Part shown: piece by piece, positions 1 through 64,000 of the stretch | Layout: every line of letters begins with the position of its first letter | Position numbering within the stretch: position 1 is the stretch's first letter | Virus record (IMG/VR): IMGVR_UViG_3300020192_000008 | Span: 43,273-107,272 of that record | Length of the DNA: 64,000 bases | Reading direction: 5' to 3' (one strand) | Source: a virus | Notes under the pieces: model-generated | The model's database searches: none | The model's input: only the letters and a program-made list of their open reading frames with translations | What the model was told of the DNA's origin: nothing | Made by a program: the position numbers and the translations under genes

Positions 1-731
1 GTCAGCACCGAGAAGACACGCTGAGCGGCCTCGTCGGCATCCCAACCAGCCGACGCGGCCTTCTCGACCGCCAGCTCACTGGCCAGATCGTCGAGAGCCG
101 AGCCCTCTTTGACCTTGTCGTGAACCTTCTTCGCGCCGTAGGCCGCACCGCCAGCAGCTGCTGCACCAGCGGCGTGAATAGCTGCACCAACCGCCTTGGA
201 CTTGCCCTCACTCGCTTTCCAGCCGGCCTTGTGGGACGTGCGGTCGGCTGCGTTCATCGCACGGCGACCAGTGGCCTCCATGTGCGTGGAGACCCCCTCG
301 CTGACCCTCTTGCCGATGTGGCTGAGAGGCGCCTTGAGGCGATCGATGAACTTCGATCCGTCTGCTGGGGCCTTGCCGGCGATCTTGGTGAGCTCCTGGA
401 CGTAGGCATGAGCCATCACGCGACCGAGGTAGTCGGCTTCGGCAACCTTCGCCATGGCCTCCTTCTTCTCCTCGTGCTCTTCCTTCGCCTTCTCGACCTT
501 CTCCTCTTTCTCCTCTTTCTCGCCCTCGTCCTCGGCGAGCTTGTTCATGTTCTCGACCCACTGGCCGTAGATGCCACGAACCTGGGCATCGGGCATCGAG
601 TTGAGGTCGAGGCCATTGGCCTCTGCCGTCTTGACGAAGAGGTCGACGGAAGCGTCCTTCTCGAAGGCTTCCTGCTGGGCGCTGGAGTTGCCGGTTCCGT
701 AGTGGGCGGCGAGGAGTTCGTTCATGCTCAT
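1..731 (-). CDS. Virion-associated protein, partial (3' end outside window)
   Basis: The frame is open from an ATG whose upstream AAGGGACACC resembles a ribosome site, and runs off the left edge after 243 codons. Residues about 68-98 form a Glu/Lys-rich coiled coil. An Ala/Gly-rich stretch near residue 190 could lie in a membrane or pack as a hydrophobic helix. It carries several copies of the Lys-x-Ala motif (VKTAE, AKVAE, TKIAG, EKAAS) shared with neighbouring virion proteins. I do not recognise the family. Its place at the end of the head-gene operon suggests a structural or internal virion protein; the function is unknown. Confidence 0.75.
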   Translation of the reverse strand, partial: MSMNELLAAHYGTGNSSAQQEAFEKDASVDLFVKTAEANGLDLNSMPDAQVRGIYGQWVENMNKLAEDEGEKEEKEEKVEKAKEEHEEKKEAMAKVAEADYLGRVMAHAYVQELTKIAGKAPADGSKFIDRLKAPLSHIGKRVSEGVSTHMEATGRRAMNAADRTSHKAGWKASEGKSKAVGAAIHAAGAAAAGGAAYGAKKVHDKVKEGSALDDLASELAVEKAASAGWDADEAAQRVFSVL

Positions 732-821
732 GGTGGTGTCCCTTGGTTCTTGATCAGTTGAGGATTACGCGCTGCGTGTTCCTCGAGGGGGAACCCCTCT
801 CCACGCCGGCTTTCGCCCGAG

Positions 822-2471
822 TTACAGAAGGCCCCCGTAGATGTCAGCGCCCAACTCGTCCCAGAAAGCGTCCCGCAGATAGTGGACCGTGAGGGGAGTG
901 AAGAGCTGATCAACTGGTGCCGACGCCAGCTTACTGAACTCACTACCCCTTGGGGCAGATGCGTTCAGAAGTCCTTGTGCGCCGCTCACCAGATCCATGA
1001 GAGTTGTTCGGTACCCGTTGTAGGCAGCTCCTATCTTACGCAGCACTTCTGAGGGATGGGAAGAAGAGGCCCTCTTCTCACCCCCGTCGCTCTTCTTCAT
1101 CACAAGTACACGATGCTCAATCGCAGGCGCGAGAGCAGAGCGTGATTCCATGAGAGGGAGAAGAAGTCTTGCAAGTGAAGGAAGGAAGGAAGCGTGGCCG
1201 AGAGACATACTCTCAGTATCTTTCGATCTGGGGAAGACGATGTTCCGACGATCAAAGTCGTCAGCCATGTCTCTCCGTCCGATCTGAATCAAGACGATAC
1301 GCTGAAACTCCCTGGGACGAAGAACGATGCCCAAACCACCAGAAGTAGACAGGGAGCTGGGCAGGTCATGTTTCCCGAGTGCATCAAGCACATCATCAGG
1401 CAAATCTTCTTCTTCTCTCGACAGAGTGGCCACCGCCTTGCCAGCGAACTGGCTCGGCACAATGTCCTTGATGATCTCACTCTTCTTGAGCTTCGCGTCC
1501 TTGTATTGGAACGCTTCCTTGAAGATTGACTCGTTGAGAGAAGCCGTCTTTTCCCCAACGGTCATCTCGTCGTAGCCGAGCTTCTCCGCCTCATAGGCAG
1601 AAGAGCCGAACGAATAGACGCGCCCCTCAGACGCGATCTTCATCATCGTCTTGGCTGTCTTGTCAGCCCCGATGAAGACGAAAGAGATGTCGAAGAACTT
1701 CGGGAAGTCGTTGTAGACGTACACCTTCCGGCCATCGGCCAGAATCTTGTTCATCTGATTGCGAGCGTGCTCGCAATAGTCCTTCCGAGTGATCGACACG
1801 CCCCGGATAGGGGTCTTCTTATGGATGGCGAGGATGGCCTGGCCCGGAGACGCGTGCTTCTTCGGGTCGAAGGTGGCAGCCGCCTCGTGGTACCGCTTCC
1901 AATCGAGGCAGATGGAGCACGTATCGAAGGGCACCTTGCAGCCCATCGAGACATCCGGAAACATGCCCTGGCTGAGCTTGTCCCAGACCTGCGTGCCCCC
2001 GTACTCCTGGCACTTGAGCTTATCGACCCGAGTAACGAGCTCGACGCGCTTGAGCCTCGGGTGCCAGACAGCCAGCTCCACCTCACCGAAGGCGCGGCCT
2101 GCGTCCTTGTTGCGATGGTGGGCGTAGGGGTGGGCTGAATAGAAGGTCGGGTAGCCGTACGCCCAATCCTTCGCCTTGATCTTGTCGAGCAAAGGGTTGC
2201 CCGTCCAATCATCAGGGCGATGGATCAGGGCAGCTTCTGGGAAGTGATCGCCGTTGACATTGGAGCCGAAGAACTCTCCGGCCCCCATGGCATTGACGAG
2301 GTTGTACGCTGCATCATTCCGGGGCCTGAGCGACTCGATATACTTGACGACGTCAGGAAGAAGTGTGGCTGATGCGGTCTTCTCGAAGTACGCATCAGAC
2401 GCTTTGTTGAAGAGCGGGATGACCGTTGGGCCAGTCTCGCTCTCACCCCAGTATGTGCAGAGCTTGTACAT
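822..2471 (-). CDS. Putative prohead (head maturation) protease
   Basis: 549 residues. The N-terminal half shows a pattern like herpesvirus-fold head proteases: an NGDHF segment near residue 75, a His-rich HPYAHHRNKD segment followed by FGEVE, and a later DVSMG segment where the family places its serine. A Cys-rich patch (CSIC) follows. The C-terminal third is low in recognisable features. Lys-x-Ala motifs (EKTAS twice, MKIAS, FKEA, SKLAS) recur through it. It starts at the ATG of a TTATG junction with the upstream gene, with AGGG about 10 bases before the ATG, and stops at TAA. Position beside head genes fits a maturation protease, but the assignment rests on motif pattern only. Confidence 0.5.
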   Translation of the reverse strand: MYKLCTYWGESETGPTVIPLFNKASDAYFEKTASATLLPDVVKYIESLRPRNDAAYNLVNAMGAGEFFGSNVNGDHFPEAALIHRPDDWTGNPLLDKIKAKDWAYGYPTFYSAHPYAHHRNKDAGRAFGEVELAVWHPRLKRVELVTRVDKLKCQEYGGTQVWDKLSQGMFPDVSMGCKVPFDTCSICLDWKRYHEAAATFDPKKHASPGQAILAIHKKTPIRGVSITRKDYCEHARNQMNKILADGRKVYVYNDFPKFFDISFVFIGADKTAKTMMKIASEGRVYSFGSSAYEAEKLGYDEMTVGEKTASLNESIFKEAFQYKDAKLKKSEIIKDIVPSQFAGKAVATLSREEEDLPDDVLDALGKHDLPSSLSTSGGLGIVLRPREFQRIVLIQIGRRDMADDFDRRNIVFPRSKDTESMSLGHASFLPSLARLLLPLMESRSALAPAIEHRVLVMKKSDGGEKRASSSHPSEVLRKIGAAYNGYRTTLMDLVSGAQGLLNASAPRGSEFSKLASAPVDQLFTPLTVHYLRDAFWDELGADIYGGLL

Positions 2472-3010
2472 AAGGGGCCCTGACCGCCCTTGTTGTTGCG
2501 GCGCTGGTAGGGCTTGGCGACGACCTTGGGCTTGAGCGACTCGGCGAACGAGTTACCTGCGTGCTCACCACCCCTACGCCACGAATCAGCCATGGGGGAC
2601 TTGAACTTGTCGGAGGCCGACAGGCTCTCGGTGAGGATGCCACCGGCTGACATGGGGTTGTCGGCCATGCGGCGCAGATAGGTCCCGGCGACGATCGGGT
2701 CCTTGGCGAAGTTCGGATTCATGTTCCGAAGCGACGAGTACATCTGGTTGAACATCTTCGGGTCGCGCTCGTGATGCTCATGCAGGTCCGGGTTCAGTTC
2801 CAAGATCTGCTTGAAGTCGTGCGACTTGGTGGCCGCATCGTAGATCTTGCCAGCGGCCATGCCGGCGCCGGCGAAGGCAACTCCGGCAGCAGCCATCCCA
2901 AGACCCTGCGTCATCGCATGGCCGAAGCCCTTGGCAGCTTCACCACCGAAGGCGACCTTCTCCTGGGGCTCGCCGTACTGGGCGTAGAAGTCATCGAGGG
3001 GGTTAGACAT
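2471..3010 (-). CDS. Small Ala/Gly-rich virion protein ending at TTA
   Basis: 179 residues if the in-frame TTA at 2473-2471 ends it. Under the standard code the frame stays open to 2225, but those last 80-odd residues are Ser/Arg-rich and are plainly the wrong frame of the protease gene. An Ala/Gly hydrophobic segment lies near residues 35-55 and could span a membrane, followed by a charged alpha-helical region. One EKVAF copy of the Lys-x-Ala motif is present near the N-terminus. The start overlaps the upstream stop as TGATG, so translation is probably coupled. Family not recognised; probably a virion component. Confidence 0.65.
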
Positions 3011-4206
3011 CAGCCGCCTCCGCTCTGGAGCATCTGCTCGAGGTAGTTGTGCTCTTGCGTCCCAGGGATGGCGGCCAGCGTTTGGTACTTCGCCTTCTGG
3101 AACGTGGGGTCGTACTTGAGGTTCCGGCGGTAGGCCTCGTGGGCCAAGACAGCGGGGGCAGCGACAGCGCCGACTTGGGCTGCAGTGCCGAAGCCCTGGC
3201 CTTTGCCCTTACCCATGAGCACTTCACCGACAGCCCTGCCCCCCTTGCCCGCGTACTCGACGCCCTTCTTGGCAGCGTTGACGCCCTTCATGAGCAGGCC
3301 TTCACTGGCTGCTCGCTTCACGAAGGAGGTGAGCACGTCGAGGTTGTCCTTGACGTAGTCGCGCTCTGTTCGGAGGGAGGCCACCTTGGTCAGCACTTCG
3401 CAGTAGTCCTGGAAGTCTTTGATCAGAGGGTGCTCGGGGTTGGGGTTACCAACCGAGGCCGTCTTCTCGATCGACTCGACCATGTCTACCTGCGAGCGGA
3501 AGACACCGTTCTCCATCAGCTCCGGGAGGACCTGACGGAAGGCGACCTTCACGTACTCACCCGTAGGCGCGAAGTTCTCCCAGATCTGAGCGACCTCGCC
3601 GAGGCTGTGACCAGAGAGGGCAGCCTGCTTGACGTTGTAGAAGTTCCTCGTTCGGAGGTCGTCGTACATCGTCTCGAGGCCGGAGATATGAGCGGTCAGG
3701 CTCTCGTAGGAGGAGGCGAGCTTGTCGCGCAGGGCAATAGCATCACCGAGGGGGTTCTCGTCTGGCAGGGCACTGGCCTCCTTGCCGAACATGTCCTCGA
3801 GCTCTCGCTCATGAAAACGCGATGCCTTCTTCTCCTTGGCAGGAGGGGGCTGGCTGTAGTCGCTCGAGCCACGGCTGAAGTGGGCAACGCCGGCGCTCTT
3901 GTTGAGCTCCTGCAGAACGTACCCAGGGCTCGCCGGCTCCTGGCCGCCGAAGTCCACGACCTTGTGGCCAGCCTCGCCGGCTTTGGAGAACTCGGTGAGG
4001 TAGGCGTCCGTGTTGGCGAACTCAACAACACGCTTGATCTGTTCGGCCGACAGACTCGCTGTCTTCACGGTCTGTACGACCGCCTCGTTGAGAGTGGAGT
4101 ATCGCCCCTCGGACCAGCGCGCAGCCGCGTGCTTGCCCAGAACCTGGAGCTGCTCGCCGTCCATTCGGCGAGCCTTCATCTGCTGCAGCAAACCGTGGTC
4201 TGACAT
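3010..4206 (-). CDS. Virion-associated protein rich in Lys-x-Ala motifs
   Basis: 398 residues, mostly predicted helix. At least eight copies of the motif occur (GKHAA, VKTAS, GKEAS, VKQAA, VKVAF, EKTAS, TKVAS, VKRAA), spread along the whole chain. The C-terminal 100 residues hold a Gly/Ala-rich segment resembling that of the downstream small protein. First gene of a short minus-strand run that continues through TGATG coupling into the head genes. The 36-base gap upstream separates it from the divergent MerR-like gene and must carry any promoter. Function unknown; scaffold, core or ejected internal protein are all possible. Confidence 0.7.
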   Translation of the reverse strand: MSDHGLLQQMKARRMDGEQLQVLGKHAAARWSEGRYSTLNEAVVQTVKTASLSAEQIKRVVEFANTDAYLTEFSKAGEAGHKVVDFGGQEPASPGYVLQELNKSAGVAHFSRGSSDYSQPPPAKEKKASRFHERELEDMFGKEASALPDENPLGDAIALRDKLASSYESLTAHISGLETMYDDLRTRNFYNVKQAALSGHSLGEVAQIWENFAPTGEYVKVAFRQVLPELMENGVFRSQVDMVESIEKTASVGNPNPEHPLIKDFQDYCEVLTKVASLRTERDYVKDNLDVLTSFVKRAASEGLLMKGVNAAKKGVEYAGKGGRAVGEVLMGKGKGQGFGTAAQVGAVAAPAVLAHEAYRRNLKYDPTFQKAKYQTLAAIPGTQEHNYLEQMLQSGGG

Positions 4207-4242
4207 TCACTGCTCCTTCAAGAATCCGTTACAAGAAGTACC

Positions 4243-4938
4243 ATGGATAAAAAACTCATGGGAAGCTGGCCCCGGCTGGTCTCCGTGCTGGAAGCAGCCG
4301 AGATGCTTTCGGTTTCTGTCGATCAAGTCCATCGCTGGAACCGGGATGGTCTACTAGAGGCTGAGTACCCAGAGGGAAGAAGAGGGGGGAAGTACTTCCA
4401 GACGGAAGACATCCAGACCCTCATAGAAGCTCGGGCCAGCAAGACGCTCTCTGACCATGATGTGAAGATTCTAGCCCTTCAGTCTCTGGTCTCCTCCAAG
4501 AGGGCAGAACGAAAACTCGATGAGCTGCTTGGGATGCTCGGTGTTTCGGACGTGAAGCTCGGTACCTCGAGGGAGGAGGTCTTGGCTTTCTTCGTCGAGG
4601 TAGAGGACGAGATCAAGGAGGGTGAGCCGCTCCTACCCGAGGAGGCGATCGGCTGGGCCAAGCGGATGCTGGGCATCACCGAGGAGTACCTGGAGCTAGT
4701 GAAGGAGCACACGTTCATGCTCGAGCCCTGGGTCCCGTACATGCAGCTCTCCAAGAAGCTGCACGACAAGTTCCCAGCAGGGCAGGCAGGGGCCTACCTC
4801 TCTCACGCCATCCGTAATCTTCGGCACACGGCGTACTTCTACGTGCGTCGGGCGGATGGGGTGAGAGAGGCGACGAAGCGCTTTCCCGAGGGTGGCGTGA
4901 CGAGCCAGCTCCTCGGGATCATGTTTCCGAAGAGCTAA
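4243..4938 (+). CDS. MerR/excisionase-like DNA-binding protein
   Basis: 231 residues. Residues about 10-60 match a MerR/excisionase winged helix: a VLEAAEMLSVSVDQVHRW helix-turn-helix followed by a basic wing (GRRGGKYF) and a TEDIQTLIEAR helix. The remaining 170 residues are helical and not recognised. It is the only plus-strand gene in the left head-gene block, so it may regulate or be regulated apart from it. Its TAA stop is exactly the reverse complement of the TTA codon where the convergent terminase appears to end. Coding quality holds to the last residues, so this gene, not the antisense terminase extension, owns the shared 3' region. Confidence 0.8.
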   Translation: MDKKLMGSWPRLVSVLEAAEMLSVSVDQVHRWNRDGLLEAEYPEGRRGGKYFQTEDIQTLIEARASKTLSDHDVKILALQSLVSSKRAERKLDELLGMLGVSDVKLGTSREEVLAFFVEVEDEIKEGEPLLPEEAIGWAKRMLGITEEYLELVKEHTFMLEPWVPYMQLSKKLHDKFPAGQAGAYLSHAIRNLRHTAYFYVRRADGVREATKRFPEGGVTSQLLGIMFPKS

Positions 4939-7836
4939 CCCTTGGTTCGTTGGCCCCGAGTAACCGCCGAGGTTGGGGCCACCGCTCCGAGCGTTCTCTT
5001 TCTTCGGGGTGATGATGTCCGGCCTGGGGTGGATGATCATCGAGCCAACGAAGCAGTAGATGATAGAGTGCAACGCATCATCAGGCCGATCGGGCCTGTG
5101 CTGGTACTGGATCATGTGAAGAGACTGGTTGTACTCTGTGAAGATGTTCAGGATGTCTTGCCCGAACGGCTCACGGAACTCTTCCCACCTGGGGAACATG
5201 ATCTGCTTGCGCTTGATGGCCGTGAAGACATCGCTCACGACTTCCGTCTTGTGCACCTTCCAACGCTGCAGCTTACCGTCCCACTCGACCTTCTTCTTGT
5301 TACGGGCCATGTACTGGAAGCGGTGCACGCGCTGGGTGCCGAAGCGACGGATCAAGTAGGCGTTGTTGTTGAAGCCACCGCCGTAGTCGCACCCGATGAT
5401 GCGGACGTTGTACGCATGCAGGATGCGCTTGATCTTCTCGAGCTGGATCTCAGGGTCCGTGTCTTCACCCGTGAAGCGGTGGATGAAGAAGATCTTGAAC
5501 TTCATCCCGTCGTAGTAGCCGAGACTCATGACCGTGTAGCTGTTCTCGCCCGTGTTACCTTGGTACGCGATGCTTCCGTTACGCTCTGTGACGATGTACC
5601 CCGAAGGCACGGCGCAGCAGTACACCTTGCCCGCATAGGGGACGTGCTTCACCGCCGTGGAGGGGGTGTTGAACTGGTAGTCTCGGCCCTCCGACCACAA
5701 GGCTCTCCAGCGCGTCTTCCGGTTCCCCTCCGCAGGCTTGTGCAGCTTCACGGAGCACCGAAGACCGAGCTTTATGCAGATCTCCTGGAAGTCCTCGCAC
5801 AGCCCTTTTGACGTCGAATAGAAGGCCCCTCCTGTGCAGCCCTCCCGAGGGTCCGTGTAACCGTCTCCGTCTACCAGGGCCTGAAACAAGATCCGAAGCT
5901 GCCTTTGGCCGAGGCCGAGGAACTCCCGTGGGATACGCTTCTCGTCCCCTTCGACCCCTACGTTCTGGGCGTACCACGCCCAGTACTGCTTGCCGTAAAT
6001 GGTCCAGTTGACGTCCCCAGTCTTTGGGTTCGGGAACGCCTTGAACGAGACCCCCACCCGGTCGAGAGACGCCTGCATCTTGAGGTAGGTCTCGTGGTTG
6101 ACCGTCTCCCTCTGCGACATCTTGAGGCAGGACGGGCGGCCCCCATCAAAGCAGACCCCGCCCTCTGTCACGAGATAGCCGAGTAGCTCCAACCAGTCGT
6201 CCATGGGGACGGTCTTGTCCTCAGAGCCCTTGTACCCAGGGCTCGTCGGCAGCCCCGGCAGCGTGAAGGCCTGCTTCTCCTCTCCTTGCCAGTCGACGTA
6301 GCCCACGAACTTGACGTTGCCGCCCCGTTCTACGAGTTCGCCCGCCGACTCGGTGAGCCACCGCTCTCCCTGGGAAGTCCCGACACGCATGCGGTGCGTA
6401 TGGGTGATCATCAGATCGAGCCCCCCCTTGGTCTCGAAGTGTAGAAGTGGCTGGTCCCAGTCGCGTACCGTACGAACCTTCGGAGCCACGAAGGTCATCG
6501 CACGCGTTTCTGGATCCCACTGGGCTACCTTGTCTTCGTCGGTGAGATCACAGAAGTACTTGAAGCCAGACTGCGTAAGAATGCGTGTCTTGTCATCGTG
6601 ACAGCCCCAGTCGATGCCAGCGAAGATGTTGCCGGCGGTAGCCGTCTTGCGGATCTTCTCGAGGGCCGTGGGGTGCATCGTCAGCTTGGGGTCGCATGAC
6701 TCCTTCAGCTGGCCCATGGTGATGGGCCGGAGGCCTGAGTCGTAAGACATCCCCAAGACTTCGTTGTAGAACTTGTCGCGGGGGTACCGCTCGTAGTCGA
6801 GCAGGATTTCCTCCCACGACCGCCAAGGCACCATCAGCTGGGGGATGCGGTAGCTCTCGAAGACCCCGTCACGGACCTGGTTGATCCACTTCGAGTCCTT
6901 GTGCATGGGGTCGATCTTCCCCCCGCACTTCTCGCAGATGAGGCTCTTCTTACCGATGTTCTTCTCGCAGAGGATGTTCCAGTGCCGGCCAGCACCGCCA
7001 CCAACGGAGGACCCGCAGTGGTCGCACGGCACCATCCACTCACCCTGCGTCGACATCGGGCGGCCCTTGGCCACGCCTGACCGGTAGAACTCGATGGGGT
7101 TGTCGAGCCCTTTGGGTGTGCCGGCGTAGATGAAGCGCTTGAACTTCTCCGGAGCGTGGCTTGTGCACTGCTCGATGACGGGGATGTTGTCGGCGAGAAT
7201 GTCTTGGAGCTCGTCGAGGGTGAGCAGCCAGGCTGGGATGCCTCGGGTACGGTCGGCGTTGAGGAACGCATACCTCAAGGTGATCTTCGCCCGGTTGACG
7301 AACTGCTTCTCGAAGATGTTCTGCGACAGCATGGTCGTCGTGAACGTCTTCAAGACCTGGCTCGTCTCGATGGGCTCCTTGATACGGTCGACCGAGAAGA
7401 CCTTCGTCTGCGTGGCTGACGGGCTCACGTACAGCGTCTTGTACGCCGGCACGACGCACGAGTACGAGAGCATGATGTTGCCGATCATGGTCGACTTCTC
7501 GACCTGCCGGCCACAGAACAGGAGCACGCGCCTGGCTGGGGTGTTGTAGGGGCGGCGCATGTGCCGACGCCCCTCAAACGTGAAGTTCTCGTACCCCATA
7601 CCGTCCTGCCGAGGCATCCGGAAGGCGAACTCGGTGAACTGGCTGGGCAGGACAGCGGGGATCTTGACCGCTGCCCTGCGCTTCTCCTCTATCTCCCAGA
7701 AGTCCTCGAAGGGCTCTGGCTCAGGGAGCCAGGGCTTGCCGTTGTGCATCCTTCGGAGTTCTTCGTCTGTGAACTCTTCAGGCTCGAGGTCCTCTTCAGA
7801 AGGGACCGTGACGGGGTCAGGCTGGAAGCTGCTCAC
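4936..7836 (-). CDS. terL: Large terminase subunit with in-frame intein
   Basis: 966 residues to the in-frame TTA (standard-code stop at 4696; the extra part is antisense to the MerR-like gene). The N-terminal ATPase has a deviant Walker A, GRQVEKST, near residue 109 and Walker B LLTLDELQD near 204. A CDHC...CEKC zinc ribbon lies near 271-304. The nuclease starts with GIDWG at 407-411, is interrupted by the intein at 412-761, then resumes with IGCDYGGG near 814 and DDALHS near 916. The enzyme cuts concatemeric DNA and drives it through the portal. GTG start overlaps the upstream TGA (GTGA). Splicing should yield a protein of about 616 residues. Confidence 0.92.
5554..6603 (-). mobile_element. 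Terminase intein with LAGLIDADG endonuclease
   Basis: 350-residue insertion beginning with Cys and ending in Gly-Asn, followed by Thr as the +1 extein residue. The N-terminal splicing block starts CHDDKTRILTQSG and a THTHRM segment resembles block B. Two endonuclease helices, LLGYLVTEGG and LFQALVDGDG, identify the LAGLIDADG (DOD) class. The penultimate residue is Gly instead of the usual His. It sits directly after the catalytic Asp motif of the terminase nuclease, a conserved site where precise removal is essential. Both endonuclease acidic positions look intact, so homing may still be active. Confidence 0.88.
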
Positions 7837-8255
7837 AGGCTCTTGATCTTCGCTTCGATGGCTTCGTCGAGCTTCTCGAGGAACTTGTCAGCGTAAGCAT
7901 CGAGGTCGAGGATGTGCCCGAAGCCATCAGCCTGAAACCACCAAGAGTCGACTTCTTGCGTGTAGGCCGCACGCAGCCGTGGGTAGGCTGCGTTGAAGAA
8001 CTCCATGGACGCATCCGAGAGCACCTCGGGGAAGAGGTACCTCCAGTAGTACCCCACCCTCGCGCCCAGATGCTGGATGTCTTTCACCTGGTAGAAGTGG
8101 AAGATAAGGCTTCCCTCGTGGATGCAGACTTCTCCGATGAAGGTCGTGTAGTCCTCGACCTTACGGAAGGTCTTCGCCCTCACCCCCTGCTCCTCCTCCA
8201 TCGAGAGGCGACCCTTCGCTTCCGTCTCCGTCATCTGCTCCGGCTGGTAGTTCAT
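7833..8255 (-). CDS. Conserved-looking small phage protein upstream of terminase
   Basis: 140 residues, acidic, aromatic-rich in the middle (GYYWRYLFPE, SWWFQADGFG). No family recognised. The start ATG lies inside the C-terminal coding part of the preceding gene (95-base overlap) and its TGA overlaps the terminase GTG start. Tight coupling to the terminase suggests a packaging or head-completion role, which is inference from position only. Confidence 0.7.
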   Translation of the reverse strand: MNYQPEQMTETEAKGRLSMEEEQGVRAKTFRKVEDYTTFIGEVCIHEGSLIFHFYQVKDIQHLGARVGYYWRYLFPEVLSDASMEFFNAAYPRLRAAYTQEVDSWWFQADGFGHILDLDAYADKFLEKLDEAIEAKIKSL

Positions 8256-9171
8256 GGTGTTCCTCGAGGAGGTTCATATCCATCGTGTGGTTGCCCTGCG
8301 TCACGTCATCGACGAAGGGCAGCTCAGCCGTGTCGTTACGAAGGGCGATGGAAGCAAGCTGCTCCCTGAGATCCTCGTCTGGCTTGACGATGGCTTCCAA
8401 CGTGTCGGTGATCTTGGCGACACCGTTGGTGTAGTTGATGTACTTTTCCGAATCCTTCGGACCGTTGTTGTACGCCGACTCGAACGCTCTGAGGGCACCG
8501 ATGTACCTGCCTGCTTCAAGAATCTTGGCCAAGTCGAGCTTGGAAGGCATCGTCCCAAGACGCATCTGGGACAGCAGGGCTGATAGAGGCGAGAAGGGCA
8601 GGTCAGCTGCAGTCCTTCTGGCATCTGTGTAGAACGCGCGCTTGAGCGAGTCGTGCTGGCTGCGAATGCCCTCTTCAGTGTGGCTGGCTACCTGGTCTAC
8701 CTCGAACTGCAGAAGAGCTCGCATCTCGGTAGAGTCGAGCAGGTCCACATCCCAGAAGAAGAACTTGTAGCGGGCTACCTCCTGCTCGGTGCAGGCGAAG
8801 CCCTTCTGCCTGGTGAGGGCGTGGGCGATAGCAGCAGGCGGGGCCGATGAGAGAATCATCGCCTCGGTGAACTCTTTGATCCTCGGCGACTTGAGGATGC
8901 CCATGGCACCCATCACCGACTGGTCTGGATGGAAGAGCGTGTAGAGCCCGTTCTTCAGTAGCCACCGCACAGACAAGGGATGGTTCTTGTCGTGCGGGAA
9001 GAACTGAGGAGGAGGCTTGAGCTCTCCACGCAGACGATCGAGGTACCAGAAGCCCAGACTGGAGATCTGAGCGAACTGGCACATCACGATGATCTGATCG
9101 TTCGTGTACTTCTTGCCATGGCAGAGCAGGTACTTGAGGTACCTCTCTGCCGGCGAGCGCCTGATGATCAC
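8161..9171 (-). CDS. Unknown protein; candidate small terminase subunit
   Basis: 336 residues from a GTG start. The region around residues 110-150 (AIAHALTRQKG then TEQEVARYKFFFWDVD) resembles the helix-turn-helix and 'FWD' pattern of small terminase or DNA-recognition proteins. The C-terminal tail is acidic and Gly-rich (DDGDGSEG) and overlaps the next gene by 95 bases. Two tandem in-frame TTA codons of the upstream gene end just before the start. Gene order (this, small protein, large terminase) is what a packaging module would show. The family call is tentative; it could also be a structural protein. Confidence 0.6.
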   Translation of the reverse strand: MIIRRSPAERYLKYLLCHGKKYTNDQIIVMCQFAQISSLGFWYLDRLRGELKPPPQFFPHDKNHPLSVRWLLKNGLYTLFHPDQSVMGAMGILKSPRIKEFTEAMILSSAPPAAIAHALTRQKGFACTEQEVARYKFFFWDVDLLDSTEMRALLQFEVDQVASHTEEGIRSQHDSLKRAFYTDARRTAADLPFSPLSALLSQMRLGTMPSKLDLAKILEAGRYIGALRAFESAYNNGPKDSEKYINYTNGVAKITDTLEAIVKPDEDLREQLASIALRNDTAELPFVDDVTQGNHTMDMNLLEEHHELPAGADDGDGSEGSPLDGGGAGGEGEDLP

Positions 9172-9178
9172 CTAAGGC

Positions 9179-11356
9179 TAACGCCTGCTGGAACGCCAGC
9201 GTCTTGAGACCCTCGATGACATCCTCGAGGTACTTCACGCACTTCTCGAGAGGGCCCTGGGGGATTTTCGAGAGCCCGAGCCTCGACGACATCAGCAGCT
9301 CACAGAGCTTCGCCTGCGTGCTGTTGATCTCCGGCAGGTAGGAGACGAACGTGTGGATGTTCTCGGGGTTCACGAAGCCGATGGAGAGGATCGTGTCGAC
9401 CGAGGTGGGGTCGGGGATGAAGGCCGCCTCCTTGAAGAGGTTGCGCTTGAGGTCGAAGGCGGGGCTCGAAGCGAGCTTCTCCTGGGACTTCCTGCGCGAG
9501 GCCATCTTCACCGACTCGGCAGGCTGGATGTGCCGGCCCACCCGGACGTCGACCGGCATGCCATGGGCAATCGCCTGGGCAAGCTTCGTCTGGGCGTAGC
9601 CGAGGTCTGTACCCAGGCCACCCAACAGGAAGAGCGAGTCGTCGAACGACAGGAAGTGCTTCTCGTCAGACGCCAGCTTGTCGATGGGGAAGCCCTCGAA
9701 CGAGAAGCTGTTGACGCCCCCCGCCCTCACGGTCACCGAAGCAAGCTTCCGCTGGGCGTGCGCCACCTTGTTCCCGCCCTCAGGGGCGCTCACCAGGACA
9801 ACGCTTTCGGCCTTGCCCATGCCCATCCACTTGTAGTCCTTGGGCAGGAGGAACGTACCCTCATCAGCCTGGGTGGGCTTCTGGATGTTGGGCTGCAGAG
9901 AGACTGTGCACTCGCGACCATCGTAGGTCTCGACGTGCAGCTTCTGCTCCCCGTCCGTGACCTTCCCCTTGATGGTCATGGGGATGGTCGCCTCTGTCTC
10001 GTCACCACTCTGACGAACGAACACGCCGGTGCCCGTGGGGGAACCGAACATGAGCTCGCCGTTGGTGCTCTGCAGGCTACCGGCGATCTCCGGCTGCACA
10101 GCCGCCGCCGACCCGTTCGTGAACAGGGCGATGGGCAGAACTGTGCCGTCGAGGTCAGTCAGGTTGGGGAATACGAGCCCCATCATCTCGGTGCCCTCCT
10201 CGTTCTGCACCTTGTACGTGCCGAACTCGGTGATGGGCTTGAGGTCTGCCAGCGGGGCGCCTTCACCCACGGCATCGTCAGTGACGGTGACCGAGCCATG
10301 CTCATCGGCATCCTGGGCGAGCTTCACCCCGAAGTGCTTGATGATGTCGCCTCGGCTGACGGAGTGAGCCTCCTTGACCTGCCAGTACTTGTGGTTCGCC
10401 TCCTTGACCCGGTAGCCCACGTTCTCCTTCGAGACCTGGATGACCGAGGGGCGGATGGCGCTCTCCATCGAGGAAGCCACCTTCTCGCTGGTCACCTGGT
10501 TGGTGTTCCAGATCTTGTTGATGGAGGGGAGGGTGGCGTGGGCGTTCTTCACGTACGCCTGTTGAACCCCAACGTCCTTCATCTCGTGGGCGAAGGAAGT
10601 AAGGTCGGAGCTCAGTGCTGTCGGAAGGATGGCCTCGAGCAGAGAGGCTGACTTCTCCACACCAGTCAGGTCATGACCCGAGGTCTTGAGGTCAGACTCG
10701 TTCGGGTCCTTCTTGAAGCCCTTGAGCTTCTTGGCATCGACACCAAGCACCTTCGACAGGCGCTCTGCGAACTGCGCCTTGTTCTTGTCTTCGGCCGTCT
10801 TGGTCTCAACGTGCAGCTGCTCACGCAGGTAGTACTCGAGATCTGAGCTGGTCTTGCCCATCATCCCGCCGGCGCCACCCATGCCGCTGCCATCCCGGTG
10901 GGGCGGGTAGATCTGACTGGCCATCGACGTGTCACCTGGCGTCTTGCTGGTGACATCGAAGGTCTGTGGGCGGAAGAGGGCTTCCTTCAGACGCCGCTCG
11001 GTGAGGGGAAGAACCTTCGAGTCACCAGTAACGATGAGGTCGAGGGGCTGAAGCTTCTTGTCCTTGACCACCACCGGGATGCGAACCGACTTCACGCCCA
11101 CGGCGTCCTTGGCCTGGTCGCTTGCGCCTTGCTGCAGCTCGGTCTTGTTGGAGATCTCAATGTGGCCGAATGCAAAGCCACGCTCACCATCGATTCGATC
11201 CATCACCGTGTGAGGCTCGAAGTCCGAGATGAAGGGGATCTGCTTGTACGCTTCCTGCAAGATCTCCTGCGACCACTGGTTCGGGTCTTCAGGAAGAACA
11301 GTCTCAGCGGCCGTCTTCTGGATCGGCAGGATGGAGTCGAGGTAGAGGTTCGTCAT
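9179..11356 (-). CDS. Large virion protein rich in Lys-x-Ala motifs, ends at TTA
   Basis: 725 residues to the first of two tandem in-frame TTA codons (9181-9179 and 9175-9173). The standard-code frame runs to 8675, but the extra 168 residues are a wrong-frame reading of the next gene. At least a dozen Lys-x-Ala motifs occur (QKTAA, TKTAE, EKSAS, EKVAS, VKLAQ, RKLAS, DKLAS, TKLAQ, VKMAS, EKLAS, FKEAA). A Gly/Met-rich linker lies near residues 165-180 and the middle is beta-rich. It lies between a hydrophobic tail protein and the packaging genes. Family unknown; a large inner-capsid or tail-associated protein is likely. Confidence 0.72.
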
Positions 11357-11366
11357 CGTTCTTCTC

Positions 11367-12020
11367 TCAGGTTCCTGTCGCCAGGGTGGCCTTCATGGCT
11401 GCCCATGCGGTTGGGCTCTTAGTAACGAGAATAATACCGGAGCATACCTCGGTAGGGGCAATGCTGTACGGGCCGTAAGAAAGGCCTCCGGTGAAGCTAC
11501 CGCTGATCGACGAGCCAGCTGAAGACAGCATTACGTCCTCGAACGAGAGCAAGAACACCGGTCCTGCGCTCAGGCTTGCGGCCAGTTGAGCTGCAAAAGA
11601 CACGGCCGGAAGCTTCACTGCAAGAGAGCCCTGGATGAGTGCTTCAAGTCCGCCGATCTGAATGGCAAGAGCTGCAGCCAGGGAAGCCATGGCGGAGATC
11701 TGCCCAGTGGCTTCAACAGAGATGGTCGGGATAGCGCCCGATAGAGCCAGGGCAATCTGAGCTTGTAGAGCTGCGATGCCAGCGAGAGCAATCTGAAACC
11801 CGAGGAACGGGTTGGAGATGTTCAAGCCGATGTCAAAGCTTGCCTGCAGGGCTGCTGAGAGCTGCGCCTGGAAGTTGGCCTGCAGGGCCCCAAGACCCAG
11901 TGAGCCAAACAGGGCGAAGTCGATCTGAGCAAGCAACGGGTTCAGGGCCAGGAGAGATGCCTGGGCTGACACGTTGATGGAGCCCAAGGGGGCAGCGAAT
12001 ATGACGCCGTTGTAAGCCAT
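11367..12020 (-). CDS. Ala/Leu/Gln-rich repetitive tail-associated protein
   Basis: 217 residues of very biased composition. From residue 20 to 165 it is a series of amphipathic Ala-, Leu-, Gln- and Ile-rich segments (QANFQAQLSAALQASFDIG, AALQAQIALAL), more beta-solenoid or helical-rod-like than membrane-like. The C-terminal 50 residues are more ordinary. It follows the baseplate spike gene by three bases and is probably co-translated. Possible roles are a needle or tip accessory to the spike, or a tape-like core; none can be proven from sequence. Confidence 0.65.
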   Translation of the reverse strand: MAYNGVIFAAPLGSINVSAQASLLALNPLLAQIDFALFGSLGLGALQANFQAQLSAALQASFDIGLNISNPFLGFQIALAGIAALQAQIALALSGAIPTISVEATGQISAMASLAAALAIQIGGLEALIQGSLAVKLPAVSFAAQLAASLSAGPVFLLSFEDVMLSSAGSSISGSFTGGLSYGPYSIAPTEVCSGIILVTKSPTAWAAMKATLATGT

Positions 12021-12023
12021 GGT

Positions 12024-13220
12024 TCAAACGAGGCACGATGCTTCGCCCGTGAGGATCATCCCGAAGAGAACAAGGGGAGGACTTCCAGGAACGGGTACTG
12101 GCGTAAAGGGGAAAGTGAGTTGCACCAATGCCCCCTGAGCAGCCACGGGCTTGGAGCCCTTGCCCAGGCGAACAATGCTTCCCTTGACGTGGGCCAGAGC
12201 TCCGCCATCGAGAACCATACCGTTCTTGGCCTTCATCAAGATCTGATTCTCGCTCTCGAGAGTCAGGTCTTCTTTGCTCTTGATGTAGATCTTCTTCTTC
12301 GAGGTGAGAGCCACGTTGCCCTGCGCCCTGAGGAAGACGCCACCAGCCTTGTCGAAGAAGAACCTCATGACAACCTTGTCACGGGTCTTGTTGTCGATGG
12401 GGTCCCCTGTGTCTGCGTTGAATCCCTTGGGGGCTATCACGCACTCAACCACGATCTGCTCCTTACCGATGCTGAGCAAGTCGAGCAGGCCCTGCTCACC
12501 ACCATCACCCGATGGCTCGATGATGGGGTCATGAATCTTGCCCACCTTCACCCGAACATCTGCCTCTTCATCATTGGCCAGGATGCGAAAGGTGTGGGTG
12601 TACTCGCTGGGTAGGTCCTGGTAAGCCGGGCCTTCTTGGATGCCCCAAAGAACAGACCCACCGTGGTTGTGGTGGGCATAGTTCTTCGTCATCTGCATCA
12701 ACGTATCGGTGAGCGGGATGTAGATGCTCTGGCAGATCTCCGAGCAGCCGATCTGCAATACACCGCCCCGATGAAGGATAACGAAGTTGCCATCCCTCGT
12801 ACGGAACCAGATGTCACCCGGCTTGGCCTTGGGCCTACCCCCTGAGAAAGTCGCGCTAGTCGAGCTCTTGTTCGGCTGGTTGTTCGACTGCGTTCCCTTG
12901 GGCGCGTCCGGAGCTGCCTGGTCGTTGTACTCAACCGGCATGATGAACGAGCTCACGTAAGGGGGTGAGCTGTCGGAGGGGACGGTGACCATGCACTTGG
13001 CACCAACCTCGGGGAAGACGTAAGCGCCCTCCCCGTTGTTGTAGTGCAAGTACATGCTGCCTACTTGGATGCCAGCAAACCTATGCCGGTCGAACTGGCT
13101 GATGACATCCACCGTCCAGTTCGCCAGGTTGACGCCGACGATCTTCCCTTGAAGAACGTACGACTCAACGTTCCCCTCCATGAAGGTGAACGAGGTGCGG
13201 AAGCGTTGGATGCCTTGCAT
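12024..13220 (-). CDS. Baseplate spike protein (gpV/gp5-like OB fold and beta-helix)
   Basis: 398 residues. The N-terminal 100 residues look like the OB-fold of baseplate assembly protein V/gp5 (GKIVGVNLANWTVDV, then VFPEVGAKCMVTVPSD). The C-terminal part has the alternating polar/hydrophobic strands typical of the triple beta-helix spike (VALTSKKKIYIKSKEDLTLE). It would form the membrane-puncturing tip of a contractile tail. The ATG overlaps the RNA polymerase stop as TGATG, so it is translated directly after that gene. No lysozyme domain is present between the OB fold and the helix. Confidence 0.75.
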   Translation of the reverse strand: MQGIQRFRTSFTFMEGNVESYVLQGKIVGVNLANWTVDVISQFDRHRFAGIQVGSMYLHYNNGEGAYVFPEVGAKCMVTVPSDSSPPYVSSFIMPVEYNDQAAPDAPKGTQSNNQPNKSSTSATFSGGRPKAKPGDIWFRTRDGNFVILHRGGVLQIGCSEICQSIYIPLTDTLMQMTKNYAHHNHGGSVLWGIQEGPAYQDLPSEYTHTFRILANDEEADVRVKVGKIHDPIIEPSGDGGEQGLLDLLSIGKEQIVVECVIAPKGFNADTGDPIDNKTRDKVVMRFFFDKAGGVFLRAQGNVALTSKKKIYIKSKEDLTLESENQILMKAKNGMVLDGGALAHVKGSIVRLGKGSKPVAAQGALVQLTFPFTPVPVPGSPPLVLFGMILTGEASCLV

Positions 13221-16200
13221 CAGTAGCTGTGCTCCGACACGTTCTCGAGGTGCTTGTAGCCAGGCAGCTTCGACTGGTTCTTGTTCAGACCAAACTCAGC
13301 GCCGTAGGCAATCGCGGGGATCGGGTGGCTGCCGTGCAAGTTGCTCTTCGACCGCATGGCTGCGCCCTCGGCGATGGTGTCGCGGAGGTTGCGGTGCTGC
13401 AGCTTCGCCATCCAGTCTTCCTGCAGTTCGAGGGGCATCATGTTGACGCCCTTCAGAACAGGGGTGTGCTCGATGGGCTTCTTGCCCGCTTTGGCCAGGT
13501 CGTTGTTCATCTTCTGCACCATGCTCAGGGGCTGGAACTCGCCGCGCAGAATGCCCTCTGAGTCCCCAGGATGCACGACCTTCGTGAGGTTTGACATGGC
13601 TTTGACGACTACTTCGACATGGCGGCGCTTGATGCCCTCGTCCTTGTAGAGGGAGTACATCTCGCTTACGAGGTGGTTCTGCACCTTGTCGATGGAGCCA
13701 GTGGCCTTGTAGAGGTCGTGCGGGTTGAGCACGGTTCGGTGGGGGTCGGACAGAGACTGCCCAGCCTCGATGTGGTCACCGATCTTGGGGGGCGCCCAGC
13801 TGAGCAGGTTCTCCTGGCCTGGCAGCAGGTGGTGCAGAGGCATGCCTGTCTGGTCCTTGCCGACATGGTGAGGGCGCTTGCCGACCCACACGTTCACGCC
13901 CGTCGCTGTGTTCTCCACCTTCTCCACCTTGCCCGAGACCATGGCCAGGGAGGCCGCGTTGGGGATCTTCTGGGGGAGCATGGCGAGCTGCTCGAAGCGG
14001 CCGAAGCCCGACACAGCGGCTGAGGCACCACCGGCGACACCGCCAGTGTGGAACTCCTTCATGGTGAGCTGCACGGCTCGCTCACCGAGCGTGTGGCTTG
14101 AGAGCACCCCGATGTTGTCGCCGATGTTGTGCATGTGGCCAGTTGAAGACAGGCCTACGCACTTCTGGCAGATGCCCTTCTCATGCTCACACCGCAGCGG
14201 GCTACGCACCACGATCTTGGCATTCTTATCGGCGGCCTTGATCTGCGCGACCTTGTCGGGGGTGAGCAGCTCCCCGGCCTTGATGTGTACGTGCCCAGCC
14301 TTGAAGTCGGAAGCCAGCAGGCGATCGTGTACATCCTTCTCGTTGATGTGCAGAGAGATGCCCCTGGTCGTCCCGCAGTCGGGCTGGGTCACGAGGATGT
14401 CCATCGTGTTGTTCTGCAGCAGCTTGGACATGTAGCCAGGTTCCTGGGTCTCCTGAACCTTCATGACCGAGCCCCTGCGAGCTCCGTGCATCTGCGTCCA
14501 GTACCCGGCCATATCGAGGCCTTCGGAGTAGCTCTTCGTAACAGGCAGCGGGATGACCCTGTTGTTCGCGTCCGTGAGCAGCATGGGCGCAATCTTCATC
14601 TGCTTGTACTGAGCCCACGACGGCTTAGCCCCAGCCTTGTACATGATGTACAAGTTGTCCATCTTCTTGTCGGCTTCGATCTTGTGGGCGTCGCCGATCT
14701 CCTTGTCGGCCTTCATGTAGATGTCAACGATACGACGCTCCTTGTCGTTCTTGTTGACCCTACTAGCCCGAACAGCATCCGCCTCCTTGTGAGCGCCGAC
14801 GAGCACCTTGTCTCGACCGATCTTGTCCGTCTGGAAGTCGGCAAGAGAGAGCGTGTGCATGCCCGTGGGTACGAAGATGTTCTTCTTCGGATCGTTGATG
14901 TTGTGAACACCAACGTTAGGCATGGGCACGGTCACCGTGCCGAAAGCCGAGTGGTTGCCCACGTCCTTCAACATGTTGACTGACTTGTCGAACTGATCCT
15001 TGTGGTCTTTGCCGAGCTTGGTGAGCAGTGACTCAAGGCCCTTCTTATCGATACGCATCTCCAGGTTGTGGAGAAGGTCTGCTTGCATGCCGAGCGGCAT
15101 GGTAGTAGCGAGAAGAACCCGGCCAGCGGTCGTCTTCTTACCGTTGAGAGAGACCACGTCGTTGTAGTGGAACTTGCCCCCTCGCACGGCGTCAAGGATG
15201 TCGCCAGGAGTCTTGAACGTATGGCTCGTTTCTTTACCAACCATCGAAAGCTTGTAGAGCCCGATGGCCGAGTCGAGGGTGGGGATGAACGCCACCCGCC
15301 CCGTGTTCTCCATGAAGATATTGTTCGACGGCTTCATGCGGTGCGCTTCGGCAACCGCGTCCCTGTGGATGGGGACGAAGACGCTCATGGTGTCTCCGTC
15401 GAAGTCGGCGTTGAACCCACCGCAGACAAGCGGATGGATCTTGATGGCGTTGCCCTCTACACGCTTAGCCTGAAATCCCTGCACGTTGTACTTGTGAAGG
15501 GCGGGGTCACGCTTGAGCAGGATAGGTCGCTCTTCCATCACGGAGTCGAGGGCCTTGATGACGCTGGGATGATCTTTCTTCGTAAGGAGCTTCTGCGCGT
15601 CGAGAGGGTTCGATGCCGCACCCATCTCCTGAAGCTTCTTGACGATGAAGGGGCGAAACAGATCAAGCGCGTGGTCCTTCGGGAGACCGACCTCATCAAG
15701 CCCCAGCGAGGGCTCTGGGACGATGGTCGAGCGCATGGTCAGGTCCTGCCGCTTCTGGACGACGGACTTCTGGAAGTACCCGTTCTTCGGGGAGGCACCG
15801 GAAATCTGATGAAGGAGCCCCTTGTGCTTTGCCTGAGCGTAGGGGACGTGTATCCCGATGACAGCCTTGACGCCGTCGTAGTAGTTCTGACGAAGCTCCT
15901 TCTTCATCTCGTCGGTCAAGTGCCGCGCCAGCGTCGGGTCCTTGAGCTTATCGTTGACAAGGGCGAACTCCGAGTACAGCTGGTTGATGTCGGCGTACTT
16001 GATGTTGCCATCAGCCATCGGGGACGCCGGCCGAAGGACTGGTGGGATGATGGGCATCTTCGTCATTACGTAGGCTTCTGATGCGCCTACGCCCAACTGA
16101 TCGAGAGCCCTGAGGTACTTCACCTTCTTCAAGACCGGGTCAACCTTGGCCATGGGAACGGAGTTGAGCTCCTTCATCCCGGCGGCCAGGTCCTTCTTCA

Positions 16201-19200
16201 CGTCGACCTTCGAGAGCAGGTGCTGGATGGCCCGACCACCGGTGTGGGCTGCGTCCTTGAGCTCGACGATCTTCCCCTGGTGGTTGATGCCCGACTCGCC
16301 GTGAACGATGGCGTCGAAGTCCTTCTGGGTCAGGCCCGTGAGACTGCGGATGGGGGCCTCGAACACTGGGTTCGGCACCGGCTCTGCGAGATCGATGTGG
16401 CTCCACTTGATGCCGCCGTGCCCACCGGTGAGCTTCTCATCAAAGAGACCACCAGGCCTGGGCTTGAGCTCACCGGACTTGTCGACCTTGGCTTCGAGGC
16501 GTTCAGCTGGCTTGGGCAGGGCCCTGCCAGCCGAGAGCTCCATCACATGCTTGTCCGTCAGGGGCGAGAGGATGAGCTCGTGGCCCTTCTTCTCGATGTT
16601 CACCCCTGAGCCCTTGAGCATGTCCTCGAACTTCTTGAAGGCGAAGGTGCTCTTGGGCGTGGGCAGAGGAGCGCCTGTCTGGATGGCGTTCCACACCTGC
16701 AGGTGCTGGCTTGGCCACTTCTTGCTCTCGTTGGTCTGGGGGTCTTCACCCTCCCCCTTCCACGTCTGCATCTCCCGGATGTTCGCCTTCGCCCCGTGGG
16801 CAAGCAGGGCGTACATACCGAGTGAACCGATGCGCTGACCTGAGCCGGGCTGCAGGTTCTGGTCATAGCGGTCACGGTTGGGTTGACCTGGAAGGCCCAT
16901 GCCCGAAGCCACGGTGACCTTCTTGTCGACCTGGTGAACCAGCTTGAGGATGTGCTGGTGACCCGTCATGGCATGCCCCAGTGATTGCCCCGTGACCGGG
17001 TCGATGAGCTCCTCGGTGTCGTGCAGGCCGTGGCTCTTCAGCTCCGCCTGCACCTTCGCCACCATGTCGACGTCCTTCTGAAAGGCCTGAACGACGTAGG
17101 GCTTACCCGTCTTGATGGCGATCTTCGACGCTGCCGTCTCGAGCAGTTGGCTCACATTCATACGACCAGGCACGCCCGTGGGGTTGAGCGCTACCTCGAT
17201 GGGCTTGCCATCCTTGCTGTGGGGCATCTCATGGTCGGGCAGAACCATGGTGACAATGCCCTTGTTGCCGTACCGACCGGCGAGCTTGTCGCCTGACTGC
17301 ATGGGCTCGTGCGTCTTGACGTGTACCTGCAGGCCACCCTTGCCATTGGTGACAGAGACAACTTCCCCCTCAACCTCTCCCTCCCAGCGCAGGGACTTGT
17401 CGGCATGGCTGCCGGCCAGAGACTTGCGGATGGCCGAGACACCCGTCCTGTCCTTGAGCTCGAAGGGCTTCATGGCCAGGGCCAGGGGATCTCCAGGGGT
17501 GACCTTGGAGCCAACCTTGATGACGCCGTCGTCACCGAAGTTGACCAGCTGCTCCTTCTTGTAGACCCCGGGGTGTTGGATCTGAAACTTGCGGGTGCTC
17601 AGGATGGTGTCGGTGTCGACGGGCACCGTGTGCTTGTGCAAGTGCATCGAGGCGAGCTTCTTGGAAGCCGTCTCGCTGATGACAACGCCGTCCTCGAAGT
17701 TGTACCCCTTGAAGGGGATGAAGGCGACGCGCAGGTTTGAGCCAAGCGCGAGAACGCCATCCTTCGAGTAGTTGGTGTCAGCGACTGTCTCGCCCTTCTT
17801 CACCTTGTCACCCACCTTCACAAGAGCGCTCGAGTGGAGCACGCTCTTCGTGTCATTGGTCGGGTAGTGGTTGTAGAGAGGGACGTCGTGCTTGTCGCCG
17901 TTCTTGTCCTTGATGACGATGTTGTCAGCGTGGATTGAATGCACGACACCATCAGCCGTTGCTTGGTGCGAAGCCTGGCTGCCAAGCACGGCCTCGAAGC
18001 TCTGAAGGCCTGGCGTGTAGACGCCGGTGCCCACCTGAACGAGAGGCGCTTCTCGGTTGACGAGGGAGATAGACTGCTCGATGTGGCGGGTGGCCATCGA
18101 CACGCGGTTGCCCGAGCAGTTGTTCATGAACGGCACGAGGTTCGATGTCATGTTGAACACCTGGCTCGAGTGCTTCATGACGTAGTGGGCATCCTTGAAG
18201 GGGATGGGGCCCATGTCGTTGTCGTCTTGGGCGGCCTGCACCGTCTTGCTCAGTGGGACCGGCTTGCCGTTCTCCCACTTCACCTGGTCTGCCAGCACCA
18301 CGCTTGACTTCATGAACAGAGCAGGGGGGACCAAGTCCATCTTGCCCGTCTTGAGGTTGTACAGGGGGACAACAGGATCGTTACCCAGCTTCCGTACACC
18401 GAGAGGCAAGCGCAACGTCACGCCAGTCTTCGAGCCTTCGGGCGTGTTCACGGGATCGAGAAAGCCGAAGTGGCTCTTGTTGAGCATCTTCGCTTCGTTG
18501 GTGACAGCCTGCTCACTCTGGATGCCGCCCGAACCCATGATGGTAGTCTGCATTGCAGAGCTCATCATCTCGACCGGGTTGATCTGAGAAGCCACACGAG
18601 CTGCAGAGTTCTTGTGGAACGACTGCTTGATCGGCTCGTTGAACATCTCGAGCTTTACGATCTCCCTGATGTCGCTCTTCGAGTTGATGTTCCTCGATGC
18701 CTTCATGGCGATGGTTCGACCAGCCGCCTTGATCTTGTCGTGGGCGAAGTCTCCAGCTGAACGCAGGTCCTTGAAGATGAGGCTGTCCCGGTCATCCTCT
18801 GGGTGACCCGCCTGCACCTTGAGCATCTTCTGCGTCGCCAGGTGCAAGGCCTCACCACTCACGTGATCGATGGGCTTGCCCAGCGTGACGGACGTAGCGT
18901 CAGTACGCATCTTCGAGTTCTGCATCGCCTCGAAGAAGTGCGTCTCAGCAACCTCCTTCGAGATAGGTGCCTCTTTGCGGTCTGACTTGTAGAAGCGCTC
19001 GAGCGTACCGGCGGCACCACGGGCATTCTTGTTGGCCGCGAAGATCTCTTTGCCCCAGCTCTTCTCGAGATCGTCGTCAGAGATGCCCATCGTCTTGATG
19101 AGCGGATAGAGCGGCAGTTTGCTCTTGTTGTACTCCATGTAGAACTGCTTCGACTTCTCATCGAAGAGCACATCGAATGGAGCCTTGCCCTGAACGTTGA

Positions 19201-19600
19201 AGCGTGTCTCGAGCTCACCGTTCTGACGACGACGCGTGTAGGCACCGGGCTTGAGTTGCCACTGATTGTCGACCTGGTACTCCTGCCCATCCATGATGTA
19301 GGAGTAGCGCTGAGTCTGACGGGGGATCTCCGCGATGCGTACGCGGCGTTGATCCACCACTTTGCCAGTGGCGTTATCAACGAGACGCATGTGCCCGTAG
19401 ACTGGAGCAGAGAAGCTGCCGCCGTTGATCTTCGCCTTGTGTTGGACCCTCAAGTCATCGGGGTGTAGCTCATCCTTTACTTCAAGCTTGTCAAGGTGAA
19501 GGGTCTGCACCTTCCCCTTCATAGGGAAGTTCGTCTGGATGCCTTCCAGCGTTCTATCGCGGAAGTGCTCGAACGCTTCTTGAGGGTCTAGATGAGCCAT
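13220..19600 (-). CDS. rpoBC: Fused beta-beta' multisubunit-type RNA polymerase
   Basis: 2126 residues in one frame. The beta half has a TPEG segment near 383, GYNFEDGVVIS near 632, GDKLAGRYGNKG near 767, LNPTGVPGRMN and GQRIGSLGMYALLAHGA near 920. The beta' half follows with PPVLRP, a degenerate LLKRDPALHKY, the metal-binding NADFDGD at 1397-1403, a bridge/trigger-loop region (HGARRGSVMKV) near 1705, a CxxxxxxCxxC zinc motif near 1805 and VQLTMKEFHTGG near 1848. Escherichia coli beta plus beta' total about 2750 residues, so this is a reduced fusion. No alpha, omega or sigma gene is visible. It heads the minus-strand baseplate operon and may be a virion-packaged or late polymerase. Confidence 0.95.
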   Translation of the reverse strand: MAHLDPQEAFEHFRDRTLEGIQTNFPMKGKVQTLHLDKLEVKDELHPDDLRVQHKAKINGGSFSAPVYGHMRLVDNATGKVVDQRRVRIAEIPRQTQRYSYIMDGQEYQVDNQWQLKPGAYTRRRQNGELETRFNVQGKAPFDVLFDEKSKQFYMEYNKSKLPLYPLIKTMGISDDDLEKSWGKEIFAANKNARGAAGTLERFYKSDRKEAPISKEVAETHFFEAMQNSKMRTDATSVTLGKPIDHVSGEALHLATQKMLKVQAGHPEDDRDSLIFKDLRSAGDFAHDKIKAAGRTIAMKASRNINSKSDIREIVKLEMFNEPIKQSFHKNSAARVASQINPVEMMSSAMQTTIMGSGGIQSEQAVTNEAKMLNKSHFGFLDPVNTPEGSKTGVTLRLPLGVRKLGNDPVVPLYNLKTGKMDLVPPALFMKSSVVLADQVKWENGKPVPLSKTVQAAQDDNDMGPIPFKDAHYVMKHSSQVFNMTSNLVPFMNNCSGNRVSMATRHIEQSISLVNREAPLVQVGTGVYTPGLQSFEAVLGSQASHQATADGVVHSIHADNIVIKDKNGDKHDVPLYNHYPTNDTKSVLHSSALVKVGDKVKKGETVADTNYSKDGVLALGSNLRVAFIPFKGYNFEDGVVISETASKKLASMHLHKHTVPVDTDTILSTRKFQIQHPGVYKKEQLVNFGDDGVIKVGSKVTPGDPLALAMKPFELKDRTGVSAIRKSLAGSHADKSLRWEGEVEGEVVSVTNGKGGLQVHVKTHEPMQSGDKLAGRYGNKGIVTMVLPDHEMPHSKDGKPIEVALNPTGVPGRMNVSQLLETAASKIAIKTGKPYVVQAFQKDVDMVAKVQAELKSHGLHDTEELIDPVTGQSLGHAMTGHQHILKLVHQVDKKVTVASGMGLPGQPNRDRYDQNLQPGSGQRIGSLGMYALLAHGAKANIREMQTWKGEGEDPQTNESKKWPSQHLQVWNAIQTGAPLPTPKSTFAFKKFEDMLKGSGVNIEKKGHELILSPLTDKHVMELSAGRALPKPAERLEAKVDKSGELKPRPGGLFDEKLTGGHGGIKWSHIDLAEPVPNPVFEAPIRSLTGLTQKDFDAIVHGESGINHQGKIVELKDAAHTGGRAIQHLLSKVDVKKDLAAGMKELNSVPMAKVDPVLKKVKYLRALDQLGVGASEAYVMTKMPIIPPVLRPASPMADGNIKYADINQLYSEFALVNDKLKDPTLARHLTDEMKKELRQNYYDGVKAVIGIHVPYAQAKHKGLLHQISGASPKNGYFQKSVVQKRQDLTMRSTIVPEPSLGLDEVGLPKDHALDLFRPFIVKKLQEMGAASNPLDAQKLLTKKDHPSVIKALDSVMEERPILLKRDPALHKYNVQGFQAKRVEGNAIKIHPLVCGGFNADFDGDTMSVFVPIHRDAVAEAHRMKPSNNIFMENTGRVAFIPTLDSAIGLYKLSMVGKETSHTFKTPGDILDAVRGGKFHYNDVVSLNGKKTTAGRVLLATTMPLGMQADLLHNLEMRIDKKGLESLLTKLGKDHKDQFDKSVNMLKDVGNHSAFGTVTVPMPNVGVHNINDPKKNIFVPTGMHTLSLADFQTDKIGRDKVLVGAHKEADAVRASRVNKNDKERRIVDIYMKADKEIGDAHKIEADKKMDNLYIMYKAGAKPSWAQYKQMKIAPMLLTDANNRVIPLPVTKSYSEGLDMAGYWTQMHGARRGSVMKVQETQEPGYMSKLLQNNTMDILVTQPDCGTTRGISLHINEKDVHDRLLASDFKAGHVHIKAGELLTPDKVAQIKAADKNAKIVVRSPLRCEHEKGICQKCVGLSSTGHMHNIGDNIGVLSSHTLGERAVQLTMKEFHTGGVAGGASAAVSGFGRFEQLAMLPQKIPNAASLAMVSGKVEKVENTATGVNVWVGKRPHHVGKDQTGMPLHHLLPGQENLLSWAPPKIGDHIEAGQSLSDPHRTVLNPHDLYKATGSIDKVQNHLVSEMYSLYKDEGIKRRHVEVVVKAMSNLTKVVHPGDSEGILRGEFQPLSMVQKMNNDLAKAGKKPIEHTPVLKGVNMMPLELQEDWMAKLQHRNLRDTIAEGAAMRSKSNLHGSHPIPAIAYGAEFGLNKNQSKLPGYKHLENVSEHSY

Positions 19601-19715
19601 CTTTGTGTCTCTGGTGAGGGTACTCCACGCGCAAGAGTCGGTGCAAGGTACGCTTTTTCAGCGGCATAAGGACTTTGATTGGGCACTAGCGCTCAGTCTC
19701 AAGGAGATGCGAAGC
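19601..19715. promoter_or_regulatory. Divergent intergenic region, likely promoters
   Basis: The 115 bases separate the start of the RNA polymerase gene from the plus-strand small-gene run, so promoters for both directions probably lie here. A CATAAG element at about 19668 is the only -10-like box I can see; it resembles ATAA-containing boxes in other divergent gaps of this window. AAGGAG at 19701-19706 is the ribosome site of the plus gene. No convincing -35 element. Confidence 0.35.
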
Positions 19716-19808
19716 ATGAGCGACAAGAAAGAGCCAACCAAGGGAAAGTCCTTCGAGAAGAAGGTCGAAGAACTCTACGGAAGCGCAGGAGCAAAGAAGA
19801 AGACCTGA
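19716..19808 (+). CDS. 30-residue basic peptide
   Basis: A short frame with a good AAGGAG ribosome site nine bases upstream. It is highly charged (ten lysines) and lacks hydrophobic segments; an amphipathic helix (SFEKKVEELYG) is possible. The TGA overlaps the next ATG as TGATG, which supports real translation. The open frame could begin upstream at 19605, but that part has no ribosome site. Function unknown. Confidence 0.6.
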   Translation: MSDKKEPTKGKSFEKKVEELYGSAGAKKKT

Positions 19809-19987
19809 TGTTCGCGGTCTTCCTAACCGGGGCCATCGCCGGCTTCTTCAACGGCGTGTACCTGTGGGCGACCACGAAACTTCGTTATGCTGATTCACCC
19901 ATTCCTGCAGAAAGAGAAGCTGAGGGTACACCAGGGAACGAGGCTCCTCCAGGAGACTCTGGGCCTGGTCGGCAGGGCCCTGTTTGA
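19808..19987 (+). CDS. Small single-pass membrane protein
   Basis: 59 residues. Residues 2-22 form one hydrophobic segment (FAVFLTGAIAGFFNGVYLW), followed by a basic residue and a Pro/Gly/Glu-rich tail, suggesting an N-out or N-in single-pass protein. Its second half overlaps the next gene by 101 bases in another frame, so one of the two starts may differ from that given. Coupled to the upstream peptide through TGATG. Function unknown. Confidence 0.5.
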   Translation: MFAVFLTGAIAGFFNGVYLWATTKLRYADSPIPAEREAEGTPGNEAPPGDSGPGRQGPV

Positions 19988-20480
19988 TCCGCTAGAGAAG
20001 TCGAGACTCTGGCAGATAGAAGCCCTGTTCGCCCCTATCGCCGGCCGTACTTTGGGGGGAGTACGTGCCAAACTAGTTGATGAAAAGAACTTCGTCACCT
20101 TCATCAACCAAATGGATCTAGAGGTACTCCTTGGGCTAGTGAAGCCTGGGATGAAGTGCCACTGGTCTGGCAGATCGTACTCAGGCCCAGGTGACCGGGA
20201 CTGGTACGGCTTGTGTGTCGACGATGACGACCTGATCGACGATCTCTACGGCCGTGAACTCATGCTCAGATCTGAATACAACTATCAGAGGCTGCCTGAG
20301 GGTCTAGAGATATACCGCCGAGTACACCACGAAGAGAAGGTCGACAAAGAAGAACTCCATCTTCTCATCGGCGATTACGACAGAGAGACAGGCGTCTGCC
20401 CCGATCCTCGGATGGAGACCATCGAGAACCGGTGGGTTCGGGCAGACAGCACGAGGGTCATATGGGAGGCCATTTTCTAA
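19887..20480 (+). CDS. Unknown protein
   Basis: 197 residues, mixed charge, no transmembrane segment. A DDDDLIDDLYG acidic cluster lies near residue 112 and a basic/aromatic N-terminus precedes it. No family recognised. It overlaps the small membrane protein upstream and its end overlaps the start of the zinc protein downstream, so it belongs to the plus-strand run leading to the MoxR gene. Confidence 0.6.
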   Translation: MLIHPFLQKEKLRVHQGTRLLQETLGLVGRALFDPLEKSRLWQIEALFAPIAGRTLGGVRAKLVDEKNFVTFINQMDLEVLLGLVKPGMKCHWSGRSYSGPGDRDWYGLCVDDDDLIDDLYGRELMLRSEYNYQRLPEGLEIYRRVHHEEKVDKEELHLLIGDYDRETGVCPDPRMETIENRWVRADSTRVIWEAIF

Positions 20481-21055
20481 GGCTTCTCCCGGGTGCACAG
20501 GACGACGAGGAAGAGACCGTCAGTGACGCTGAGCCTGAGTTCGACTCAGGCCAGCGTTGCTCTATCTGCGGCGAAGCCCTCCTCCTCACCGAGGAGGTCT
20601 TCTGTCTTGAGCTCAGGCAAGCCTGGGTTGAAGGCGGCGAGCTGCAGACCTTCCCCCTTCTTGACGCCGACGGAGAACCGGAGTTCACCTCGTACATCTT
20701 TCACTTCGAGTGCTGGGAGAGCGCTACGCATGAGCTCGGAGAACAAGTCGAGGACATCCCAGCCCTCACTTCCCTCGAGAAGCTTCTCGAATGCACGGAG
20801 TGTGGCAACAGCATCACTGCCTGGGACCCGTACTGCGCCGTCACCTTTGGAGAACTACATGCCTCCAAAAGGCGACCGTCTGGAGCGCCGGCGGTTCACT
20901 TCACGGGCCTATCGAGGCCACTTCCGCTCTGCTTGGTCTGCGTGGCCAGGCTGATCGATGAATGTTTCGACGACTGGGAAGACGGCGTCATGGAGCGTCT
21001 TCCGATGATTGAACACCTGTACCAACAGTACATCGCCGGAGAACAAGAAGAATGA
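20462..21055 (+). CDS. Zinc-ribbon protein
   Basis: 197 residues. Three Cys pairs (CSIC, CTEC, CLVC) plus His/Cys residues (FHFECW) give two likely treble-clef or ribbon zinc sites. The rest is acidic. Start chosen at the second ATG of the frame because GAGGG lies just upstream. The TGA overlaps the next start as ATGA, tying it to the MoxR-type ATPase. Probably an adaptor or nucleic-acid/protein-binding factor; family unknown. Confidence 0.65.
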   Translation: MGGHFLRLLPGAQDDEEETVSDAEPEFDSGQRCSICGEALLLTEEVFCLELRQAWVEGGELQTFPLLDADGEPEFTSYIFHFECWESATHELGEQVEDIPALTSLEKLLECTECGNSITAWDPYCAVTFGELHASKRRPSGAPAVHFTGLSRPLPLCLVCVARLIDECFDDWEDGVMERLPMIEHLYQQYIAGEQEE

Positions 21056-22308
21056 GCGTATCTCTCGAGACCATCCTCTCCACGTCCTTCCTCGTCCCCC
21101 TCGGGGACCCGCTCAAGCCCAACTGCTACTGGGGCCTGAACGTCATGCTCTGGGGCAGCCCCGGCATCGGCAAGAGCGCACGCGTCAGGTCTGCTGCCGC
21201 CAAGGCGGGTCTGCCCACCGAGGTTGTCATCGCCGCAACGCGCCAGCCCGAGGACGTGTCGGGCGCTGCCTTCCCCGACGGCCAGGGCGGCGTGAACATC
21301 AAGACCCTGCTGCCAGGCGTCCAGCGCCTCATCAAGGACGAGCAGGGCGTGCTCTTCCTCGACGAGCTCTCCTGCGCCAGGCCCGCTGTGCAGGCAGCCT
21401 TCCTCGGCGTCGTACTCGATCGCAGGGTCGGTGACGACATGCTGCCCCCAGGCATCCGCGTTCTCGCTGCTGCCAACCCCCCCGAAGAAGCCGCCGGCGG
21501 CTGGGACCTCGAGCCCCCCATGGCCAACCGGTTCTGCCACGTCAACGTCCCCGCCCCCGTCGTTGCCGAGTGGACGGCCTGGTTCCTCAGCCAGTCGAGC
21601 GGCAGGGTCGAAGACGTCGAGATGGGTGAGAAGAAGGTCCAGGAAGGCTGGGGTGAGAACTGGCCGGCTGTGCAGGGCCTCGTCTCAGGCTTCCTGCAGG
21701 ACCGCTCGTCGGCTCTCTACAGCATGCCCAAGGAGGGCTCGAAGGACCGCTCGAGGGCCTGGCCTTCCCCACGCACCTGGGAGATGGCCGCTCGCAGCAT
21801 GGCCACCGTGCGCTGCCTCTTCCCCCTGCCCACCGGCAAGCCCCTCTCCGATGAGCAGAAGAAGGAGCACGCTCGCAAGACCGCTACCCACGACATCCTC
21901 ATGTCCACCCTGCTCGAGGGCTGCATCGGTCGCGGCGTTGCCGCTGAGTTCATCAACTGGGTCAAGGCAGCTGACCTCCCCAGCCCCTCCGATGTCCTCA
22001 AGTTCGGCTACGTCGTCGACAAGCGCCGGCTCGACATCGCCATGGCTGCCTACAGCTCCATGATCTCCTACGTCCTCACCAAGCCCACGCGCGATGAGAA
22101 GGTCGCCCTCGCCTCCCTCGCCTGGACCCGACTCCATGAGCTCAGCAAGCAGGGCCTGGCCGACATGGCCATCCCCAACATCCAGGCCATGATCTCCAAC
22201 GACCTCGGCACCCGCGCTGGCAAGAAGGAAGTGAACGATGCCATGCGGCCTCTGCTCATGGACTTCATCAAGCGCGGCCTCGAGAAGTACATGATCGAGG
22301 ATAAGTGA
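21052..22308 (+). CDS. MoxR-family AAA+ ATPase
   Basis: 418 residues. Walker A GSPGIGKS near residue 37, Walker B GVLFLDEL near 99, sensor-1 AAANP near 141 and an ANRF segment at 162 where MoxR proteins carry the second-region Arg. MoxR ATPases remodel or insert cofactors into partners that usually contain VWA domains. The gene immediately downstream is exactly such a partner, two or three bases away, so the pair is probably one chaperone system. Unusual in a phage among structural operons. Confident on family; substrate unknown. Confidence 0.85.
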   Translation: MSVSLETILSTSFLVPLGDPLKPNCYWGLNVMLWGSPGIGKSARVRSAAAKAGLPTEVVIAATRQPEDVSGAAFPDGQGGVNIKTLLPGVQRLIKDEQGVLFLDELSCARPAVQAAFLGVVLDRRVGDDMLPPGIRVLAAANPPEEAAGGWDLEPPMANRFCHVNVPAPVVAEWTAWFLSQSSGRVEDVEMGEKKVQEGWGENWPAVQGLVSGFLQDRSSALYSMPKEGSKDRSRAWPSPRTWEMAARSMATVRCLFPLPTGKPLSDEQKKEHARKTATHDILMSTLLEGCIGRGVAAEFINWVKAADLPSPSDVLKFGYVVDKRRLDIAMAAYSSMISYVLTKPTRDEKVALASLAWTRLHELSKQGLADMAIPNIQAMISNDLGTRAGKKEVNDAMRPLLMDFIKRGLEKYMIEDK

Positions 22309-23613
22309 ATGGCTCTCTCTTCCTCCCTCTCCTCAACTGAGCGCGCTGAAACGCTCATGGCTGAGGCTCGGGCCCTCATCCACAAACAAACCCCCTACCT
22401 GATGAGCCTCGTCTACTCATTCATCCCCAGGGAAGCTCCCGAGCTCCAGACCATGGGCATCACCAAGGGGCTCGTCCTGTACTACGGCCCCGAGTGGCTG
22501 CTCAAGTGCACGCCAGAACAGGTTGCTGCTGCTCTCGTTCATGAGTGCCTGCACATCCTGCGAGACCACCTGCCTCGCATCGCTGCATGCGCTGACAAGG
22601 AGAAGGGCAACGTCGCCGCCGACCTGGCCATCAACCCGGCCGTCGAGGAGATGAAGTACAAGCTGCCTCACGGCGTCTTCCCCAAGGACTTCAAGCTCCC
22701 CAACGAGCTCACCCTGGGGGAGTACTACGACAAGATCCCCGCCTCCGCGATGGACAAGATGCGGCAGGGTCAAGGCCAAGGTCAGGGCCAAGGCACCCCC
22801 GGCAAAGGCCCCCCAGGCCAGGGCCAAGGGATGGGTATCGGCAGCGGCTCTTGCGGGGGTATCGCCGGCAACGCCGATGACCAAGAGTTCGAGGACGCCC
22901 TCGATCAAGAGCTGGGCGGCAAGACCGAGACGGAAGTCAAAGCCGCTCGGAACAAGACGATCGACAGCATCAAGAAGTGGGCTGAGGCAAAGGGCCGGGG
23001 CAATATGCCTGGCTCCTTCCAACAGTTCATCGACATGGACCTGAATGAAGCGGCTCATGTGCCGTGGCAGCAGGTCCTCAAGTCCGTCCTCAAGCGCTGC
23101 TGCGGTCGTCTCGAATCGGGTGGTCAAGACTTCTCTCGGACCCATCCGTCCAAGCGAAGCTACGCCCGGGGGATGATCATCCCAGGCATGGTCGACTACC
23201 AGCCGGAGGTCGCGTTCATCCTCGATACCTCGGGGTCCATGAGTGACAAGGACATCCAGGAGTGCTTGCGGGAAGCCATCGGCGTCTTGAAGTCACTCAA
23301 CATCGAGACAGCCTGGCTTCTGCAGGCTGACATGTCCGTTGCCACGGCCCCGAAGAAGGTTCGTGTCAAAGACATCAAGGCTGGTCTCACCATCCACGGC
23401 CGTGGTGGGACTGACTTCGATGACGCCTTTCGCAAGGTCGACAGGCTCAAGCCGAGGCCAGACCTGGTGATCTATCTCACCGACGGTGACGGTGGCGTCA
23501 CCTACCAGCCGAAGATGGAAGTCATCTGGTGTCTTGTGAGCAACCACAGAACAACAGCACCTGCTTCCTGGGGGTACCCCGTCTTCGTAAGGCAAGATGA
23601 ACATGGTAGGTAA
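22309..23613 (+). CDS. Metallopeptidase-like and VWA domain protein (DUF2201 type)
   Basis: 434 residues. The N-terminal domain has HECLH near residue 77, a zinc-peptidase HExxH motif. A Gly/Gln-rich linker (GQGQGQGQGTPG and similar) lies near 155-180. The C-terminal domain has the MIDAS signature DTSGS near 306 and a later YLTDGDGG. This is the architecture of DUF2201/VWA-like proteins that pair with MoxR ATPases. It starts one base after the stop of the ATPase gene. The complex may mature or dismantle a protein assembly during infection; the target is not evident. Confidence 0.8.
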   Translation: MALSSSLSSTERAETLMAEARALIHKQTPYLMSLVYSFIPREAPELQTMGITKGLVLYYGPEWLLKCTPEQVAAALVHECLHILRDHLPRIAACADKEKGNVAADLAINPAVEEMKYKLPHGVFPKDFKLPNELTLGEYYDKIPASAMDKMRQGQGQGQGQGTPGKGPPGQGQGMGIGSGSCGGIAGNADDQEFEDALDQELGGKTETEVKAARNKTIDSIKKWAEAKGRGNMPGSFQQFIDMDLNEAAHVPWQQVLKSVLKRCCGRLESGGQDFSRTHPSKRSYARGMIIPGMVDYQPEVAFILDTSGSMSDKDIQECLREAIGVLKSLNIETAWLLQADMSVATAPKKVRVKDIKAGLTIHGRGGTDFDDAFRKVDRLKPRPDLVIYLTDGDGGVTYQPKMEVIWCLVSNHRTTAPASWGYPVFVRQDEHGR

Positions 23614-23794
23614 AACCATGGACATCGATGACTTGATCGACGCGGCGAGAGTTCACGGGGAGCAGTCGGAAGCTGAACATGAGCTAGGAGACCTGCAGAC
23701 GATTCTGCGGGCCTGCTGGGAGATCATGGACAGCGGACAGAAGCGTGAGCTGGTAGAGGAGTTCGAGGAACTCGTCGACGAGTGGCAGGAGTGA
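23597..23794 (+). CDS. Small acidic helical protein
   Basis: 65 residues, strongly acidic, predicted all-helical (RELVEEFEELVDEWQE at the end). It starts inside the end of the VWA gene; ATGs at 23597 and 23618 are both possible. The bidirectional terminator follows the stop directly, so it is the last gene of this plus-strand run. Function unknown. Confidence 0.55.
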   Translation: MNMVGKTMDIDDLIDAARVHGEQSEAEHELGDLQTILRACWEIMDSGQKRELVEEFEELVDEWQE

Positions 23795-23798
23795 GATG

Positions 23799-23830
23799 AA
23801 GAAGGGGCCCGATAAGGCCCCTTCTTTTAG
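23799..23830. terminator. Bidirectional terminator between convergent genes
   Basis: A 9-bp stem GAAGGGGCC/GGCCCCTTC (23801-23809 and 23816-23824) with a T-rich run on the plus side and an A-rich lead-in on the minus side. It lies between the stop of the small plus gene and that of the portal. Confidence 0.8.
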
Positions 23831-23838
23831 CTCCTACT

Positions 23839-25860
23839 TCAGACTGCTGCCTGAGCTCTCCTGGGGGGAAGCTTCTCGGGCAATGGCGTCATGTTGACGG
23901 CGGGTTGAGCTGCCTGTCCCGGGCCTGTGGCGATGCCCATCTTGGCGAGCATCTGCCGGACCATGTCTGCGAGTTCGGGGCTTTGCGCTTCGAGGTTCGA
24001 GAGAGCTGCCTGCTGTTGGTCAGCGGGCATGCTGGAGATCATCTGGGCTTGCTGGTAGGCGATGGTGGGCAGGTCCATCTGTCCGCCTGGGGGCATCTGC
24101 TGGCCGGCGTTGAGGGGGGATTGGGTCTGGCTCATGGGGTCAGGCTGGCCACCCTGGGGGTTGGCTTGTGATTGCTGGCCTGGCGACTGACCCGGGGCTG
24201 CCTCGGCCGGCATGCCCTGCTCTTGCCCGCCTGGGGTGCCTTGACCCATGGCGTCTTGTCCGCCTGGCTCTCCAGGGGCAGGGCCCTGGGCCATGTCCTG
24301 CTGTTGAGCCTGTTGCGCCTTGGCCTGGTACTTCCCCATGATGAGCTGCTGCTGACCTTGAAGGTCTGCCGTAGCAAGCTGCTGAGCCCGGGTAGCCTCG
24401 ATACGGCTGGCCGTCTCTTTCTTCATGATGGCGTTCTCCTCTTCCTGAGAGAGGTCAGCGTCAGCAAGAAGGGTGGTGTCGGAGATCTTCTGGCCCTGGT
24501 TGAGCTGGAAGAGGTAGGCCTTGCGCTGCAGGTCGTCGGCCATCTTGAAGGGCTTGAACCTGATGTTCACCTTCGGCCATTGCATGAAGGCGGCGACCTC
24601 GTTCATCACCCACTTGACCATGGCCTTGTGGCGCAGGATGTAGCCGATGAACGCGTTCTCGAGCATCCGCATCGACACGTTCGTGCCGGCGTAACTCATG
24701 CCGCCGAGGAGGAACTCCCTCGGCACACCCATGCCCGTGATGATCTGCTCCGACCACTGCTGGATTTCTCCAGTGAGGAGGAGAGCCCGTCCATCGCCGC
24801 CCACGGTCTGGTTGCCGAGGGGCAGAGGCATGATGGGGATGTAGTTCTGGTCCCACCTCCACTTCGCAATCTCACCGGCGACGTGCTCACGCCACTCGAC
24901 CAGGTTGATGGTGGTGTAGGGGTCTGAAGTACCCGAGCCTGCCTGAGGGAACAGGATGCGCAGAGGGACAATGTGCTCGAGGAGGATGGCCTCCTGCGCT
25001 TTCTTCATCACCTGCAGGTAGAAGACGTCCTTGAGGACGGGCATGAGCAGGGGGATGCCCCAGCCACGGTCTTGTGTTGCCAGGGTAGGCCGGCGCAGGT
25101 GGAAGAAGTTGTCCTTGGAGAAGACAATGCCCTTCGCTTCTTTCAGCGCCGCAATGAAGACCTGCGGCACTCCTTCAACGACTTCCTTCTTGCCGATGAG
25201 GATGTCGTTCTTCACCTGCGGAGGGATCGTATAGAAGTAGGTGTACTCCCCGGTGACGTCGTTGTACTGGACCTCGACGTCTTCAGGGTTCCACCTGATG
25301 AGCTTGATGCCTGCGGCGTTGCGGATGTAGAAGTCCTGCGCAACGGCGTCAGCTGTGGTGCCGCACTTGGGGCACGTCATCCGGAAGGCGTAGTTGGTGA
25401 TGACCCAGCTGTTGCGGGTCTTCTTGGCAGGGGCCGAGAACTGGCAACTCGAGCACTTGAGGTACTTGGTGAACGGGTAGCTGATCGACACCATCCCGTT
25501 GCCGTAGCAGTTGTAGTCGAGGCCAACCTCGATCTGAAACGCACGGTAGCGCAGGTGGTCCTGGAAGTAGTCGGTCCACTTCCGCACGACTTCCGGGTCT
25601 TCGTGATCGATGATGAGGTCAGTGACAGGGTACTCACTGAGCTTGAACACCGTCGCGTTGATGAGCGGGTTCGTCAGGAAGTAGTACCGGCACCACTGGA
25701 ACATCTTCTTCATCGTCTGCGGCAGCCATGTCTGCGCGACGTCAAAGAAGGGGCTGGGGTAGCTGACGCTATTCGCCATAGCCCCCTGCATCCTGCCCCG
25801 GGACATTGTCCTCATCCCAGGACCCGCCCCACCACCACCCGGATTACCGATCATACTCAT
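23839..25860 (-). CDS. Portal protein
   Basis: 673 residues. The central region is portal-like: stem/wing strands and GMGVPREFLLGG followed by NVSMRMLENAF, a typical portal crown/clip segment. It forms the dodecameric DNA gate at one capsid vertex and docks the terminase. A zinc ribbon (CSSC at about 136, CPKC at about 163) is inserted in the N-terminal half, which is unusual for portals. The last 170 residues are a Gln/Gly/Pro-rich disordered tail. It is translated just after the Gly-rich protein upstream and ends before the bidirectional terminator. Confidence 0.82.
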   Translation of the reverse strand: MSMIGNPGGGGAGPGMRTMSRGRMQGAMANSVSYPSPFFDVAQTWLPQTMKKMFQWCRYYFLTNPLINATVFKLSEYPVTDLIIDHEDPEVVRKWTDYFQDHLRYRAFQIEVGLDYNCYGNGMVSISYPFTKYLKCSSCQFSAPAKKTRNSWVITNYAFRMTCPKCGTTADAVAQDFYIRNAAGIKLIRWNPEDVEVQYNDVTGEYTYFYTIPPQVKNDILIGKKEVVEGVPQVFIAALKEAKGIVFSKDNFFHLRRPTLATQDRGWGIPLLMPVLKDVFYLQVMKKAQEAILLEHIVPLRILFPQAGSGTSDPYTTINLVEWREHVAGEIAKWRWDQNYIPIMPLPLGNQTVGGDGRALLLTGEIQQWSEQIITGMGVPREFLLGGMSYAGTNVSMRMLENAFIGYILRHKAMVKWVMNEVAAFMQWPKVNIRFKPFKMADDLQRKAYLFQLNQGQKISDTTLLADADLSQEEENAIMKKETASRIEATRAQQLATADLQGQQQLIMGKYQAKAQQAQQQDMAQGPAPGEPGGQDAMGQGTPGGQEQGMPAEAAPGQSPGQQSQANPQGGQPDPMSQTQSPLNAGQQMPPGGQMDLPTIAYQQAQMISSMPADQQQAALSNLEAQSPELADMVRQMLAKMGIATGPGQAAQPAVNMTPLPEKLPPRRAQAAV

Positions 25861-25861
25861 G

Positions 25862-26944
25862 TCACGTGCCCTCCGGCGCAGGGTAACCCGGAGGAGGCAG
25901 AACGCCTCGAATCTTCTTCTGCACCTTGTCTACCGCTCCACCAAGGGCTCCGCCGGCAGCGTTGAGCCCTGTGCCGAGGAGCATCTGGCTACCCATGGGC
26001 AAGGGAGAAAGCAGGGTGCCGCCCACGGCCCCAGCAAGGCTTGAACCAATGTGACGCGCCCTCGAGCCTGTACCGTCGTCTTCTGAAGACGCATTGATGG
26101 CCAGGTCAGCGATCGGCATGCCGATGGTGAGCGCCTTCATGGCTGGTGATGTGCCATGCCACTGGTCACCGAGGGTCTTCTTGAGGGTGTCGAGACGCTG
26201 GCCTGGTGTAGACAGACCTCGGATGACACCGGGCAGACTGGTCAGTCCTGCTTCTTCTGCAGCATGCCCAGCCATGTATGACTTGCCCTGGTCTGCGGCC
26301 TGAGCTCGCAGCTTGTCTACATGAAGCTGGTCGATCAAGTCTTTAGGGCTCTTCTTATTGAAGCCCATGAAGCCACTAGGCGGTTCAATCTTGGCCTCTT
26401 CAAAAGACTTACCGATCGATTTGTCCGCTGATGCGGCTGCTCTCTCGGCATCGTTCCACCCCTTGAGTCGGGGGGCTGCGCCCATGCCGATGGAGCCAAG
26501 GCCTTCCTTGGGCGTGGCACCCGTGAGGCCATGGATCTGCCGCTGACCGAAGTTGGCGAAGGTGTTGACCCCCTTCGTGTTGGTCAGAGCCACACGCGCC
26601 TTCTCCGCCATCTCTGGGGCAATGGCCCCAGCCCCGGCTCCAAGCAGCTTGCCGCCCAGAGCTCCAACGCCGGCGCCCACAACAGCGCCCTTGGCGCCGC
26701 TGGTCAGGCCAGCCGAGAGGGCAGAGCGGGTGTCGGCTCCTTGCTCTTTGGCGTCCTTGTAGCCTCGGTAGCCTTTGACCCCTGCACCAACGAGAGCGCC
26801 AGCTCCCACCCCAACACCTCCCATAGCGCCGCCCAAACCAAGAGCGGAAGCCACGCGAGGGTTCTTGATGACGTCGAAGTAGCCCGCATGTTTCTTGAGC
26901 TCGTCACGGAAGCCCTCAAGTACGTCCGAAGTGATGTAGTCCAT
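25862..26944 (-). CDS. Gly/Ala-rich virion protein with hydrophobic segments
   Basis: 360 residues. The N-terminal third has repeated Gly/Ala hydrophobic stretches (GGAMGGVGVGAGALVGAG, GAVVGAGVGALGGKLLG), like glycine-zipper segments of proteins that insert in membranes. A second such stretch is near the C-terminus. The middle is charged and helical. Two bases separate its stop from the portal start. It may be an ejected virion protein; family not recognised. Confidence 0.65.
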   Translation of the reverse strand: MDYITSDVLEGFRDELKKHAGYFDVIKNPRVASALGLGGAMGGVGVGAGALVGAGVKGYRGYKDAKEQGADTRSALSAGLTSGAKGAVVGAGVGALGGKLLGAGAGAIAPEMAEKARVALTNTKGVNTFANFGQRQIHGLTGATPKEGLGSIGMGAAPRLKGWNDAERAAASADKSIGKSFEEAKIEPPSGFMGFNKKSPKDLIDQLHVDKLRAQAADQGKSYMAGHAAEEAGLTSLPGVIRGLSTPGQRLDTLKKTLGDQWHGTSPAMKALTIGMPIADLAINASSEDDGTGSRARHIGSSLAGAVGGTLLSPLPMGSQMLLGTGLNAAGGALGGAVDKVQKKIRGVLPPPGYPAPEGT

Positions 26945-27710
26945 GGCCCACCAGAGGGAGTTGAGAGCGAAGAAGAAGCCGACTGTGGTCGAGAGCCTTC
27001 TCGACGCGCAGCATACGCCGGAGCTGCTCGCCTTCGACTGAGTCTTCGCTTGGTTCTTGACCTGATGCTTTCACACCGGGCCAGCGCTTCTTTATATCTT
27101 CCACATCCAGGGGGAAACCCTCGACGTCGGGCTGAGCAAAGCTGATGGGAGAAGAGACGACGAGCAGACCGTCGAACTTCACAGACTGCCGAGCGAACTC
27201 TTCAACCTCTGAAGACCAAGGGACGTCATCTCGTATGCGGTTGGAGATGTCGACGGCAATGGAGATGTCCATGGCCGTGGGGGCCTGCATGATGTCGAAG
27301 TCCGGGAACATTCCGTTGAGGGCAACGGTGCACCAGGAGAAGACTTCCCACCGCTCCCAGAAGGTATCGACGAGGTGCAGCGTCTTGCACGCCATCACCT
27401 TCTGGAGGTTGATGTCACTACTTCCACCAAAGTCCCGGTTGATGTGGGCCTCTAGCGTCTCAGGTTCCCAAGTAAGCCATTCGACCCCGTACTTCTGGAG
27501 GAGGGAGAGATCGAGGGCGATGGGATGGGCATCGGGGTGACGGAAGAGGTTCTGCCGGGTCACCTGACCCGGCTGCCCTTCTACCCTTGCCTTGGGCTCT
27601 TCATCCTTGTCGCCGAAGACTTCGAGCTCCTCTGTCGGATCTTCTGGCAGGTCTTTCGACGCCAGCTTGACCCGACCACGGATGATGTCGAGCAGCTCGT
27701 CAGCGTCCAT
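26916..27710 (-). CDS. Virion-associated protein of unknown function
   Basis: 264 residues, acidic N-terminus carrying one VKLAS copy of the virion motif. The central part (GVEWLTWEPETLEAHINRDFG through ISIAVDISNRI) looks folded alpha/beta but matches nothing I know. Its C-terminus overlaps the next gene by 29 bases; the start overlaps the upstream stop as TGATG. Position next to the portal suggests a head-associated role. Confidence 0.65.
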   Translation of the reverse strand: MDADELLDIIRGRVKLASKDLPEDPTEELEVFGDKDEEPKARVEGQPGQVTRQNLFRHPDAHPIALDLSLLQKYGVEWLTWEPETLEAHINRDFGGSSDINLQKVMACKTLHLVDTFWERWEVFSWCTVALNGMFPDFDIMQAPTAMDISIAVDISNRIRDDVPWSSEVEEFARQSVKFDGLLVVSSPISFAQPDVEGFPLDVEDIKKRWPGVKASGQEPSEDSVEGEQLRRMLRVEKALDHSRLLLRSQLPLVGHGLHHFGRT

Positions 27711-29227
27711 CAGATGTTCTGCTCCGACCCTGGTGCGTTCTCGGTGGCCATGCGGATGATCATCTTCTTCTGATCTACCGGCAAAGACTTGTAGATGGCA
27801 ATGGGGTCCTTGATGAACTCATTGGCCATGTCACCACCGAAGATGCCCTTGACCTGCTTGTACTCGGTGGCAGCGAAGGCAGCGAGCTGTTTGCCCGTGA
27901 CGTACAGGTTGCCGATGATGTCACTGAACTCCTCGACCGAGTCTTCATCCGACGCCGTCTTCACCTGACCGTAGGTCGAGTAGAAGGGGTCGTAGACAGC
28001 CTCGTCGTAGAGGTGGTCGATGCCGGCGATCTTGTCGAACTCACCGAGAAGACCACGCAGCAGCTCGGGGTCGATCTTGCCGTAGTAGCCCGCCACCTTC
28101 TGGAGCAGGACGGCCTTCTCATCGGAGTCGAGGACGTTGCGGCGCATGTCGATGGCGGCCTGGAACTCGCTTGGTGAGGCGAGCTTCTCCGAGCCGTACT
28201 TCATGATGTTGACGGGCAGCATGACCCGCATGTCTCGCGCCCGCTTGACCAGGTTCGAGCAGTACTCGTGCCGGTCGCCTGGCTCGAGACGCTCACCGTA
28301 CTCCTCGAAGTAGGCGCTCGCCTGCTTGACCTGCTCATAGCTATCGAGCGGGTAGCGGCTGCCGAGGGCGTAGTGCGTGGCCCTCAGCTCTTCAGACCGA
28401 ACAGATGCCTCCTTGTGGGTCACATCCACGTGGGGCTCCATGTTCTTCATCTGCGGCTGCGAGGGAGGCTGCGCGCTGTACTGGCCGTTGGGGTTGCCTG
28501 GATCGGGGGCGTCATCGTTCGAGTGACCGGGGACCTTGCGGCCCATGGTCGTTGCCGCCGTCTTCTGCACAGCAGCAAGCGAAGACTTGGCGCCCTCTCC
28601 CTTACCCATCGAGGCGCTCAGGGGCATGGTGCTCGAGCCGGTGAGCTCGCCCTGCTTACCCATGAACGAGTGCAGGTCTGGCATGCCAGCCACCGCGTCA
28701 TGGCTTGCCTCCTCCAGGTGCGAGAGGTTCTTGCCGACGTTGGATGCCGTCCCCTTGATGAGGCTCGGCATGGCCGCGTACTGAATGAGCTTGAGCGGGT
28801 CTTTGGCGAGGCTCGTGGCCTTGCTCTCGATGTACCTGCCGCCCATACGAGCCGCGCCGCCCGCCAGGCCTGCCACCTTCTCGAGCTCCTCGGGTACATC
28901 GAGCTCGTACCACTCGCAGGCGATCTTCAGGTTCTCGGCCGTCTTGACTTGCGCCTCGACGGGGAGCTTCTCTGCGTTCTTCAGGAAGTACAGCACCGAG
29001 AGGGCGGTGTTGCCCTCATCGACGCAGGCAAACTTCCGGAGCTTCTCTTCACCGTTGATCATGACGAGCGCGAAGGCATCGTCAGGCAGGTGGTCGAGAC
29101 TCTCTGGTGACAGGCCAGAGGCCTGCTTCACGAAATCTGGGACGATGTTGGAGGTAGGGAACATGCCCTTGAAAAGAGTCCCACCGACATCGTCATAGAA
29201 GTCGAGGACAAGGCCGCTAGTACGCAT
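27710..29227 (-). CDS. Virion-associated protein with many Lys-x-Ala motifs
   Basis: 505 residues. Eleven or more copies of the motif (VKQAS twice, VKTAE, EKVAG, QKTAA, HKEAS, EKLAS, QKVAG, DKIAG, VKTAS and related) are spread through it. A Gly/Ala patch lies near residue 125. The ATG has AGGAG upstream at good spacing. First gene of the portal operon. No known fold seen; possible prohead core, scaffold or internal protein that is processed during head maturation. Confidence 0.72.
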   Translation of the reverse strand: MRTSGLVLDFYDDVGGTLFKGMFPTSNIVPDFVKQASGLSPESLDHLPDDAFALVMINGEEKLRKFACVDEGNTALSVLYFLKNAEKLPVEAQVKTAENLKIACEWYELDVPEELEKVAGLAGGAARMGGRYIESKATSLAKDPLKLIQYAAMPSLIKGTASNVGKNLSHLEEASHDAVAGMPDLHSFMGKQGELTGSSTMPLSASMGKGEGAKSSLAAVQKTAATTMGRKVPGHSNDDAPDPGNPNGQYSAQPPSQPQMKNMEPHVDVTHKEASVRSEELRATHYALGSRYPLDSYEQVKQASAYFEEYGERLEPGDRHEYCSNLVKRARDMRVMLPVNIMKYGSEKLASPSEFQAAIDMRRNVLDSDEKAVLLQKVAGYYGKIDPELLRGLLGEFDKIAGIDHLYDEAVYDPFYSTYGQVKTASDEDSVEEFSDIIGNLYVTGKQLAAFAATEYKQVKGIFGGDMANEFIKDPIAIYKSLPVDQKKMIIRMATENAPGSEQNI

Positions 29228-29332
29228 CTGATGGGCTCCTTCTTCTTGTTCTTCTAGAACGGCAAGACTAGGCCGACCTCGGGGATAAAGGAAACGAGGG
29301 GCGGAACCTATCTCTGCTCCGAGGAGAATACC
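29228..29332. promoter_or_regulatory. Divergent promoter region with inverted repeat
   Basis: The gap between the portal operon and the replication operon. A perfect GTTCT-TCT-AGAAC inverted repeat at 29248-29260, flanked by CTTG/CAAG, could bind a dimeric repressor. GGGATAAAGG at about 29282 is a -10-like element for the plus strand. No clear -35 box, so either the host sigma factor or the phage polymerase could be the reader. Confidence 0.4.
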
Positions 29333-29944
29333 ATGGCGGATGAGACACCACCTTGCTTTGGCAAGGAGTGGGATGGCAACAACTCAGAGTGCCGGGGCGG
29401 CTACGAGCACGGCTACATCAACCCTATCAACGGGTCGAACTCGAGAGATCAGTGCATCTTCTTCCGGTCTTGCGGGGCCCATACGCAGGCGGCCCGCGTG
29501 GGTCAGGCCCGCCTGGTTCCCACCCAGAACCTCGTGAGGCTGCCGCCGGCGGCGCCCTCGGCGCCGGTGCAGGCACCGATGCAGACGATGGCCACGCAGT
29601 TTGGCCAGGTGCAGCAACAGCAGCGTCCGCTGCCACCACAGGCGCCAGTGCCTCAGCCCGTTTACCAGCAGCAACAGCAGCCGATGGTGCAGCAGGTGCC
29701 TTACGGCTACCAGCAGATGCAGCCGGTGAACTACCAGATGCCCGGGTACCTGACGACGCCGCAGATGCAGCAACCGAACGAGTCCTTCGCTTCGATGCTG
29801 GCGAAGAACCTGATGCGTTCGATGGCCAAGGCTGCCGGGCACAGCTTCAGCCACGTCTTCGACGTCACGCCTTTGGGCGACATCTGGGGCGGCGGCAACA
29901 ACGGCAACAACCAGGGGGGACAGGGAAACCCCGGGGGGAAGTAG
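29333..29944 (+). CDS. Cys-cluster and Gln/Pro-rich protein
   Basis: 203 residues. The first 45 residues hold four Cys with spacing suited to a metal or disulphide knot (CFGKEWDGNNSEC, then two more Cys). The middle is a long Gln/Pro/Met-rich disordered region, and the end is Gly/Asn-rich after a short folded helix. First gene of the plus-strand replication block, with GAGGAG before the ATG. A scaffold or DNA-associated low-complexity protein is possible; family unknown. Confidence 0.65.
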   Translation: MADETPPCFGKEWDGNNSECRGGYEHGYINPINGSNSRDQCIFFRSCGAHTQAARVGQARLVPTQNLVRLPPAAPSAPVQAPMQTMATQFGQVQQQQRPLPPQAPVPQPVYQQQQQPMVQQVPYGYQQMQPVNYQMPGYLTTPQMQQPNESFASMLAKNLMRSMAKAAGHSFSHVFDVTPLGDIWGGGNNGNNQGGQGNPGGK

Positions 29945-29976
29945 ACCTTCGCCACCCTCAAGGGTAGAGATCGACC

Positions 29977-31677
29977 ATGCGTCTTGTGAAGCGCGAGCCT
30001 GACAGGGGGTACCTGGATTCACACCTCTGGGTACCCAAGTCCCTCATCAACGTTGAGGGTACGAAGAACACCCTCTCGTTCAAGTTCGAGAACGAGAAGG
30101 GTGAGCGTTACGTCTTCCTCTATGAGGAGACAGAGCATCACCTCATTGTGCCGCGTGCCTTCTGGAAGCCCGGAGATCTTGAGTTCCCCGTCGTTGACTG
30201 CAGGCCGCTGAGCTACCCGCACATCGATGTAACAAGCAAGATCGTCCTGGACCTGAAGAACCCGGGCAAGACGCTGCAACGAGACGCGGTCAACGCCCTC
30301 CTCAAGGCTGAGGGGGGCGTGTTGCAGTTGGCCTGCGGTAAGGGAAAGACCGTATGTGCCCTTGAACTACTTGCCCTCATCAAGCAGCCGACGGTCATCG
30401 CCGTAGACAACAACCAACTACTCAGCCAATGGCTCGAAGAGATCCACAAGTGGCTCGTCGTACCAGGGGGCGTGGAAGTAGTAAGGGGGTCGAAGGGGGA
30501 CTGGAACAAGAGCATCATCCTCACGACGTACAAGACGCTGGGGGATATATCTGATTCTCTACCTCCCGAGATTCGGGCCCGCTTCGGTCTCTTCATCGGT
30601 GACGAGGGCCATCACATAGCAGCCCCCACGTACTCGAGAGCAGCGGGCTTGTTCTTCGGCAAGAGGATCGCCCTGACGGCCACGCCTGAGCGGGTAGACG
30701 GGATGCACGTCATCACCGACTTCCACATCGGCACCGTGCTCTACAAGGACCTCATCCAGGAGCTGCGACCGAGGATCTGCTTCGTCTGGACTGGCTTTCA
30801 AGTAGATCCGCTTGACCGCTCTGTGGCCAGCGAAGTCTGCGACATCAACGGAGAGTTGCACCTCTCCAAACTCGCTACCTTCTTCGGCAGGTGGAGAGAA
30901 CGGCTTGAGTTCCTCATCGGTGAGTTCAGGAAAGCTGAAGCCGTGGGCCGGCGCATCCTTGTGCTCTCGAACTCTATCGAGGAGCTTGTGGGTCTGCTTG
31001 CTCTATGGAACAAGGAGCCAGAGCTGTACTTCGAGAAGCCCAAGGTCACGCCGCAAGACGTGGGTGAGACGCTACCTCCTGTGGAAGTAGACGAGCGAAG
31101 GATTCGCCATCTCACGGGGAAGTACCACGAGCTGAAGAAGCTTCTGCAGAGCAATCTCAACCCTGCCAAGAAGCACCAGACACAGCTCATGTTCGATGGG
31201 GTCTCCAAGGAGCTCAAGCAGCACGAGGTCTGGAAGAAGGTCTCGGCTGAAGAGACGCGAAGGTTCAGGGTGTACATCGAAGGGGTGCTTAGCAAGCCCA
31301 GCAACGCCGGCGTGATGATGGGGTCGATGAAGCCCGACCAGCGGCAGCACGTTCTGAAGACGAAGCAGATCGTGTTCGCCATCACGAAGTACGGGCGAGA
31401 GGGGCTAGATAACCCAGATCTCGATACGGTCTTTACGTGCGAGCCGATGAGCCAACGGAACGGCTTGCAGCAGTTCATGGGTCGTGTTCTAAGGAACAAG
31501 GCGGGCAAGAAGTCTCCGCTGGTTGTGATCTTCGAGGACGACATCGGCCCCATGAAGGGCATGTGCGAGAACCTCCGTCGACACCTACGTACATGGCCGG
31601 TAGAAGAGGGGGGGCCGTATGAGTTTGAGTTCGTCGGTCACCCAAAGAAAGGGATCAAGAAACCATGGCTGATCTGA
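29977..31677 (+). CDS. Superfamily II DNA helicase (UvsW/XPB-like)
   Basis: 566 residues. Motif I ACGKGKT near 112, motif Ia region with IAVDNNQ, motif II DEGHH near 209, motif III ALTATP near 230 and motif VI QQFMGRVLR near 503. The N-terminal 90 residues resemble a DNA-binding domain. The motif order matches UvsW/XPB-type ATP-dependent helicases that act on branched DNA in recombination-dependent replication. Its last bases overlap the next gene. Confident on superfamily; the precise branch is inferred. Confidence 0.85.
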   Translation: MRLVKREPDRGYLDSHLWVPKSLINVEGTKNTLSFKFENEKGERYVFLYEETEHHLIVPRAFWKPGDLEFPVVDCRPLSYPHIDVTSKIVLDLKNPGKTLQRDAVNALLKAEGGVLQLACGKGKTVCALELLALIKQPTVIAVDNNQLLSQWLEEIHKWLVVPGGVEVVRGSKGDWNKSIILTTYKTLGDISDSLPPEIRARFGLFIGDEGHHIAAPTYSRAAGLFFGKRIALTATPERVDGMHVITDFHIGTVLYKDLIQELRPRICFVWTGFQVDPLDRSVASEVCDINGELHLSKLATFFGRWRERLEFLIGEFRKAEAVGRRILVLSNSIEELVGLLALWNKEPELYFEKPKVTPQDVGETLPPVEVDERRIRHLTGKYHELKKLLQSNLNPAKKHQTQLMFDGVSKELKQHEVWKKVSAEETRRFRVYIEGVLSKPSNAGVMMGSMKPDQRQHVLKTKQIVFAITKYGREGLDNPDLDTVFTCEPMSQRNGLQQFMGRVLRNKAGKKSPLVVIFEDDIGPMKGMCENLRRHLRTWPVEEGGPYEFEFVGHPKKGIKKPWLI

Positions 31678-32075
31678 TTCAGTTGCCCAAGGCAGCACAA
31701 GGCAAAGAGTCCGTGAACATCGACCAGTGGTGCATCGCCACCAACGGGCCCACGAAGTTCTTGGCCTGGTTCGACTGCTCCAAGGAGATGCTGCTGGAGC
31801 TCATCAAGGAAGGGGAGGTCGTGGTCTTCAACCTCGCTTTCGACTTCATGTCGCCGCTGCGGATGGCTGGTCCTGGCCGGTACGCTCGCGACCCCGTGGT
31901 GATGCCGTACGACTTCACCTCTGCTCCTACGAACATCTACATGCTCGTGCAGACGATCGCGTTCTGCGTGGACATGCAAAAGGAGGACAAGAAGACGTAT
32001 AAGGAGATCGTCGAGCAGACCCTAGAACTGACTCGCCGCATGAAGCTGCAGCAGGAGTCGGGCATCCAGCTCTGA
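31665..32075 (+). CDS. Unknown small replication-block protein
   Basis: 136 residues with an alpha/beta N-terminal part (VVVFNLAFDFMSP) and a helical C-terminal half. No motif recognised. It overlaps the helicase end by 13 bases and precedes the glycosylase by 8, so it is part of the same operon. Confidence 0.65.
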   Translation: MADLIQLPKAAQGKESVNIDQWCIATNGPTKFLAWFDCSKEMLLELIKEGEVVVFNLAFDFMSPLRMAGPGRYARDPVVMPYDFTSAPTNIYMLVQTIAFCVDMQKEDKKTYKEIVEQTLELTRRMKLQQESGIQL

Positions 32076-32083
32076 GGTCAAAC

Positions 32084-32944
32084 ATGGTGGACTTCCGCAA
32101 GACGCTCCCCGTCCTTCAAGAGGAATGGGAAGACTGCACGAAGTGCTTCCTTGGAGAGAGACGAGCCGCCATGCGTGGCTCGTTTGTCTTTGGGGAGGGC
32201 TACAACAGGGGCATCCTTTTCCTTGGAGAAGGCCCTGGACGAGAAGAAGAACGAGAAGGCAGGCCCTTCGTGGGACCTGGCGGGGTACTGCTCCGGGCAG
32301 TCTTGGAGAAGTACAACTTCGACAACTGCTTCTTCACCGACATCGTTGCCTGCCGGTCCTGCGAACCGATGCTCGATGCTGACGGCAAGCAGGTGATGGG
32401 CAAGAGCTGGAAGGGCAAGCCTCCTGAGCCCGAGTTCAGGGACAAGCTGCCGATACCGACGGAGATCGAGGCCTGTAATCCCAGGCTATTCGAGACGATC
32501 TATCTCGCAGACCCCATCGTCATCGTTCCTCTCGGTCCTGTTGCAGCTCAGGCGTTGCTTGGCAGGCCGGTGCAGATGGGTGAGCGGGGCAAGCCCGCTG
32601 TTCTTCGCCTCCCCGGGGCGACGTACCGAGCTGAGCTCACAGAGAAGAAGAACCAGTGGCTACGGCGCACAGGCGAAGGTATGCGGCAGCCGGTCAGTCA
32701 GAACTTGGTCGAGTACCTTGTTCTGCCGACCTACCCCACCTACTTCGTTCTGCGCAAGGAAGGAGACTCAGGCAAGGGCAGTCCGATGCACCTGTTCGTC
32801 TCCGACATCAAGCTCGCCATCGCTCTCTTCAACCGGTACCAGAACGATGCTCTGGGTGTACCGATGACCGCACAAGAAGTACAGACGTCATCCGACGAGG
32901 CAGAAGAGTTTGCCAAGGGGTACATCTATGAAAACCAAGACTGA
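32084..32944 (+). CDS. Uracil-DNA glycosylase, family 4-like
   Basis: 286 residues. Starts with the CTKC cluster and the motif GEGPGREEE...GRPFVGPGG, typical of family 4/5 uracil-DNA glycosylases that bind a 4Fe-4S cluster. Further Cys near residue 90 (ACRSC) and 125 (ACNPRL) can complete it. The distal loop reads TYPTYFVLR where the family often has HPSY, so the catalytic His may be replaced. It removes uracil from DNA; in a phage with dCTP deaminase and ThyX it could guard against dUTP incorporation. The replacement raises doubt about activity. Confidence 0.8.
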   Translation: MVDFRKTLPVLQEEWEDCTKCFLGERRAAMRGSFVFGEGYNRGILFLGEGPGREEEREGRPFVGPGGVLLRAVLEKYNFDNCFFTDIVACRSCEPMLDADGKQVMGKSWKGKPPEPEFRDKLPIPTEIEACNPRLFETIYLADPIVIVPLGPVAAQALLGRPVQMGERGKPAVLRLPGATYRAELTEKKNQWLRRTGEGMRQPVSQNLVEYLVLPTYPTYFVLRKEGDSGKGSPMHLFVSDIKLAIALFNRYQNDALGVPMTAQEVQTSSDEAEEFAKGYIYENQD

Positions 32945-33350
32945 AGAAGTCCCGCACGAAGTGAAAGAGTTCCTTGAGGCTCAGGACCGCATCATCCGCT
33001 ACCGGGAGGCTCACCCCGATGTCTTCGAGACGTACGAGGAGCTTGCCTCCACGTACAACGACAAGCTCGAGGCAGCTGACAAGGTCGTCCGGGGCGGGGC
33101 GCTGAGCGTGGGGCCCTTCGAGAAGTACCAGGTCCAGAACAGCTACGACGCCGACAAGCTGTTCGAGGAAGTGGGTATGGAGAAGTTCCTGGCCATGGGT
33201 GGCACCATCAAGACGAAGGCTGTCTACGAGGTGGACCCCAACCGCCTCAAGGCCGCCATTGCTCAGGGCACTGTGCCAGCTGACGTGGTGAAGAAGGTGC
33301 ACAAGGAGACACCGAAGTACCACAAGCCACAGAAGCTGGTGGTCAGGTGA
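32928..33350 (+). CDS. Unknown charged protein
   Basis: 140 residues, lysine- and glutamate-rich, predicted helical with a short beta segment (FLAMGGTIKTKAVYEVD). Start chosen at the ATG with AAGGGG seven bases upstream. Overlaps the glycosylase end and the next GTG start (GTGA). No family recognised. Confidence 0.65.
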   Translation: MKTKTEEVPHEVKEFLEAQDRIIRYREAHPDVFETYEELASTYNDKLEAADKVVRGGALSVGPFEKYQVQNSYDADKLFEEVGMEKFLAMGGTIKTKAVYEVDPNRLKAAIAQGTVPADVVKKVHKETPKYHKPQKLVVR

Positions 33351-33670
33351 GGACGGCGAAGTTCAACGCGCTCTCCGTCAAGGAGCTTTCTGCCAACTTC
33401 ATCAGCTCTGACCCAGCGCTTGAGGGCAAAGCAGCCTTCGTCAGCACGCTGACGCAGAAGACGCATGGTCAGACCATTGGCAAGGTCTGGAGCAAGGACA
33501 CCCTCGACTTGCTCACCCAGCTCAAGGCCTCGATGGAAGCAGACCTCGAGACGGTTCACTTCGCTGACGGGCCGACCAGTTCTTCCATCAACCAGCAACC
33601 TCGTCAGATCGACGAGGCTTTTGAGGGTGGGGGCATAGGCGAACACATCGGTGGTGAACGTCAAGTGTTA
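33347..33670 (+). CDS. Unknown small protein ending at TTA
   Basis: 107 residues from a GTG start that overlaps the upstream TGA. In-frame TTA at 33668-33670 ends it if TTA is a stop; a TGA follows three codons later, so this case is only weakly informative. The sequence is polar with one predicted helix (LDLLTQLKASMEADLE) and has no recognised domain. Confidence 0.6.
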
Positions 33671-33725
33671 CCCCGATGTTGACAGCTTGAGGTGGCTCTT
33701 GCAGCGTTGCATCCACCTACCCAGG

Positions 33726-33752
33726 AAGCCAGGCCCTACCCGCCTGGCTTTT
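33726..33752 (+). terminator. Intrinsic terminator
   Basis: Perfect 9-bp stem AAGCCAGGC/GCCTGGCTT with a 7-base loop followed by TTTCG. It separates the repair genes from the helicase-primase run. The new run has its own GGAGG ribosome site at 33767. Confidence 0.75.
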
Positions 33753-33775
33753 CGTTACCCGCGCTCGGAGGATGA

Positions 33776-35158
33776 ATGGCTAGCAGCGAGCACCAGCTCA
33801 TTTCCCTGATCATGAAGACAGGGGATTTGAAGACAGTACTCGAGTGGGGGATCACCGAAGACGATCTCCTGATGAACGACACGAACTCGGCGTTCAAGAT
33901 CTTGATGTCGGTGTACACGAGCCCCGATTCAAGGGGCGCTGTACTTGGGCCGTCATCAGCACTTGAGAGGTACCTGCCCGCGTGGCAGTTCGAGGTTGAT
34001 GCGGGCATGACGCTCAACTTCCTTTGCAGCGAGGTGCGCAAGCGCAGGCTGTCGAAGGAGCTGAAACTCAAGGCACAGGCCTGCATCGAGTACGCAGACC
34101 TCAACCCTGAGGAGGCATTCAACCAGTTGAACGAGGCAGTGACCCTCTACCGCAACATCGATGCCGGCAAGTCAACAGACGTTGACCTGGCAACGGGCAT
34201 GAAGAAGGTCATCGCGAAGTACAACAAGGCCAAGAACGGGCAGAGCATCGGCCGGTTCATGTGGCCTTGGAAGCCTCTGCAAGAGGCTACTGGTGGTGTG
34301 GCTGACGATGAGTTCGCCGTCTTCTACGGCAGGCCCAAGAGCATGAAGTCTTGGATCTTGATGTACCTCATCACCTTCGCCTTCGAGATGAACCAGAAGG
34401 TTCTCTTCTACACCAAGGAGATGACCGACGAGCAGTGCTACCAGCGGATGGCCGCCATCATGGTCGGCGCTCTCTACCAGGACCTGCGCCTGGGCAAGCT
34501 GCCTGCCTTCCAGGAAGAGCAGCTGCACGTCATCCAGCAGGTGGCCGAGGAGATGGCCTCGAAGAACAGGATGATCTGCCTCACGGCCAAGGACGTCGCT
34601 GGCAGGGACACCCCCAGCTGGCTGCGAGGCAAGATCGAGAAGTACCACCCCGACGTTGTCTTCGTCGACGGTCTGTACCTGATGAGCCCCGAGGCTCGCC
34701 GTAAGACGATGCAAGACCACGAGCGTGTTCGGGAGATCTCCCGTGACGTTCGACGCATCGTTCTCGAAGAGAAGGTCCCGCTGATGGCCACCATGCAGGC
34801 CAACCGGCAGGCAGCGAAGCACTCTGAAGGCAACCTTGATGAGATCGCCTTCTCTGACTCGCTCTCGCAAGACTGCACCATGGCTTGCCGGGTGATGTCC
34901 GACAAGCACCAGCCCACCATCAGCCTCGTGATGGCCGGCTCTCGTGAGTGGACGCTCGACGGGTTCCGGGTGCACGGCATCCCAGCGAGCAACTTCAGCT
35001 TCCACTCGGTTCTGACCAGCAAGGAGATCGAACAGGTCAGGAAGAACGACGAAGAGGAGGACGAGCCGAAGGACAAGAAGCCCGTACGTCAGCCCCGCAC
35101 GTTGGGGGCAGAGAAGCCTGCTCCCAACTACAAGAAGACGCTCGAGAACATGCCGTTA
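33776..35158 (+). CDS. DnaB-like replicative helicase, ends at TTA
   Basis: 460 residues to the in-frame TTA of a TTATG junction; the standard-code frame runs to 35266 but the last 35 residues are a wrong-frame reading of the primase. The RecA-like core has an altered Walker A, GRPKSMKSW near residue 190, and Walker B VVFVDG near 295, followed by Gln/Arg-rich DnaB-type segments. It should unwind the fork for the polymerase. The 60-residue C-terminal tail is charged and disordered. The next gene is the primase, the usual partner. Confidence 0.83.
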
Positions 35159-36126
35159 TGGACAGGCACTCGGAGGTACTTGCTATCGCACAGAAGTACC
35201 TTCACAAGGTCAAGAAGAGCGGGCCAGACAACGTCATGGCGTTCTGCCCCTTCCACGACAACGTGAACACCCCGGCGTTCACGATGTCGTTGACCAAGGG
35301 CATCTGGTTCTGTTTCTCATGCCACGCCAAGGGAACACTCAAGATGTTCCTCAAGGCGATGGGCATAGGCGAGGGTCTTGTTCAGACGCACTACGGCTCG
35401 CTCATCGACGCCCTACGCAAGAACGTAGACCCGGCCTTTGATCCCAACAAGCCTGGGGTCATCTGCCAAGAGCCTCTCGACGAAGCCATCCTCGGGTTCT
35501 TTCACGAGTGCCCGATGGATCTAATCAACGAGGGCTTCACCGAGGAAACCCTGCTCCACTTTGGGGTGGGGTTCGACAAGAAGCACAACCGCATCACGTA
35601 CCCCATCCGAGACTTCACGGGGAACCTGGTCGGCATCAGCGGGCGCACTGTTACAGGTGCCTACCCGAAGTACAAGGTCTACGACCTGGAGTACAAGGAC
35701 TTCGGTCTGGGCGTCTACCACACCGACAAGTCTCGGTACCTCTGGAACTCGAGCGAGGTCTACCCTCAAGTCTACTTCTCAAGGGGCGAGAAGGTCGTGC
35801 TCGTTGAGGGCTTCAAGGCCTGCATGTGGGCCTGGCAAGCGGGTATAAAGAATGTGCTAGCCCTTCTAGGCTCATCAATGTCAGCCCAACAGAAGTGGGT
35901 GCTTGAGCGTCTAGGCGCACCGGTGTACCTCTGGCTAGACAACGACGACGCCGGCCGTAATGGCACGAAGAAGATTGGCGATGATCTGTCCAAGTCCTTG
36001 GACGTGTTTGTCATCGGCTACGAAGAAGCGCAACCGAGTGATCTCGCCCTTGAAGATGTCCAGAGTAAAGTCGCCTCCGCGACGGACTATCACCTGTGGG
36101 CAGTAAGAAAGTACCTGAAAGGTTTA
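35158..36126 (+). CDS. DnaG-type primase, ends at TTA
   Basis: 322 residues. A CHC2 zinc finger opens the protein (CPFHDN ... CFSCHAKG, residues about 25-55). The TOPRIM catalytic core shows VVLVEGFKA near 217 and YLWLDNDDAG near 260. It makes RNA primers for the replicative helicase upstream. The ATG is the TTATG of the helicase end; its own end is TTA followed directly by TGA, and that TTATG supplies the start of the next gene. No C-terminal helicase-binding domain of normal size is seen, so it is a short phage-type primase. Confidence 0.85.
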
Positions 36127-37283
36127 TGAACATGGGCTCCTACGGCAAGACTGATATGAAGAACGCCCCGACCACCTTCCGCCAGTCGGTGGCCAGCCAG
36201 CAGAAACAGAAGCCCGAGAAGACTGGTGCTGGCGGGGGGAACGTCCCCTACTTCGTCAACCAGTTCAAACCCTCGACGGAAGAGCCAGACGTGGTGCGCC
36301 TCCTCAAGGGGGAGTACCCGGTCCAGCTGGCTGGGCAGAACGGTGAGCTGGTCGAGCAGACGCTCGCCTACTACATCTACCGCGAGCACTTCGATGGCCG
36401 TACCAACAAGAGCGCCATCTGCTCAGCGGGACCGTTCGCGATGGACCGCAAGAAGCGCCAGCCCTGCGATGGCTGCGACATCTACTGGGAGGAGCGGTCT
36501 GCGGGCAAGAAGCAGAACAACCGCATGTCCAACCGGGAGATGTACGTCTTCTCGATGCTTCATCACGCCAACTACGTGAAGACCGAGCAGCTCGACCGCA
36601 ACACCGGCGCCGTGAAGGTGAACGATGACGGCCAGCCGTACATGAACTGGGTACGGATGATGGCCCACGAGCGTGGGAAGTTCGCTGGCAAGGAGATGAA
36701 GGACGCCAACGCCCTTCACTGGGCCATGGGCTTCAACCACTTCAACGTCATCCGCGAGTACGACAAGCAGATCGGCAAGTCGTGCAGGGCGTGTGGTGTG
36801 AAGGCTGGGCGCAAGGGCGCTCACGAGGTCGGGGTCAAGAGCGAGGCGTGGTGTTGCCAGGGCTGCGGGGAGGCGCTCATCGAGGTCGACTCAACGGAGC
36901 TGGCGCCCAAGCAGATCGACGAGATCACGTCTGACGTGGTCGAGTGCGCTGTGTGCAAGCGTGTCGGCTACCTGCAGGAGATGGTGTCCTGCACCGAGTG
37001 CTCGGATGGAACGCGCTCGGAGATCTTCGACGTGGACCTGGAGGTTCAGCGGGTGAAGCCTGCTGATGGTGGCAACCAGACGGTGCTGGCCATTGTGGGC
37101 TGGGCGAACCCGCACCCCATCGACCCTCGGCATGTGGAGATTGCCAGGCCGCTGGAGCTGCCGAAGATCTACGCGCCTACCCCGCTCGAGCGTCAGCACG
37201 AGCTCTTCGGTAGCTCGGGGAGGCAGCCGGTCACCGCTGGCAGCAAGCCCTACGGCGGGCCTCCGACTCTCGGCGGCAAGTTA
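36126..37283 (+). CDS. Multi-zinc-ribbon protein of the replisome block, ends at TTA
   Basis: 385 residues to the in-frame TTA at 37281-37283; the standard-code frame adds seven codons that run into the terminator stem. At least three Cys clusters (CDGC, CRAC with CQGC, CAVC with CTEC) give two or three zinc ribbons. The first 200 residues contain an alpha/beta domain with conserved-looking aromatic residues. Lying between primase and polymerase, it may be a single-stranded-DNA-binding or loader protein, but I cannot match it to gp32. An alternative start lies upstream at 36096. Confidence 0.68.
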
Positions 37284-37287
37284 GCAA

Positions 37288-37324
37288 AAAGGGGGAGCGG
37301 GTGATGAGCCCGCTCCCCCTTTCT
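37288..37324 (+). terminator. Strong intrinsic terminator
   Basis: AAAGGGGGAGCGGG pairs with CCCGCTCCCCCTTT (37288-37301 and 37309-37322), a 14-bp stem with a 7-base loop and a T-rich tail. It begins just after the TTA, so ending the gene there keeps the stem out of the coding sequence. Confidence 0.85.
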
Positions 37325-37358
37325 CTATCTACCCTACCGCCTACCCGGAGCGCCCTAC

Positions 37359-39752
37359 ATGGCCTGGAAAGTCGATATCCCAGACGCAGAGTTTTACACC
37401 CTCCAAGACCCCCGTCTAGAGGCAATCGTTCGAGAGGTCTGCGATCAGAAGATCGTTGCCATCGACACCGAGACCACGGGTCTCATCATCTGGCGAGACA
37501 TGCCCCTGTTCTGGTCCCTCTCTTGGGGACGCCGGCGCATCTGCATGCCCGCTGACACGCTGCACAGGTTCATGTCGGCCTTCGAGGATTACGACAAGAC
37601 CTGGGTCTTCGCCAACGCGAAGTACGACATGCACATCCTGGCTAACGTCGGCATCACCCTCAAGGGGAAGATCGTCGACACCCAGGTGATGCACTGCTTG
37701 CTCTACGAGGAGCAGCCACACCGACTCGACTACATGGGCAAGCAGCTCCTGGGTTGGGAGTGGAAGGACATGTTCGATGGCTGGGACAAGCGCAAGCAGC
37801 CCAACATCGGCGACTTCATCATGGACCTGTACCGCAACGATCCACGCAAGCTCATCGAGTACGCGTCGAACGATGCCTACGGCACCATGCAGATATACGA
37901 CAAGCTCAAGGTGGAGCTCGAAGAGTCGTGGGTCTACAGCCTCTACCCCGAGCACTACAAGACGCTCTGGGACATCTTCATCAAGACCGAGGCGCCGTTT
38001 ACCAAGGTCCTGTGGAAGTGCGAGAGGGCAGGCATCTACGTAGACAAGGAGTTCCTCCTCACTCTCGAAGGGCCCGTGGCTAGGGAGATCAACGACCTGA
38101 AGAAGGAGCTGAACGCGCTCTACCAGGCGTATCAGCCGGGCGTCCTGTTCAACCCGAACAGCACCCTGCAGAAGCGCGACTGGTTCTTCAACTTCGAGGG
38201 TCTCAAGGCCGTGAAGCTGGGCAAGGCTGGGGCGAAGACGGGGGTACGCAACCCTTCATGCGACGCCGAGTTCCTTGACCACTACAAGGGCGAATCGAAG
38301 ATGGCCAAGCTCCTCCTGAGGTTTGCCGAGCTCGACAAGCTGCACGGTACCTACCTGGTGGGCCTTCGAGAGTCAGACTCGATCGATAGCCAGGGCTTCA
38401 TCCACACCCGGTACAACCAGGACGTGGCTCGTACAGGACGCCTGTCCTGCGTAGCCGGCTGGACGCCCGTTCGGACCACCCGTGGTGCCGTTGCCATGGA
38501 GAATATTCGACCGGGCGATTCTGTCTGGACCCACAAGGGGCGTTGGCAGCAGGTGACGGCGTTCCTTCCGCAGGGAGAAAGGCACGTTTACGACGTTAGG
38601 CTTAGCAACGGGTATGTTTTGACGTGCACAACCGACCACAGGCTGCTGCTCTCCGATGGGTGCACGTGGGCCACGATTGAGGAGGTGACTGATGGCGTTC
38701 TCGAAGACCTGGACCAGCAACCCGAAGAACAACGCGCTCGACAACCTCGCGGTTGTGACGCGGCAGGGCCACAAGACCGTTCACTTCTTGCAGGTGAAGG
38801 ACACGGGCTCGTTGTCGTTGAAGCGATCGACTATCGCGGCGTGCTTGAGGTCTACGACATCAGCGTAGACGGGGACGAGAGCTACGAAGCCTGCGGAGTA
38901 TTCGCGCACAACTGCTCTGACCCGAACCTGCAGAACATGCCGAACCCTGAGCGGGACAAGTTCAAGACCCGCAAAGCGTTCCGCCCCAAGCCCAGCACGA
39001 AGCGCAAGCTGATTGCCGCCGACTATGACCAGCTCGAGATGCGTCTTCTGGCTTGCGCTGCGATGGAGCCACCCATGATCGACATCTTCCTCCAGGGGAA
39101 AGACATCCACATAGGCAACGCTTCACTCGTCTTCGGACTGCCCTATGACGATATCAAGGCAGCGAAGGATAAGGAGAAGAACGAACTCAACGACTACGAT
39201 CACACGTGCCTTCTTGCACGGCAGAACGTCAAGGCCATTGGTTACGGGCTCAACTACGGAATGAAGGAGTTCAAACTCGCTTCGGATCTGGGAATCCGTG
39301 TTGAGGAAGCCAAGGCCCTCATGGACAAGTATATGTCGGCTTATCCGGCTGTCGAGAGGTTCTTCGCAGAAGCTGTCGATAATGCTCGGATCACCGGGTA
39401 CTCGTTCACCGTCATGGGGCGGAGGAGGTTCTTGCCGGAGATCATCTCCAGGAGAAACCAAGAGAGGAGCAAGGCAGAACGACAAGCGGGCAACTTTGAG
39501 ATCCAAGGGTCAGCCGCTGACGTTGTACGCATGGCGATGATCCTTCTGGATGACGCCCAGCTAGACAAGAGGTTCGACTGCATCATGCGCCTTCAGGTGC
39601 ACGACGAGTTGGTCTTCGACTGCCCTGAAGAGACGCTCACTCCTGCGATGGGGGAGATCGTCGAGTGGATGGAGCATGCGCTTCACACCGACCTGCCGGT
39701 GCCCTTGAAGGTCTCGGCCAAGGCTGCCGACAACTGGGCGGACGCACACTGA
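37359..39752 (+). CDS. polA: DNA polymerase I (family A) with mini-intein
   Basis: 797 residues before splicing. 3'-5' exonuclease motifs: AIDTETTG near 32, FANAKYD near 86, YASNDAYG near 167. Polymerase motifs: A, ADYDQLEMRLL near 550; B, RQNVKAIGYGLNYG near 622; C, VHDELVF near 747. The intein (364-518) interrupts the conserved TGRLS/CSDPNLQNMP segment. Without the intein it is about 642 residues, normal for a phage Pol I lacking the 5' nuclease. It replicates the genome with the helicase and primase upstream. Confidence 0.93.
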   Translation: MAWKVDIPDAEFYTLQDPRLEAIVREVCDQKIVAIDTETTGLIIWRDMPLFWSLSWGRRRICMPADTLHRFMSAFEDYDKTWVFANAKYDMHILANVGITLKGKIVDTQVMHCLLYEEQPHRLDYMGKQLLGWEWKDMFDGWDKRKQPNIGDFIMDLYRNDPRKLIEYASNDAYGTMQIYDKLKVELEESWVYSLYPEHYKTLWDIFIKTEAPFTKVLWKCERAGIYVDKEFLLTLEGPVAREINDLKKELNALYQAYQPGVLFNPNSTLQKRDWFFNFEGLKAVKLGKAGAKTGVRNPSCDAEFLDHYKGESKMAKLLLRFAELDKLHGTYLVGLRESDSIDSQGFIHTRYNQDVARTGRLSCVAGWTPVRTTRGAVAMENIRPGDSVWTHKGRWQQVTAFLPQGERHVYDVRLSNGYVLTCTTDHRLLLSDGCTWATIEEVTDGVLEDLDQQPEEQRARQPRGCDAAGPQDRSLLAGEGHGLVVVEAIDYRGVLEVYDISVDGDESYEACGVFAHNCSDPNLQNMPNPERDKFKTRKAFRPKPSTKRKLIAADYDQLEMRLLACAAMEPPMIDIFLQGKDIHIGNASLVFGLPYDDIKAAKDKEKNELNDYDHTCLLARQNVKAIGYGLNYGMKEFKLASDLGIRVEEAKALMDKYMSAYPAVERFFAEAVDNARITGYSFTVMGRRRFLPEIISRRNQERSKAERQAGNFEIQGSAADVVRMAMILLDDAQLDKRFDCIMRLQVHDELVFDCPEETLTPAMGEIVEWMEHALHTDLPVPLKVSAKAADNWADAH
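38448..38912 (+). mobile_element. DNA polymerase mini-intein
   Basis: 155-residue insertion beginning with Cys and ending His-Asn, with Cys as +1 extein residue. Block A (CVAGWTPVRTTRG) and block B (TCTTDHRLL) are clear, and the C-terminal block reads VLEVYDISVDGDESYEACG. No endonuclease domain is present in this frame; a central stretch of about 40 residues is Gln/Arg/Gly-rich and looks out of frame. A shifted frame inside it holds an HNH-like segment. Self-splicing should restore motif A's upstream loop. Confidence 0.88.
38692..38868 (+). CDS. Nested HNH-like ORF inside the polymerase intein
   Basis: 58-residue frame, shifted relative to the intein. ATG is preceded by GGAGGTGA six bases upstream, an ideal ribosome site, and a TGA closes the frame just before. 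Residues 10-27 (NPKNNALDNLAVVTRQGH) resemble the C-terminal half of HNH homing endonucleases of the NN..L.NL type. The catalytic His pair is not seen, so it is either a decayed remnant or a separately translated accessory. Low confidence as a functional gene. Confidence 0.35.
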   Translation: MAFSKTWTSNPKNNALDNLAVVTRQGHKTVHFLQVKDTGSLSLKRSTIAACLRSTTSA

Positions 39753-39862
39753 TGGCCAAGAAGAAGAGGAAGCATATGTATGGCCTTCCTGCGGGTTCAA
39801 CAGTAACGAAGGAGCAGTGGGAGAGCGCTCTCCAGAAACACCGAACCTCAAAGGACGAGTAG
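39752..39862 (+). CDS. 36-residue basic peptide
   Basis: Short frame beginning MAKKKRKHMYG, strongly basic at the N-terminus, acidic at the end. The ATG overlaps the polymerase TGA and its TAG is followed directly by the HU-like gene ATG. Overlap at both ends argues for real translation. Possibly nucleic-acid-binding; unknown. Confidence 0.55.
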   Translation: MAKKKRKHMYGLPAGSTVTKEQWESALQKHRTSKDE

Positions 39863-40204
39863 ATGAACAAGATCGCGCGCAAGTATGACCTGGACCAGCT
39901 CGTTGCGTCGCGACTAGGGCTAAAGCCGAAGGAGGTGAGGGGCATCACCAAGGTCTTCATAGAGGCCTTGATGGAGTCCCTTGCAGAGCTGAGCGAGGTC
40001 CACCTCGATGGCTTTGGCCAGTTTCACGTCACCAAGGAGGCGGCTCCGAGGGTGACCACCCTTACCCAGGGCACGCTCAAGCTTGGGGAGGGGAAGAAGA
40101 TCGAGGTGCTCATCCCGCACAAGATGCGCGTACACTTCCGAAAGGCCCTGCCATTCCGTCGCCTACTTCAGGCGAAGCACGGCAAGGGTCAGAAGAAGGA
40201 TTGA
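39863..40204 (+). CDS. HU/IHF-like DNA-bending protein
   Basis: 113 residues. The fold of the HU family is recognisable: N-terminal helices (ARKYDLDQLVASRLGLKP), LSEVHLDGFGQFHV as the first beta strand, and a basic arm with IPHKMRVHFRKAL at the end. HU proteins bend and compact DNA; here it may aid replication initiation, recombination or packaging. Stop overlaps a TTG/ATG start of the following zinc protein. Confidence 0.75.
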   Translation: MNKIARKYDLDQLVASRLGLKPKEVRGITKVFIEALMESLAELSEVHLDGFGQFHVTKEAAPRVTTLTQGTLKLGEGKKIEVLIPHKMRVHFRKALPFRRLLQAKHGKGQKKD

Positions 40205-40209
40205 GCACC

Positions 40210-40401
40210 ATGGACAAGTACGCTGTAGACGAAGGCAAAGACCAGGAGCAGCTCGAGAAGGCGGCATCGCAAGGCTGCCCAAGCTGTGGAGCGCCCGCTG
40301 GGCAGCTTCAGCAGCATGGGTCAGTCTTGATATGCCCCCACTGTGGGTCTGCTCCGTTCGAGTCGAACGGGAGCTCACGTGGCAGGACAACCAGTCGATA
40401 A
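40210..40401 (+). CDS. Small zinc-ribbon protein
   Basis: 63 residues from ATG (66 if the TTG at 40201, which overlaps the upstream TGA as TTGA, is used). CPSCG and CPHCG form a rubredoxin-like zinc ribbon. The C-terminal tail overlaps the RecA-like gene start by 23 bases. Function unknown. Confidence 0.6.
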   Translation: MDKYAVDEGKDQEQLEKAASQGCPSCGAPAGQLQQHGSVLICPHCGSAPFESNGSSRGRTTSR

Positions 40402-41593
40402 CCGTAAGAGCGACATCAACACGATCGTTGCGAAGATCAACAAGGCCGCCAAGCGCACCATCATTGGTACGGCCGACAAGCTTCGTAACAGCTACTTCCT
40501 CCGCCGGCCGTCGGGCATCATGCAGCTCGACATAGACACCGGTGGGGGGCTGCCCGCTGGAGGTCTGGCCTGTGTGTCAGGCCTCGACGGCGCCGGCAAG
40601 ACCCACCTCATGTACAAGTACATGGCCATGCATCAGCGGATGTACGGCGATGAGGCAACGATAGCGCTTGCCTGCACTGAGGCGCCCATCGACCACTTCT
40701 ACCTGCGGAAGCTGGGCATCATCGTCTCGGTGCCTGATGAGGCCATCGAGGAGCGGACGAAGTACCGCAAGGACCTTGGGTTTGCTCCCTTCACCAAGGA
40801 GGAGATCAAGGAGATGAAGCGGAGCGTGGGGTGCTTCTACCCCATCGTGGCCGACTACATGGAGCAGATGCTGGACGTGGTTCTCGAGCTTGTCTCGTGC
40901 GACCTCGTGAACATCATCGGCATCGACTCCATCACGGCAGCGCAGCCCAAGGCGTTCGCTGAGCTCGAGAAGATCGAGGAGGAGGCTCGTCAGGGCGCGC
41001 ATGCCACGGCGCTCAAGAAGTTCCTCATCGACTACTTCCCGATGACGGTCTCGTTCAACGAGGTCCCGAACAAGACGACCATCATCATGACGCAACAGAT
41101 GGTCTCAAACCGGAAGAAGAGCGAAGCTCCCTCCTACATCCAGAAGTACCTGCCCGACAGCGTTCCTTCGATGGGCTCGCACAGCCTCAAGCACGGCAAG
41201 CTCATCGACATCCTGCTCACCAATGGTGCCGGTGAGAAGGAGAAGAACGAGACGGGTAAGAAGGAGACCAAGAGCAAGATGCTCGAGTGGGAGATCAAGA
41301 AGGGCAAGGCCGGCGTGCACGAAGGCGTGCGTGGCGAGTCCGAGTTCATCTTCGACGAAGGAGGCATCGACAACGCCCGCACCATCCTGGCCTCTGGCAT
41401 CAAGTGCGGCTTCATCCAGGAAGCCTCGGGGCTCATCACGATCCTCGACCCCAAGACCAAGGAGCCCTCGCCCAAGGTCAACCGCATGCCGGCCAAGGAG
41501 TTCATCGCCATGCTCAACGATGACCCGAGGTTCGACGCCCAGGTAAGGGCGCACATCCTCGCTGAAGAAGGCATTCAGTGCCGCTTCGTGTGA
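40379..41593 (+). CDS. RecA/UvsX-like recombinase
   Basis: 404 residues from a GTG with GGGAG five bases upstream. Walker A GLDGAGKT near residue 66, Walker B VNIIGIDSI near 185, and a MTQQM segment near 240 in the place of the family's L2 region. A lysine-rich insertion lies near 285-300. It should form filaments on single-stranded DNA and pair homologous strands, in line with the UvsW-like helicase, resolvases and Cas4-like nuclease nearby. The open frame extends upstream to 40343 without a ribosome site. Confidence 0.82.
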   Translation: MAGQPVDNRKSDINTIVAKINKAAKRTIIGTADKLRNSYFLRRPSGIMQLDIDTGGGLPAGGLACVSGLDGAGKTHLMYKYMAMHQRMYGDEATIALACTEAPIDHFYLRKLGIIVSVPDEAIEERTKYRKDLGFAPFTKEEIKEMKRSVGCFYPIVADYMEQMLDVVLELVSCDLVNIIGIDSITAAQPKAFAELEKIEEEARQGAHATALKKFLIDYFPMTVSFNEVPNKTTIIMTQQMVSNRKKSEAPSYIQKYLPDSVPSMGSHSLKHGKLIDILLTNGAGEKEKNETGKKETKSKMLEWEIKKGKAGVHEGVRGESEFIFDEGGIDNARTILASGIKCGFIQEASGLITILDPKTKEPSPKVNRMPAKEFIAMLNDDPRFDAQVRAHILAEEGIQCRFV

Positions 41594-41594
41594 C

Positions 41595-42092
41595 ATGAAA
41601 ACCATCAGGCTCGTCCCCCAGGTCAACGAGGCCGGGGACGTCCACCTGAAGGTCTCGGCTGTCGGCTTCCAAGATGACGAGGTAGGGCCCCTGGTCGATG
41701 GCCAGGAGCTCGTTGCCATCTTGGAAGACGAGCCCGAACCGGGCAACAGGCACACGGCCAAGACTCTTCGTAAGCGAAGCACGAAGGCCGAGCGAGTCCT
41801 TGCCAAGCAGGTGGGCGGCAAACTCCAACCCGGCTCAGGTTGCCTACCCAAGTACAAGAGCGATGTTCTTGTGAAAGGCAAGACACGCCTCGAACACAAG
41901 TTCACCCAGGCCAAGAGCTACACCCTGAAGTTCTATGACCTACTGAAGCTTCTCGGTGAATGCGAAGACGGGGAAGATCCAGTATTCGTCGTTGAGTTTC
42001 AAGAGCGAGGCACGCTCAAGACTCTGGCGAAGTATGCCATCGTCCCCTTCGAGGACTGGGAGAAAGCACATGACATCGATTCTGACGATTGA
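41595..42092 (+). CDS. Putative PD-(D/E)XK nuclease (Holliday-junction-resolvase-like)
   Basis: 165 residues. The C-terminal half shows QPGSGCLPKYKSDVLV followed by LEHKFTQAKSYTLK, a pattern like archaeal-type junction resolvases (Gly-rich loop, catalytic Asp, then E-x-K). The N-terminal 60 residues are beta-rich and not recognised. Starts just after the RecA-like gene, which makes a recombination role likely. The family call is from motif spacing, so moderate. Confidence 0.6.
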   Translation: MKTIRLVPQVNEAGDVHLKVSAVGFQDDEVGPLVDGQELVAILEDEPEPGNRHTAKTLRKRSTKAERVLAKQVGGKLQPGSGCLPKYKSDVLVKGKTRLEHKFTQAKSYTLKFYDLLKLLGECEDGEDPVFVVEFQERGTLKTLAKYAIVPFEDWEKAHDIDSDD

Positions 42093-42897
42093 AGACTTCC
42101 TCAAGGCACCGGAAGAACAGAAGAAGCAGATCCAAGACGAGGCTGCTCAGATCTCCGTGAGCTTTGAAGAACACCTCGCCAAGGACAAGGGCGACTCGCA
42201 CATCCGTGCCCCCGGCATCCACGCTTCTGAAGTGCATGGCTGCGAGAGAAAGATGGTCTACAGCCTTCTTGGTACCGAGCGCAAAGAGAAGCTCGACAAC
42301 ACCTGGAAGAAGCGCTTCATGGTTGGCCACGCTCTCCACGCCATGCTCCAGACTCAGTTCGAGCAGATGGCAGGAGGGCCCTTCGTCTCCACCTTTCAGT
42401 CTGAGGTGAAGATCTCCCCTGAGCTCCAGCCTGTGGCAGCTGCATGGAACATCCAGTCCCATTGCGACGGCCTCTTTCAGCTGCGTCGCCCAGGCGAACC
42501 TGACCCCTTTGCTCGCGTCGTCCTGGAGATCAAGACGGCGAGCCCAGGGGAGTACGACAAGCTCAAGGCTCCCAAGCCTGAGCACGTAGAGCAAGCGCAC
42601 GTGTACATGGGGTGTCTCGATACGCCGTTCACATGGTTCCTTTACTGGAACAAGGGCAACCAGAACTACACGGGCAGCAACAACCCGAGCTTCTTCACTG
42701 TGTTCAACCCAGACACCTGGATGGGCCTGTTGAAGAAGTTCGAGCGTGGCCACATAGCGGCCGACACCAACCAGCTCCCTGACCGCCTCGAAGGCGTGGG
42801 GTGCGACTTCTGTGCGTTCTCCTGGACGTGTAAGCCCCAGTACCTGCAGCGCAGGAGTGGGACGCACGTTCCTCACGGCAGATGGGTAAGCAAATGA
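42070..42897 (+). CDS. Cas4/RecB-like exonuclease with Fe-S Cys
   Basis: 275 residues. HASEVHGCERKMVYSLLG at 45 is the N-terminal Cys motif of Cas4/AddB-type nucleases. HCDGLF near 150 and VLEIKTA near 170 supply the PD-(D/E)XK catalytic residues, followed by QAHVYMG. The C-terminus CDFCAFSWTC gives the remaining cluster cysteines. Likely a 4Fe-4S exonuclease resecting DNA ends for the recombinase. There is no CRISPR array in the window. The start lies within the previous gene's 3' end. Confidence 0.8.
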   Translation: MTSILTIEDFLKAPEEQKKQIQDEAAQISVSFEEHLAKDKGDSHIRAPGIHASEVHGCERKMVYSLLGTERKEKLDNTWKKRFMVGHALHAMLQTQFEQMAGGPFVSTFQSEVKISPELQPVAAAWNIQSHCDGLFQLRRPGEPDPFARVVLEIKTASPGEYDKLKAPKPEHVEQAHVYMGCLDTPFTWFLYWNKGNQNYTGSNNPSFFTVFNPDTWMGLLKKFERGHIAADTNQLPDRLEGVGCDFCAFSWTCKPQYLQRRSGTHVPHGRWVSK

Positions 42898-43568
42898 CTG
42901 AAGGCAAGTCGATACGCATCCCGAGAACACTTGGCCCGGGTGGCCAGGTTATCGATCACCCTCCGGAAGAAGGACGCGGTCTCAAGGTCGACAAGGCAGC
43001 CCCTATCGGCGTCACAGCCGAGCAGAAGAAGTCTCTTCAAGAGCACTGGAACACCGCCAGTGAAAGCGAGAAGCTCTACGAGAAGGAAGGCTTCGGGGAG
43101 ATCAAGAAGCCGACCTTCAACTGCCCTGAAGTTGATGAGCAGGTCGTCACCAACCCCGACAGCACCGAGTTCACCACCGTCTACGTTCACCTGCTCGGCT
43201 GGTACTCCTACTGCGCCGAGCTTCTCGCCAAGGTAGACGTCTACATCCTTCAGTACGAGAACCTCCTCGATGTACTGGGGGCTGAGACCCGTGACGTCGC
43301 TCGTAAGCAGCACGCTGAAGGCAAGAAGCCCACGGTCGACGAACTCAAAGACCGCCTTCTTCTCAACCCCCGCTACCTCGAGACCCTGCACGAGCTGCAG
43401 AAGTACCAGCAGCACAAGAAGCTGCTTGCGTCCCGCCTCGAATCCATCGATAGGAGCCTCAAGGTGATCTCCAGGCAGGTCACCATCAGGACCCTCGACA
43501 TGGAAGCGCAGCGCACAGGCTCCAACCTCCCAGGACGCGGCTCACCCAACCGCTCTAGGTTCGGATGA
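42894..43568 (+). CDS. Unknown helical protein of the recombination block
   Basis: 224 residues. The C-terminal 120 residues are a long helical region with coiled-coil character (ELQKYQQHKKLLASRLES). One Cys pair region near 75 is isolated. ATGA overlap at both ends ties it to the Cas4-like and RusA-like genes. It may be a recombination mediator or nuclease partner, which is inference from position. Confidence 0.65.
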   Translation: MTEGKSIRIPRTLGPGGQVIDHPPEEGRGLKVDKAAPIGVTAEQKKSLQEHWNTASESEKLYEKEGFGEIKKPTFNCPEVDEQVVTNPDSTEFTTVYVHLLGWYSYCAELLAKVDVYILQYENLLDVLGAETRDVARKQHAEGKKPTVDELKDRLLLNPRYLETLHELQKYQQHKKLLASRLESIDRSLKVISRQVTIRTLDMEAQRTGSNLPGRGSPNRSRFG

Positions 43569-44008
43569 TTCGCCTCTCTGTCCCGTCGCTGCCCCCCTCT
43601 TCCAACAACGCCTACTTCAACAGGCCAGGAGGGGGCAGGTCCCTTACCAAGATCGGTGAGGGCTACAAGAACATCACCAAGGCGCATCTGCAGCAGAACT
43701 ACCGAAGGGAGCTCATGGAGTTTCGGCCCAACAGGCCATACCTCATCGCAGTCACCTTCTACTTCCTCGACCTGCAGAACAAGACTTGGCCAAAAACAGC
43801 CGAGTCTCGGTATAAGCGACTTGACACAAGCAATAGGATCAAACTCCTAGAAGACGTGCTGAAGGACGTGAGCGGAGTCGATGACTCAAACACGCTCACG
43901 CTCATTCTCACAAAGACCATCGGTTCTCCTGAACGGACTGAGCTGGCCGTTTGGGACCTTGAGAAAGAAGAGAGCCCTTTCGATGTCCTCCTCAATACGC
44001 TCTTTTGA
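43565..44008 (+). CDS. rusA: RusA-like Holliday junction resolvase
   Basis: 147 residues. The N-terminus LPPSSNNAYFN and the later DTSNRIKLLEDVLKDVSGVD with a following Asp are the RusA signature: conserved Asp residues that bind metal and cleave four-way junctions. It would resolve recombination intermediates before packaging. Overlaps the neighbour upstream by ATGA and the next gene by 26 bases. Confidence 0.78.
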   Translation: MIRLSVPSLPPSSNNAYFNRPGGGRSLTKIGEGYKNITKAHLQQNYRRELMEFRPNRPYLIAVTFYFLDLQNKTWPKTAESRYKRLDTSNRIKLLEDVLKDVSGVDDSNTLTLILTKTIGSPERTELAVWDLEKEESPFDVLLNTLF

Positions 44009-44348
44009 GGAACTGCTCGGGGCCTGCAACCACACCGAGCTGCACCAGATCTGCAGGCGTATGGACATCCATGTCAGACCGACCGCAAGCCGGGAAGACA
44101 TGATCGACTACATCTGCGGGAATGATGAACCCCCTCCGCCATGGCACGGCATCAATGCCTGGCGACATGCCCTCATGGGCTTCGTTCTCGACAACTGGGA
44201 ACTCATACGTTCTCAGATCTCCTGCCCGGCTAAGTCTGGTGACCCGCGTGCCTGCTTCGGTTGTACCGATACGCAGGTGATGTTCTGTGTTGTCGACAAT
44301 CACGACAACGAGTCTCTCATCCAGCTGCACAAGAAGGATCAACCATGA
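43983..44348 (+). CDS. SAP-like domain and Cys-rich protein
   Basis: 121 residues. Residues 6-40 (FEELLGACNHTELHQICRRM, then TASREDMIDYI) follow the SAP-like helix-extended-helix pattern used for DNA binding. The C-terminal half has four Cys (CPAKSG, CFGC, FC) that could bind metal. A similar SAP-like pattern is found in the frameshifted tail of the next gene. Start placed at the ATG inside the RusA-like end. Confidence 0.6.
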   Translation: MSSSIRSFEELLGACNHTELHQICRRMDIHVRPTASREDMIDYICGNDEPPPPWHGINAWRHALMGFVLDNWELIRSQISCPAKSGDPRACFGCTDTQVMFCVVDNHDNESLIQLHKKDQP

Positions 44349-45052
44349 ACGCTCCCGCAACCACGATGCCCAGCCCCGAGACCGCTCCCCGCACGCCCGA
44401 GGAGCTGACGAAGATGACCGTCTTCCTCCAGCGCAGGCTGGCCGAGCAGCTCAACTCGTCGGGCTTCCCGGTCTGGACGAGCGAGCCGGAGAAGACGGCC
44501 TTCATCACCGAGACCAGCGAGAAGCGCGGGATGATCTTGGCCGAGAAGCTGGCCGCCTTCGACAAGGCCCGTGGCGGTGCTCCCGCCGCTGCAGCTCCGG
44601 TGGCTACGGTGACCCCCATCACCCCGCCGACGGAGGCAACGCCGGCGCCCGCCACGGCCAGCAAGCGTCAGCCCAAGACGCAGGCGGCTGCACCTCCTCC
44701 GGCAGCTGCCCCCGCTGTCAGCGGTGAGCAGGGGGTGCTCTCGTCCGAGGTCGTCAACCTGCTCAAGACGGTCTCGACCGACCTGAAGAACCTGCACGGG
44801 ATGACCGATGCGAGGATCGAAGGGGTGGAGAACCGTCTCGATGGCGGCAAACTCGTCACCAAGGGCGACCTCGTGGAGCTCAAGGACATGCTCACGGCGT
44901 CGATGCGCGTGCAGCAGGCCACGCTCGGGGTGCTCTGCCTGTTCGGGCAGGAGGTGCTCAAGGCCTCCACCCGTGACGTGATGGGTCCGGCGATCGAGGA
45001 GGCGAACAACGCCCTCGACGCTCTGGAGGAACTGGGCAAGGGAAAAGCATTA
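44345..45052 (+). CDS. Ala/Pro-rich protein, 0-frame product ending at TTA
   Basis: 235 residues in the zero frame, ending at the TTA at 45050-45052. The standard-code frame continues to 45208, but the extra sequence is Ser/Arg-rich shadow. It has an N-terminal helical domain (60-80 residues), a Pro/Ala-rich linker near 80-135 and a C-terminal coiled coil (residues 150-235). A slippery heptamer just before the end gives a probable longer -1 form. ATGA overlap with the upstream gene. Family unknown. Confidence 0.65.
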
Positions 45053-45081
45053 GCCAGACGCGGCCCTGGCCGGGCTGCGTC
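45040..45081 (+). promoter_or_regulatory. Probable -1 ribosomal frameshift signal
   Basis: G GGA AAA at 45040-45046 lies in the correct phase for -1 slippage of two tRNAs. Ten bases later comes a 10-bp hairpin, GACGCGGCCC/GGGCTGCGTC (45057-45066 and 45072-45081), with one G-U pair and a 5-base loop. The zero-frame TTA falls between heptamer and stem, as stops do at known sites. Confidence 0.7.
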
Positions 45082-45237
45082 CCGCTGTCTTCTTCTGATG
45101 TCTTCCATCTCCCTGACGACCTTACCCAGGTCCCGACCGATGAGCTTGTACGAGCACTTGCCGCTTGCGGCGTGCGTCTCAAGGGCACGGTCACGAGGGA
45201 GCAGCTAGTTCAGACGGTCAAGCGTCTGAGCATCTAA
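45046..45237 (+). CDS. -1 frame C-terminal extension with SAP-like domain
   Basis: 63 codons in the -1 frame joined to codon 234 of the upstream gene, giving about 297 residues and ending at TAA. The last 45 residues (TDELVRALAACGVRLKG, TREQLVQTVKRL) form a SAP-like helix-extended-helix domain, coding-like throughout. No ATG or GTG start lies at the beginning of this frame; an ATT overlapping the TTA is the only alternative, which favours frameshifting. The terminator follows within a few bases. Confidence 0.6.
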   Translation, partial: SISQTRPWPGCVPLSSSDVFHLPDDLTQVPTDELVRALAACGVRLKGTVTREQLVQTVKRLSI

Positions 45238-45241
45238 AGAC

Positions 45242-45270
45242 GGGGCCCTTCGGGGCCCCCTTCTTTTTAG
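45242..45270. terminator. Bidirectional terminator
   Basis: GGGGCC/GGCCCC stem with a short loop followed by CTTCTTTTT on the plus side and preceded by AAAAAGAAG on the minus side. It separates the replication block from the convergent membrane protein gene. Confidence 0.8.
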
Positions 45271-45273
45271 CTA

Positions 45274-45753
45274 CTACTTGGCTGCATGAAGAGCGAACGC
45301 GCCGAGGCTGACAGCCAGGGTGGTGGTGAGCACACCGAGGGCAGCCCCGAACCACACCGAGCTGTACCAAGGGGGGTTCTTGATCTCAGCCTCAAGCTCT
45401 TGAATCTTCGTCTGCTGCAGTGCGGAGCGGGTCTGGTAGTCCTGCGTGACGGCCGCGTATTTGTCCTTCTCAATCTGGAGGAGCTGCTTCACAAAGCCGA
45501 CTTCCACCTCAGAGAGTTTCTTCTGCTGCTCGACGTCGATCTTGAGACGAAGCTTGTACTGCTGCAGCCAGTTAGCCCATCGAAGGGCCGTCTGCTGATC
45601 GAAAAGCTGCCCTGTGAAGGGCGACTTGTCTCCCTCTCGAACGGAGACGATCTTGTCCTCACCGGGGGGAATCGTCTGAACGTCCTGAGCTAGAGCTCGG
45701 GTCGTCATCGTGAGCAGGAGAAGGGGGAGCAAGAAGCGGGCTGATCTCGGCAT
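45274..45753 (-). CDS. Secreted/membrane coiled-coil protein, possible lysis factor
   Basis: 159 residues from the ATG at 45753. Residues 1-22 look like a signal peptide (RFLLPLLLLTMTTRALAQ). A coiled coil occupies residues 60-125 and a single hydrophobic segment (WFGAALGVLTTTLAVSLGAF) lies near the C-terminus. Such a layout would place a helical rod in the periplasm or outside the membrane, anchored at the end. The longer open frame to 45831 contains an in-frame TTA upstream of this ATG, consistent with noncoding. Function inferred only. Confidence 0.6.
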   Translation of the reverse strand: MPRSARFLLPLLLLTMTTRALAQDVQTIPPGEDKIVSVREGDKSPFTGQLFDQQTALRWANWLQQYKLRLKIDVEQQKKLSEVEVGFVKQLLQIEKDKYAAVTQDYQTRSALQQTKIQELEAEIKNPPWYSSVWFGAALGVLTTTLAVSLGAFALHAAK

Positions 45754-45858
45754 AAGAGTGACGGTAGATCTATACCCCCCGATTGGCGAAGCCACGTCGG
45801 GCGATGACAGTAAATGCCCGTTGTAGGGCACAGAATCTGATCTACGTCAGGAGCAACC

Positions 45859-46815
45859 ATGATCGACACTCTCGTTTACCAAGGCACCGACATCTCTTTC
45901 GAGGCCGAGCAGCTCAACCTGACCGATATGTGGCGGGCCGCTGGGGGCGACCTGTCCAAGCAGCCGGCCAAGTGGCGGGCGCTTCCCAGCGCTCAAGAGT
46001 TCATCACGCACGTGGCAGAGGTCATCCTCCGAAAATCAGAGGATGAGCTTTTTACCGTGATTCGTGGTGGTTTGACCCGCTTTTCGGCTACCTGGGCTCA
46101 CTGGCAGATTGCCATGGCCTACGCGAAGTACCTCAGCGCCCCCTTTCACGCCTGGTGCAACGACGTGGTGAGGGCCCGCTTCGTCGAGTCCAAGGGGGCG
46201 TCTGTTCAGCTCCCGGAGACCATCGACTCGCCCATTCACCGCCTCGACAAGCTCGAGATCCAGGTGGACAAGCTCGTGAAGGCGGGTCGTATCACCGAGC
46301 TGCAAGCTCTCGACGCCATGACGCTCGCCATCAAGAAGGAGCTTGGCTACGACCTGACTGCCATCCCAACCCTCGAATACAAGCAGATCATCGCGAGCAC
46401 CAGCAGCGTTCAGCTCTCTGGCCCTGCAGTGATCATCCCTCAGAAGGAGAAGAGGGGCACCTTCTCAGCCAGGCACCTGACCCGTGAGAACGGCCTGCCC
46501 TCTGGCTTCGTTACCGAGCTCGCAGCCAAGCTCGGTCTCATCGGCGATGAGAACTACACCGAGGCTGACGATCTCGGCTCCGCTCACCACGGGGCTATTG
46601 GCGTGAACTACCGCTACAACAAGGCGGCAGTCGAGGTCATGGTGCCCTACTTCAAGAAGTACAACGAGGCGAAGGACCTGCTCAAGGAGGCGAAGACCAA
46701 GAAGTTCGCTGAGGCAGCTCAGGCCCAGGTCCTCTCCACCATCACCGAGAAGGTGGGCACGGGGACGCTGACGTCGGCGACGACTATCTTCCACCCGACG
46801 AACGCCCCCAAATGA
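45859..46815 (+). CDS. KilA-N domain protein
   Basis: 318 residues. The first 110 residues match the KilA-N fold: LNLTDMWRAAGG, PAKWRALPSAQEFI, and AHWQIAMAYAKYLSAPFH. KilA-N domains bind nucleic acid and are common in phage regulators and antirepressors. The C-terminal 200 residues contain a second alpha/beta region not recognised. The gene stands alone between two terminators, so it has its own promoter in the 100 bases upstream. Confidence 0.85.
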   Translation: MIDTLVYQGTDISFEAEQLNLTDMWRAAGGDLSKQPAKWRALPSAQEFITHVAEVILRKSEDELFTVIRGGLTRFSATWAHWQIAMAYAKYLSAPFHAWCNDVVRARFVESKGASVQLPETIDSPIHRLDKLEIQVDKLVKAGRITELQALDAMTLAIKKELGYDLTAIPTLEYKQIIASTSSVQLSGPAVIIPQKEKRGTFSARHLTRENGLPSGFVTELAAKLGLIGDENYTEADDLGSAHHGAIGVNYRYNKAAVEVMVPYFKKYNEAKDLLKEAKTKKFAEAAQAQVLSTITEKVGTGTLTSATTIFHPTNAPK

Positions 46816-46834
46816 ACTGAGGAGCTAGAAAAGA

Positions 46835-46872
46835 AGAAGGGCGGGTCTCTTACGAGGCCCGCCCTTTTCTTT
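46835..46872. terminator. Bidirectional terminator after the KilA-N gene
   Basis: AAGGGCGGG/CCCGCCCTT stem (46837-46845 and 46858-46866) followed by TTCTTTAG on the plus strand, with GAAAAGAAG ahead of the stem. It serves the convergent small gene on the minus strand as well. Confidence 0.8.
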
Positions 46873-46884
46873 AGCTCCTGCTTA

Positions 46885-47187
46885 TCAGGGCAGGTGAATC
46901 TCTTCGACGATCTCCCCCGCTGCGTTGACCTTGTGCCAGACGGGGCAGAACCTCGGCCTTGCATGCCCGTCTGGCCAGGTCACGAACTCGTAGAACTCTG
47001 AGAGCTCTCTCACATACTCGGGGCTCACGAGCTCGTCGTTGATCGCAAGATACCTGACCATGGTCGTGTACCCTGCCCCGTTGGTAGCGTTCTTCACAGC
47101 ACCGAGGACGAGGTAGTACTCGCCCTTCTTGTGCTTGTGCAGGCCCTTGATGGGCATCTCTACTTCAAGGGTCTTGTCGTGTTCCAT
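46885..47187 (-). CDS. DUF1653-like small protein
   Basis: 100 residues. The pattern HKHKKGEYYLVLGAVKN, a Tyr/Arg strand (MVRYLAIND) and a late SEFYEFV resembles DUF1653, a small beta-rich family of unknown role found in bacteria and phages. Start chosen at the ATG preceded by AGAAGTAC; the frame could extend to 47250. It follows the ribonucleotide reductase closely, so it is probably co-transcribed with it. Confidence 0.55.
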   Translation of the reverse strand: MEHDKTLEVEMPIKGLHKHKKGEYYLVLGAVKNATNGAGYTTMVRYLAINDELVSPEYVRELSEFYEFVTWPDGHARPRFCPVWHKVNAAGEIVEEIHLP

Positions 47188-47194
47188 TGTACTT

Positions 47195-49123
47195 CTATCT
47201 GACCGGGCAGGCACCCCCGGCGCAATCGTCGATGTCCAGTGTACCATCACGGGTCAACGTGGCTGTAGTGTCGATACCCCGGCTGAGTTCTTCAAACCGA
47301 GAACGGCTGATGCTCTCGTACGGCGGCTGGGTGTAGCCGTGCTCTGTCGGAAGAACTGACGTGCTCTTCAGACGAGGCGCGTACTCACGCAGACAATCCG
47401 CAAGCTCCTTGGGATTGTCTTTGTTGAACGAGATGGTGCTCGAGACAGCGTTGTCAGCCCAGTTGTCCTGGACCATGAGCTGCCTCTGGAACTGGTCCTT
47501 CACTGTCTCTGTCTGCACCGTGATGCGCGTGTGCTTGGCTTTCATGGGGAACATGAAGGCAAGCGTGCGACCGCTCTTGTCGTAGTTGCAGTACTCGAAC
47601 GGCACGCCTGCCTCGACCAGAGCCACGGCCATCGCATCGTTCTGAGCGATGCGCGTACGACGGATGTAGTACTCATCGAAGGGGGCGTGCAGCCCGGGGG
47701 AGCTGCCGTTGAGCAGGCTGATGGTGCCCGAGGGCTTGACCGTGGTGACCGTCAGAGGCCGAGCTACCCCGAGGCTGTCGGCGTAGCTGTTGGCCTCTTC
47801 ACGGACCACGCGGAAGTAACGCTGCAGAACCTCAGCTGAGCAGGGGAAGTCGCAGATGCCCCCGATGCCCACGCCGATCCTCATGTTCTTGGTGCGGGTA
47901 GCTTCCGCCCTGGGCTCGTGCAGCACGTCGAGGCGCTGACGAATGCAGTAGCGAGCCACCAACTTGAATACATCTTCCACTGGCACAGAGCCGTCGCACA
48001 TAGCCGGGAAGACCTCGGCCAGGTTGCACGCCTCGAAGTCGTGGAGCAGCTGCTCGCCGCAGGGGTTGACCCCCATGGCCTCAGGGTCTGTCAGACGGCC
48101 CAGCACCAGGTTGAGGATGCCAGGCTCGCCGAAGCTGATGTTGTCGTTGACCAGGTTGTCCCAGTTGAAGTTGTCGAACTCGCTCCACTTGCGAAACACG
48201 AGCGAGTTGTTCGACGTATGACGGTGGCTCTCCACCGCCTTCCAGTCCTTCTTCGCGTCCCTGAACTCCTGGTCGTGTGGGTCACCCAGAGCGATGAGCG
48301 CGGACCTACGAACGTTGCCGCTCTTGATGCACTTGCCGATGTGGTTGGTGACATCGAGGCAGTCGACTGAGCTCATCTTCCTGCCGGCTGCTGACCTCAC
48401 GATAGCCCACACAGCCCGCAGCAGCTCGACCAGGGGCCCAGGGCCCGAGGCGATGCCGCCGAAGGTCTTGATGAGCGAGCCACGGCACCGAACGTAGGAG
48501 ACGTCGATGAACAGCGGCTTGCCCTCGAAGGCGTGCTTGAGGGTGAGAAGAAGGGCGTGCACCCAGCCCTGCCTCGAGTCGTCGACGAAGTAGTGGTTGT
48601 CCGGGTGCTTGGCAAGCTGCAGCTCGCCTTCCGTCTCGTTGGTATCCGGGTTCACTTCAACGAAGTCACCATGAGACTTCGAGCAGTGAACAGAGAGCTC
48701 AACAGCGTTGTTAGAGACGTATGGCAGAAGACCAATGTCCCCCAGGCCCACACCTACGCCGCCACCGAGCATGAGCATCTCAGCGACCCAGCCCCAGTCG
48801 TTGTAGTCGCGGATGGTCGCGTACCAGCAGTTGTAGCGAGCAGCCGCAGGGATGCCCGGCACGCCACCCGTCCACAGACCACGACCCGGAGGCAGGCCTT
48901 GCATCGTCCAGAAGACATGGAACAGAAGCTCCATCTCCTTCTGCGTTACCGAGGGATCGAGAGCGCAGTTGCCGATGACACAACGAAGTATCGTATCGGA
49001 CCACACCTCCTTGTTCCTCGAGTACTTGTTCATGTACGTACTGCGGCTCATGAGATTCGGGAAGCAATCGCCGCGCTTGTAGTACGGCGCCAGAAACTCT
49101 TGAGTCAGACCCTTGGTGGCCAT
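47195..49123 (-). CDS. nrdJ: Adenosylcobalamin-dependent ribonucleoside-triphosphate reductase (class II)
   Basis: 642 residues, monomeric RTPR type. RYNCWYATI near 114 carries the first active-site Cys; NPCGEQ near 355 has the thiyl-radical Cys and catalytic Glu; TVKPSGTISLLNGSSPG near 458 binds substrate phosphate. The C-terminal CAGGAC pair near 636 is the redox shuttle. It reduces ribonucleotides to deoxyribonucleotides with vitamin B12 cofactor, so the host must supply cobalamin. With dcd, nucleotidase and ThyX nearby it forms the dNTP-synthesis set. No separate small subunit is needed. Confidence 0.92.
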   Translation of the reverse strand: MATKGLTQEFLAPYYKRGDCFPNLMSRSTYMNKYSRNKEVWSDTILRCVIGNCALDPSVTQKEMELLFHVFWTMQGLPPGRGLWTGGVPGIPAAARYNCWYATIRDYNDWGWVAEMLMLGGGVGVGLGDIGLLPYVSNNAVELSVHCSKSHGDFVEVNPDTNETEGELQLAKHPDNHYFVDDSRQGWVHALLLTLKHAFEGKPLFIDVSYVRCRGSLIKTFGGIASGPGPLVELLRAVWAIVRSAAGRKMSSVDCLDVTNHIGKCIKSGNVRRSALIALGDPHDQEFRDAKKDWKAVESHRHTSNNSLVFRKWSEFDNFNWDNLVNDNISFGEPGILNLVLGRLTDPEAMGVNPCGEQLLHDFEACNLAEVFPAMCDGSVPVEDVFKLVARYCIRQRLDVLHEPRAEATRTKNMRIGVGIGGICDFPCSAEVLQRYFRVVREEANSYADSLGVARPLTVTTVKPSGTISLLNGSSPGLHAPFDEYYIRRTRIAQNDAMAVALVEAGVPFEYCNYDKSGRTLAFMFPMKAKHTRITVQTETVKDQFQRQLMVQDNWADNAVSSTISFNKDNPKELADCLREYAPRLKSTSVLPTEHGYTQPPYESISRSRFEELSRGIDTTATLTRDGTLDIDDCAGGACPVR

Positions 49124-49296
49124 CAGAACCTCGCTGCGCAGAGACAGAAAAGCCGGGCATGGGCGTGGGAACCCAGCACGGCTCAGTGAATGATGCGGAC
49201 TACTGCCTACCCCTCCCCCGTCCGTTTGCCGCGAGACGAGGGGAGAGACAGGAAGAAGCCCATCACGGTATCAGGCTAGCATGGGGTGTCTACCCC

Positions 49297-49911
49297 TCAC
49301 GAAACCTTGCCCGTACGCACAGGTTCTTCTGCAGCCTTCTCATCGGGCTTTATGCGGGCGTGCGTGATGCCACGCTGCCCCTGATATTTGCCCTTGCGGT
49401 CTGCGTACGAAGTCCGTGGCTGTTCTCCCTCGAAGAAGAGCACCTGCATGATGCCTTCGCCCGGGTAGACCCGCACAGGGAGCCTCGTCCCGTTGGAGAT
49501 TTCGATGGTGATGTGGCCCTCCCAGCCAGCCTCGAGCGGCGTCACGTTCACGTGGATGCCACAACGTGCGTAGGTGCTCTTACCGACGCACACCCCCGTC
49601 ACGTTGCGAGGCATCTTGATGTACTCAAGGCTCGACGTCAGCGCGTAGCTGTTCGGAGGGATCTTGATGTAGTTCCCCTTCGAGGCCGTAACGGTACGGC
49701 ACTGAAAGCAACCCGGATCGATGTTCTTCGGGTCGATCTCCCCGCAGTAGATGTCGGTGAAGATCTGCCAGTCTTGGCTTGCACGGATGTCGTAGCCGAA
49801 GCTGGTCTGCCCGTAGGAGATGACGCCTGCTTCGCAGAGGCCATCGTGGTAGGGCTCGATCATCTTCTGTTCGAGCGCCATCTTCTTGATCCAGTCGTCG
49901 TTCTTGATCAT
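49297..49911 (-). CDS. dcd: dCTP deaminase
   Basis: 204 residues from the ATG at 49911. Conserved segments: SFGYDIRAS near 36, GKSTYARCGI near 108, the catalytic PLEAGWEGHITIEISN near 121 and YADRKGKYQGQRG near 170. It converts dCTP to dUTP (or dUMP if bifunctional), feeding dTMP synthesis by the ThyX encoded 2 kb upstream. The upstream HTH gene ends 10 bases before the ATG. Confidence 0.9.
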   Translation of the reverse strand: MIKNDDWIKKMALEQKMIEPYHDGLCEAGVISYGQTSFGYDIRASQDWQIFTDIYCGEIDPKNIDPGCFQCRTVTASKGNYIKIPPNSYALTSSLEYIKMPRNVTGVCVGKSTYARCGIHVNVTPLEAGWEGHITIEISNGTRLPVRVYPGEGIMQVLFFEGEQPRTSYADRKGKYQGQRGITHARIKPDEKAAEEPVRTGKVS

Positions 49912-49921
49912 GGCGTGTTCT

Positions 49922-50275
49922 TCACGGTGGGAGGAAATATCTGACGCATGAAACCCGGCGTATTGAGGCGTTACACCTTCTGATGAGGTCAGCAGAGGCT
50001 GTAGCAAGAGCATCTCTTTCTAGTCGAGACTCCTCTTTCAAACGAGGGATCTCGTACTCGATGTACATGCTCCAAGCGTAGGCCAGTCGCTCTTGGAACT
50101 TGTCGATCGTCTTCTGGGGGACGCCGTAGCCACCGTTGAGGATGGCGGTGATCGTACTCCAGTTCAGGCGCAGGATTCGGTTGAGGCGATAGTCGCCGGC
50201 GACACCGTGGACGAACGTGAGCGTTCTGTACGTCTTGAACAGGTTCTTACAGGTGACCTTGTCGAGCTTTCTCAA
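49922..50275 (-). CDS. Putative helix-turn-helix protein
   Basis: 117 residues from a TTG start overlapping the upstream TGA as TTGA. The N-terminal 70 residues (TCKNLFKTYRTLTFVHGV and LNWSTITAILNGGYGVPQKT) resemble a phage-repressor-like helix-turn-helix followed by a recognition helix. The rest is a long charged helix. It may regulate the nucleotide genes; family not certain. Confidence 0.6.
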   Translation of the reverse strand: MRKLDKVTCKNLFKTYRTLTFVHGVAGDYRLNRILRLNWSTITAILNGGYGVPQKTIDKFQERLAYAWSMYIEYEIPRLKEESRLERDALATASADLIRRCNASIRRVSCVRYFLPP

Positions 50276-50486
50276 TCGAGCACCAGGGGAATGTGAGATG
50301 GCTTGGGGAAGTGGGAGATCCCCTTCACAATCTCTTCAACGTATTGAAGAGACATCTTGGACATGCGCTTGCGGATGCGCTCTGCCGTTCTTGAGCTGAT
50401 ACCACCAAGTGGTCTCTCATCCTCTTGAGGAGAGCCTGCTCATAGTCGTAGAGCCGTCCTTGCCAGGGCTTGAGCTTCTTGGTCAT
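50272..50486 (-). pseudogene. Small gene interrupted by a -1 frameshift
   Basis: Starts at ATG (MTKKLKPWQGRLYDYEQALL) just after the TTA of the gene upstream. The zero frame is coding-like for about 28 residues, then becomes shadow and stops at about 50325. From the same point the -1 frame is coding-like (GISSRTAERIRKRM, ending HIPLVLD) and stops at TGA 50274-50272, overlapping the next TTG start. Joining the two gives about 71 residues. No canonical slippery site is visible at CACTTGGTGG, so a lost G in sequence or assembly, or a real lesion, is likelier than programmed shifting. Confidence 0.5.
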
Positions 50487-50487
50487 G

Positions 50488-50841
50488 TAAGAAGGAGTTC
50501 ACATCAGGGAAGCTGGGGTTGATCTTCGTGCCCGCGAATGAGTACTTCAAACCTTCTTCGATGACCCAGATGCTCAGGTCACCCAGCGCCTTGCGGATCT
50601 TGTAGAGACTCGACTTGCTCACCCCGTTGTTAGGTCCGTGATACCCCCGGGCCATCTCGAGGGTGATGGGCTGAATCTTGTACCGGTAGGTGAACTCGTA
50701 ATAGGGACTGCCGCCAAGCTTCTTGATGGCCTCCCAGAGCTTCTCGTACGTCTCCTTGTCTTCGGCGCTGAGCCGGTACTTCTGCGAAGGCTTCACCTTC
50801 TTGGTGCCTTCGTAGAACCTGCGCAGTCTTCGGAGGCTCAT
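50488..50841 (-). CDS. Unknown basic protein ending at TTA
   Basis: 117 residues to the in-frame TTA at 50490-50488 (standard-code frame to 50440). Lysine/arginine-rich N-terminus followed by helices; the middle GVSKSSLYKIRKALGDL looks like a helix-turn-helix. The ATG overlaps the upstream TGA as ATGA and the next gene's ATG follows the TTA by one base. A DNA-binding role is plausible but not proven. Confidence 0.6.
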
Positions 50842-51047
50842 GGCATGGCTTTCCGAGCGTGAGGTTTGATGCGAGCTACTAGCTCAGCCCCCACTGTTGT
50901 ACCGCTTTCTATCGAAGACCTGCGGGCCTCTGCAACGAGCTGTTCTACCTGCTGCAGACACCACTGGTAGGCGGGCTTTTCATACGCCCCGTCCTCGGCG
51001 ATGGTCCGCTGTACGTGCCGTGCGTAAGCACGAAACTCGTGGGCCAT
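50838..51047 (-). CDS. Small unknown protein
   Basis: 69 residues, predicted all-helical, with mixed charge (QWCLQQVEQLVAEARRS). Its ATG lies 23 bases before the probable TTA end of the nucleotidase. The open frame reaches upstream to 51569, but that part is an Arg/Ser-rich shadow of the nucleotidase. Family unknown. Confidence 0.55.
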   Translation of the reverse strand: MAHEFRAYARHVQRTIAEDGAYEKPAYQWCLQQVEQLVAEARRSSIESGTTVGAELVARIKPHARKAMP

Positions 51048-51594
51048 TGTGCTTCGCGTAGTAGATGACGTCCTTCCAGTCGCCGGTACGGAAGTAGTCC
51101 GTCTCGGCGTTGTACGGCTGCGCCCAGACGATGCCGAGGCCATCAGGATGGTGGTCCATCCACTCGATGATGTGGCTCTCCTTGTCGTCAACGAGGATGT
51201 CCCCCTTGCAGACGTACTTGGCGTGGGTCTGGATGACCTTGTTCTGGCGGAAGCCGAAGTGCTTGTAGAGCCACTCGCCCCGCTCGTACGCCCAGTGCCG
51301 GCTGCTGTGAGGGGCCGTGACCACGTAGACGTCAGCCACCTCAAGCAGCTTGGGGATGCCCTCGAGTGCGGCCTGGTAGGGCTCGATGCCAAGGACCACA
51401 CCAGGCGTCTCGTGGATGTAGCCCCAGAAGTCCTTCTCGATGAGGTCCCCGTGCTTGCTGAACAGGTCCCACATGTCGAGCTCCTCTTCCTTGAGCTCCT
51501 TGCCCGTCTTCTCGGAGATCCATCCAAGGGCAAGCTTGACGAAGTTCGCCAGCACACCATCACAGTCAACCAGCACGCGCTTACGTGGTCCCAT
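51025..51594 (-). CDS. 5'-deoxyribonucleotidase (HAD, NT5C type), ends at TTA
   Basis: 189 residues from the ATG at 51594, which has AAGGAG upstream; a TTG at 51600 is also possible. HAD motif I DCDGVLANF near 9, motif II VVTAPHSS near 90 and motif III/IV region DILVDDKESHI near 130. It dephosphorylates deoxynucleoside monophosphates, probably dUMP/dTMP, or salvages the host pool. In-frame TTA at 51027-51025 ends it; the standard code would add 14 shadow residues to 50980. Confidence 0.8.
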
Positions 51595-51682
51595 CTTCAA
51601 CTCCTTCTCCCAGCTTCTCTAGCTCGGCTTTCGCATCATCCATCTCTCGCTGAAACCACGGCTTGCTGTTTTCATCCGCCAT
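51581..51682 (-). CDS. 33-residue acidic peptide between thyX and nucleotidase
   Basis: Starts at the ATG of the TTATG junction ending thyX and stops at TAA inside the start of the nucleotidase gene. Acidic, helical (QREMDDAKAELEKLGEG). The overlaps at both ends support translation. Unknown role. If TTA were leucine this frame would still be open, but thyX would overrun it by 63 bases. Confidence 0.55.
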   Translation of the reverse strand: MADENSKPWFQREMDDAKAELEKLGEGVEDGTT

Positions 51683-53595
51683 AACGACTCCTTGATGAGT
51701 GCGAAGTTGTGTTCACCGGGGATGGTCTTGCGATGCTGGACCCACCCCTGGACATTGCCCAGGAAGTGCGTGCAACGATCGACGTCTATCCACGCCTTGT
51801 TGAGCTCATCCCACTCGTAGACGGGCTGGTAGAACATCTCGAGCTCCTTCTCCGTCATGGGCCTGCACGGGTGCTCGAGGGGGCTCATGTGCCCAGGCTT
51901 CACGAGCCTGTCGTAGAGCTCGAGGTCCTTGGAGATGTCGCGCTTGCCATCGTGGGCGAGGGCAGAGACGCGGGCGCAGCGGGCTGCGGAGACCTTCACC
52001 AGCTCAAGCCGTACCTCAGTCGTCGTGTCGCTCCAGGAGTAGTAGCTTGCGTCGCCACCGTCGACGTACGGCAGGTGCCACTCACCGTGCTTGAGCTGCT
52101 TGGGCTCGCTCTTGTCGTAGACATCCTTCATCATCCCCGCGACCATCTGCATCTCGGGTTGAGCGTTGGGGTCGCAACGCAGGGCGAAGAAGTTGTCCCA
52201 CTCGGTCGCGGTACAGATCACAGTCTGCCAGCCCCACGGCTCGAGCAGGCGGTTGGCATGCTGCTTGTGTACAGCGAGGTTGAACAGGCCCTGAGCTGCA
52301 CGGACGCACGCATCAAGCGCATCCGTCCAGTGCTTGGACGCTTCGTGGTTGGAGAGCTCGCTCATGACCTCGGTTGCCTGCATCCCCTTCTGGTTCTTGG
52401 TGAAGGCGATGGGTACGAAGGGGTTGGCCTTGACGCGCTCGATGTTCTTCTCGACGGGGATGGCCCTCGAGGAAGCTGAGTTACGGCTGTTGTGCACGAC
52501 GACCCCATTCGCGAGGAAGTTGGGGTACTTCCCCACGATCTCGAGGTCGTAGGTTGGCTCTTGGCCCCGCGAGACGATCTCGTCGATCCGTGCGAGAGAC
52601 CCGTACAGATACGTGCCGCCCTGCCAGCCCTGCTTCTCGTGCATCGCGCAGTGGCAGTCGTCGCACAAGAGCGTGACGTTAGTCTCTTCCAGAGCCAGAG
52701 AAGGATCCTGATGCACCGGAACGACGTGGTGGATCTGGTTGCCTTTCTCGGCGCAACAGCGACGACACATGGCGTCCATCGACCGCATCCTGTCGCGCAT
52801 CTGGCGCTGCCACACCGAACGCCACTTGCCATCGATCTTCTTCAGACGCAGCGGGTCAGTTCTGTCGTCGTCCTTCTTGCCGAACTTCCTGACGACGAGA
52901 AGGTCGCCCTTCTGTAGGTCTTCGATGCGGCGCCACCCCTCTGCCGTGAGTACGCGGTGGTCCCTACTACCGGCGATGCGGAAGTCGCCCGCCCTCACCT
53001 CGAACACCTCCTTGGTGCCTGACGGGTGGGCAGTCACGACGTGCGACGTTTGGATGTCCCCGGTGTCCTCGTTGAGTTGACGGATGGCCATGCCCGCGAG
53101 CTTCGCGCGCATGTCGAAGCGTGTGTGCTCCGGTTTGCTACTACGCCACACGATCAGGTCTCGACCGAAGATGATCCAAGTCCTCCCGTTGGTGCTGAAT
53201 CGTTCGGCCTTGATGTACCCGTCACGGCACAGCTTGTTGATGTTGCTTGGGTTGGCCATCCCAAAGCGAGAGGCAGCTTCCTGCGCGGTGTAGCGCTCAT
53301 CGGGGTTGATCCACGAAGTATCGTAGTTCGTCTTGGGGTTGGCTCCGACGCGGTCGGCGCCGTTCGACCACTTGTCGACGAACTCGGCGATCGTCATGCG
53401 GTACACTCGGCGGTGCTCCCCCTTCCTGCTCCCTGCGGGCGAGTCGAACTCCAGCATCGAATCCCCTGCGAGGCAGAAGACCCGGTGTGTGTTGTACTCA
53501 GCCAGGATGAACCTGGGGAACGTGCACTCGATGGTGGTGATGCGGTGCCCTGAGGGGCTGATGCTGTCGGCGATGATCTTGGCTGCGTAGTTCAT
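51682..53595 (-). CDS. thyX: Flavin-dependent thymidylate synthase ThyX with HNH intein
   Basis: 637 residues before splicing, ending at the TTA of a TTATG junction (standard-code frame to 51619). The ThyX signature is split: NTHRVF at 35-40 joins SRNSASSRAIP after residue 369 once the intein is removed, giving the conserved HR..S...SSRAIP loop. The C-terminal extein has HMSPLEHPCRPM near 560. The mature enzyme (about 308 residues) methylates dUMP to dTMP with FADH2 and methylenetetrahydrofolate. Start at the ATG preceded by AAAGGGATAG; the long frame upstream is shadow of the DUF262 gene. Confidence 0.92.
52489..53475 (-). mobile_element. ThyX intein with HNH endonuclease
   Basis: 329 residues (41-369), starting CLAGDSMLEF and ending VVVHN with Ser as +1 residue. 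Splicing blocks include GSRDHRVLT. An HNH endonuclease lies in the second half (CRRCCAEKGNQIHHVVPVHQ, then NVTLLCDDCH). A MerR/excisionase-like segment (TAQEAASRFGMANPSNINKL) precedes it and may give DNA-target specificity. It interrupts the ThyX signature loop, so splicing is required for activity. Confidence 0.88.
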
Positions 53596-53597
53596 GA

Positions 53598-54320
53598 CTA
53601 TCCCTTTACGCCCATCGGTTTCTTGCAGGTGCTGCAGGGCTTGCCGACCAAGAAGCCGTCGACAAACCCAGGGTCGTACTTCGAGCACTCCGGGCATGGC
53701 ACGGTGGCTTTTATCGTGCGCTTGACTGCCTTCTTCTTGGGCGTGCCACTCGTGGTGATGTGCTCTGACTTTGGTGGTTCGGGCTCTGCCACGTAAACCG
53801 TCGGGCTGCGACGCTCTTCTTCGATGAGGGCGCGCACCTTGTCGAGATCCTTGGGCGTGTGCACGGTGCCGCCGGTGTTGAGGTCGAGGTACCACTGGTA
53901 AACCTGCAGCGGCGTCTCGAGCTCGTTGACGTGCCAGTTGAAGTAGGCGCACGATGGCAGCAGGTCAGTGAAGTCCCTGGCGTAGAGATCGCCGAAGACG
54001 GACACCTTGTTCTGCAGAAAGTCGAGAGCTGCCGTGAGGCGCTGCTTGCCATCGACGACAGTGAAGTTGCCCACGCGGCCACGGCTCCAGCCGGGGCAGT
54101 TGGTGTAGATGTCACGGCTCGAGTGGCCGCCCTTCAGCACGTACTCGACGTACCGAGTCTGCTGCTCAGGCGTCCAGACGTAGCCGCGCTGAAAGACCGG
54201 GTCGATGTCGAGCTTCCACTCCTCGTAGTGCTTCAGGGTGTGCTCGATATGACGCCAATCTACCGTGACGCAGTACCCACTGCTGCGCGTGAAGCGCTCG
54301 ATGTCTTCGTACTTAGCCAC
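53598..54320 (-). CDS. DUF262 protein with C-terminal zinc ribbon
   Basis: 240 residues from a GTG that overlaps the upstream TAG. PVFQRGYVWTPEQQTRYVE near 42 and VVDGKQRLTAALDFL near 88 define DUF262 (the GmrS/ParB-like N-terminal domain with NTP-binding DGQR-type motif). The C-terminus has CPEC...CSTC, a zinc ribbon, after a basic linker. DUF262 proteins often belong to restriction or defence systems; here no GmrD nuclease partner follows, so a regulatory or anti-defence role is possible. Confidence 0.75.
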   Translation of the reverse strand: MAKYEDIERFTRSSGYCVTVDWRHIEHTLKHYEEWKLDIDPVFQRGYVWTPEQQTRYVEYVLKGGHSSRDIYTNCPGWSRGRVGNFTVVDGKQRLTAALDFLQNKVSVFGDLYARDFTDLLPSCAYFNWHVNELETPLQVYQWYLDLNTGGTVHTPKDLDKVRALIEEERRSPTVYVAEPEPPKSEHITTSGTPKKKAVKRTIKATVPCPECSKYDPGFVDGFLVGKPCSTCKKPMGVKG

Positions 54321-54691
54321 TAGTGAAGGACCTTCTGTTCCTGCTTCTTCTTGTCACAGAGAAGCATGTCGAGAGACTCTTCCATCGTGTACTCGGGTAG
54401 GTCTGAGCCTTCAAGCACAAGGGCCTGCTCAATCTTCTTGTAGGTGCCCTCATCCTTCGTGCGGGGAAGCATCACAGGGGAGAAGGCTCGTTCGCCGTCC
54501 TCCATGATCATCACAAGAAGAAGGATGACGCCGTCGGTGCAGAAGATCGCATCCTTGGGGCAGTCGGGATCGAACACCCCTTTCATCCCAAGCTGAGCGC
54601 TCACCCTGGCAGCGATGGTCTCCAGGAAGCTGTCATCAAACGCGATGCCACCGTGCTTGCTGTTGATGATGCAGAACGAAACGTCGGCCAT
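54320..54691 (-). CDS. Unknown protein
   Basis: 123 residues, alpha/beta, with a hydrophobic strand (VILLLVMIM) that is too short and charged at both sides to be a clear membrane anchor. No family recognised. First gene of the run that includes DUF262 and thyX; the palindrome just upstream may control it. Confidence 0.6.
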   Translation of the reverse strand: MADVSFCIINSKHGGIAFDDSFLETIAARVSAQLGMKGVFDPDCPKDAIFCTDGVILLLVMIMEDGERAFSPVMLPRTKDEGTYKKIEQALVLEGSDLPEYTMEESLDMLLCDKKKQEQKVLH

Positions 54692-54738
54692 AGATAGAAG
54701 TACCTTTCGAGGTACTTATACCCGGCGTCAACCCCTTT
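54692..54738 (-). promoter_or_regulatory. Palindrome and promoter-like element upstream of the nucleotide operon
   Basis: A perfect 8-bp inverted repeat, AAGTACCT-TTCG-AGGTACTT (54698-54717), lies 7 bases before the ATG. Upstream on the minus strand are GGGTATAAG and TTGACG, but they are only five bases apart, too close for a normal sigma-70 promoter. The palindrome may be an operator or an RNA hairpin near the ribosome site. Confidence 0.4.
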
Positions 54739-54796
54739 CTACACAGCCCTACGGAAGCCTACTGAAGAGGGGGAAGCGTGTGGCTTCGACCCCTCT

Positions 54797-55111
54797 TCAC
54801 TGGCTGCGGATGCTCTTGCCTACATCCTTCAGATATTGGTTGAGCTTGTCCGTGTCCTCTACGATGACAACGTTGTGCTCGAGTTCCTTGACTTGTCCAT
54901 CGACCGTCTTGGCGTGCTCGTCAACGATCTCACGTGTCTTTTCAACACGTTCGCTCTCTGCATGCGCGGCCTGCTCTTGAGCCTTCTTCTCCTCGTCCTT
55001 CTGCACGGGGCTTGGTACAGGATCAAGTACGGTCCTCTTCCCTCGCCAAGCGATGAGGAGGAAGAGGACCCACAAGACTGAGCCGAGAATGAGGCCGACC
55101 TTCTCGTTCAC
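54797..55111 (-). CDS. Single-pass membrane coiled-coil protein, spanin-like
   Basis: 104 residues from a GTG overlapping the upstream TGA. Residues 5-23 form one membrane segment (LILGSVLWVLFLLIAWRG), followed by a charged coiled coil (residues 35-95). That is the layout of inner-membrane spanins, which act in the last lysis step of Gram-negative hosts. No outer-membrane lipoprotein partner is seen overlapping it, so the call is weak. Confidence 0.5.
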   Translation of the reverse strand: MNEKVGLILGSVLWVLFLLIAWRGKRTVLDPVPSPVQKDEEKKAQEQAAHAESERVEKTREIVDEHAKTVDGQVKELEHNVVIVEDTDKLNQYLKDVGKSIRSQ

Positions 55112-55446
55112 TTATCCTCCGAGATGTCGACCCCGAACTTCGCCTCGGCGATCTTCTTGACGATGCGGTAGATCGTGCCTGAGGCGAAGCCCACGGGGAT
55201 GCCGTAGAACATCACCTGGCTACGCAGCTCGGTGAACCCTACAGGGTAGGGGAAGCCCCGTCCGAGGCACACAAGCACGCCGCCGATGAGGGGTGGTAGT
55301 ACCAGGAGGGCGACGTCTCTCCAGAACCACCTACTGGTGACCCCCGGAAAGGCGCCCTCCACTGCATGCCGGATGATGAACACGATCGCGAAGACCGCGA
55401 CCCCAAACAGAAGAGCAGGCCATGTAGCGGAGATGACTTCGTCCAT
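55108..55446 (-). CDS. Multi-pass membrane protein, holin-like
   Basis: 112 residues with about three hydrophobic segments (ALLFGVAVFAIVFIIR, VALLVLPPLIGGVLVC, YGIPVGFASGTIYRIV) and a charged C-terminus. Size and topology suit a holin. The next gene is the spanin-like protein, giving a plausible lysis pair; no endolysin is visible in the window. Start taken at the ATG; a GTG at 55461 is possible. Confidence 0.5.
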   Translation of the reverse strand: MDEVISATWPALLFGVAVFAIVFIIRHAVEGAFPGVTSRWFWRDVALLVLPPLIGGVLVCLGRGFPYPVGFTELRSQVMFYGIPVGFASGTIYRIVKKIAEAKFGVDISEDK

Positions 55447-55466
55447 GGCCCGATCGTACACCTAAA

Positions 55467-57488
55467 TCAAAAGGTGGTCCTACGCCACATGATGAAGGTC
55501 GTGAACACCTGACCGATGAACAAGTAGGTCTCTGGCGTTACTCCTTCCAGGACGTTACAAGAACCACTGAAGCTGTTCGAGAGAACGTTTCCCTGGTAGT
55601 CGGTGGTCGTAAAGCTCACCGTATCCGTAATCGGACCCGCGCTCTTGTGCAGGTAGAGCGTGATGGTTTCACCTGGGTGAATCATGGTCAACGTCAGGGT
55701 GACGTTACCCGACCCAGCGATGACCTTGATGATGCTCCCCGATTCGATGTCCCTGCTACCCGTGTTGGCGTTCAGGTCCGTCTGCGGGTAGTTGTGCGTG
55801 TACTTGTGCCTGAGACCCGTGGCCTGCAGAGACCCATCTGAGCGCAGGAAACCAAGTGCTTGGTACGTATGCCAAGAGCTAGGCTCATGACCACCCCAAG
55901 CAAGAACGGGGACCTCGAAGTCCTGCGTCCTACCGAAGAACTTGGCATACACGGCGTCAGGCCAGTAGGCACTTGAATCCCTACGCTGGGGCGGTGGGTC
56001 GGCGAACATCATGCCGTTCAAGTAGACGCCGTTGCCGAAGCCCGTCTGCTTGTCATGCATGTTCGCGGCGTCTTCAGACACCATGAAGATGGTGTTACCC
56101 CAATCAACTACGGTGCCGCTTGCGGCAACGAAGTTCGGCAGGCCCCCATCGGGGTAGCGAACCGACGCCTCCGTGTCCGTGTTGATGAAGGTGACGATCA
56201 GGGTATGAATAACGCCGCTAACGTCGACGCGAAGGAAGTCGTATCCAAGCGAGATGGCGGTGTAGCTGGTGCCGCTGATTGTCTGCTTGAACCAACCAGA
56301 CGTCAGCGTCGCGGTGCTGCCAGACAGGTTCACTGTAGTGGCGACTGGGATGCTCGTAGCTGAGCTGGGAGCAAGAGAGTCCGCGTCTCTCACAGCCACA
56401 TGCAAGAAGGAGAAGAGGTTCCCTCCTTCTGCAAGAGTCGTCGAGCTCTGCTTACGGCCTTGCACAACAAAACCAGAGCTCACGCCTTTGCGGTTGGCAG
56501 ATGTAGCAGGCGTGAACTCGTCACCCAGGTAGGCGTTCCACTGACCACCAAAGAAGAGTTCTTTCACTCCTTGGTGGGTCGATGTGCCGCCGTTGGTGGT
56601 GTAGTTGTAGCCAGTAAAGCCGATACTATCGCGTGTATACCAAGCGCCTGAACCCGCGGTATCGAGAGCAACAGCGATAGGGTGAAGGCTGAGAGGGGCG
56701 CCACGTGCCGTACTCCTGCGATACCGGTTGTCCAGCGAGCCATACGCCAGATCCCAGAGGGTCGTTGTAGGAGTAGCATTCCACGCAAGAGCAGCCCCCG
56801 TGGGGCCTTGCATCTTTCGGAAGACGTTCTCTACGTCTGCGGTGACCTCTTCTGCCCCCCGCACCTTGATGAAGGTAAACGCGTCTACCTCAAGGTTCGC
56901 CAGGTTCGATCTCGACCCGTAGTAAACACGGTACGTCGTGCCCGTGGGTACAGGGTTGAAGAGCGTCAGAGTAACTGCGCCAGTGGAGAACCCATCTCCT
57001 ACCGATGCACCAGAGATACTCGTGACGGATGTCTTCGCCCCGAAGTTCGTGATGATGTCGTTGTCGTTGTTGTCAATGACAGAGAAGAGCGTGCTCAACG
57101 GGTACGAGGGGTCGTTACCCACAAACGTCCCTGCTGGCAGGACGATAGAATAAACTGGTGAGGCCGCCACTACATCATCGGTGCGTACTGGTACGGCCAG
57201 GTCTCGGTGAAACAAGTCATCGAGATGGTCGGTGTTGCTAGCCAGCGCTCGAAGACCGCGGTTGGCGTTGGCGCTTGAAGCATCCTCACCAAACGCTACG
57301 AAGAGCGTACCGACGTTGGGTCCCGTCGCCTTGTAGTCGTCGGCATAGGCGCTACCCAGCCCACCCGTGCCGCCACTTGTGACGTTGATACGACCGTAGG
57401 TAGTACCGTCGAAGGCAACGGCGGTTGGCCCCACAGGGAGGGACGGAGCATCGGTGTAAGTCGGGTCAGTGAAGCGTCGGAACGTCAT
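55467..57488 (-). CDS. Tail fibre/adhesin-like protein
   Basis: 673 residues, Thr/Ser/Gly/Asn-rich and beta-rich throughout with no catalytic motif. The N-terminal 60 residues are ordinary and may attach to the tail; the rest looks like a receptor-binding beta-structure (IYLHK-type strands, DSLAPSSATSIPVATT). Just downstream of other tail proteins and before the lysis pair. Family unknown; called from composition and place. Confidence 0.6.
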   Translation of the reverse strand: MTFRRFTDPTYTDAPSLPVGPTAVAFDGTTYGRINVTSGGTGGLGSAYADDYKATGPNVGTLFVAFGEDASSANANRGLRALASNTDHLDDLFHRDLAVPVRTDDVVAASPVYSIVLPAGTFVGNDPSYPLSTLFSVIDNNDNDIITNFGAKTSVTSISGASVGDGFSTGAVTLTLFNPVPTGTTYRVYYGSRSNLANLEVDAFTFIKVRGAEEVTADVENVFRKMQGPTGAALAWNATPTTTLWDLAYGSLDNRYRRSTARGAPLSLHPIAVALDTAGSGAWYTRDSIGFTGYNYTTNGGTSTHQGVKELFFGGQWNAYLGDEFTPATSANRKGVSSGFVVQGRKQSSTTLAEGGNLFSFLHVAVRDADSLAPSSATSIPVATTVNLSGSTATLTSGWFKQTISGTSYTAISLGYDFLRVDVSGVIHTLIVTFINTDTEASVRYPDGGLPNFVAASGTVVDWGNTIFMVSEDAANMHDKQTGFGNGVYLNGMMFADPPPQRRDSSAYWPDAVYAKFFGRTQDFEVPVLAWGGHEPSSWHTYQALGFLRSDGSLQATGLRHKYTHNYPQTDLNANTGSRDIESGSIIKVIAGSGNVTLTLTMIHPGETITLYLHKSAGPITDTVSFTTTDYQGNVLSNSFSGSCNVLEGVTPETYLFIGQVFTTFIMWRRTTF

Positions 57489-57497
57489 GGCTAGCCT

Positions 57498-58127
57498 TTA
57501 GAAGCGGATCGTCCAGGAGACCTCGAGATCGAACGCGGCGGTCTTCGAGATGGTGGGGAAGGTATCGTAGGCGACTCCGGTGTTGCTGGCGCTGTTCACG
57601 TTCGCCGCACTTGTGTAGAGCATCACCTCTGACAGTGGCACGGTGAGGAACGGATTGTAGCTGATCTCCGCCTGGCTGAAGACCCGACGAAAGTTGATCT
57701 GCGTCACCGCTGGGAACGTGGCAGGCGCCTGCACTCGGCCAAGCCACTCGTCCGACACAACAAGGTAGGGAGGTGCCGAAGAGCCCCCAGAGACCCTCAC
57801 CGGACGCTCGAGAACAGTCAGCGTAGGGTCCGTGTCGACGTAGAGGTTCGTGCCTGGGTACGCCGTCAGCAGGGGATCAATGTTCGCTACGCCAGGAGCA
57901 ATCTGCTTCGTGCCGCCGATGCCCACGCCCATGTACTTGATCCGGTCATCCCTGAAGGTAAGGTCAGGGCTGAAGGAGCTGTAGCCGATGAGCTGAACCA
58001 GGTACTCACGACCCAGGTTCAGCCAGATGTTATGGCCCTTCACCCGCTGCTTGATCTTCCCCCGCTCACGCGTGGTGATCTCAAGGTTGCTGCGGACGTT
58101 GATGAGCTCGACCGTACTCTTCTTCAT
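57498..58127 (-). CDS. Tail-associated structural protein
   Basis: 209 residues from the ATG at 58127. A KHNI-like beta segment near 25 and several strands (PDLTFRDDRIKYMGVGIGG) look like a tail-fibre or baseplate component. No family recognised. Part of the tail operon, overlapping the upstream gene by four bases. Confidence 0.6.
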   Translation of the reverse strand: MKKSTVELINVRSNLEITTRERGKIKQRVKGHNIWLNLGREYLVQLIGYSSFSPDLTFRDDRIKYMGVGIGGTKQIAPGVANIDPLLTAYPGTNLYVDTDPTLTVLERPVRVSGGSSAPPYLVVSDEWLGRVQAPATFPAVTQINFRRVFSQAEISYNPFLTVPLSEVMLYTSAANVNSASNTGVAYDTFPTISKTAAFDLEVSWTIRF

Positions 58128-58558
58128 TGCTGAATCTCCTCGAGCTCGCCAAAGAAGCCCACCCACGTGGCCATCTTTTCCATCGGGTCGATGCCCAACA
58201 TCGCCTTCATCATCGGCACCTTCATCGTCACCATGGTGCCAAAGTACTTCATCGGGATGTGCTGACCATAGGCTTTCTTTGCAGAAGCCTTGGTTGGGAA
58301 CCCAAGGAAGATCTTGTACTCGTCGAACGAGCCGTCGTCTTTGCTCTGCGAGACCCAGAATGCTTCATCAGCGTCCTTGTCTGGCCCCAAGAAGACGTCC
58401 ATCTCCTCGCTGTCACCACCATCGGTCTTCGGGATGAAGCCGTAGTCGTACAGGTACGTCCTCTCCCAAGGCTTACCGCTAGAGTCTTTGCCCCTCTGAA
58501 CAAAGCCCTTGGGCCGGTCGAGGCGGATCTTGATGCCCTGAAACTCTACAGTCTTCAT
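58124..58558 (-). CDS. Phage inorganic-pyrophosphatase-like (InPase) domain protein
   Basis: 144 residues. RLDRPKGFVQRG, YDYGFIPKT followed by DVFLGPDKDAD, and DEYKIFLGF match the small InPase-like domain often found in Mu-like and other phage structural modules. In that family the domain is thought to modify or hydrolyse a phosphate ester, but its role is unclear. Starts at a TGATG junction after the large baseplate protein. Confidence 0.65.
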   Translation of the reverse strand: MKTVEFQGIKIRLDRPKGFVQRGKDSSGKPWERTYLYDYGFIPKTDGGDSEEMDVFLGPDKDADEAFWVSQSKDDGSFDEYKIFLGFPTKASAKKAYGQHIPMKYFGTMVTMKVPMMKAMLGIDPMEKMATWVGFFGELEEIQQ

Positions 58559-61500
58559 CACATGCTCTTGACGACGGCGTAGGTGCCGGCAGGCAGGACC
58601 TGATCGTACGTCCAAGCGTACGCTTCACCAAGATGGACCAGGATTGTAGCCCAGGAGATGTTCGTACCGCCCCCCGTTGAGCCGATCGCCACGGTAACCG
58701 AGACACCAGAGCCGATGAGCACACTCGAAAGGGGCAGAGCCACCCTGTAGAAGTCACAGGCAGGGGTAACGAAGTCGACGCTCTGATTCAACACCCCGTT
58801 GAGGTAGATGTACAGACGAAGGCTCTGGGCATCGAGATTGCCGATGGTGTTGATGTCGACGATGGCTGTATCGACCAGTATTGGGCTGGCCGTGACACTG
58901 GCTAGACCAAGCGTCTTCGGGGTCTCGAGTACGTTCGGCAAGTAGAGGAGAACGTCTTGGAAGACCTCTCTCCGCTCGGTAAGAACAACTGAGTCCCAGT
59001 TGAGCACCATGTCGAACTGCGGCAGAGTGATCCCGTTGGCAACAAACAGTATGGTGCCGTAGATCAAGTCTGTCGGAACCAGGTACGTCTTGTCGTAGCC
59101 CCAGTAGATGGGCTGCGTTGCACCAGGGTACGTAGGAGCAACGTCGGCAGGCTCGTTGCTATCGAACTTGTTCTGCCACCCACCCGTTGCAGCCCGTGCA
59201 TCATCAAAGGTGCCACCGAGTGCTGAGTACGCTGACCCAACCTGAACGAAAGAAACCCCATCAACGAAGTACAGCGTGCCGCCGTACTCTACGAGATCGC
59301 TCGTGCTTACGGTCGTGTCCTCTCCCATGCCTGCAAGCACAAGGAAGAGGGGGTAGGTGTACTTGGGCTTGATGCGAAGGATGAAGCTCTTGACGAAGAG
59401 CAGCGTCGAGAGGCTGAAAGCCTTGCTATCAACGCGTACCAAGAACTTGTTGAACTTCTCTACCTCGAACATCAACCCCTGGTTGAGGTACCCCTCGAAC
59501 CACTTCGGGTCCTTGATGCGGTCGACAATCTCCACGCCCTCGACCATAGGGGCGAACTGCGAGAGCGTATCGCCGACCTTGTAACTCTCCAGGGTCAACG
59601 GGTTGATCTCGAGCTCAAGACCACGAGGGTACTCGTACGACCTGACGATCTGCTGGTTGCTCGCATCCTCAACGAGAATGCGCCCCTGGTTGGGGGAGAA
59701 CCGAGGGTCAATCTCCAAGATCTTCCCCGCCTCTTCAGCGAAGGGCAGACCGAGCAAGATCTGAGTACCTGCCCGAAGGTTCTTCATCGTCGGGCCGTTG
59801 AAGTGGGCGTACCAGAGACCTCGAACGGCTGAGAGGTAGTCGATGTTCTCGTCTAGGGCTTCTTTGTCTTCGAGATCGAAGTCGACTGCGAGACCGAAGT
59901 TCTGCTCGATGACTGGCATGTTATCGACGTACGTCGTCTCTGCCCAAAGACGCTCAGGGGGAACCTGCCCCTCCCAGACATCAGGGCCCTCGTCGCCCAT
60001 CGGGTTCGTCGTCACGAATCGAAGGCACGTCCTGCCTCGGTACTCCTCGAGGAAGTAATCGATGTTCTGGCGGAGCACCTCCTGGTCGTCCGTGGTCTTG
60101 ATCTTCTCCTGCAGGTAAGGCACGCCGACAACGAGCTTGTCGACAGGCATGTACCTGCGTCGATGCACAGCATAGAAGAAGACATCGAACGTCTCAGGCT
60201 GGGACAGGAAGGAAGAGATGCCGAGCATCTCCGTCAGAAGACCGCCTGACGTGCCTTCAGCTGCGCTGACAACTGCGGCAGGAACGAGAGCAGCCTGACC
60301 CGTGGCCTTCTCGACGACTTCGTAGAAGGCGATGTCCCCCTCGCTGACCAGGGCGTTGTAGAAGTCCAAGAAGACGCTGCTGGTTACCCCGCAGATCTTC
60401 CAAGAGCTCGAGAGAGTCACCGGCAGCTCAACATCGAGAACGACGCGCTGCTTGGCCCAGGTGTCGCTGGGGTCGGTGGCCAGGGAGACGATGCGGAAGG
60501 CCATCCCATCAACGACCAGGAAGTCACCAGCCTTCACCTCGGTGCTGCCCAGGCCTCGCTCTACCTTATAGACCTTCATCCCTATGGCGGCGCCGGCGGT
60601 GCCGGAGGGCAGGTCGTTGTAAGCCGGGAAGCTGAACAGGTTGGTGGCTGTCGAGGCTTCGGTCAGGGCGAACGAGAAGGGGGCAGAGATGAAGAGCTTG
60701 CGCAGAGAGCCGCTCGAGATCACCTCGACCTTGAAGCGCTTGTCGCTCTTGCGAAGCCGCTGCTGCAGCTGGGTGACCATCGAGTCAATGGTCACGGCTG
60801 CAGAGCCAGAGAAGGTGATGGAGATGTCGTCGAAGAGAGGGCTCGAGACGACGATCTTCCCTCCGCCTGGCACAACAGAGGCTGCCAGCACGTTGCTCTC
60901 CACCCCACTCCAGACCATGCGGATCTTGGTGGAGGAGATGACGGGCTCAGGGATGTAGAGGTCGTAGTGCAGCCACCTGCGCTGGAAGGCGCGGGGCACA
61001 TCCCTGAGGCTCTTGGAGTACTCGTGCTGCCAGAGGGTCAGCATCTCGCTGGCGGTCACCTGAGCAAGAGCAGACCAGAAGACGCTGATCATCTCCTTGT
61101 TCTCGACCAGGTTCCACGAGTCGAGCAGGTAGTTCCACATGAACGACAGGTCAGGAGTGCAGCCCCTCGGAATGGGCGACTCTGTGACGTTGACGATCAT
61201 GCCCGCAGGCTCTGAGTAGTAGACGCCGTCGTAGACCGTCAGGTCGAACTTGAAGATACCGGAGACGTCCGGGTAGAACGTGGGCCGCTCTGCCGTGACA
61301 CCGTTGATGGTGCCCTGGCGGATGACCTTGGCCATCTTGTTCGTGATGGGCGCGGGCAGAGCGAACTCACTTGCCTGGACGTAAAAGCCCGAGCCATCGC
61401 TGCCGACAGACACGATGTCGTAGGCAATGCCCTCGAACAGAAGGACATCTCCCACCGAGATGCCCACGTCAGCGTGGTAGTCGCCGAGCTTCTCCGAGTA

Positions 61501-62484
61501 CAGCTTGCTGGCGAAGGGCGTGGGGGTGATGGTCCGGCCGTCGTCGACCTGGTAGCCGAACGAGCTCGGCAGGGGTGTACCGGTGAGCCGCCACTTGTAG
61601 GCAAGCGGGGCGCCCTCGGGATCGAAGCTGCCGCCGGCGTCGAGGCGGATGACCGTGCAGGTCTGTGCTGCCTGGTCTTTGCCAGCGTCTGCAACGGGGG
61701 GCAGGTTGGGGATGACCATACCCGTGCCGACGCAGATGCTATCGAGCTGGATGTCAGAGGGCTGGCCGACAACGCCCTTGACGCTGATGACCGTGCCATC
61801 CGTCGGGGTGACGGGCGAAGAAGACGTCGGGATGGCCGGCAAGATGGCCAGCAGCTGATGACCTACCGACGGGATGTCCGAGGTCTTGGTCAGGTAGATG
61901 AACACCGTTGCCGTGACAGAATCGAGTGCGATTCGGACGGTGTAGTACTGACCTGCAACAACGCTGTCGAACGAGCCTGGGATGACCTGCAGAATGCTGT
62001 TGAGCTCGAGCAGGTTCGCACCGTTGTGCAGAACGTTGCCCGTGTAAGCAAGACCCACCTTCGAGAAGAACAGACCCGCTGAGTAGCCCTGTTGATCTAC
62101 CGTGCCGAGGAAGATGTGCCTGTTCTGCAGCGACGAGAAGTCGGTCGGCAGGCTGTTGAACATCAACGTGAACTCCATAGTCCACGTGAACGGGATGTTC
62201 ATGTCTACGTAGATCCAAGCCGTACCCTCTTGCGCAGGGCTCGTGCCGCTGAAGAGCCGGTAGTCCTCGACGGCTGGGACAATCTCCGACTGCCCAAGAG
62301 GGATGTTGGCGTCGACCTCCAGGTAGCTGTCGAACACGCTCATGGGCCCGCAAGGGCCGACGCAGTAGACGTCGAAGGGAGCCTGCACGGGCAGGTTCCC
62401 ACCAGGAGTAGCGCTCAAAGAGCCTGTCCAAGCAGACTGCCCGTAAGGACCACTACCCCAACCAGGAGCGATGCATTCCGTCAT
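58558..62484 (-). CDS. Large baseplate/tail protein with lectin-like and PKD domains
   Basis: 1308 residues from the ATG at 62484 (the frame is open to 63003 but that part is shadow of the next gene). Residues about 60-240 resemble a concanavalin/laminin-G-like beta-sandwich (WTMEFTLMFNS, HIFLGTVDQQG). A PKD-type domain follows (PVADAGKDQAAQT, GGSFDPEGAPLAYKW). The C-terminal 900 residues include helical and beta parts typical of baseplate wedge or tail-tip proteins (FMWNYLLDSWNLVEN). It may bind host surface sugars. Family otherwise unknown. Confidence 0.68.
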   Translation of the reverse strand: MTECIAPGWGSGPYGQSAWTGSLSATPGGNLPVQAPFDVYCVGPCGPMSVFDSYLEVDANIPLGQSEIVPAVEDYRLFSGTSPAQEGTAWIYVDMNIPFTWTMEFTLMFNSLPTDFSSLQNRHIFLGTVDQQGYSAGLFFSKVGLAYTGNVLHNGANLLELNSILQVIPGSFDSVVAGQYYTVRIALDSVTATVFIYLTKTSDIPSVGHQLLAILPAIPTSSSPVTPTDGTVISVKGVVGQPSDIQLDSICVGTGMVIPNLPPVADAGKDQAAQTCTVIRLDAGGSFDPEGAPLAYKWRLTGTPLPSSFGYQVDDGRTITPTPFASKLYSEKLGDYHADVGISVGDVLLFEGIAYDIVSVGSDGSGFYVQASEFALPAPITNKMAKVIRQGTINGVTAERPTFYPDVSGIFKFDLTVYDGVYYSEPAGMIVNVTESPIPRGCTPDLSFMWNYLLDSWNLVENKEMISVFWSALAQVTASEMLTLWQHEYSKSLRDVPRAFQRRWLHYDLYIPEPVISSTKIRMVWSGVESNVLAASVVPGGGKIVVSSPLFDDISITFSGSAAVTIDSMVTQLQQRLRKSDKRFKVEVISSGSLRKLFISAPFSFALTEASTATNLFSFPAYNDLPSGTAGAAIGMKVYKVERGLGSTEVKAGDFLVVDGMAFRIVSLATDPSDTWAKQRVVLDVELPVTLSSSWKICGVTSSVFLDFYNALVSEGDIAFYEVVEKATGQAALVPAAVVSAAEGTSGGLLTEMLGISSFLSQPETFDVFFYAVHRRRYMPVDKLVVGVPYLQEKIKTTDDQEVLRQNIDYFLEEYRGRTCLRFVTTNPMGDEGPDVWEGQVPPERLWAETTYVDNMPVIEQNFGLAVDFDLEDKEALDENIDYLSAVRGLWYAHFNGPTMKNLRAGTQILLGLPFAEEAGKILEIDPRFSPNQGRILVEDASNQQIVRSYEYPRGLELEINPLTLESYKVGDTLSQFAPMVEGVEIVDRIKDPKWFEGYLNQGLMFEVEKFNKFLVRVDSKAFSLSTLLFVKSFILRIKPKYTYPLFLVLAGMGEDTTVSTSDLVEYGGTLYFVDGVSFVQVGSAYSALGGTFDDARAATGGWQNKFDSNEPADVAPTYPGATQPIYWGYDKTYLVPTDLIYGTILFVANGITLPQFDMVLNWDSVVLTERREVFQDVLLYLPNVLETPKTLGLASVTASPILVDTAIVDINTIGNLDAQSLRLYIYLNGVLNQSVDFVTPACDFYRVALPLSSVLIGSGVSVTVAIGSTGGGTNISWATILVHLGEAYAWTYDQVLPAGTYAVVKSM

Positions 62485-64000
62485 ACATACCCCTTGAGCA
62501 CGCCGACGTCGAGGTCGTCGCAAGAGCCCACGGTCACGTCGCTGCCGGCGATGACCTCCTTCAGCCAGAGCGCCAGGCCGGCAGAAGACAGGTACGAGCC
62601 GTTGGTGGACATGAGCGTGCCGAGGTCTGCTGACGCTTCGCCGAAGAGCAGGTTGCCTGCCACCACAGTCGCCGTCAGGACGAGCAAGTCGACAGCCCCC
62701 GAGGTCGTCCCAGCTGCGAGGTTTACGCCGCCCGAGCCGCCCGTGAGGGCCGACGGCACGAAGATGTTGATGCTGCGGATGAGCAAGTTCGCCGGCAGCG
62801 CGGCGATCTGCGTGTTGATGGTCCCCGCGCTGCCGATGAGCGGGAAGGTCTCTCGGTAGACGTACGAGTACGGGTCGGTGCAGAGAAGCTTGGTGCCGTT
62901 GGTCCAGAAGTCTTTGGCCTGCCTGCGCGCCAAGGGGAACGTGTTCGTGCCGCCGTTCACGTAGAGCACGAAGTTGCCCGTCGTGTTGTTGATGACCGTC
63001 CACTTGAAGCCGTCGGTCACCGGCAGCGTGATCGTCCGGTCTCCGGTCAAGATGCCGGTCAGGTCGATGACCCGAGCTTCAATCTGACCAGTGGCGAGCG
63101 TTGTCGAGCCCGTTCCTGCGACGCTCACGGCTACCCGATCGAGCGTGTCGTAGAGAGGCAGCCTGAAGATGTTGGTACCGTTGCCCGCCGCCAGCGTGGC
63201 CTTACCTCGGGGTGCGATGACGCCCGTGCCAGCCGCCGTCTTGGCCGTGATCGGGTACGCGCCCGTCGTGACGTTGTAGATGATCCAAATCCCGAAGTTG
63301 GGCAGGATCAAGTCCAAGGCGGATGTAAGAGCACCTGACAGATAGAGGGTTGTCTTGTTGTACTCAGACGAGAGCAGCGTGTACGTAGAGAGGCCGGCTA
63401 TCGCAGGGGATGCAGTTCCGAAGAAGTCGTGCGCGTTGCCTGCCGTGATCTGGTGGCTGCCGCCCAGCACCTGCTGGTTGCCGAAGTCCGAGACGATCTT
63501 CGAGCCGGCGATGGCCGCGGCGGCGTCGATCTCGGAGTTCACGATCCCAGAGATCTGGAACGCCATCTCCGAGATGTTCGTGCCATCTCCGTAGACGAGC
63601 GCGGTCTTGCCGTAGAGCAGGTTGATGCCAGTACCAGCAGCCGTCTTGAGAAGGGCGTACGAGCCGCCGCTCATCTGGTGGCAGACCAGCCACATGCCGG
63701 TGGTGGGGAAGATCACTTCCGTCGGCCCACCCGGCGCGCCTGTCAGGTCGATACGCGGCTTGTTGTACTGGACGTTCGTGAGCGTGTACGAGGGCAGGCC
63801 CGCCATGCTGACGTTCACGGTGCCGCCGAAGTCCGGCTTGCTACCCGCAGTCAACGCGAAGTTGTAGCCCGTGTAGCTGCTGGTCGTAGATACAGCCTGA
63901 CTACCGAAGTCCGGGTTGATCTTCGACCCATCTATGGCGGCTCCAGAGGCGATCTTGGCGTTGACGATGGGTGTATCACTCTGGATGTCCAGAATACCTA
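62481..64000 (-). CDS. Tail fibre protein with tandem repeats, partial (5' end outside window)
   Basis: The frame enters from the right edge. At least two repeats of a AAIxGSKIxxDFGxQ motif occur near 63530-63490 and 63930-63900, typical of phage tail-fibre shaft repeats. Between them are beta-rich segments of 70-90 residues with recurring PSYTL/STYTL and DLILP strands. The C-terminal 120 residues (LLIRSINIFVPSALTGGSGG) may be the tip. Ends at TGA overlapping the next ATG. Confidence 0.72.
   Translation of the reverse strand, partial: GILDIQSDTPIVNAKIASGAAIDGSKINPDFGSQAVSTTSSYTGYNFALTAGSKPDFGGTVNVSMAGLPSYTLTNVQYNKPRIDLTGAPGGPTEVIFPTTGMWLVCHQMSGGSYALLKTAAGTGINLLYGKTALVYGDGTNISEMAFQISGIVNSEIDAAAAIAGSKIVSDFGNQQVLGGSHQITAGNAHDFFGTASPAIAGLSTYTLLSSEYNKTTLYLSGALTSALDLILPNFGIWIIYNVTTGAYPITAKTAAGTGVIAPRGKATLAAGNGTNIFRLPLYDTLDRVAVSVAGTGSTTLATGQIEARVIDLTGILTGDRTITLPVTDGFKWTVINNTTGNFVLYVNGGTNTFPLARRQAKDFWTNGTKLLCTDPYSYVYRETFPLIGSAGTINTQIAALPANLLIRSINIFVPSALTGGSGGVNLAAGTTSGAVDLLVLTATVVAGNLLFGEASADLGTLMSTNGSYLSSAGLALWLKEVIAGSDVTVGSCDDLDVGVLKGYV

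Follow-up and report, generated by a model that had tools for sequence, protein, structure and literature searches.

We identified, on the minus strand of the window (the whole 64,000-nucleotide stretch of viral DNA analysed here), a single uninterrupted frame of 2126 aa, without a stop, that encodes a full-length RNA polymerase (RNAP) beta subunit followed by a full-length beta' subunit (Table 1). Pfam searches of this ORF returned Rpb2_6 (1.7e-58), Rpb1_2 (1e-25), Rpb1_5 (7e-21) and Rpb2_3 (8e-9), with the beta domains first and the beta' domains second. Alignment with bacterial, phage and metagenomic sequences revealed that YNFED, GDKLAGRYGNKG, NADFDGD, the bridge helix and the trigger loop (QLTMKEFHTGG) are all intact; the alignment shows no inactivating changes in the catalytic loops. 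A first-pass annotation had described a single-chain beta-beta' RNAP of cellular (bacterial) type in a phage, with the hallmark segments in cellular order and NADFDGD preserved, and the single ORF, the Pfam order, the motifs and the predicted fold bear this out. The sequence shows a bacterial-type beta-beta' RNAP in one chain, apparently catalytically intact, in a contractile-tailed phage. The source record is a linear virus contig of 107,272 bp lacking end repeats, and is probably incomplete because the genomes of relatives reach 185-199 kb.

Table 1. Features of the fused RNA polymerase locus, in window coordinates.
Feature	Coordinates	Strand	Evidence
Fused beta-beta' RNA polymerase ORF, 2126 aa	13220..19600	-	Frame, Pfam, relatives, motif alignment
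Beta half, residues 1-1003	16592..19600	-	Pfam Rpb2_3 and Rpb2_6; AF2 model; beta tree
Junction, beta C-terminus to beta' N-terminus, residues 1004-1045	16466..16591	-	Alignment with bacterial beta/beta' ends
Beta' half, residues 1046-2126	13223..16465	-	Pfam Rpb1_2 and Rpb1_5; AF2 model; beta' tree
YNFED motif of beta, residues 633-637	17690..17704	-	Motif alignment
GDKLAGRYGNKG, catalytic lysines of beta DPBB, residues 770-781	17258..17293	-	Motif alignment
Site of deleted beta' N-terminal zinc ribbon, residues 1046-1080	16361..16465	-	Alignment
NADFDGD, catalytic Mg-binding loop of beta', residues 1397-1403	15392..15412	-	Sequence and alignment
Bridge helix, residues 1702-1728	14417..14497	-	Motif alignment
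Second zinc site, conserved Cys 1742, 1804, 1811 and 1814	14159..14377	-	Alignment
Trigger loop, residues 1836-1856	14033..14095	-	Motif alignment
Promoter-like element CTTGCN-N17-GTACNCT, just upstream of RNAP start	19617..19647	-	Comparison with relatives
Portal protein gene	23839..25860	-	Match to Arash gp204 (E 3e-86); synteny
Directly downstream gene, start overlapping the RNAP stop by 1 nt (TGATG)	12024..13220	-	Conserved in most relatives
Large terminase of the same module, with intein	4696..7836	-	Profile and sequence matches

The two halves were modelled separately with AlphaFold2 (AF2; residues 1-1110 and 1000-2126) from an input alignment of window and contig sequences. The model of the beta half (pLDDT 86.9) has its best match to a solved bacterial beta at TM 0.75, and that of the beta' half (pLDDT 87.5, pTM 0.82) matches a solved bacterial beta' at TM 0.82. 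These matches span nearly the whole length of each half, and each is predicted to fold like its bacterial counterpart.

A profile scan of IMG/VR recovered 302 contig stretches encoding relatives of this RNAP. Among the best 80 of these 302, about 70 are complete. With few exceptions, these complete relatives encode beta and beta' as one ORF, usually of 2000-2200 aa, or longer if an intein is present; identity of the complete fused relatives is 33-68%. An assembly artefact is ruled out as the cause of the fusion, since independent metagenomes yielded ~70 complete relatives with such a single ORF. The fusion had been called unusual at first reading, but it is not peculiar to this phage and is the norm across a large clade of uncultured phages. 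A later scan added a second, more distant fused group (group B: L190, L193, L199, L201 and L235), with chains of 2240-2330 aa. In class C relatives, beta' and beta are separate genes, with beta' first.

The polymerase is not a single ORF in Salmonella phage Arash, Vibrio phages D69 and D181, and contigs L246 and L263. Arash and D69 are split just past the catalytic barrel (DPBB) of beta', where the alignment reaches approximately window residue 1487, and D181 has an extra split within beta at which an annotated homing endonuclease is found. A post-barrel split of beta' has also been reported for phiKZ-type and cyanobacterial enzymes (PMC7598289). High-scoring 'phage' records of Enterococcus, Staphylococcus, Listeria, Salmonella and Acinetobacter carry ordinary separate rpoB and rpoC, and we set them aside as cellular contaminants. 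No relatives emerged when viral sequences were scanned with the Cobetia/Yersinia beta' as query.

Several relatives have further distinctive features. Intein-like insertions follow NADFDGD in L004 (10001-17935) and L079, the latter with another in the trigger loop after FH, and occur in the GNK loop of beta in L092 and L095. The L004 insert starts with Gln and runs for ~90 residues before a recognizable intein block. The RNAP frame of L085 (9932-16003) contains 11 in-frame TGA codons, and this phage probably reads UGA as Trp, because about half of them align to Trp of the window protein or its relatives; L087, L218 and L219 have one TGA each in the RNAP frame. Another fused RNAP, of 2200 aa, is encoded by L188 (6581-13180; contig of 36.9 kb) and groups as sister to bacteria in two trees, that of beta and the combined one; the same contig encodes an alpha subunit. 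L100 (3763-10263) has a full fused RNAP gene on a contig binned with a Deltaproteobacteria (Myxococcota) genome, possibly a hint of the host or a binning error.

At the site of the beta' N-terminal zinc ribbon, the window chain has 35 residues and no Cys, compared with 67 residues and five Cys in Salmonella. The ribbon is gone in every fused-clade phage aligned and is retained in class C and in bacteria. The clamp helices, which are the sigma-binding element in bacteria, are present in the alignment but altered. The residues aligned with D516, H526 and S531 (E. coli numbering), which we take to be rifampicin-pocket positions, are Ser, Ser and Thr, and on this basis we predict that the enzyme is insensitive to rifampicin.

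Phylogenetic analyses of each half, a check proposed with the first-pass annotation, and of the halves combined agree in placing the fused phages in one clade outside the sampled bacteria, a position that does not by itself date the acquisition, since the trees are unrooted and were built without archaea, epsilonproteobacteria (Helicobacter included) or published mReC sequences. The sampled bacteria form a single clade (99-100), and fused groups A and B together form another, within which the Arash/Vibrio splits fall (support of 94 for beta, 100 for beta' and 98 for the combined C20 tree). In AU tests under a simple model with a 26-row subset, joining the fused phages to gammaproteobacteria was rejected (p 1.3e-6), as was exclusion of the split phages Arash and D69 from the fused group (p 8.5e-12). 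Given the tree placement and these rejections, the fusion is most simply ancestral in the clade, and the splits in Arash, D69, D181, L246 and L263 are secondary.

Helicobacter and Wolbachia have fused rpoBC with beta and beta' in the same order as the window chain; theirs is a cellular enzyme with alpha, omega and sigma. The comparison with Helicobacter made in the first-pass annotation stands for the architecture only; as to kinship, a gammaproteobacterial affiliation is rejected, in a tree without Helicobacter. A host operon captured recently, and fused as in these bacteria, would account for the canonical motifs and the bacterial fold, and fused rpoBC does exist in some bacteria. We nevertheless consider such a capture very improbable: the AU test rejects a gammaproteobacterial source, every tree (each built without epsilonproteobacteria) sets bacteria apart as a clade of their own, and all fused phages examined have lost the zinc ribbon that bacteria keep.

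We did not detect alpha in any of 20 relatives, in group B, in class C, in the Arash/Vibrio phages or in the record of the window phage itself, and no omega scored above the cut-off in 21 records; controls for both searches were positive in nearly all cellular genomes. The sole exception for alpha is L188, whose separate fused RNAP is closer to bacteria. The earlier remark that no alpha or omega is visible thus extends to every fused-clade phage searched. The companion remark about sigma is true of the partial 107-kb record, in which nothing matches Sigma70_r2, r3, r4 or a clade-specific profile, but not of the clade: 23 of its 28 records contain a gene for a divergent protein with Sigma70 region 3. 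This sigma-like family, which includes Arash Gp10, matches Sigma70_r3 at 1e-8 to 1e-11 and a PHROG sigma, and is found in nearly all large clade members; weak matches to it also come from three of the seven group B records and from L246 and L263, which have split genes. Only 4 of 20 relatives show a clear Sigma70 region 2, and certain members of the clade have further, different sigma factors.

NADFDGD, the GDK...GNKG lysine loop, the bridge helix, the trigger loop and the folds are those of a bacterial-type double-psi barrel RNAP, whereas alpha and omega (in the fused-clade phages searched) and the beta' zinc ribbon (in all fused phages aligned) are absent. We therefore regard the enzyme as working like a bacterial RNAP, not as a complete cellular-type complex. 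A phage core that borrows alpha, omega and sigma from the host to form a hybrid enzyme would be consistent with the missing alpha and omega genes, the bacterial-like predicted fold, and the presence of sigma-binding clamp helices, altered as they are. Such borrowing seems improbable to us, given that a phage sigma-like gene is nearly universal among large clade members and that the phiKZ and AR9 enzymes function without alpha and omega (PMC7598289).

The portal gene is upstream of the RNAP gene on the same strand in nearly all relatives, and group B likewise has it directly upstream. In the window clade, RNAP is usually 3' of the portal and 5' of a conserved gene set that closes with the large terminase. 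The terminase intein begins with a Cys after GIDWG, ends in GN before TGEN, and has a LAGLIDADG domain; the same site is occupied in L004 and L023 and empty in L003, L031 and L090. A mini-intein of ~150 aa (RTGRLS/C...FAHN/CSDPNLQN; Pfam Hint and Intein_splicing) interrupts a family A DNA polymerase at 37359-39752 (plus strand). Between the portal and RNAP genes lies a divergently oriented pair, a MoxR-like AAA ATPase and a DUF2201/VWA protein (21052-23613, plus strand), that is conserved in the closest relatives.

A relaxed form of the promoter-like element CTTGCN-N17-GTACNCT lies no more than 110 nt from the RNAP start codon in 16 of 37 relatives, compared with a mean of 0.06 for shuffled sequences and 1 of 5596 for other sequence windows. 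This count is only descriptive because the pattern was built after viewing the sequences and the relatives are not independent. The full element has one copy in the 107-kb record, and we therefore reject it as a genome-wide promoter. With a promoter-like element of its own, the RNAP gene need not share expression with the late genes.

Published virion mass spectrometry covers one relative, phage Arash, which is ~32% identical and has its RNAP in two pieces. The beta-containing Gp206 gave 3516 spectra, the most of any virion protein, the C-terminal beta' Gp216 gave 1210, and the sigma Gp10 gave 467 (PMC10585845). The authors of that study allow for carry-over of abundant proteins, and the virion list (PMC10585845) includes primase, ligase and RNR, enzymes that to us resemble carry-over. 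A SNF2-type helicase gene lies beside the gene for C-terminal beta' (L006 31091-32509, corresponding to Arash gp217), and its product gave 1148 spectra in Arash virions. Whether a close relative with the same enzyme had already been described, one of the points on which the first-pass annotation had made its claim depend, has a divided answer: Arash was published in 2023 with an RNAP in its virion, but that RNAP is split in two and a beta-beta' fusion is not mentioned there.

The Arash virion data and the portal/terminase synteny together lead us to favor, by inference, a virion polymerase for the window phage. The best reading is a single-chain virion RNAP core that would work with a co-packaged sigma, and particles of the window phage probably contain the chain together with a sigma-like partner of its own. 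We assign a probability of about 0.7 to the whole of this explanation, in which the core and its sigma partner would carry out early transcription without the host RNAP.

Alternatively, the chain may be a non-virion polymerase made during infection for middle or late genes, similar to the phiKZ nvRNAP, with early genes transcribed by the host RNAP. The conserved promoter-like element of the RNAP gene, the additional sigma factors of some clade members, and the absence of the Arash gp196 sigma from the virion protein list (PMC10585845) are consistent with this possibility. We consider it unlikely, as the gene lies between portal and terminase in most relatives and the one beta-beta' set annotated in Arash provides the top virion protein by detection (PMC10585845). 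The great abundance of the protein in Arash virions (PMC10585845) could also indicate that polymerase function has been lost and that the chain is a virion structural protein. This idea has very little to recommend it, because the catalytic loops are all kept across the fused clade despite identities of 33-68%, and the inteins of relatives sit exactly in those loops, as is usual for conserved catalytic sites.

Among described systems, Arash (Gp206 and Gp216; PMC10585845) and Vibrio phages D69, D148 and D181 fall in the same clade as the window RNAP in both half-trees, and share portal, MCP and tail genes with the window clade. Arash and D69 resemble the window chain in that beta is fused to N-terminal beta'. 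The Arash/Vibrio enzymes differ from it in having a split gene, AADYDGD in place of NADFDGD, and an altered trigger loop; they are annotated as beta and beta', and the fusion goes undiscussed.

The mReC RNAPs (PMC7481178) resemble the window chain in that they are phage enzymes whose bacterial-type beta and beta' are full-length, can be aligned, and branch separately from cells. Their paper (Weinheimer and Aylward 2020, PMC7481178), which brings up fusion for crAssphage only, reports PF07068 matches for the major capsids of mReC. Neither the record of the window phage nor any of the fused-clade records tested has a PF07068 capsid, so capsid type does not place it with mReC. PF07068 matches came from just two class C-type records and from Cobetia and Yersinia phages; most class C records are unmatched, and so are most mReC contigs in that paper. 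A further mark of mReC is a beta and a beta' of at least 800 aa, with NADxDGD, on a distinct deep branch. The window chain forms a distinct branch in trees built without the published mReC sequences, and the separate-gene phages of class C fit mReC better than the fused clade does.

The vRNAP and nvRNAP of phiKZ and AR9 are likewise beta/beta' enzymes of tailed phages and have neither alpha nor omega; one set is in the virion, and beta' is split after the DPBB, as in Arash (PMC7598289). Unlike the window enzyme, they consist of 4-5 chains, are far more diverged and have no recognizable sigma. The window beta and beta' are unsplit, which separates the chain from this type. The YonO and P23-45 enzymes are very diverged double-barrel proteins that cannot be aligned over the full beta and beta', whereas the window chain is full-length and alignable and therefore not of the crAss/YonO type. 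What it shares with them and with the crAss-like enzymes is that all are phage enzymes with both catalytic barrels in one chain. The crAss-like RNAP is similarly a very diverged double-barrel protein, unalignable over full beta/beta' (PMC7481178), and the tape-measure-fused enzyme of P23-45 is reported to be a virion RNAP (PMC10770324). No description of the fused architecture was found in the literature searched, a search whose reach excluded most subscription papers.

We propose that the catalytic core descends from a bacterial-type alpha2-beta-beta'-omega enzyme or its sister, and that beta and beta' fused once, in the phage ancestor. In the window phage, the chain would be made late and packaged with a sigma-like partner, then injected with the DNA, and would transcribe the early phage genes without the host RNAP. 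The covalent link may keep the halves together, replacing part of the assembly role that alpha and omega have in cells.

In cells, alpha is taken to be the platform on which every RNAP assembles. The chances are about even that this large phage lineage has the simplest full-length bacterial-type transcription machine so far: a packaged one-chain core with a divergent sigma and without alpha, omega or zinc ribbon, branching outside the sampled bacteria, in a clade where splitting by homing elements would offer a route to phiKZ-type fragmentation. The clade also bears on the fragmentation of phage RNAPs: within it, the fused state is most simply ancestral and the splits, including those of phiKZ-like post-DPBB form, are derived. 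With a natural single-chain core that keeps the full fold, one or two proteins would suffice for direct tests of alpha-independence, ribbon-free sigma recruitment and insensitivity to rifampicin. Overall, the window enzyme appears to be a strikingly simple relative of the enzyme that reads the genes of every cell.

Follow-up and report, generated by a model that had tools for sequence, protein, structure and literature searches.

Apparent use of the leucine codon UUA as a stop codon in an uncultured bacterial virus

The locus considered here raises the question of where thyX ends, and whether an in-frame TTA, ordinarily a leucine codon, is what ends it. The window, meaning the whole stretch of 64,000 nucleotides under analysis, comprises bases 43273-107272 of a 107,272-base phage contig with a GC content of about 60%, and positions below refer to the window unless the contig is named. 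The thyX frame opens with an ATG at 53595 on the minus strand and its 3′ part reads ...AAG GAG TCG TTA TGG. The TTA at 51684-51682 shares its A with the ATG (51682) of the next open reading frame (ORF), and we could confirm the resulting TTATG at 51684-51680, which an earlier note on this DNA had pointed out. If the TTA is not a stop, the thyX frame runs 20 codons further to a TAG at 51621-51619. The earlier note had also stated that thyX would then overrun the small ORF entirely, which is incorrect, as the read-through frame halts at that TAG and covers just 64 of the ORF's 102 bases.

We compared the carboxyl terminus of the encoded protein with those of its relatives. The protein matched the ThyX family profiles (PHROG 85, E = 2e-73; Pfam Thy1, E = 1e-10), with the HNH intein interrupting the match, and a PDB search with its C-terminal part returned no match. 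In ThyX proteins of more distant phages, 7-23 residues separate the conserved Q of the Q(Y/H)RK motif from the C-terminus; the same distance in the studied ThyX is 18 residues if the protein ends at the TTA (...ALIKES), versus 39 if it ends at the TAG. ThyX of two related phages ends within 1-2 residues of the TTA position. Relatives with at least 20 conserved residues past this point, which the earlier note had named as evidence against a TTA stop, did not appear in this comparison.

The same note had proposed that the junction hides a 33-residue gene. The acidic ORF opened by the TTATG has the sequence MADENSKPWFQREMDDAKAELEKLGEGVEDGTT, its peptide includes MADENSKPWFQREMDD..., and its TAA (51583-51581) does fall, as had been described, inside the start of the 5′-nucleotidase gene, 14 bases past the ATG at 51594. 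A good ribosome-binding site, AAGGAG, precedes the ATG of the small ORF, and the nucleotidase gene behind it has an AAGGAG of its own. The codon-usage score of the ORF was +2.3, which is mildly gene-like, versus -3.4 for the overlapping thyX tail. BLAST of the 33-residue peptide against the gene sets of the related phages gave no match. We consider it plausible that the ORF is a small coupled gene; owing to the TTATG overlap, a ribosome that ends thyX on UUA could immediately reinitiate at the AUG of the ORF.

For gene prediction along the full contig we used a self-trained codon model that gave TTA no weight. TTA is the rarest codon, with 20 in-frame occurrences among 30,518 codons. With TTA counted as a stop, the contig's coding score rose from 6135 to 6531, a larger gain than that from any of seven other rare codons tried, and the prediction comprised 117 genes (118 in a re-run), ending in TGA (66), TTA (18), TAG (17) and TAA (16). 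By this prediction about one gene in seven of this uncultured bacterial virus ends with TTA (Table 1). The three usual stops remain in use, with TGA, TAG and TAA ending about 99 of the 117 genes, and the predicted genes align with those of relatives under the standard code. Neither tRNA genes nor an RF-1 (release factor) domain were found on the 107-kb contig, which may represent about 57% of the genome because the largest relatives reach 185-190 kb. Inteins or intein-like inserts are present in three core genes: thyX (HNH type), the large terminase (4939-7836, minus strand, with a weak LAGLIDADG match) and DNA polymerase A (37359-39752, plus strand, with a Hint/intein-splicing domain).

Codon usage on either side of the TTAs also indicates that they end genes. 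The codon-usage score was positive before and negative after the TTA in 15 of 16 in-frame cases, versus 11% for all other codons (Fisher p = 5.5 × 10−14). When each sense codon was measured for how often the next 40 codons look non-coding, TTA reached 95%, AGA 42% and CTA 18%; TTA alone among sense codons regularly precedes non-coding codon usage, and no other sense codon acts like a stop. In the clearest case (8675-11356), the score was +202 before the TTA and -63 over the 165 codons after it, and the next gene begins at 9171. Several TTAs near the fronts of ORFs stand ahead of the likely true start.

Table 1. Predicted features of the thyX junction and TTA-ended genes of the window
Feature	Position	Strand	Basis or remark
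TTA stop codon of thyX, in TTATG overlap	51682..51684	-	Sequence, homology, codon usage
thyX, 637 codons with intein, ends with TTA	51682..53595	-	
HNH intein in thyX	52489..53475	-	Intein_splicing and HNH domains
33-codon acidic ORF opened by TTATG	51581..51682	-	AAGGAG 5 bases upstream; without relatives in related phages' gene sets
5′-nucleotidase (NT5C, 189 aa), ends with TTA	51025..51594	-	One relative ends 2 aa away
117-aa protein, ends with TTA	50488..50841	-	Gene prediction
179-aa protein, TTA end in TTATG overlap	2471..3010	-	
Large terminase with intein, TTA end is facing plus-strand gene's TAA	4936..7749	-	25/26 relatives end at exact residue
725-aa structural-region protein, TTA end; second in-frame TTA at 9173-9175	9179..11356	-	13/19 relatives exact
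107-aa protein, ends with TTA	33347..33670	+	Homology comparison
DnaB-like helicase, TTA end in TTATG overlap	33776..35158	+	Profile matches
DNA primase, TTA end in TTATG overlap	35158..36126	+	Profile matches, homology comparison
385-aa protein between primase and DNA polymerase, ends with TTA	36126..37283	+	Homology comparison
235-aa protein without relatives, ends with TTA	44345..45052	+	Gene prediction

We gathered a family of related phages by terminase and helicase searches and compared the TTA-ended proteins with relatives predicted under the standard code. Among the 13 TTAs in genes with relatives, none was crossed by homology and 12 marked the point where it stops; of 24,587 other codons, 20,517 (83%) were crossed and 1,131 (5%) stood at homology ends (Fisher p = 1.2 × 10−15 for homology ends and 7 × 10−11 for crossing). 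Where the studied phage has TTA, its relatives have TGA, TAG or TAA at that residue or close to it. For a 126-aa protein, 11 of 14 relatives end exactly at the TTA residue, and the terminase has the C-terminal residues ...GPTNQG just before its TTA. The one exception among the 26 terminase relatives has a read-through tail of 49 residues, the same length as that of a second phage, G020, described below. Apparent homology crossings of TTA proved to be merely the read-through tails of the two TTA-stop phages aligned to each other. As judged from these alignments, the in-frame TTAs show the distribution that a reassigned codon should have, lying at gene ends, at sites occupied by standard stops in relatives, and being absent inside conserved coding sequence.

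The junction found at thyX, which had been claimed to recur in a different operon and strand, does so: TTATG joins genes at 2471 on the minus strand and at 35158 and 36126 on the plus strand, and further such junctions lie at contig positions 12910 and 13819, giving six TTA ends that overlap the next start. TTATG is in these predictions the counterpart of the usual TAATG or TGATG stop-start overlap. In three convergent pairs, including the terminase, a single triplet supplies the TTA of one gene and, on the opposite strand, the TAA of the gene that faces it (4936-4938; contig 7990-7992 and 21914-21916), and the G020 terminase has the same arrangement (10005-10007 of L082).

We also examined other viruses for the same codon usage. 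In G020, a diverged 75-kb phage whose terminase is 68% identical to that of the studied phage, none of six TTAs was crossed by homology and four were at the homology end; counting TTA as a stop raised its coding score by 175 and gave 10 TTA-ended genes. TTA also ends the G020 terminase at the corresponding place, and 23 of 27 relatives end exactly there. Two short TTA-ended ORFs of G020 have no relatives, and in one frame of 1118 codons the sequence after a TTA at codon 778 looks mildly coding, which we take to be a second gene. At least one relative thus appears to use the TTA stop as well. All four TTA codons tested, which make up three gene ends, are retained in a contig of 21 kb that comes from a separate assembly and is 99.9% identical to the studied phage (21 SNPs in 20 kb).

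The remaining relatives differ in their use of TTA. It is crossed inside conserved genes in G024 (7 of 9), G027 (11 of 13) and G029 (12 of 17) and is a sense codon there, and G012, G018, G021, G023 and others are nearly without it. Contigs of these four named phages (L078-L081, L086-L093, L112-L124) have 0-3 TTAs each where about 10-56 would be expected from the other leucine codons, a deficit suggestive of avoidance or of an unassigned codon. The terminase tree separates the two TTA-stop phages into distinct supported subclades, both of which also contain TTA-poor phages, and the TTA-sense phages placed on it fall elsewhere; this pattern fits a history in which TTA first became rare and was then captured as a stop. 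G011 was considered as a TTA-stop candidate on account of the few TTAs near its thyX and was rejected, TTA being sense over its whole length. This distant 44% GC phage, which shares ThyX (L104-L111), strongly under-uses the codon (141 TTA versus 328 CTA). Further searches for close relatives among viruses, in which the polymerase and the G020 terminase served as queries, produced no additional TTA-stop phage. tmRNA genes occur in G029 (L138, 3109-3475) and G027 (L145, 17402-17751), with the tags ANDNATPALAVDKAA and ANDNATAALPIAA.

We conclude that TTA is very probably a genuine stop codon in the studied phage, used beside TGA, TAG and TAA, and that this looks like a leucine-to-stop reassignment of UUA. 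The proposal that thyX is terminated by its TTA has held up, since the ends of ThyX relatives, the genome-wide pattern and the second phage all agree.

We next consider what might read UUA as a stop. RF2 normally reads UAA and UGA, and because UUA differs from both only at the second base, an RF2 with relaxed second-base reading would be the simplest agent. UUA termination would then fall to a class I release factor, most probably host RF2, in a host in which UUA is no longer decoded as leucine, and TTA would have become very rare, as in the many relatives nearly without it, before its capture as a stop. The TTA-ended genes serve replication (helicase, primase), nucleotide metabolism (thyX, nucleotidase) and packaging; because all gene classes have TTA ends, the stop would work throughout infection, which suggests the host as its source. 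We infer that a host release factor is the agent, a view we hold with slight preference. Whether UUA is a stop for the host bacterium too, with phages of at least two lineages having adapted to it, we judge to be an even call; it would be the first sense-to-stop code outside organelles. The one terminase relative with a host label, from a search of genome contigs, lies in a Myxococcota metagenome-assembled genome, which we rejected as a UUA-stop host as it has tRNA-Leu(UAA) and a normal RF2. Among 395 sampled Myxococcota genomes, a pattern test for RF2 with Gly or Ala at the SPF serine found none. The tRNA-Leu(UAA) pattern was present in 344 of the 395, and the stretches from 18 genomes lacking it that were long enough to analyze use TTA as sense. 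No UUA-stop bacterium was found in these limited genome scans.

A rather unlikely alternative, which concerns the role of the host and leaves TTA as a stop, is that the phage directs the change itself. A release factor, a protein that modifies one, or an enzyme that removes or alters tRNA-Leu(UAA) would be encoded in the unassembled part of the genome, and a host with the standard code would be switched during infection. Some 80 kb may be missing when the 107-kb contig is set against the largest relatives, and the variation of TTA among related phages (stop, nearly absent or leucine) is easily understood if the phage brings the change. However, an RF-1 domain was present in none of 13 related records, several of them 185-190 kb long, and no viral contig had an RF2 with Gly or Ala at the SPF serine by the pattern tested. 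Early-type genes (helicase, primase, thyX) end with TTA as do late ones. Only three genes are common to the studied phage (G000) and G020 and rare in other relatives, and none resembles a translation factor.

We think it improbable that UUA is simply unassigned in the host, with neither tRNA-Leu(UAA) nor a release factor for it, and that rescue of stalled ribosomes makes TTA a crude stop. The many relatives nearly without TTA would suit this explanation, and recoded E. coli is described as resolving unassigned codons by mistranslation and ribosomal rescue (PMC6207430). Rescue by tmRNA, however, would mark the terminase, helicase, primase and ThyX for destruction; the TTATG overlaps suggest clean termination and restart, and TTA ends about as many genes as TAG or TAA.

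That TTA is an ordinary leucine codon, ThyX being 21 residues longer and the TTATG and 33-codon ORF arising by chance, is very improbable. The rarity of TTA is by itself no obstacle, as about 15 would be expected for the rarest codon at 60% GC, but those that exist lie at gene ends or ahead of likely true starts, homology crosses none of them, relatives end exactly at TTA, and one gene would gain the tail of about 165 non-coding-like codons noted above. Least credible of all is an artefact in which a TGA or TAA was misread as TTA through assembly error or a modified phage base: TTA is one base from both and TGA often stands there in relatives, but the same TTAs occur in the separate, SNP-bearing contig, G020 has TTA at the same terminase position in another record, and nothing is amiss with the TGA and TAA stops in the rest of the contig.

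Termination on a leucine codon in a bacterial virus would carry sense-to-stop changes into prokaryotes and would point to an unrecognized bacterial genetic code or to a new form of phage takeover of termination. It would also be a natural example of codon capture, its intermediate stages (TTA as sense, nearly absent or as a stop) being seen among related phages. Standard annotation would wrongly lengthen TTA-ended genes and can conceal small ones. A screen of 250,000 genomes by Shulgina and Eddy could not, by its own statement, detect new stop codons (PMC8629427), and sense-to-stop changes are likewise undetectable by Codetta, as stated in its paper (PMC9825746); because of this blindness, further cases may be hidden. 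In the open-access literature we found UUA stops reported from organelles and none from bacteria or phages, although reports elsewhere are possible, and the phage recoding found there was all stop-to-sense. In recoded phages, among them crAss-like and Lak phages, a stop such as TAG has come to encode an amino acid (PMC9523058, PMC8346664). These phages resemble the studied phage in that the standard code mispredicts their genes, and differ in direction, as here a sense codon becomes a stop on a contig without tRNA genes.

The closest known systems are organellar. UUA is a stop in the mitochondria of labyrinthuleans, which use the Thraustochytrium code (NCBI table 23). UUA and UCA are both stops in the plastids of pedinophyte-derived dinoflagellates, which the authors of a 2025 paper call the first such stops outside mitochondria (PMC12574857). 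In both organelles, as in the studied phage, UUA occurs at 3′ ends where relatives have normal stops and not within genes, and the standard stops are also in use. The proposed agents in organelles are a change of RF2 serine 204 to Ala, Gly or Cys, or a change in RF1a (PMC12574857). The organelles thus have a proposed release-factor change, and the plastids lack the cognate tRNA gene, whereas the present case is a bacteriophage whose contig has no RF-1 domain; moreover, the plastids use UUA and UCA, whereas only TTA behaves as a stop in the phage. In the mitochondria of Marsupiomonadales and Pseudoscourfieldia, UUA and UUG are stops (PMC12574857). There both UUR codons and RF1a are involved, whereas TTG is a normal sense codon in the studied phage, but the change is again from leucine to stop, and, much as in this phage group, one genome is without codons that serve as stops in its relatives.
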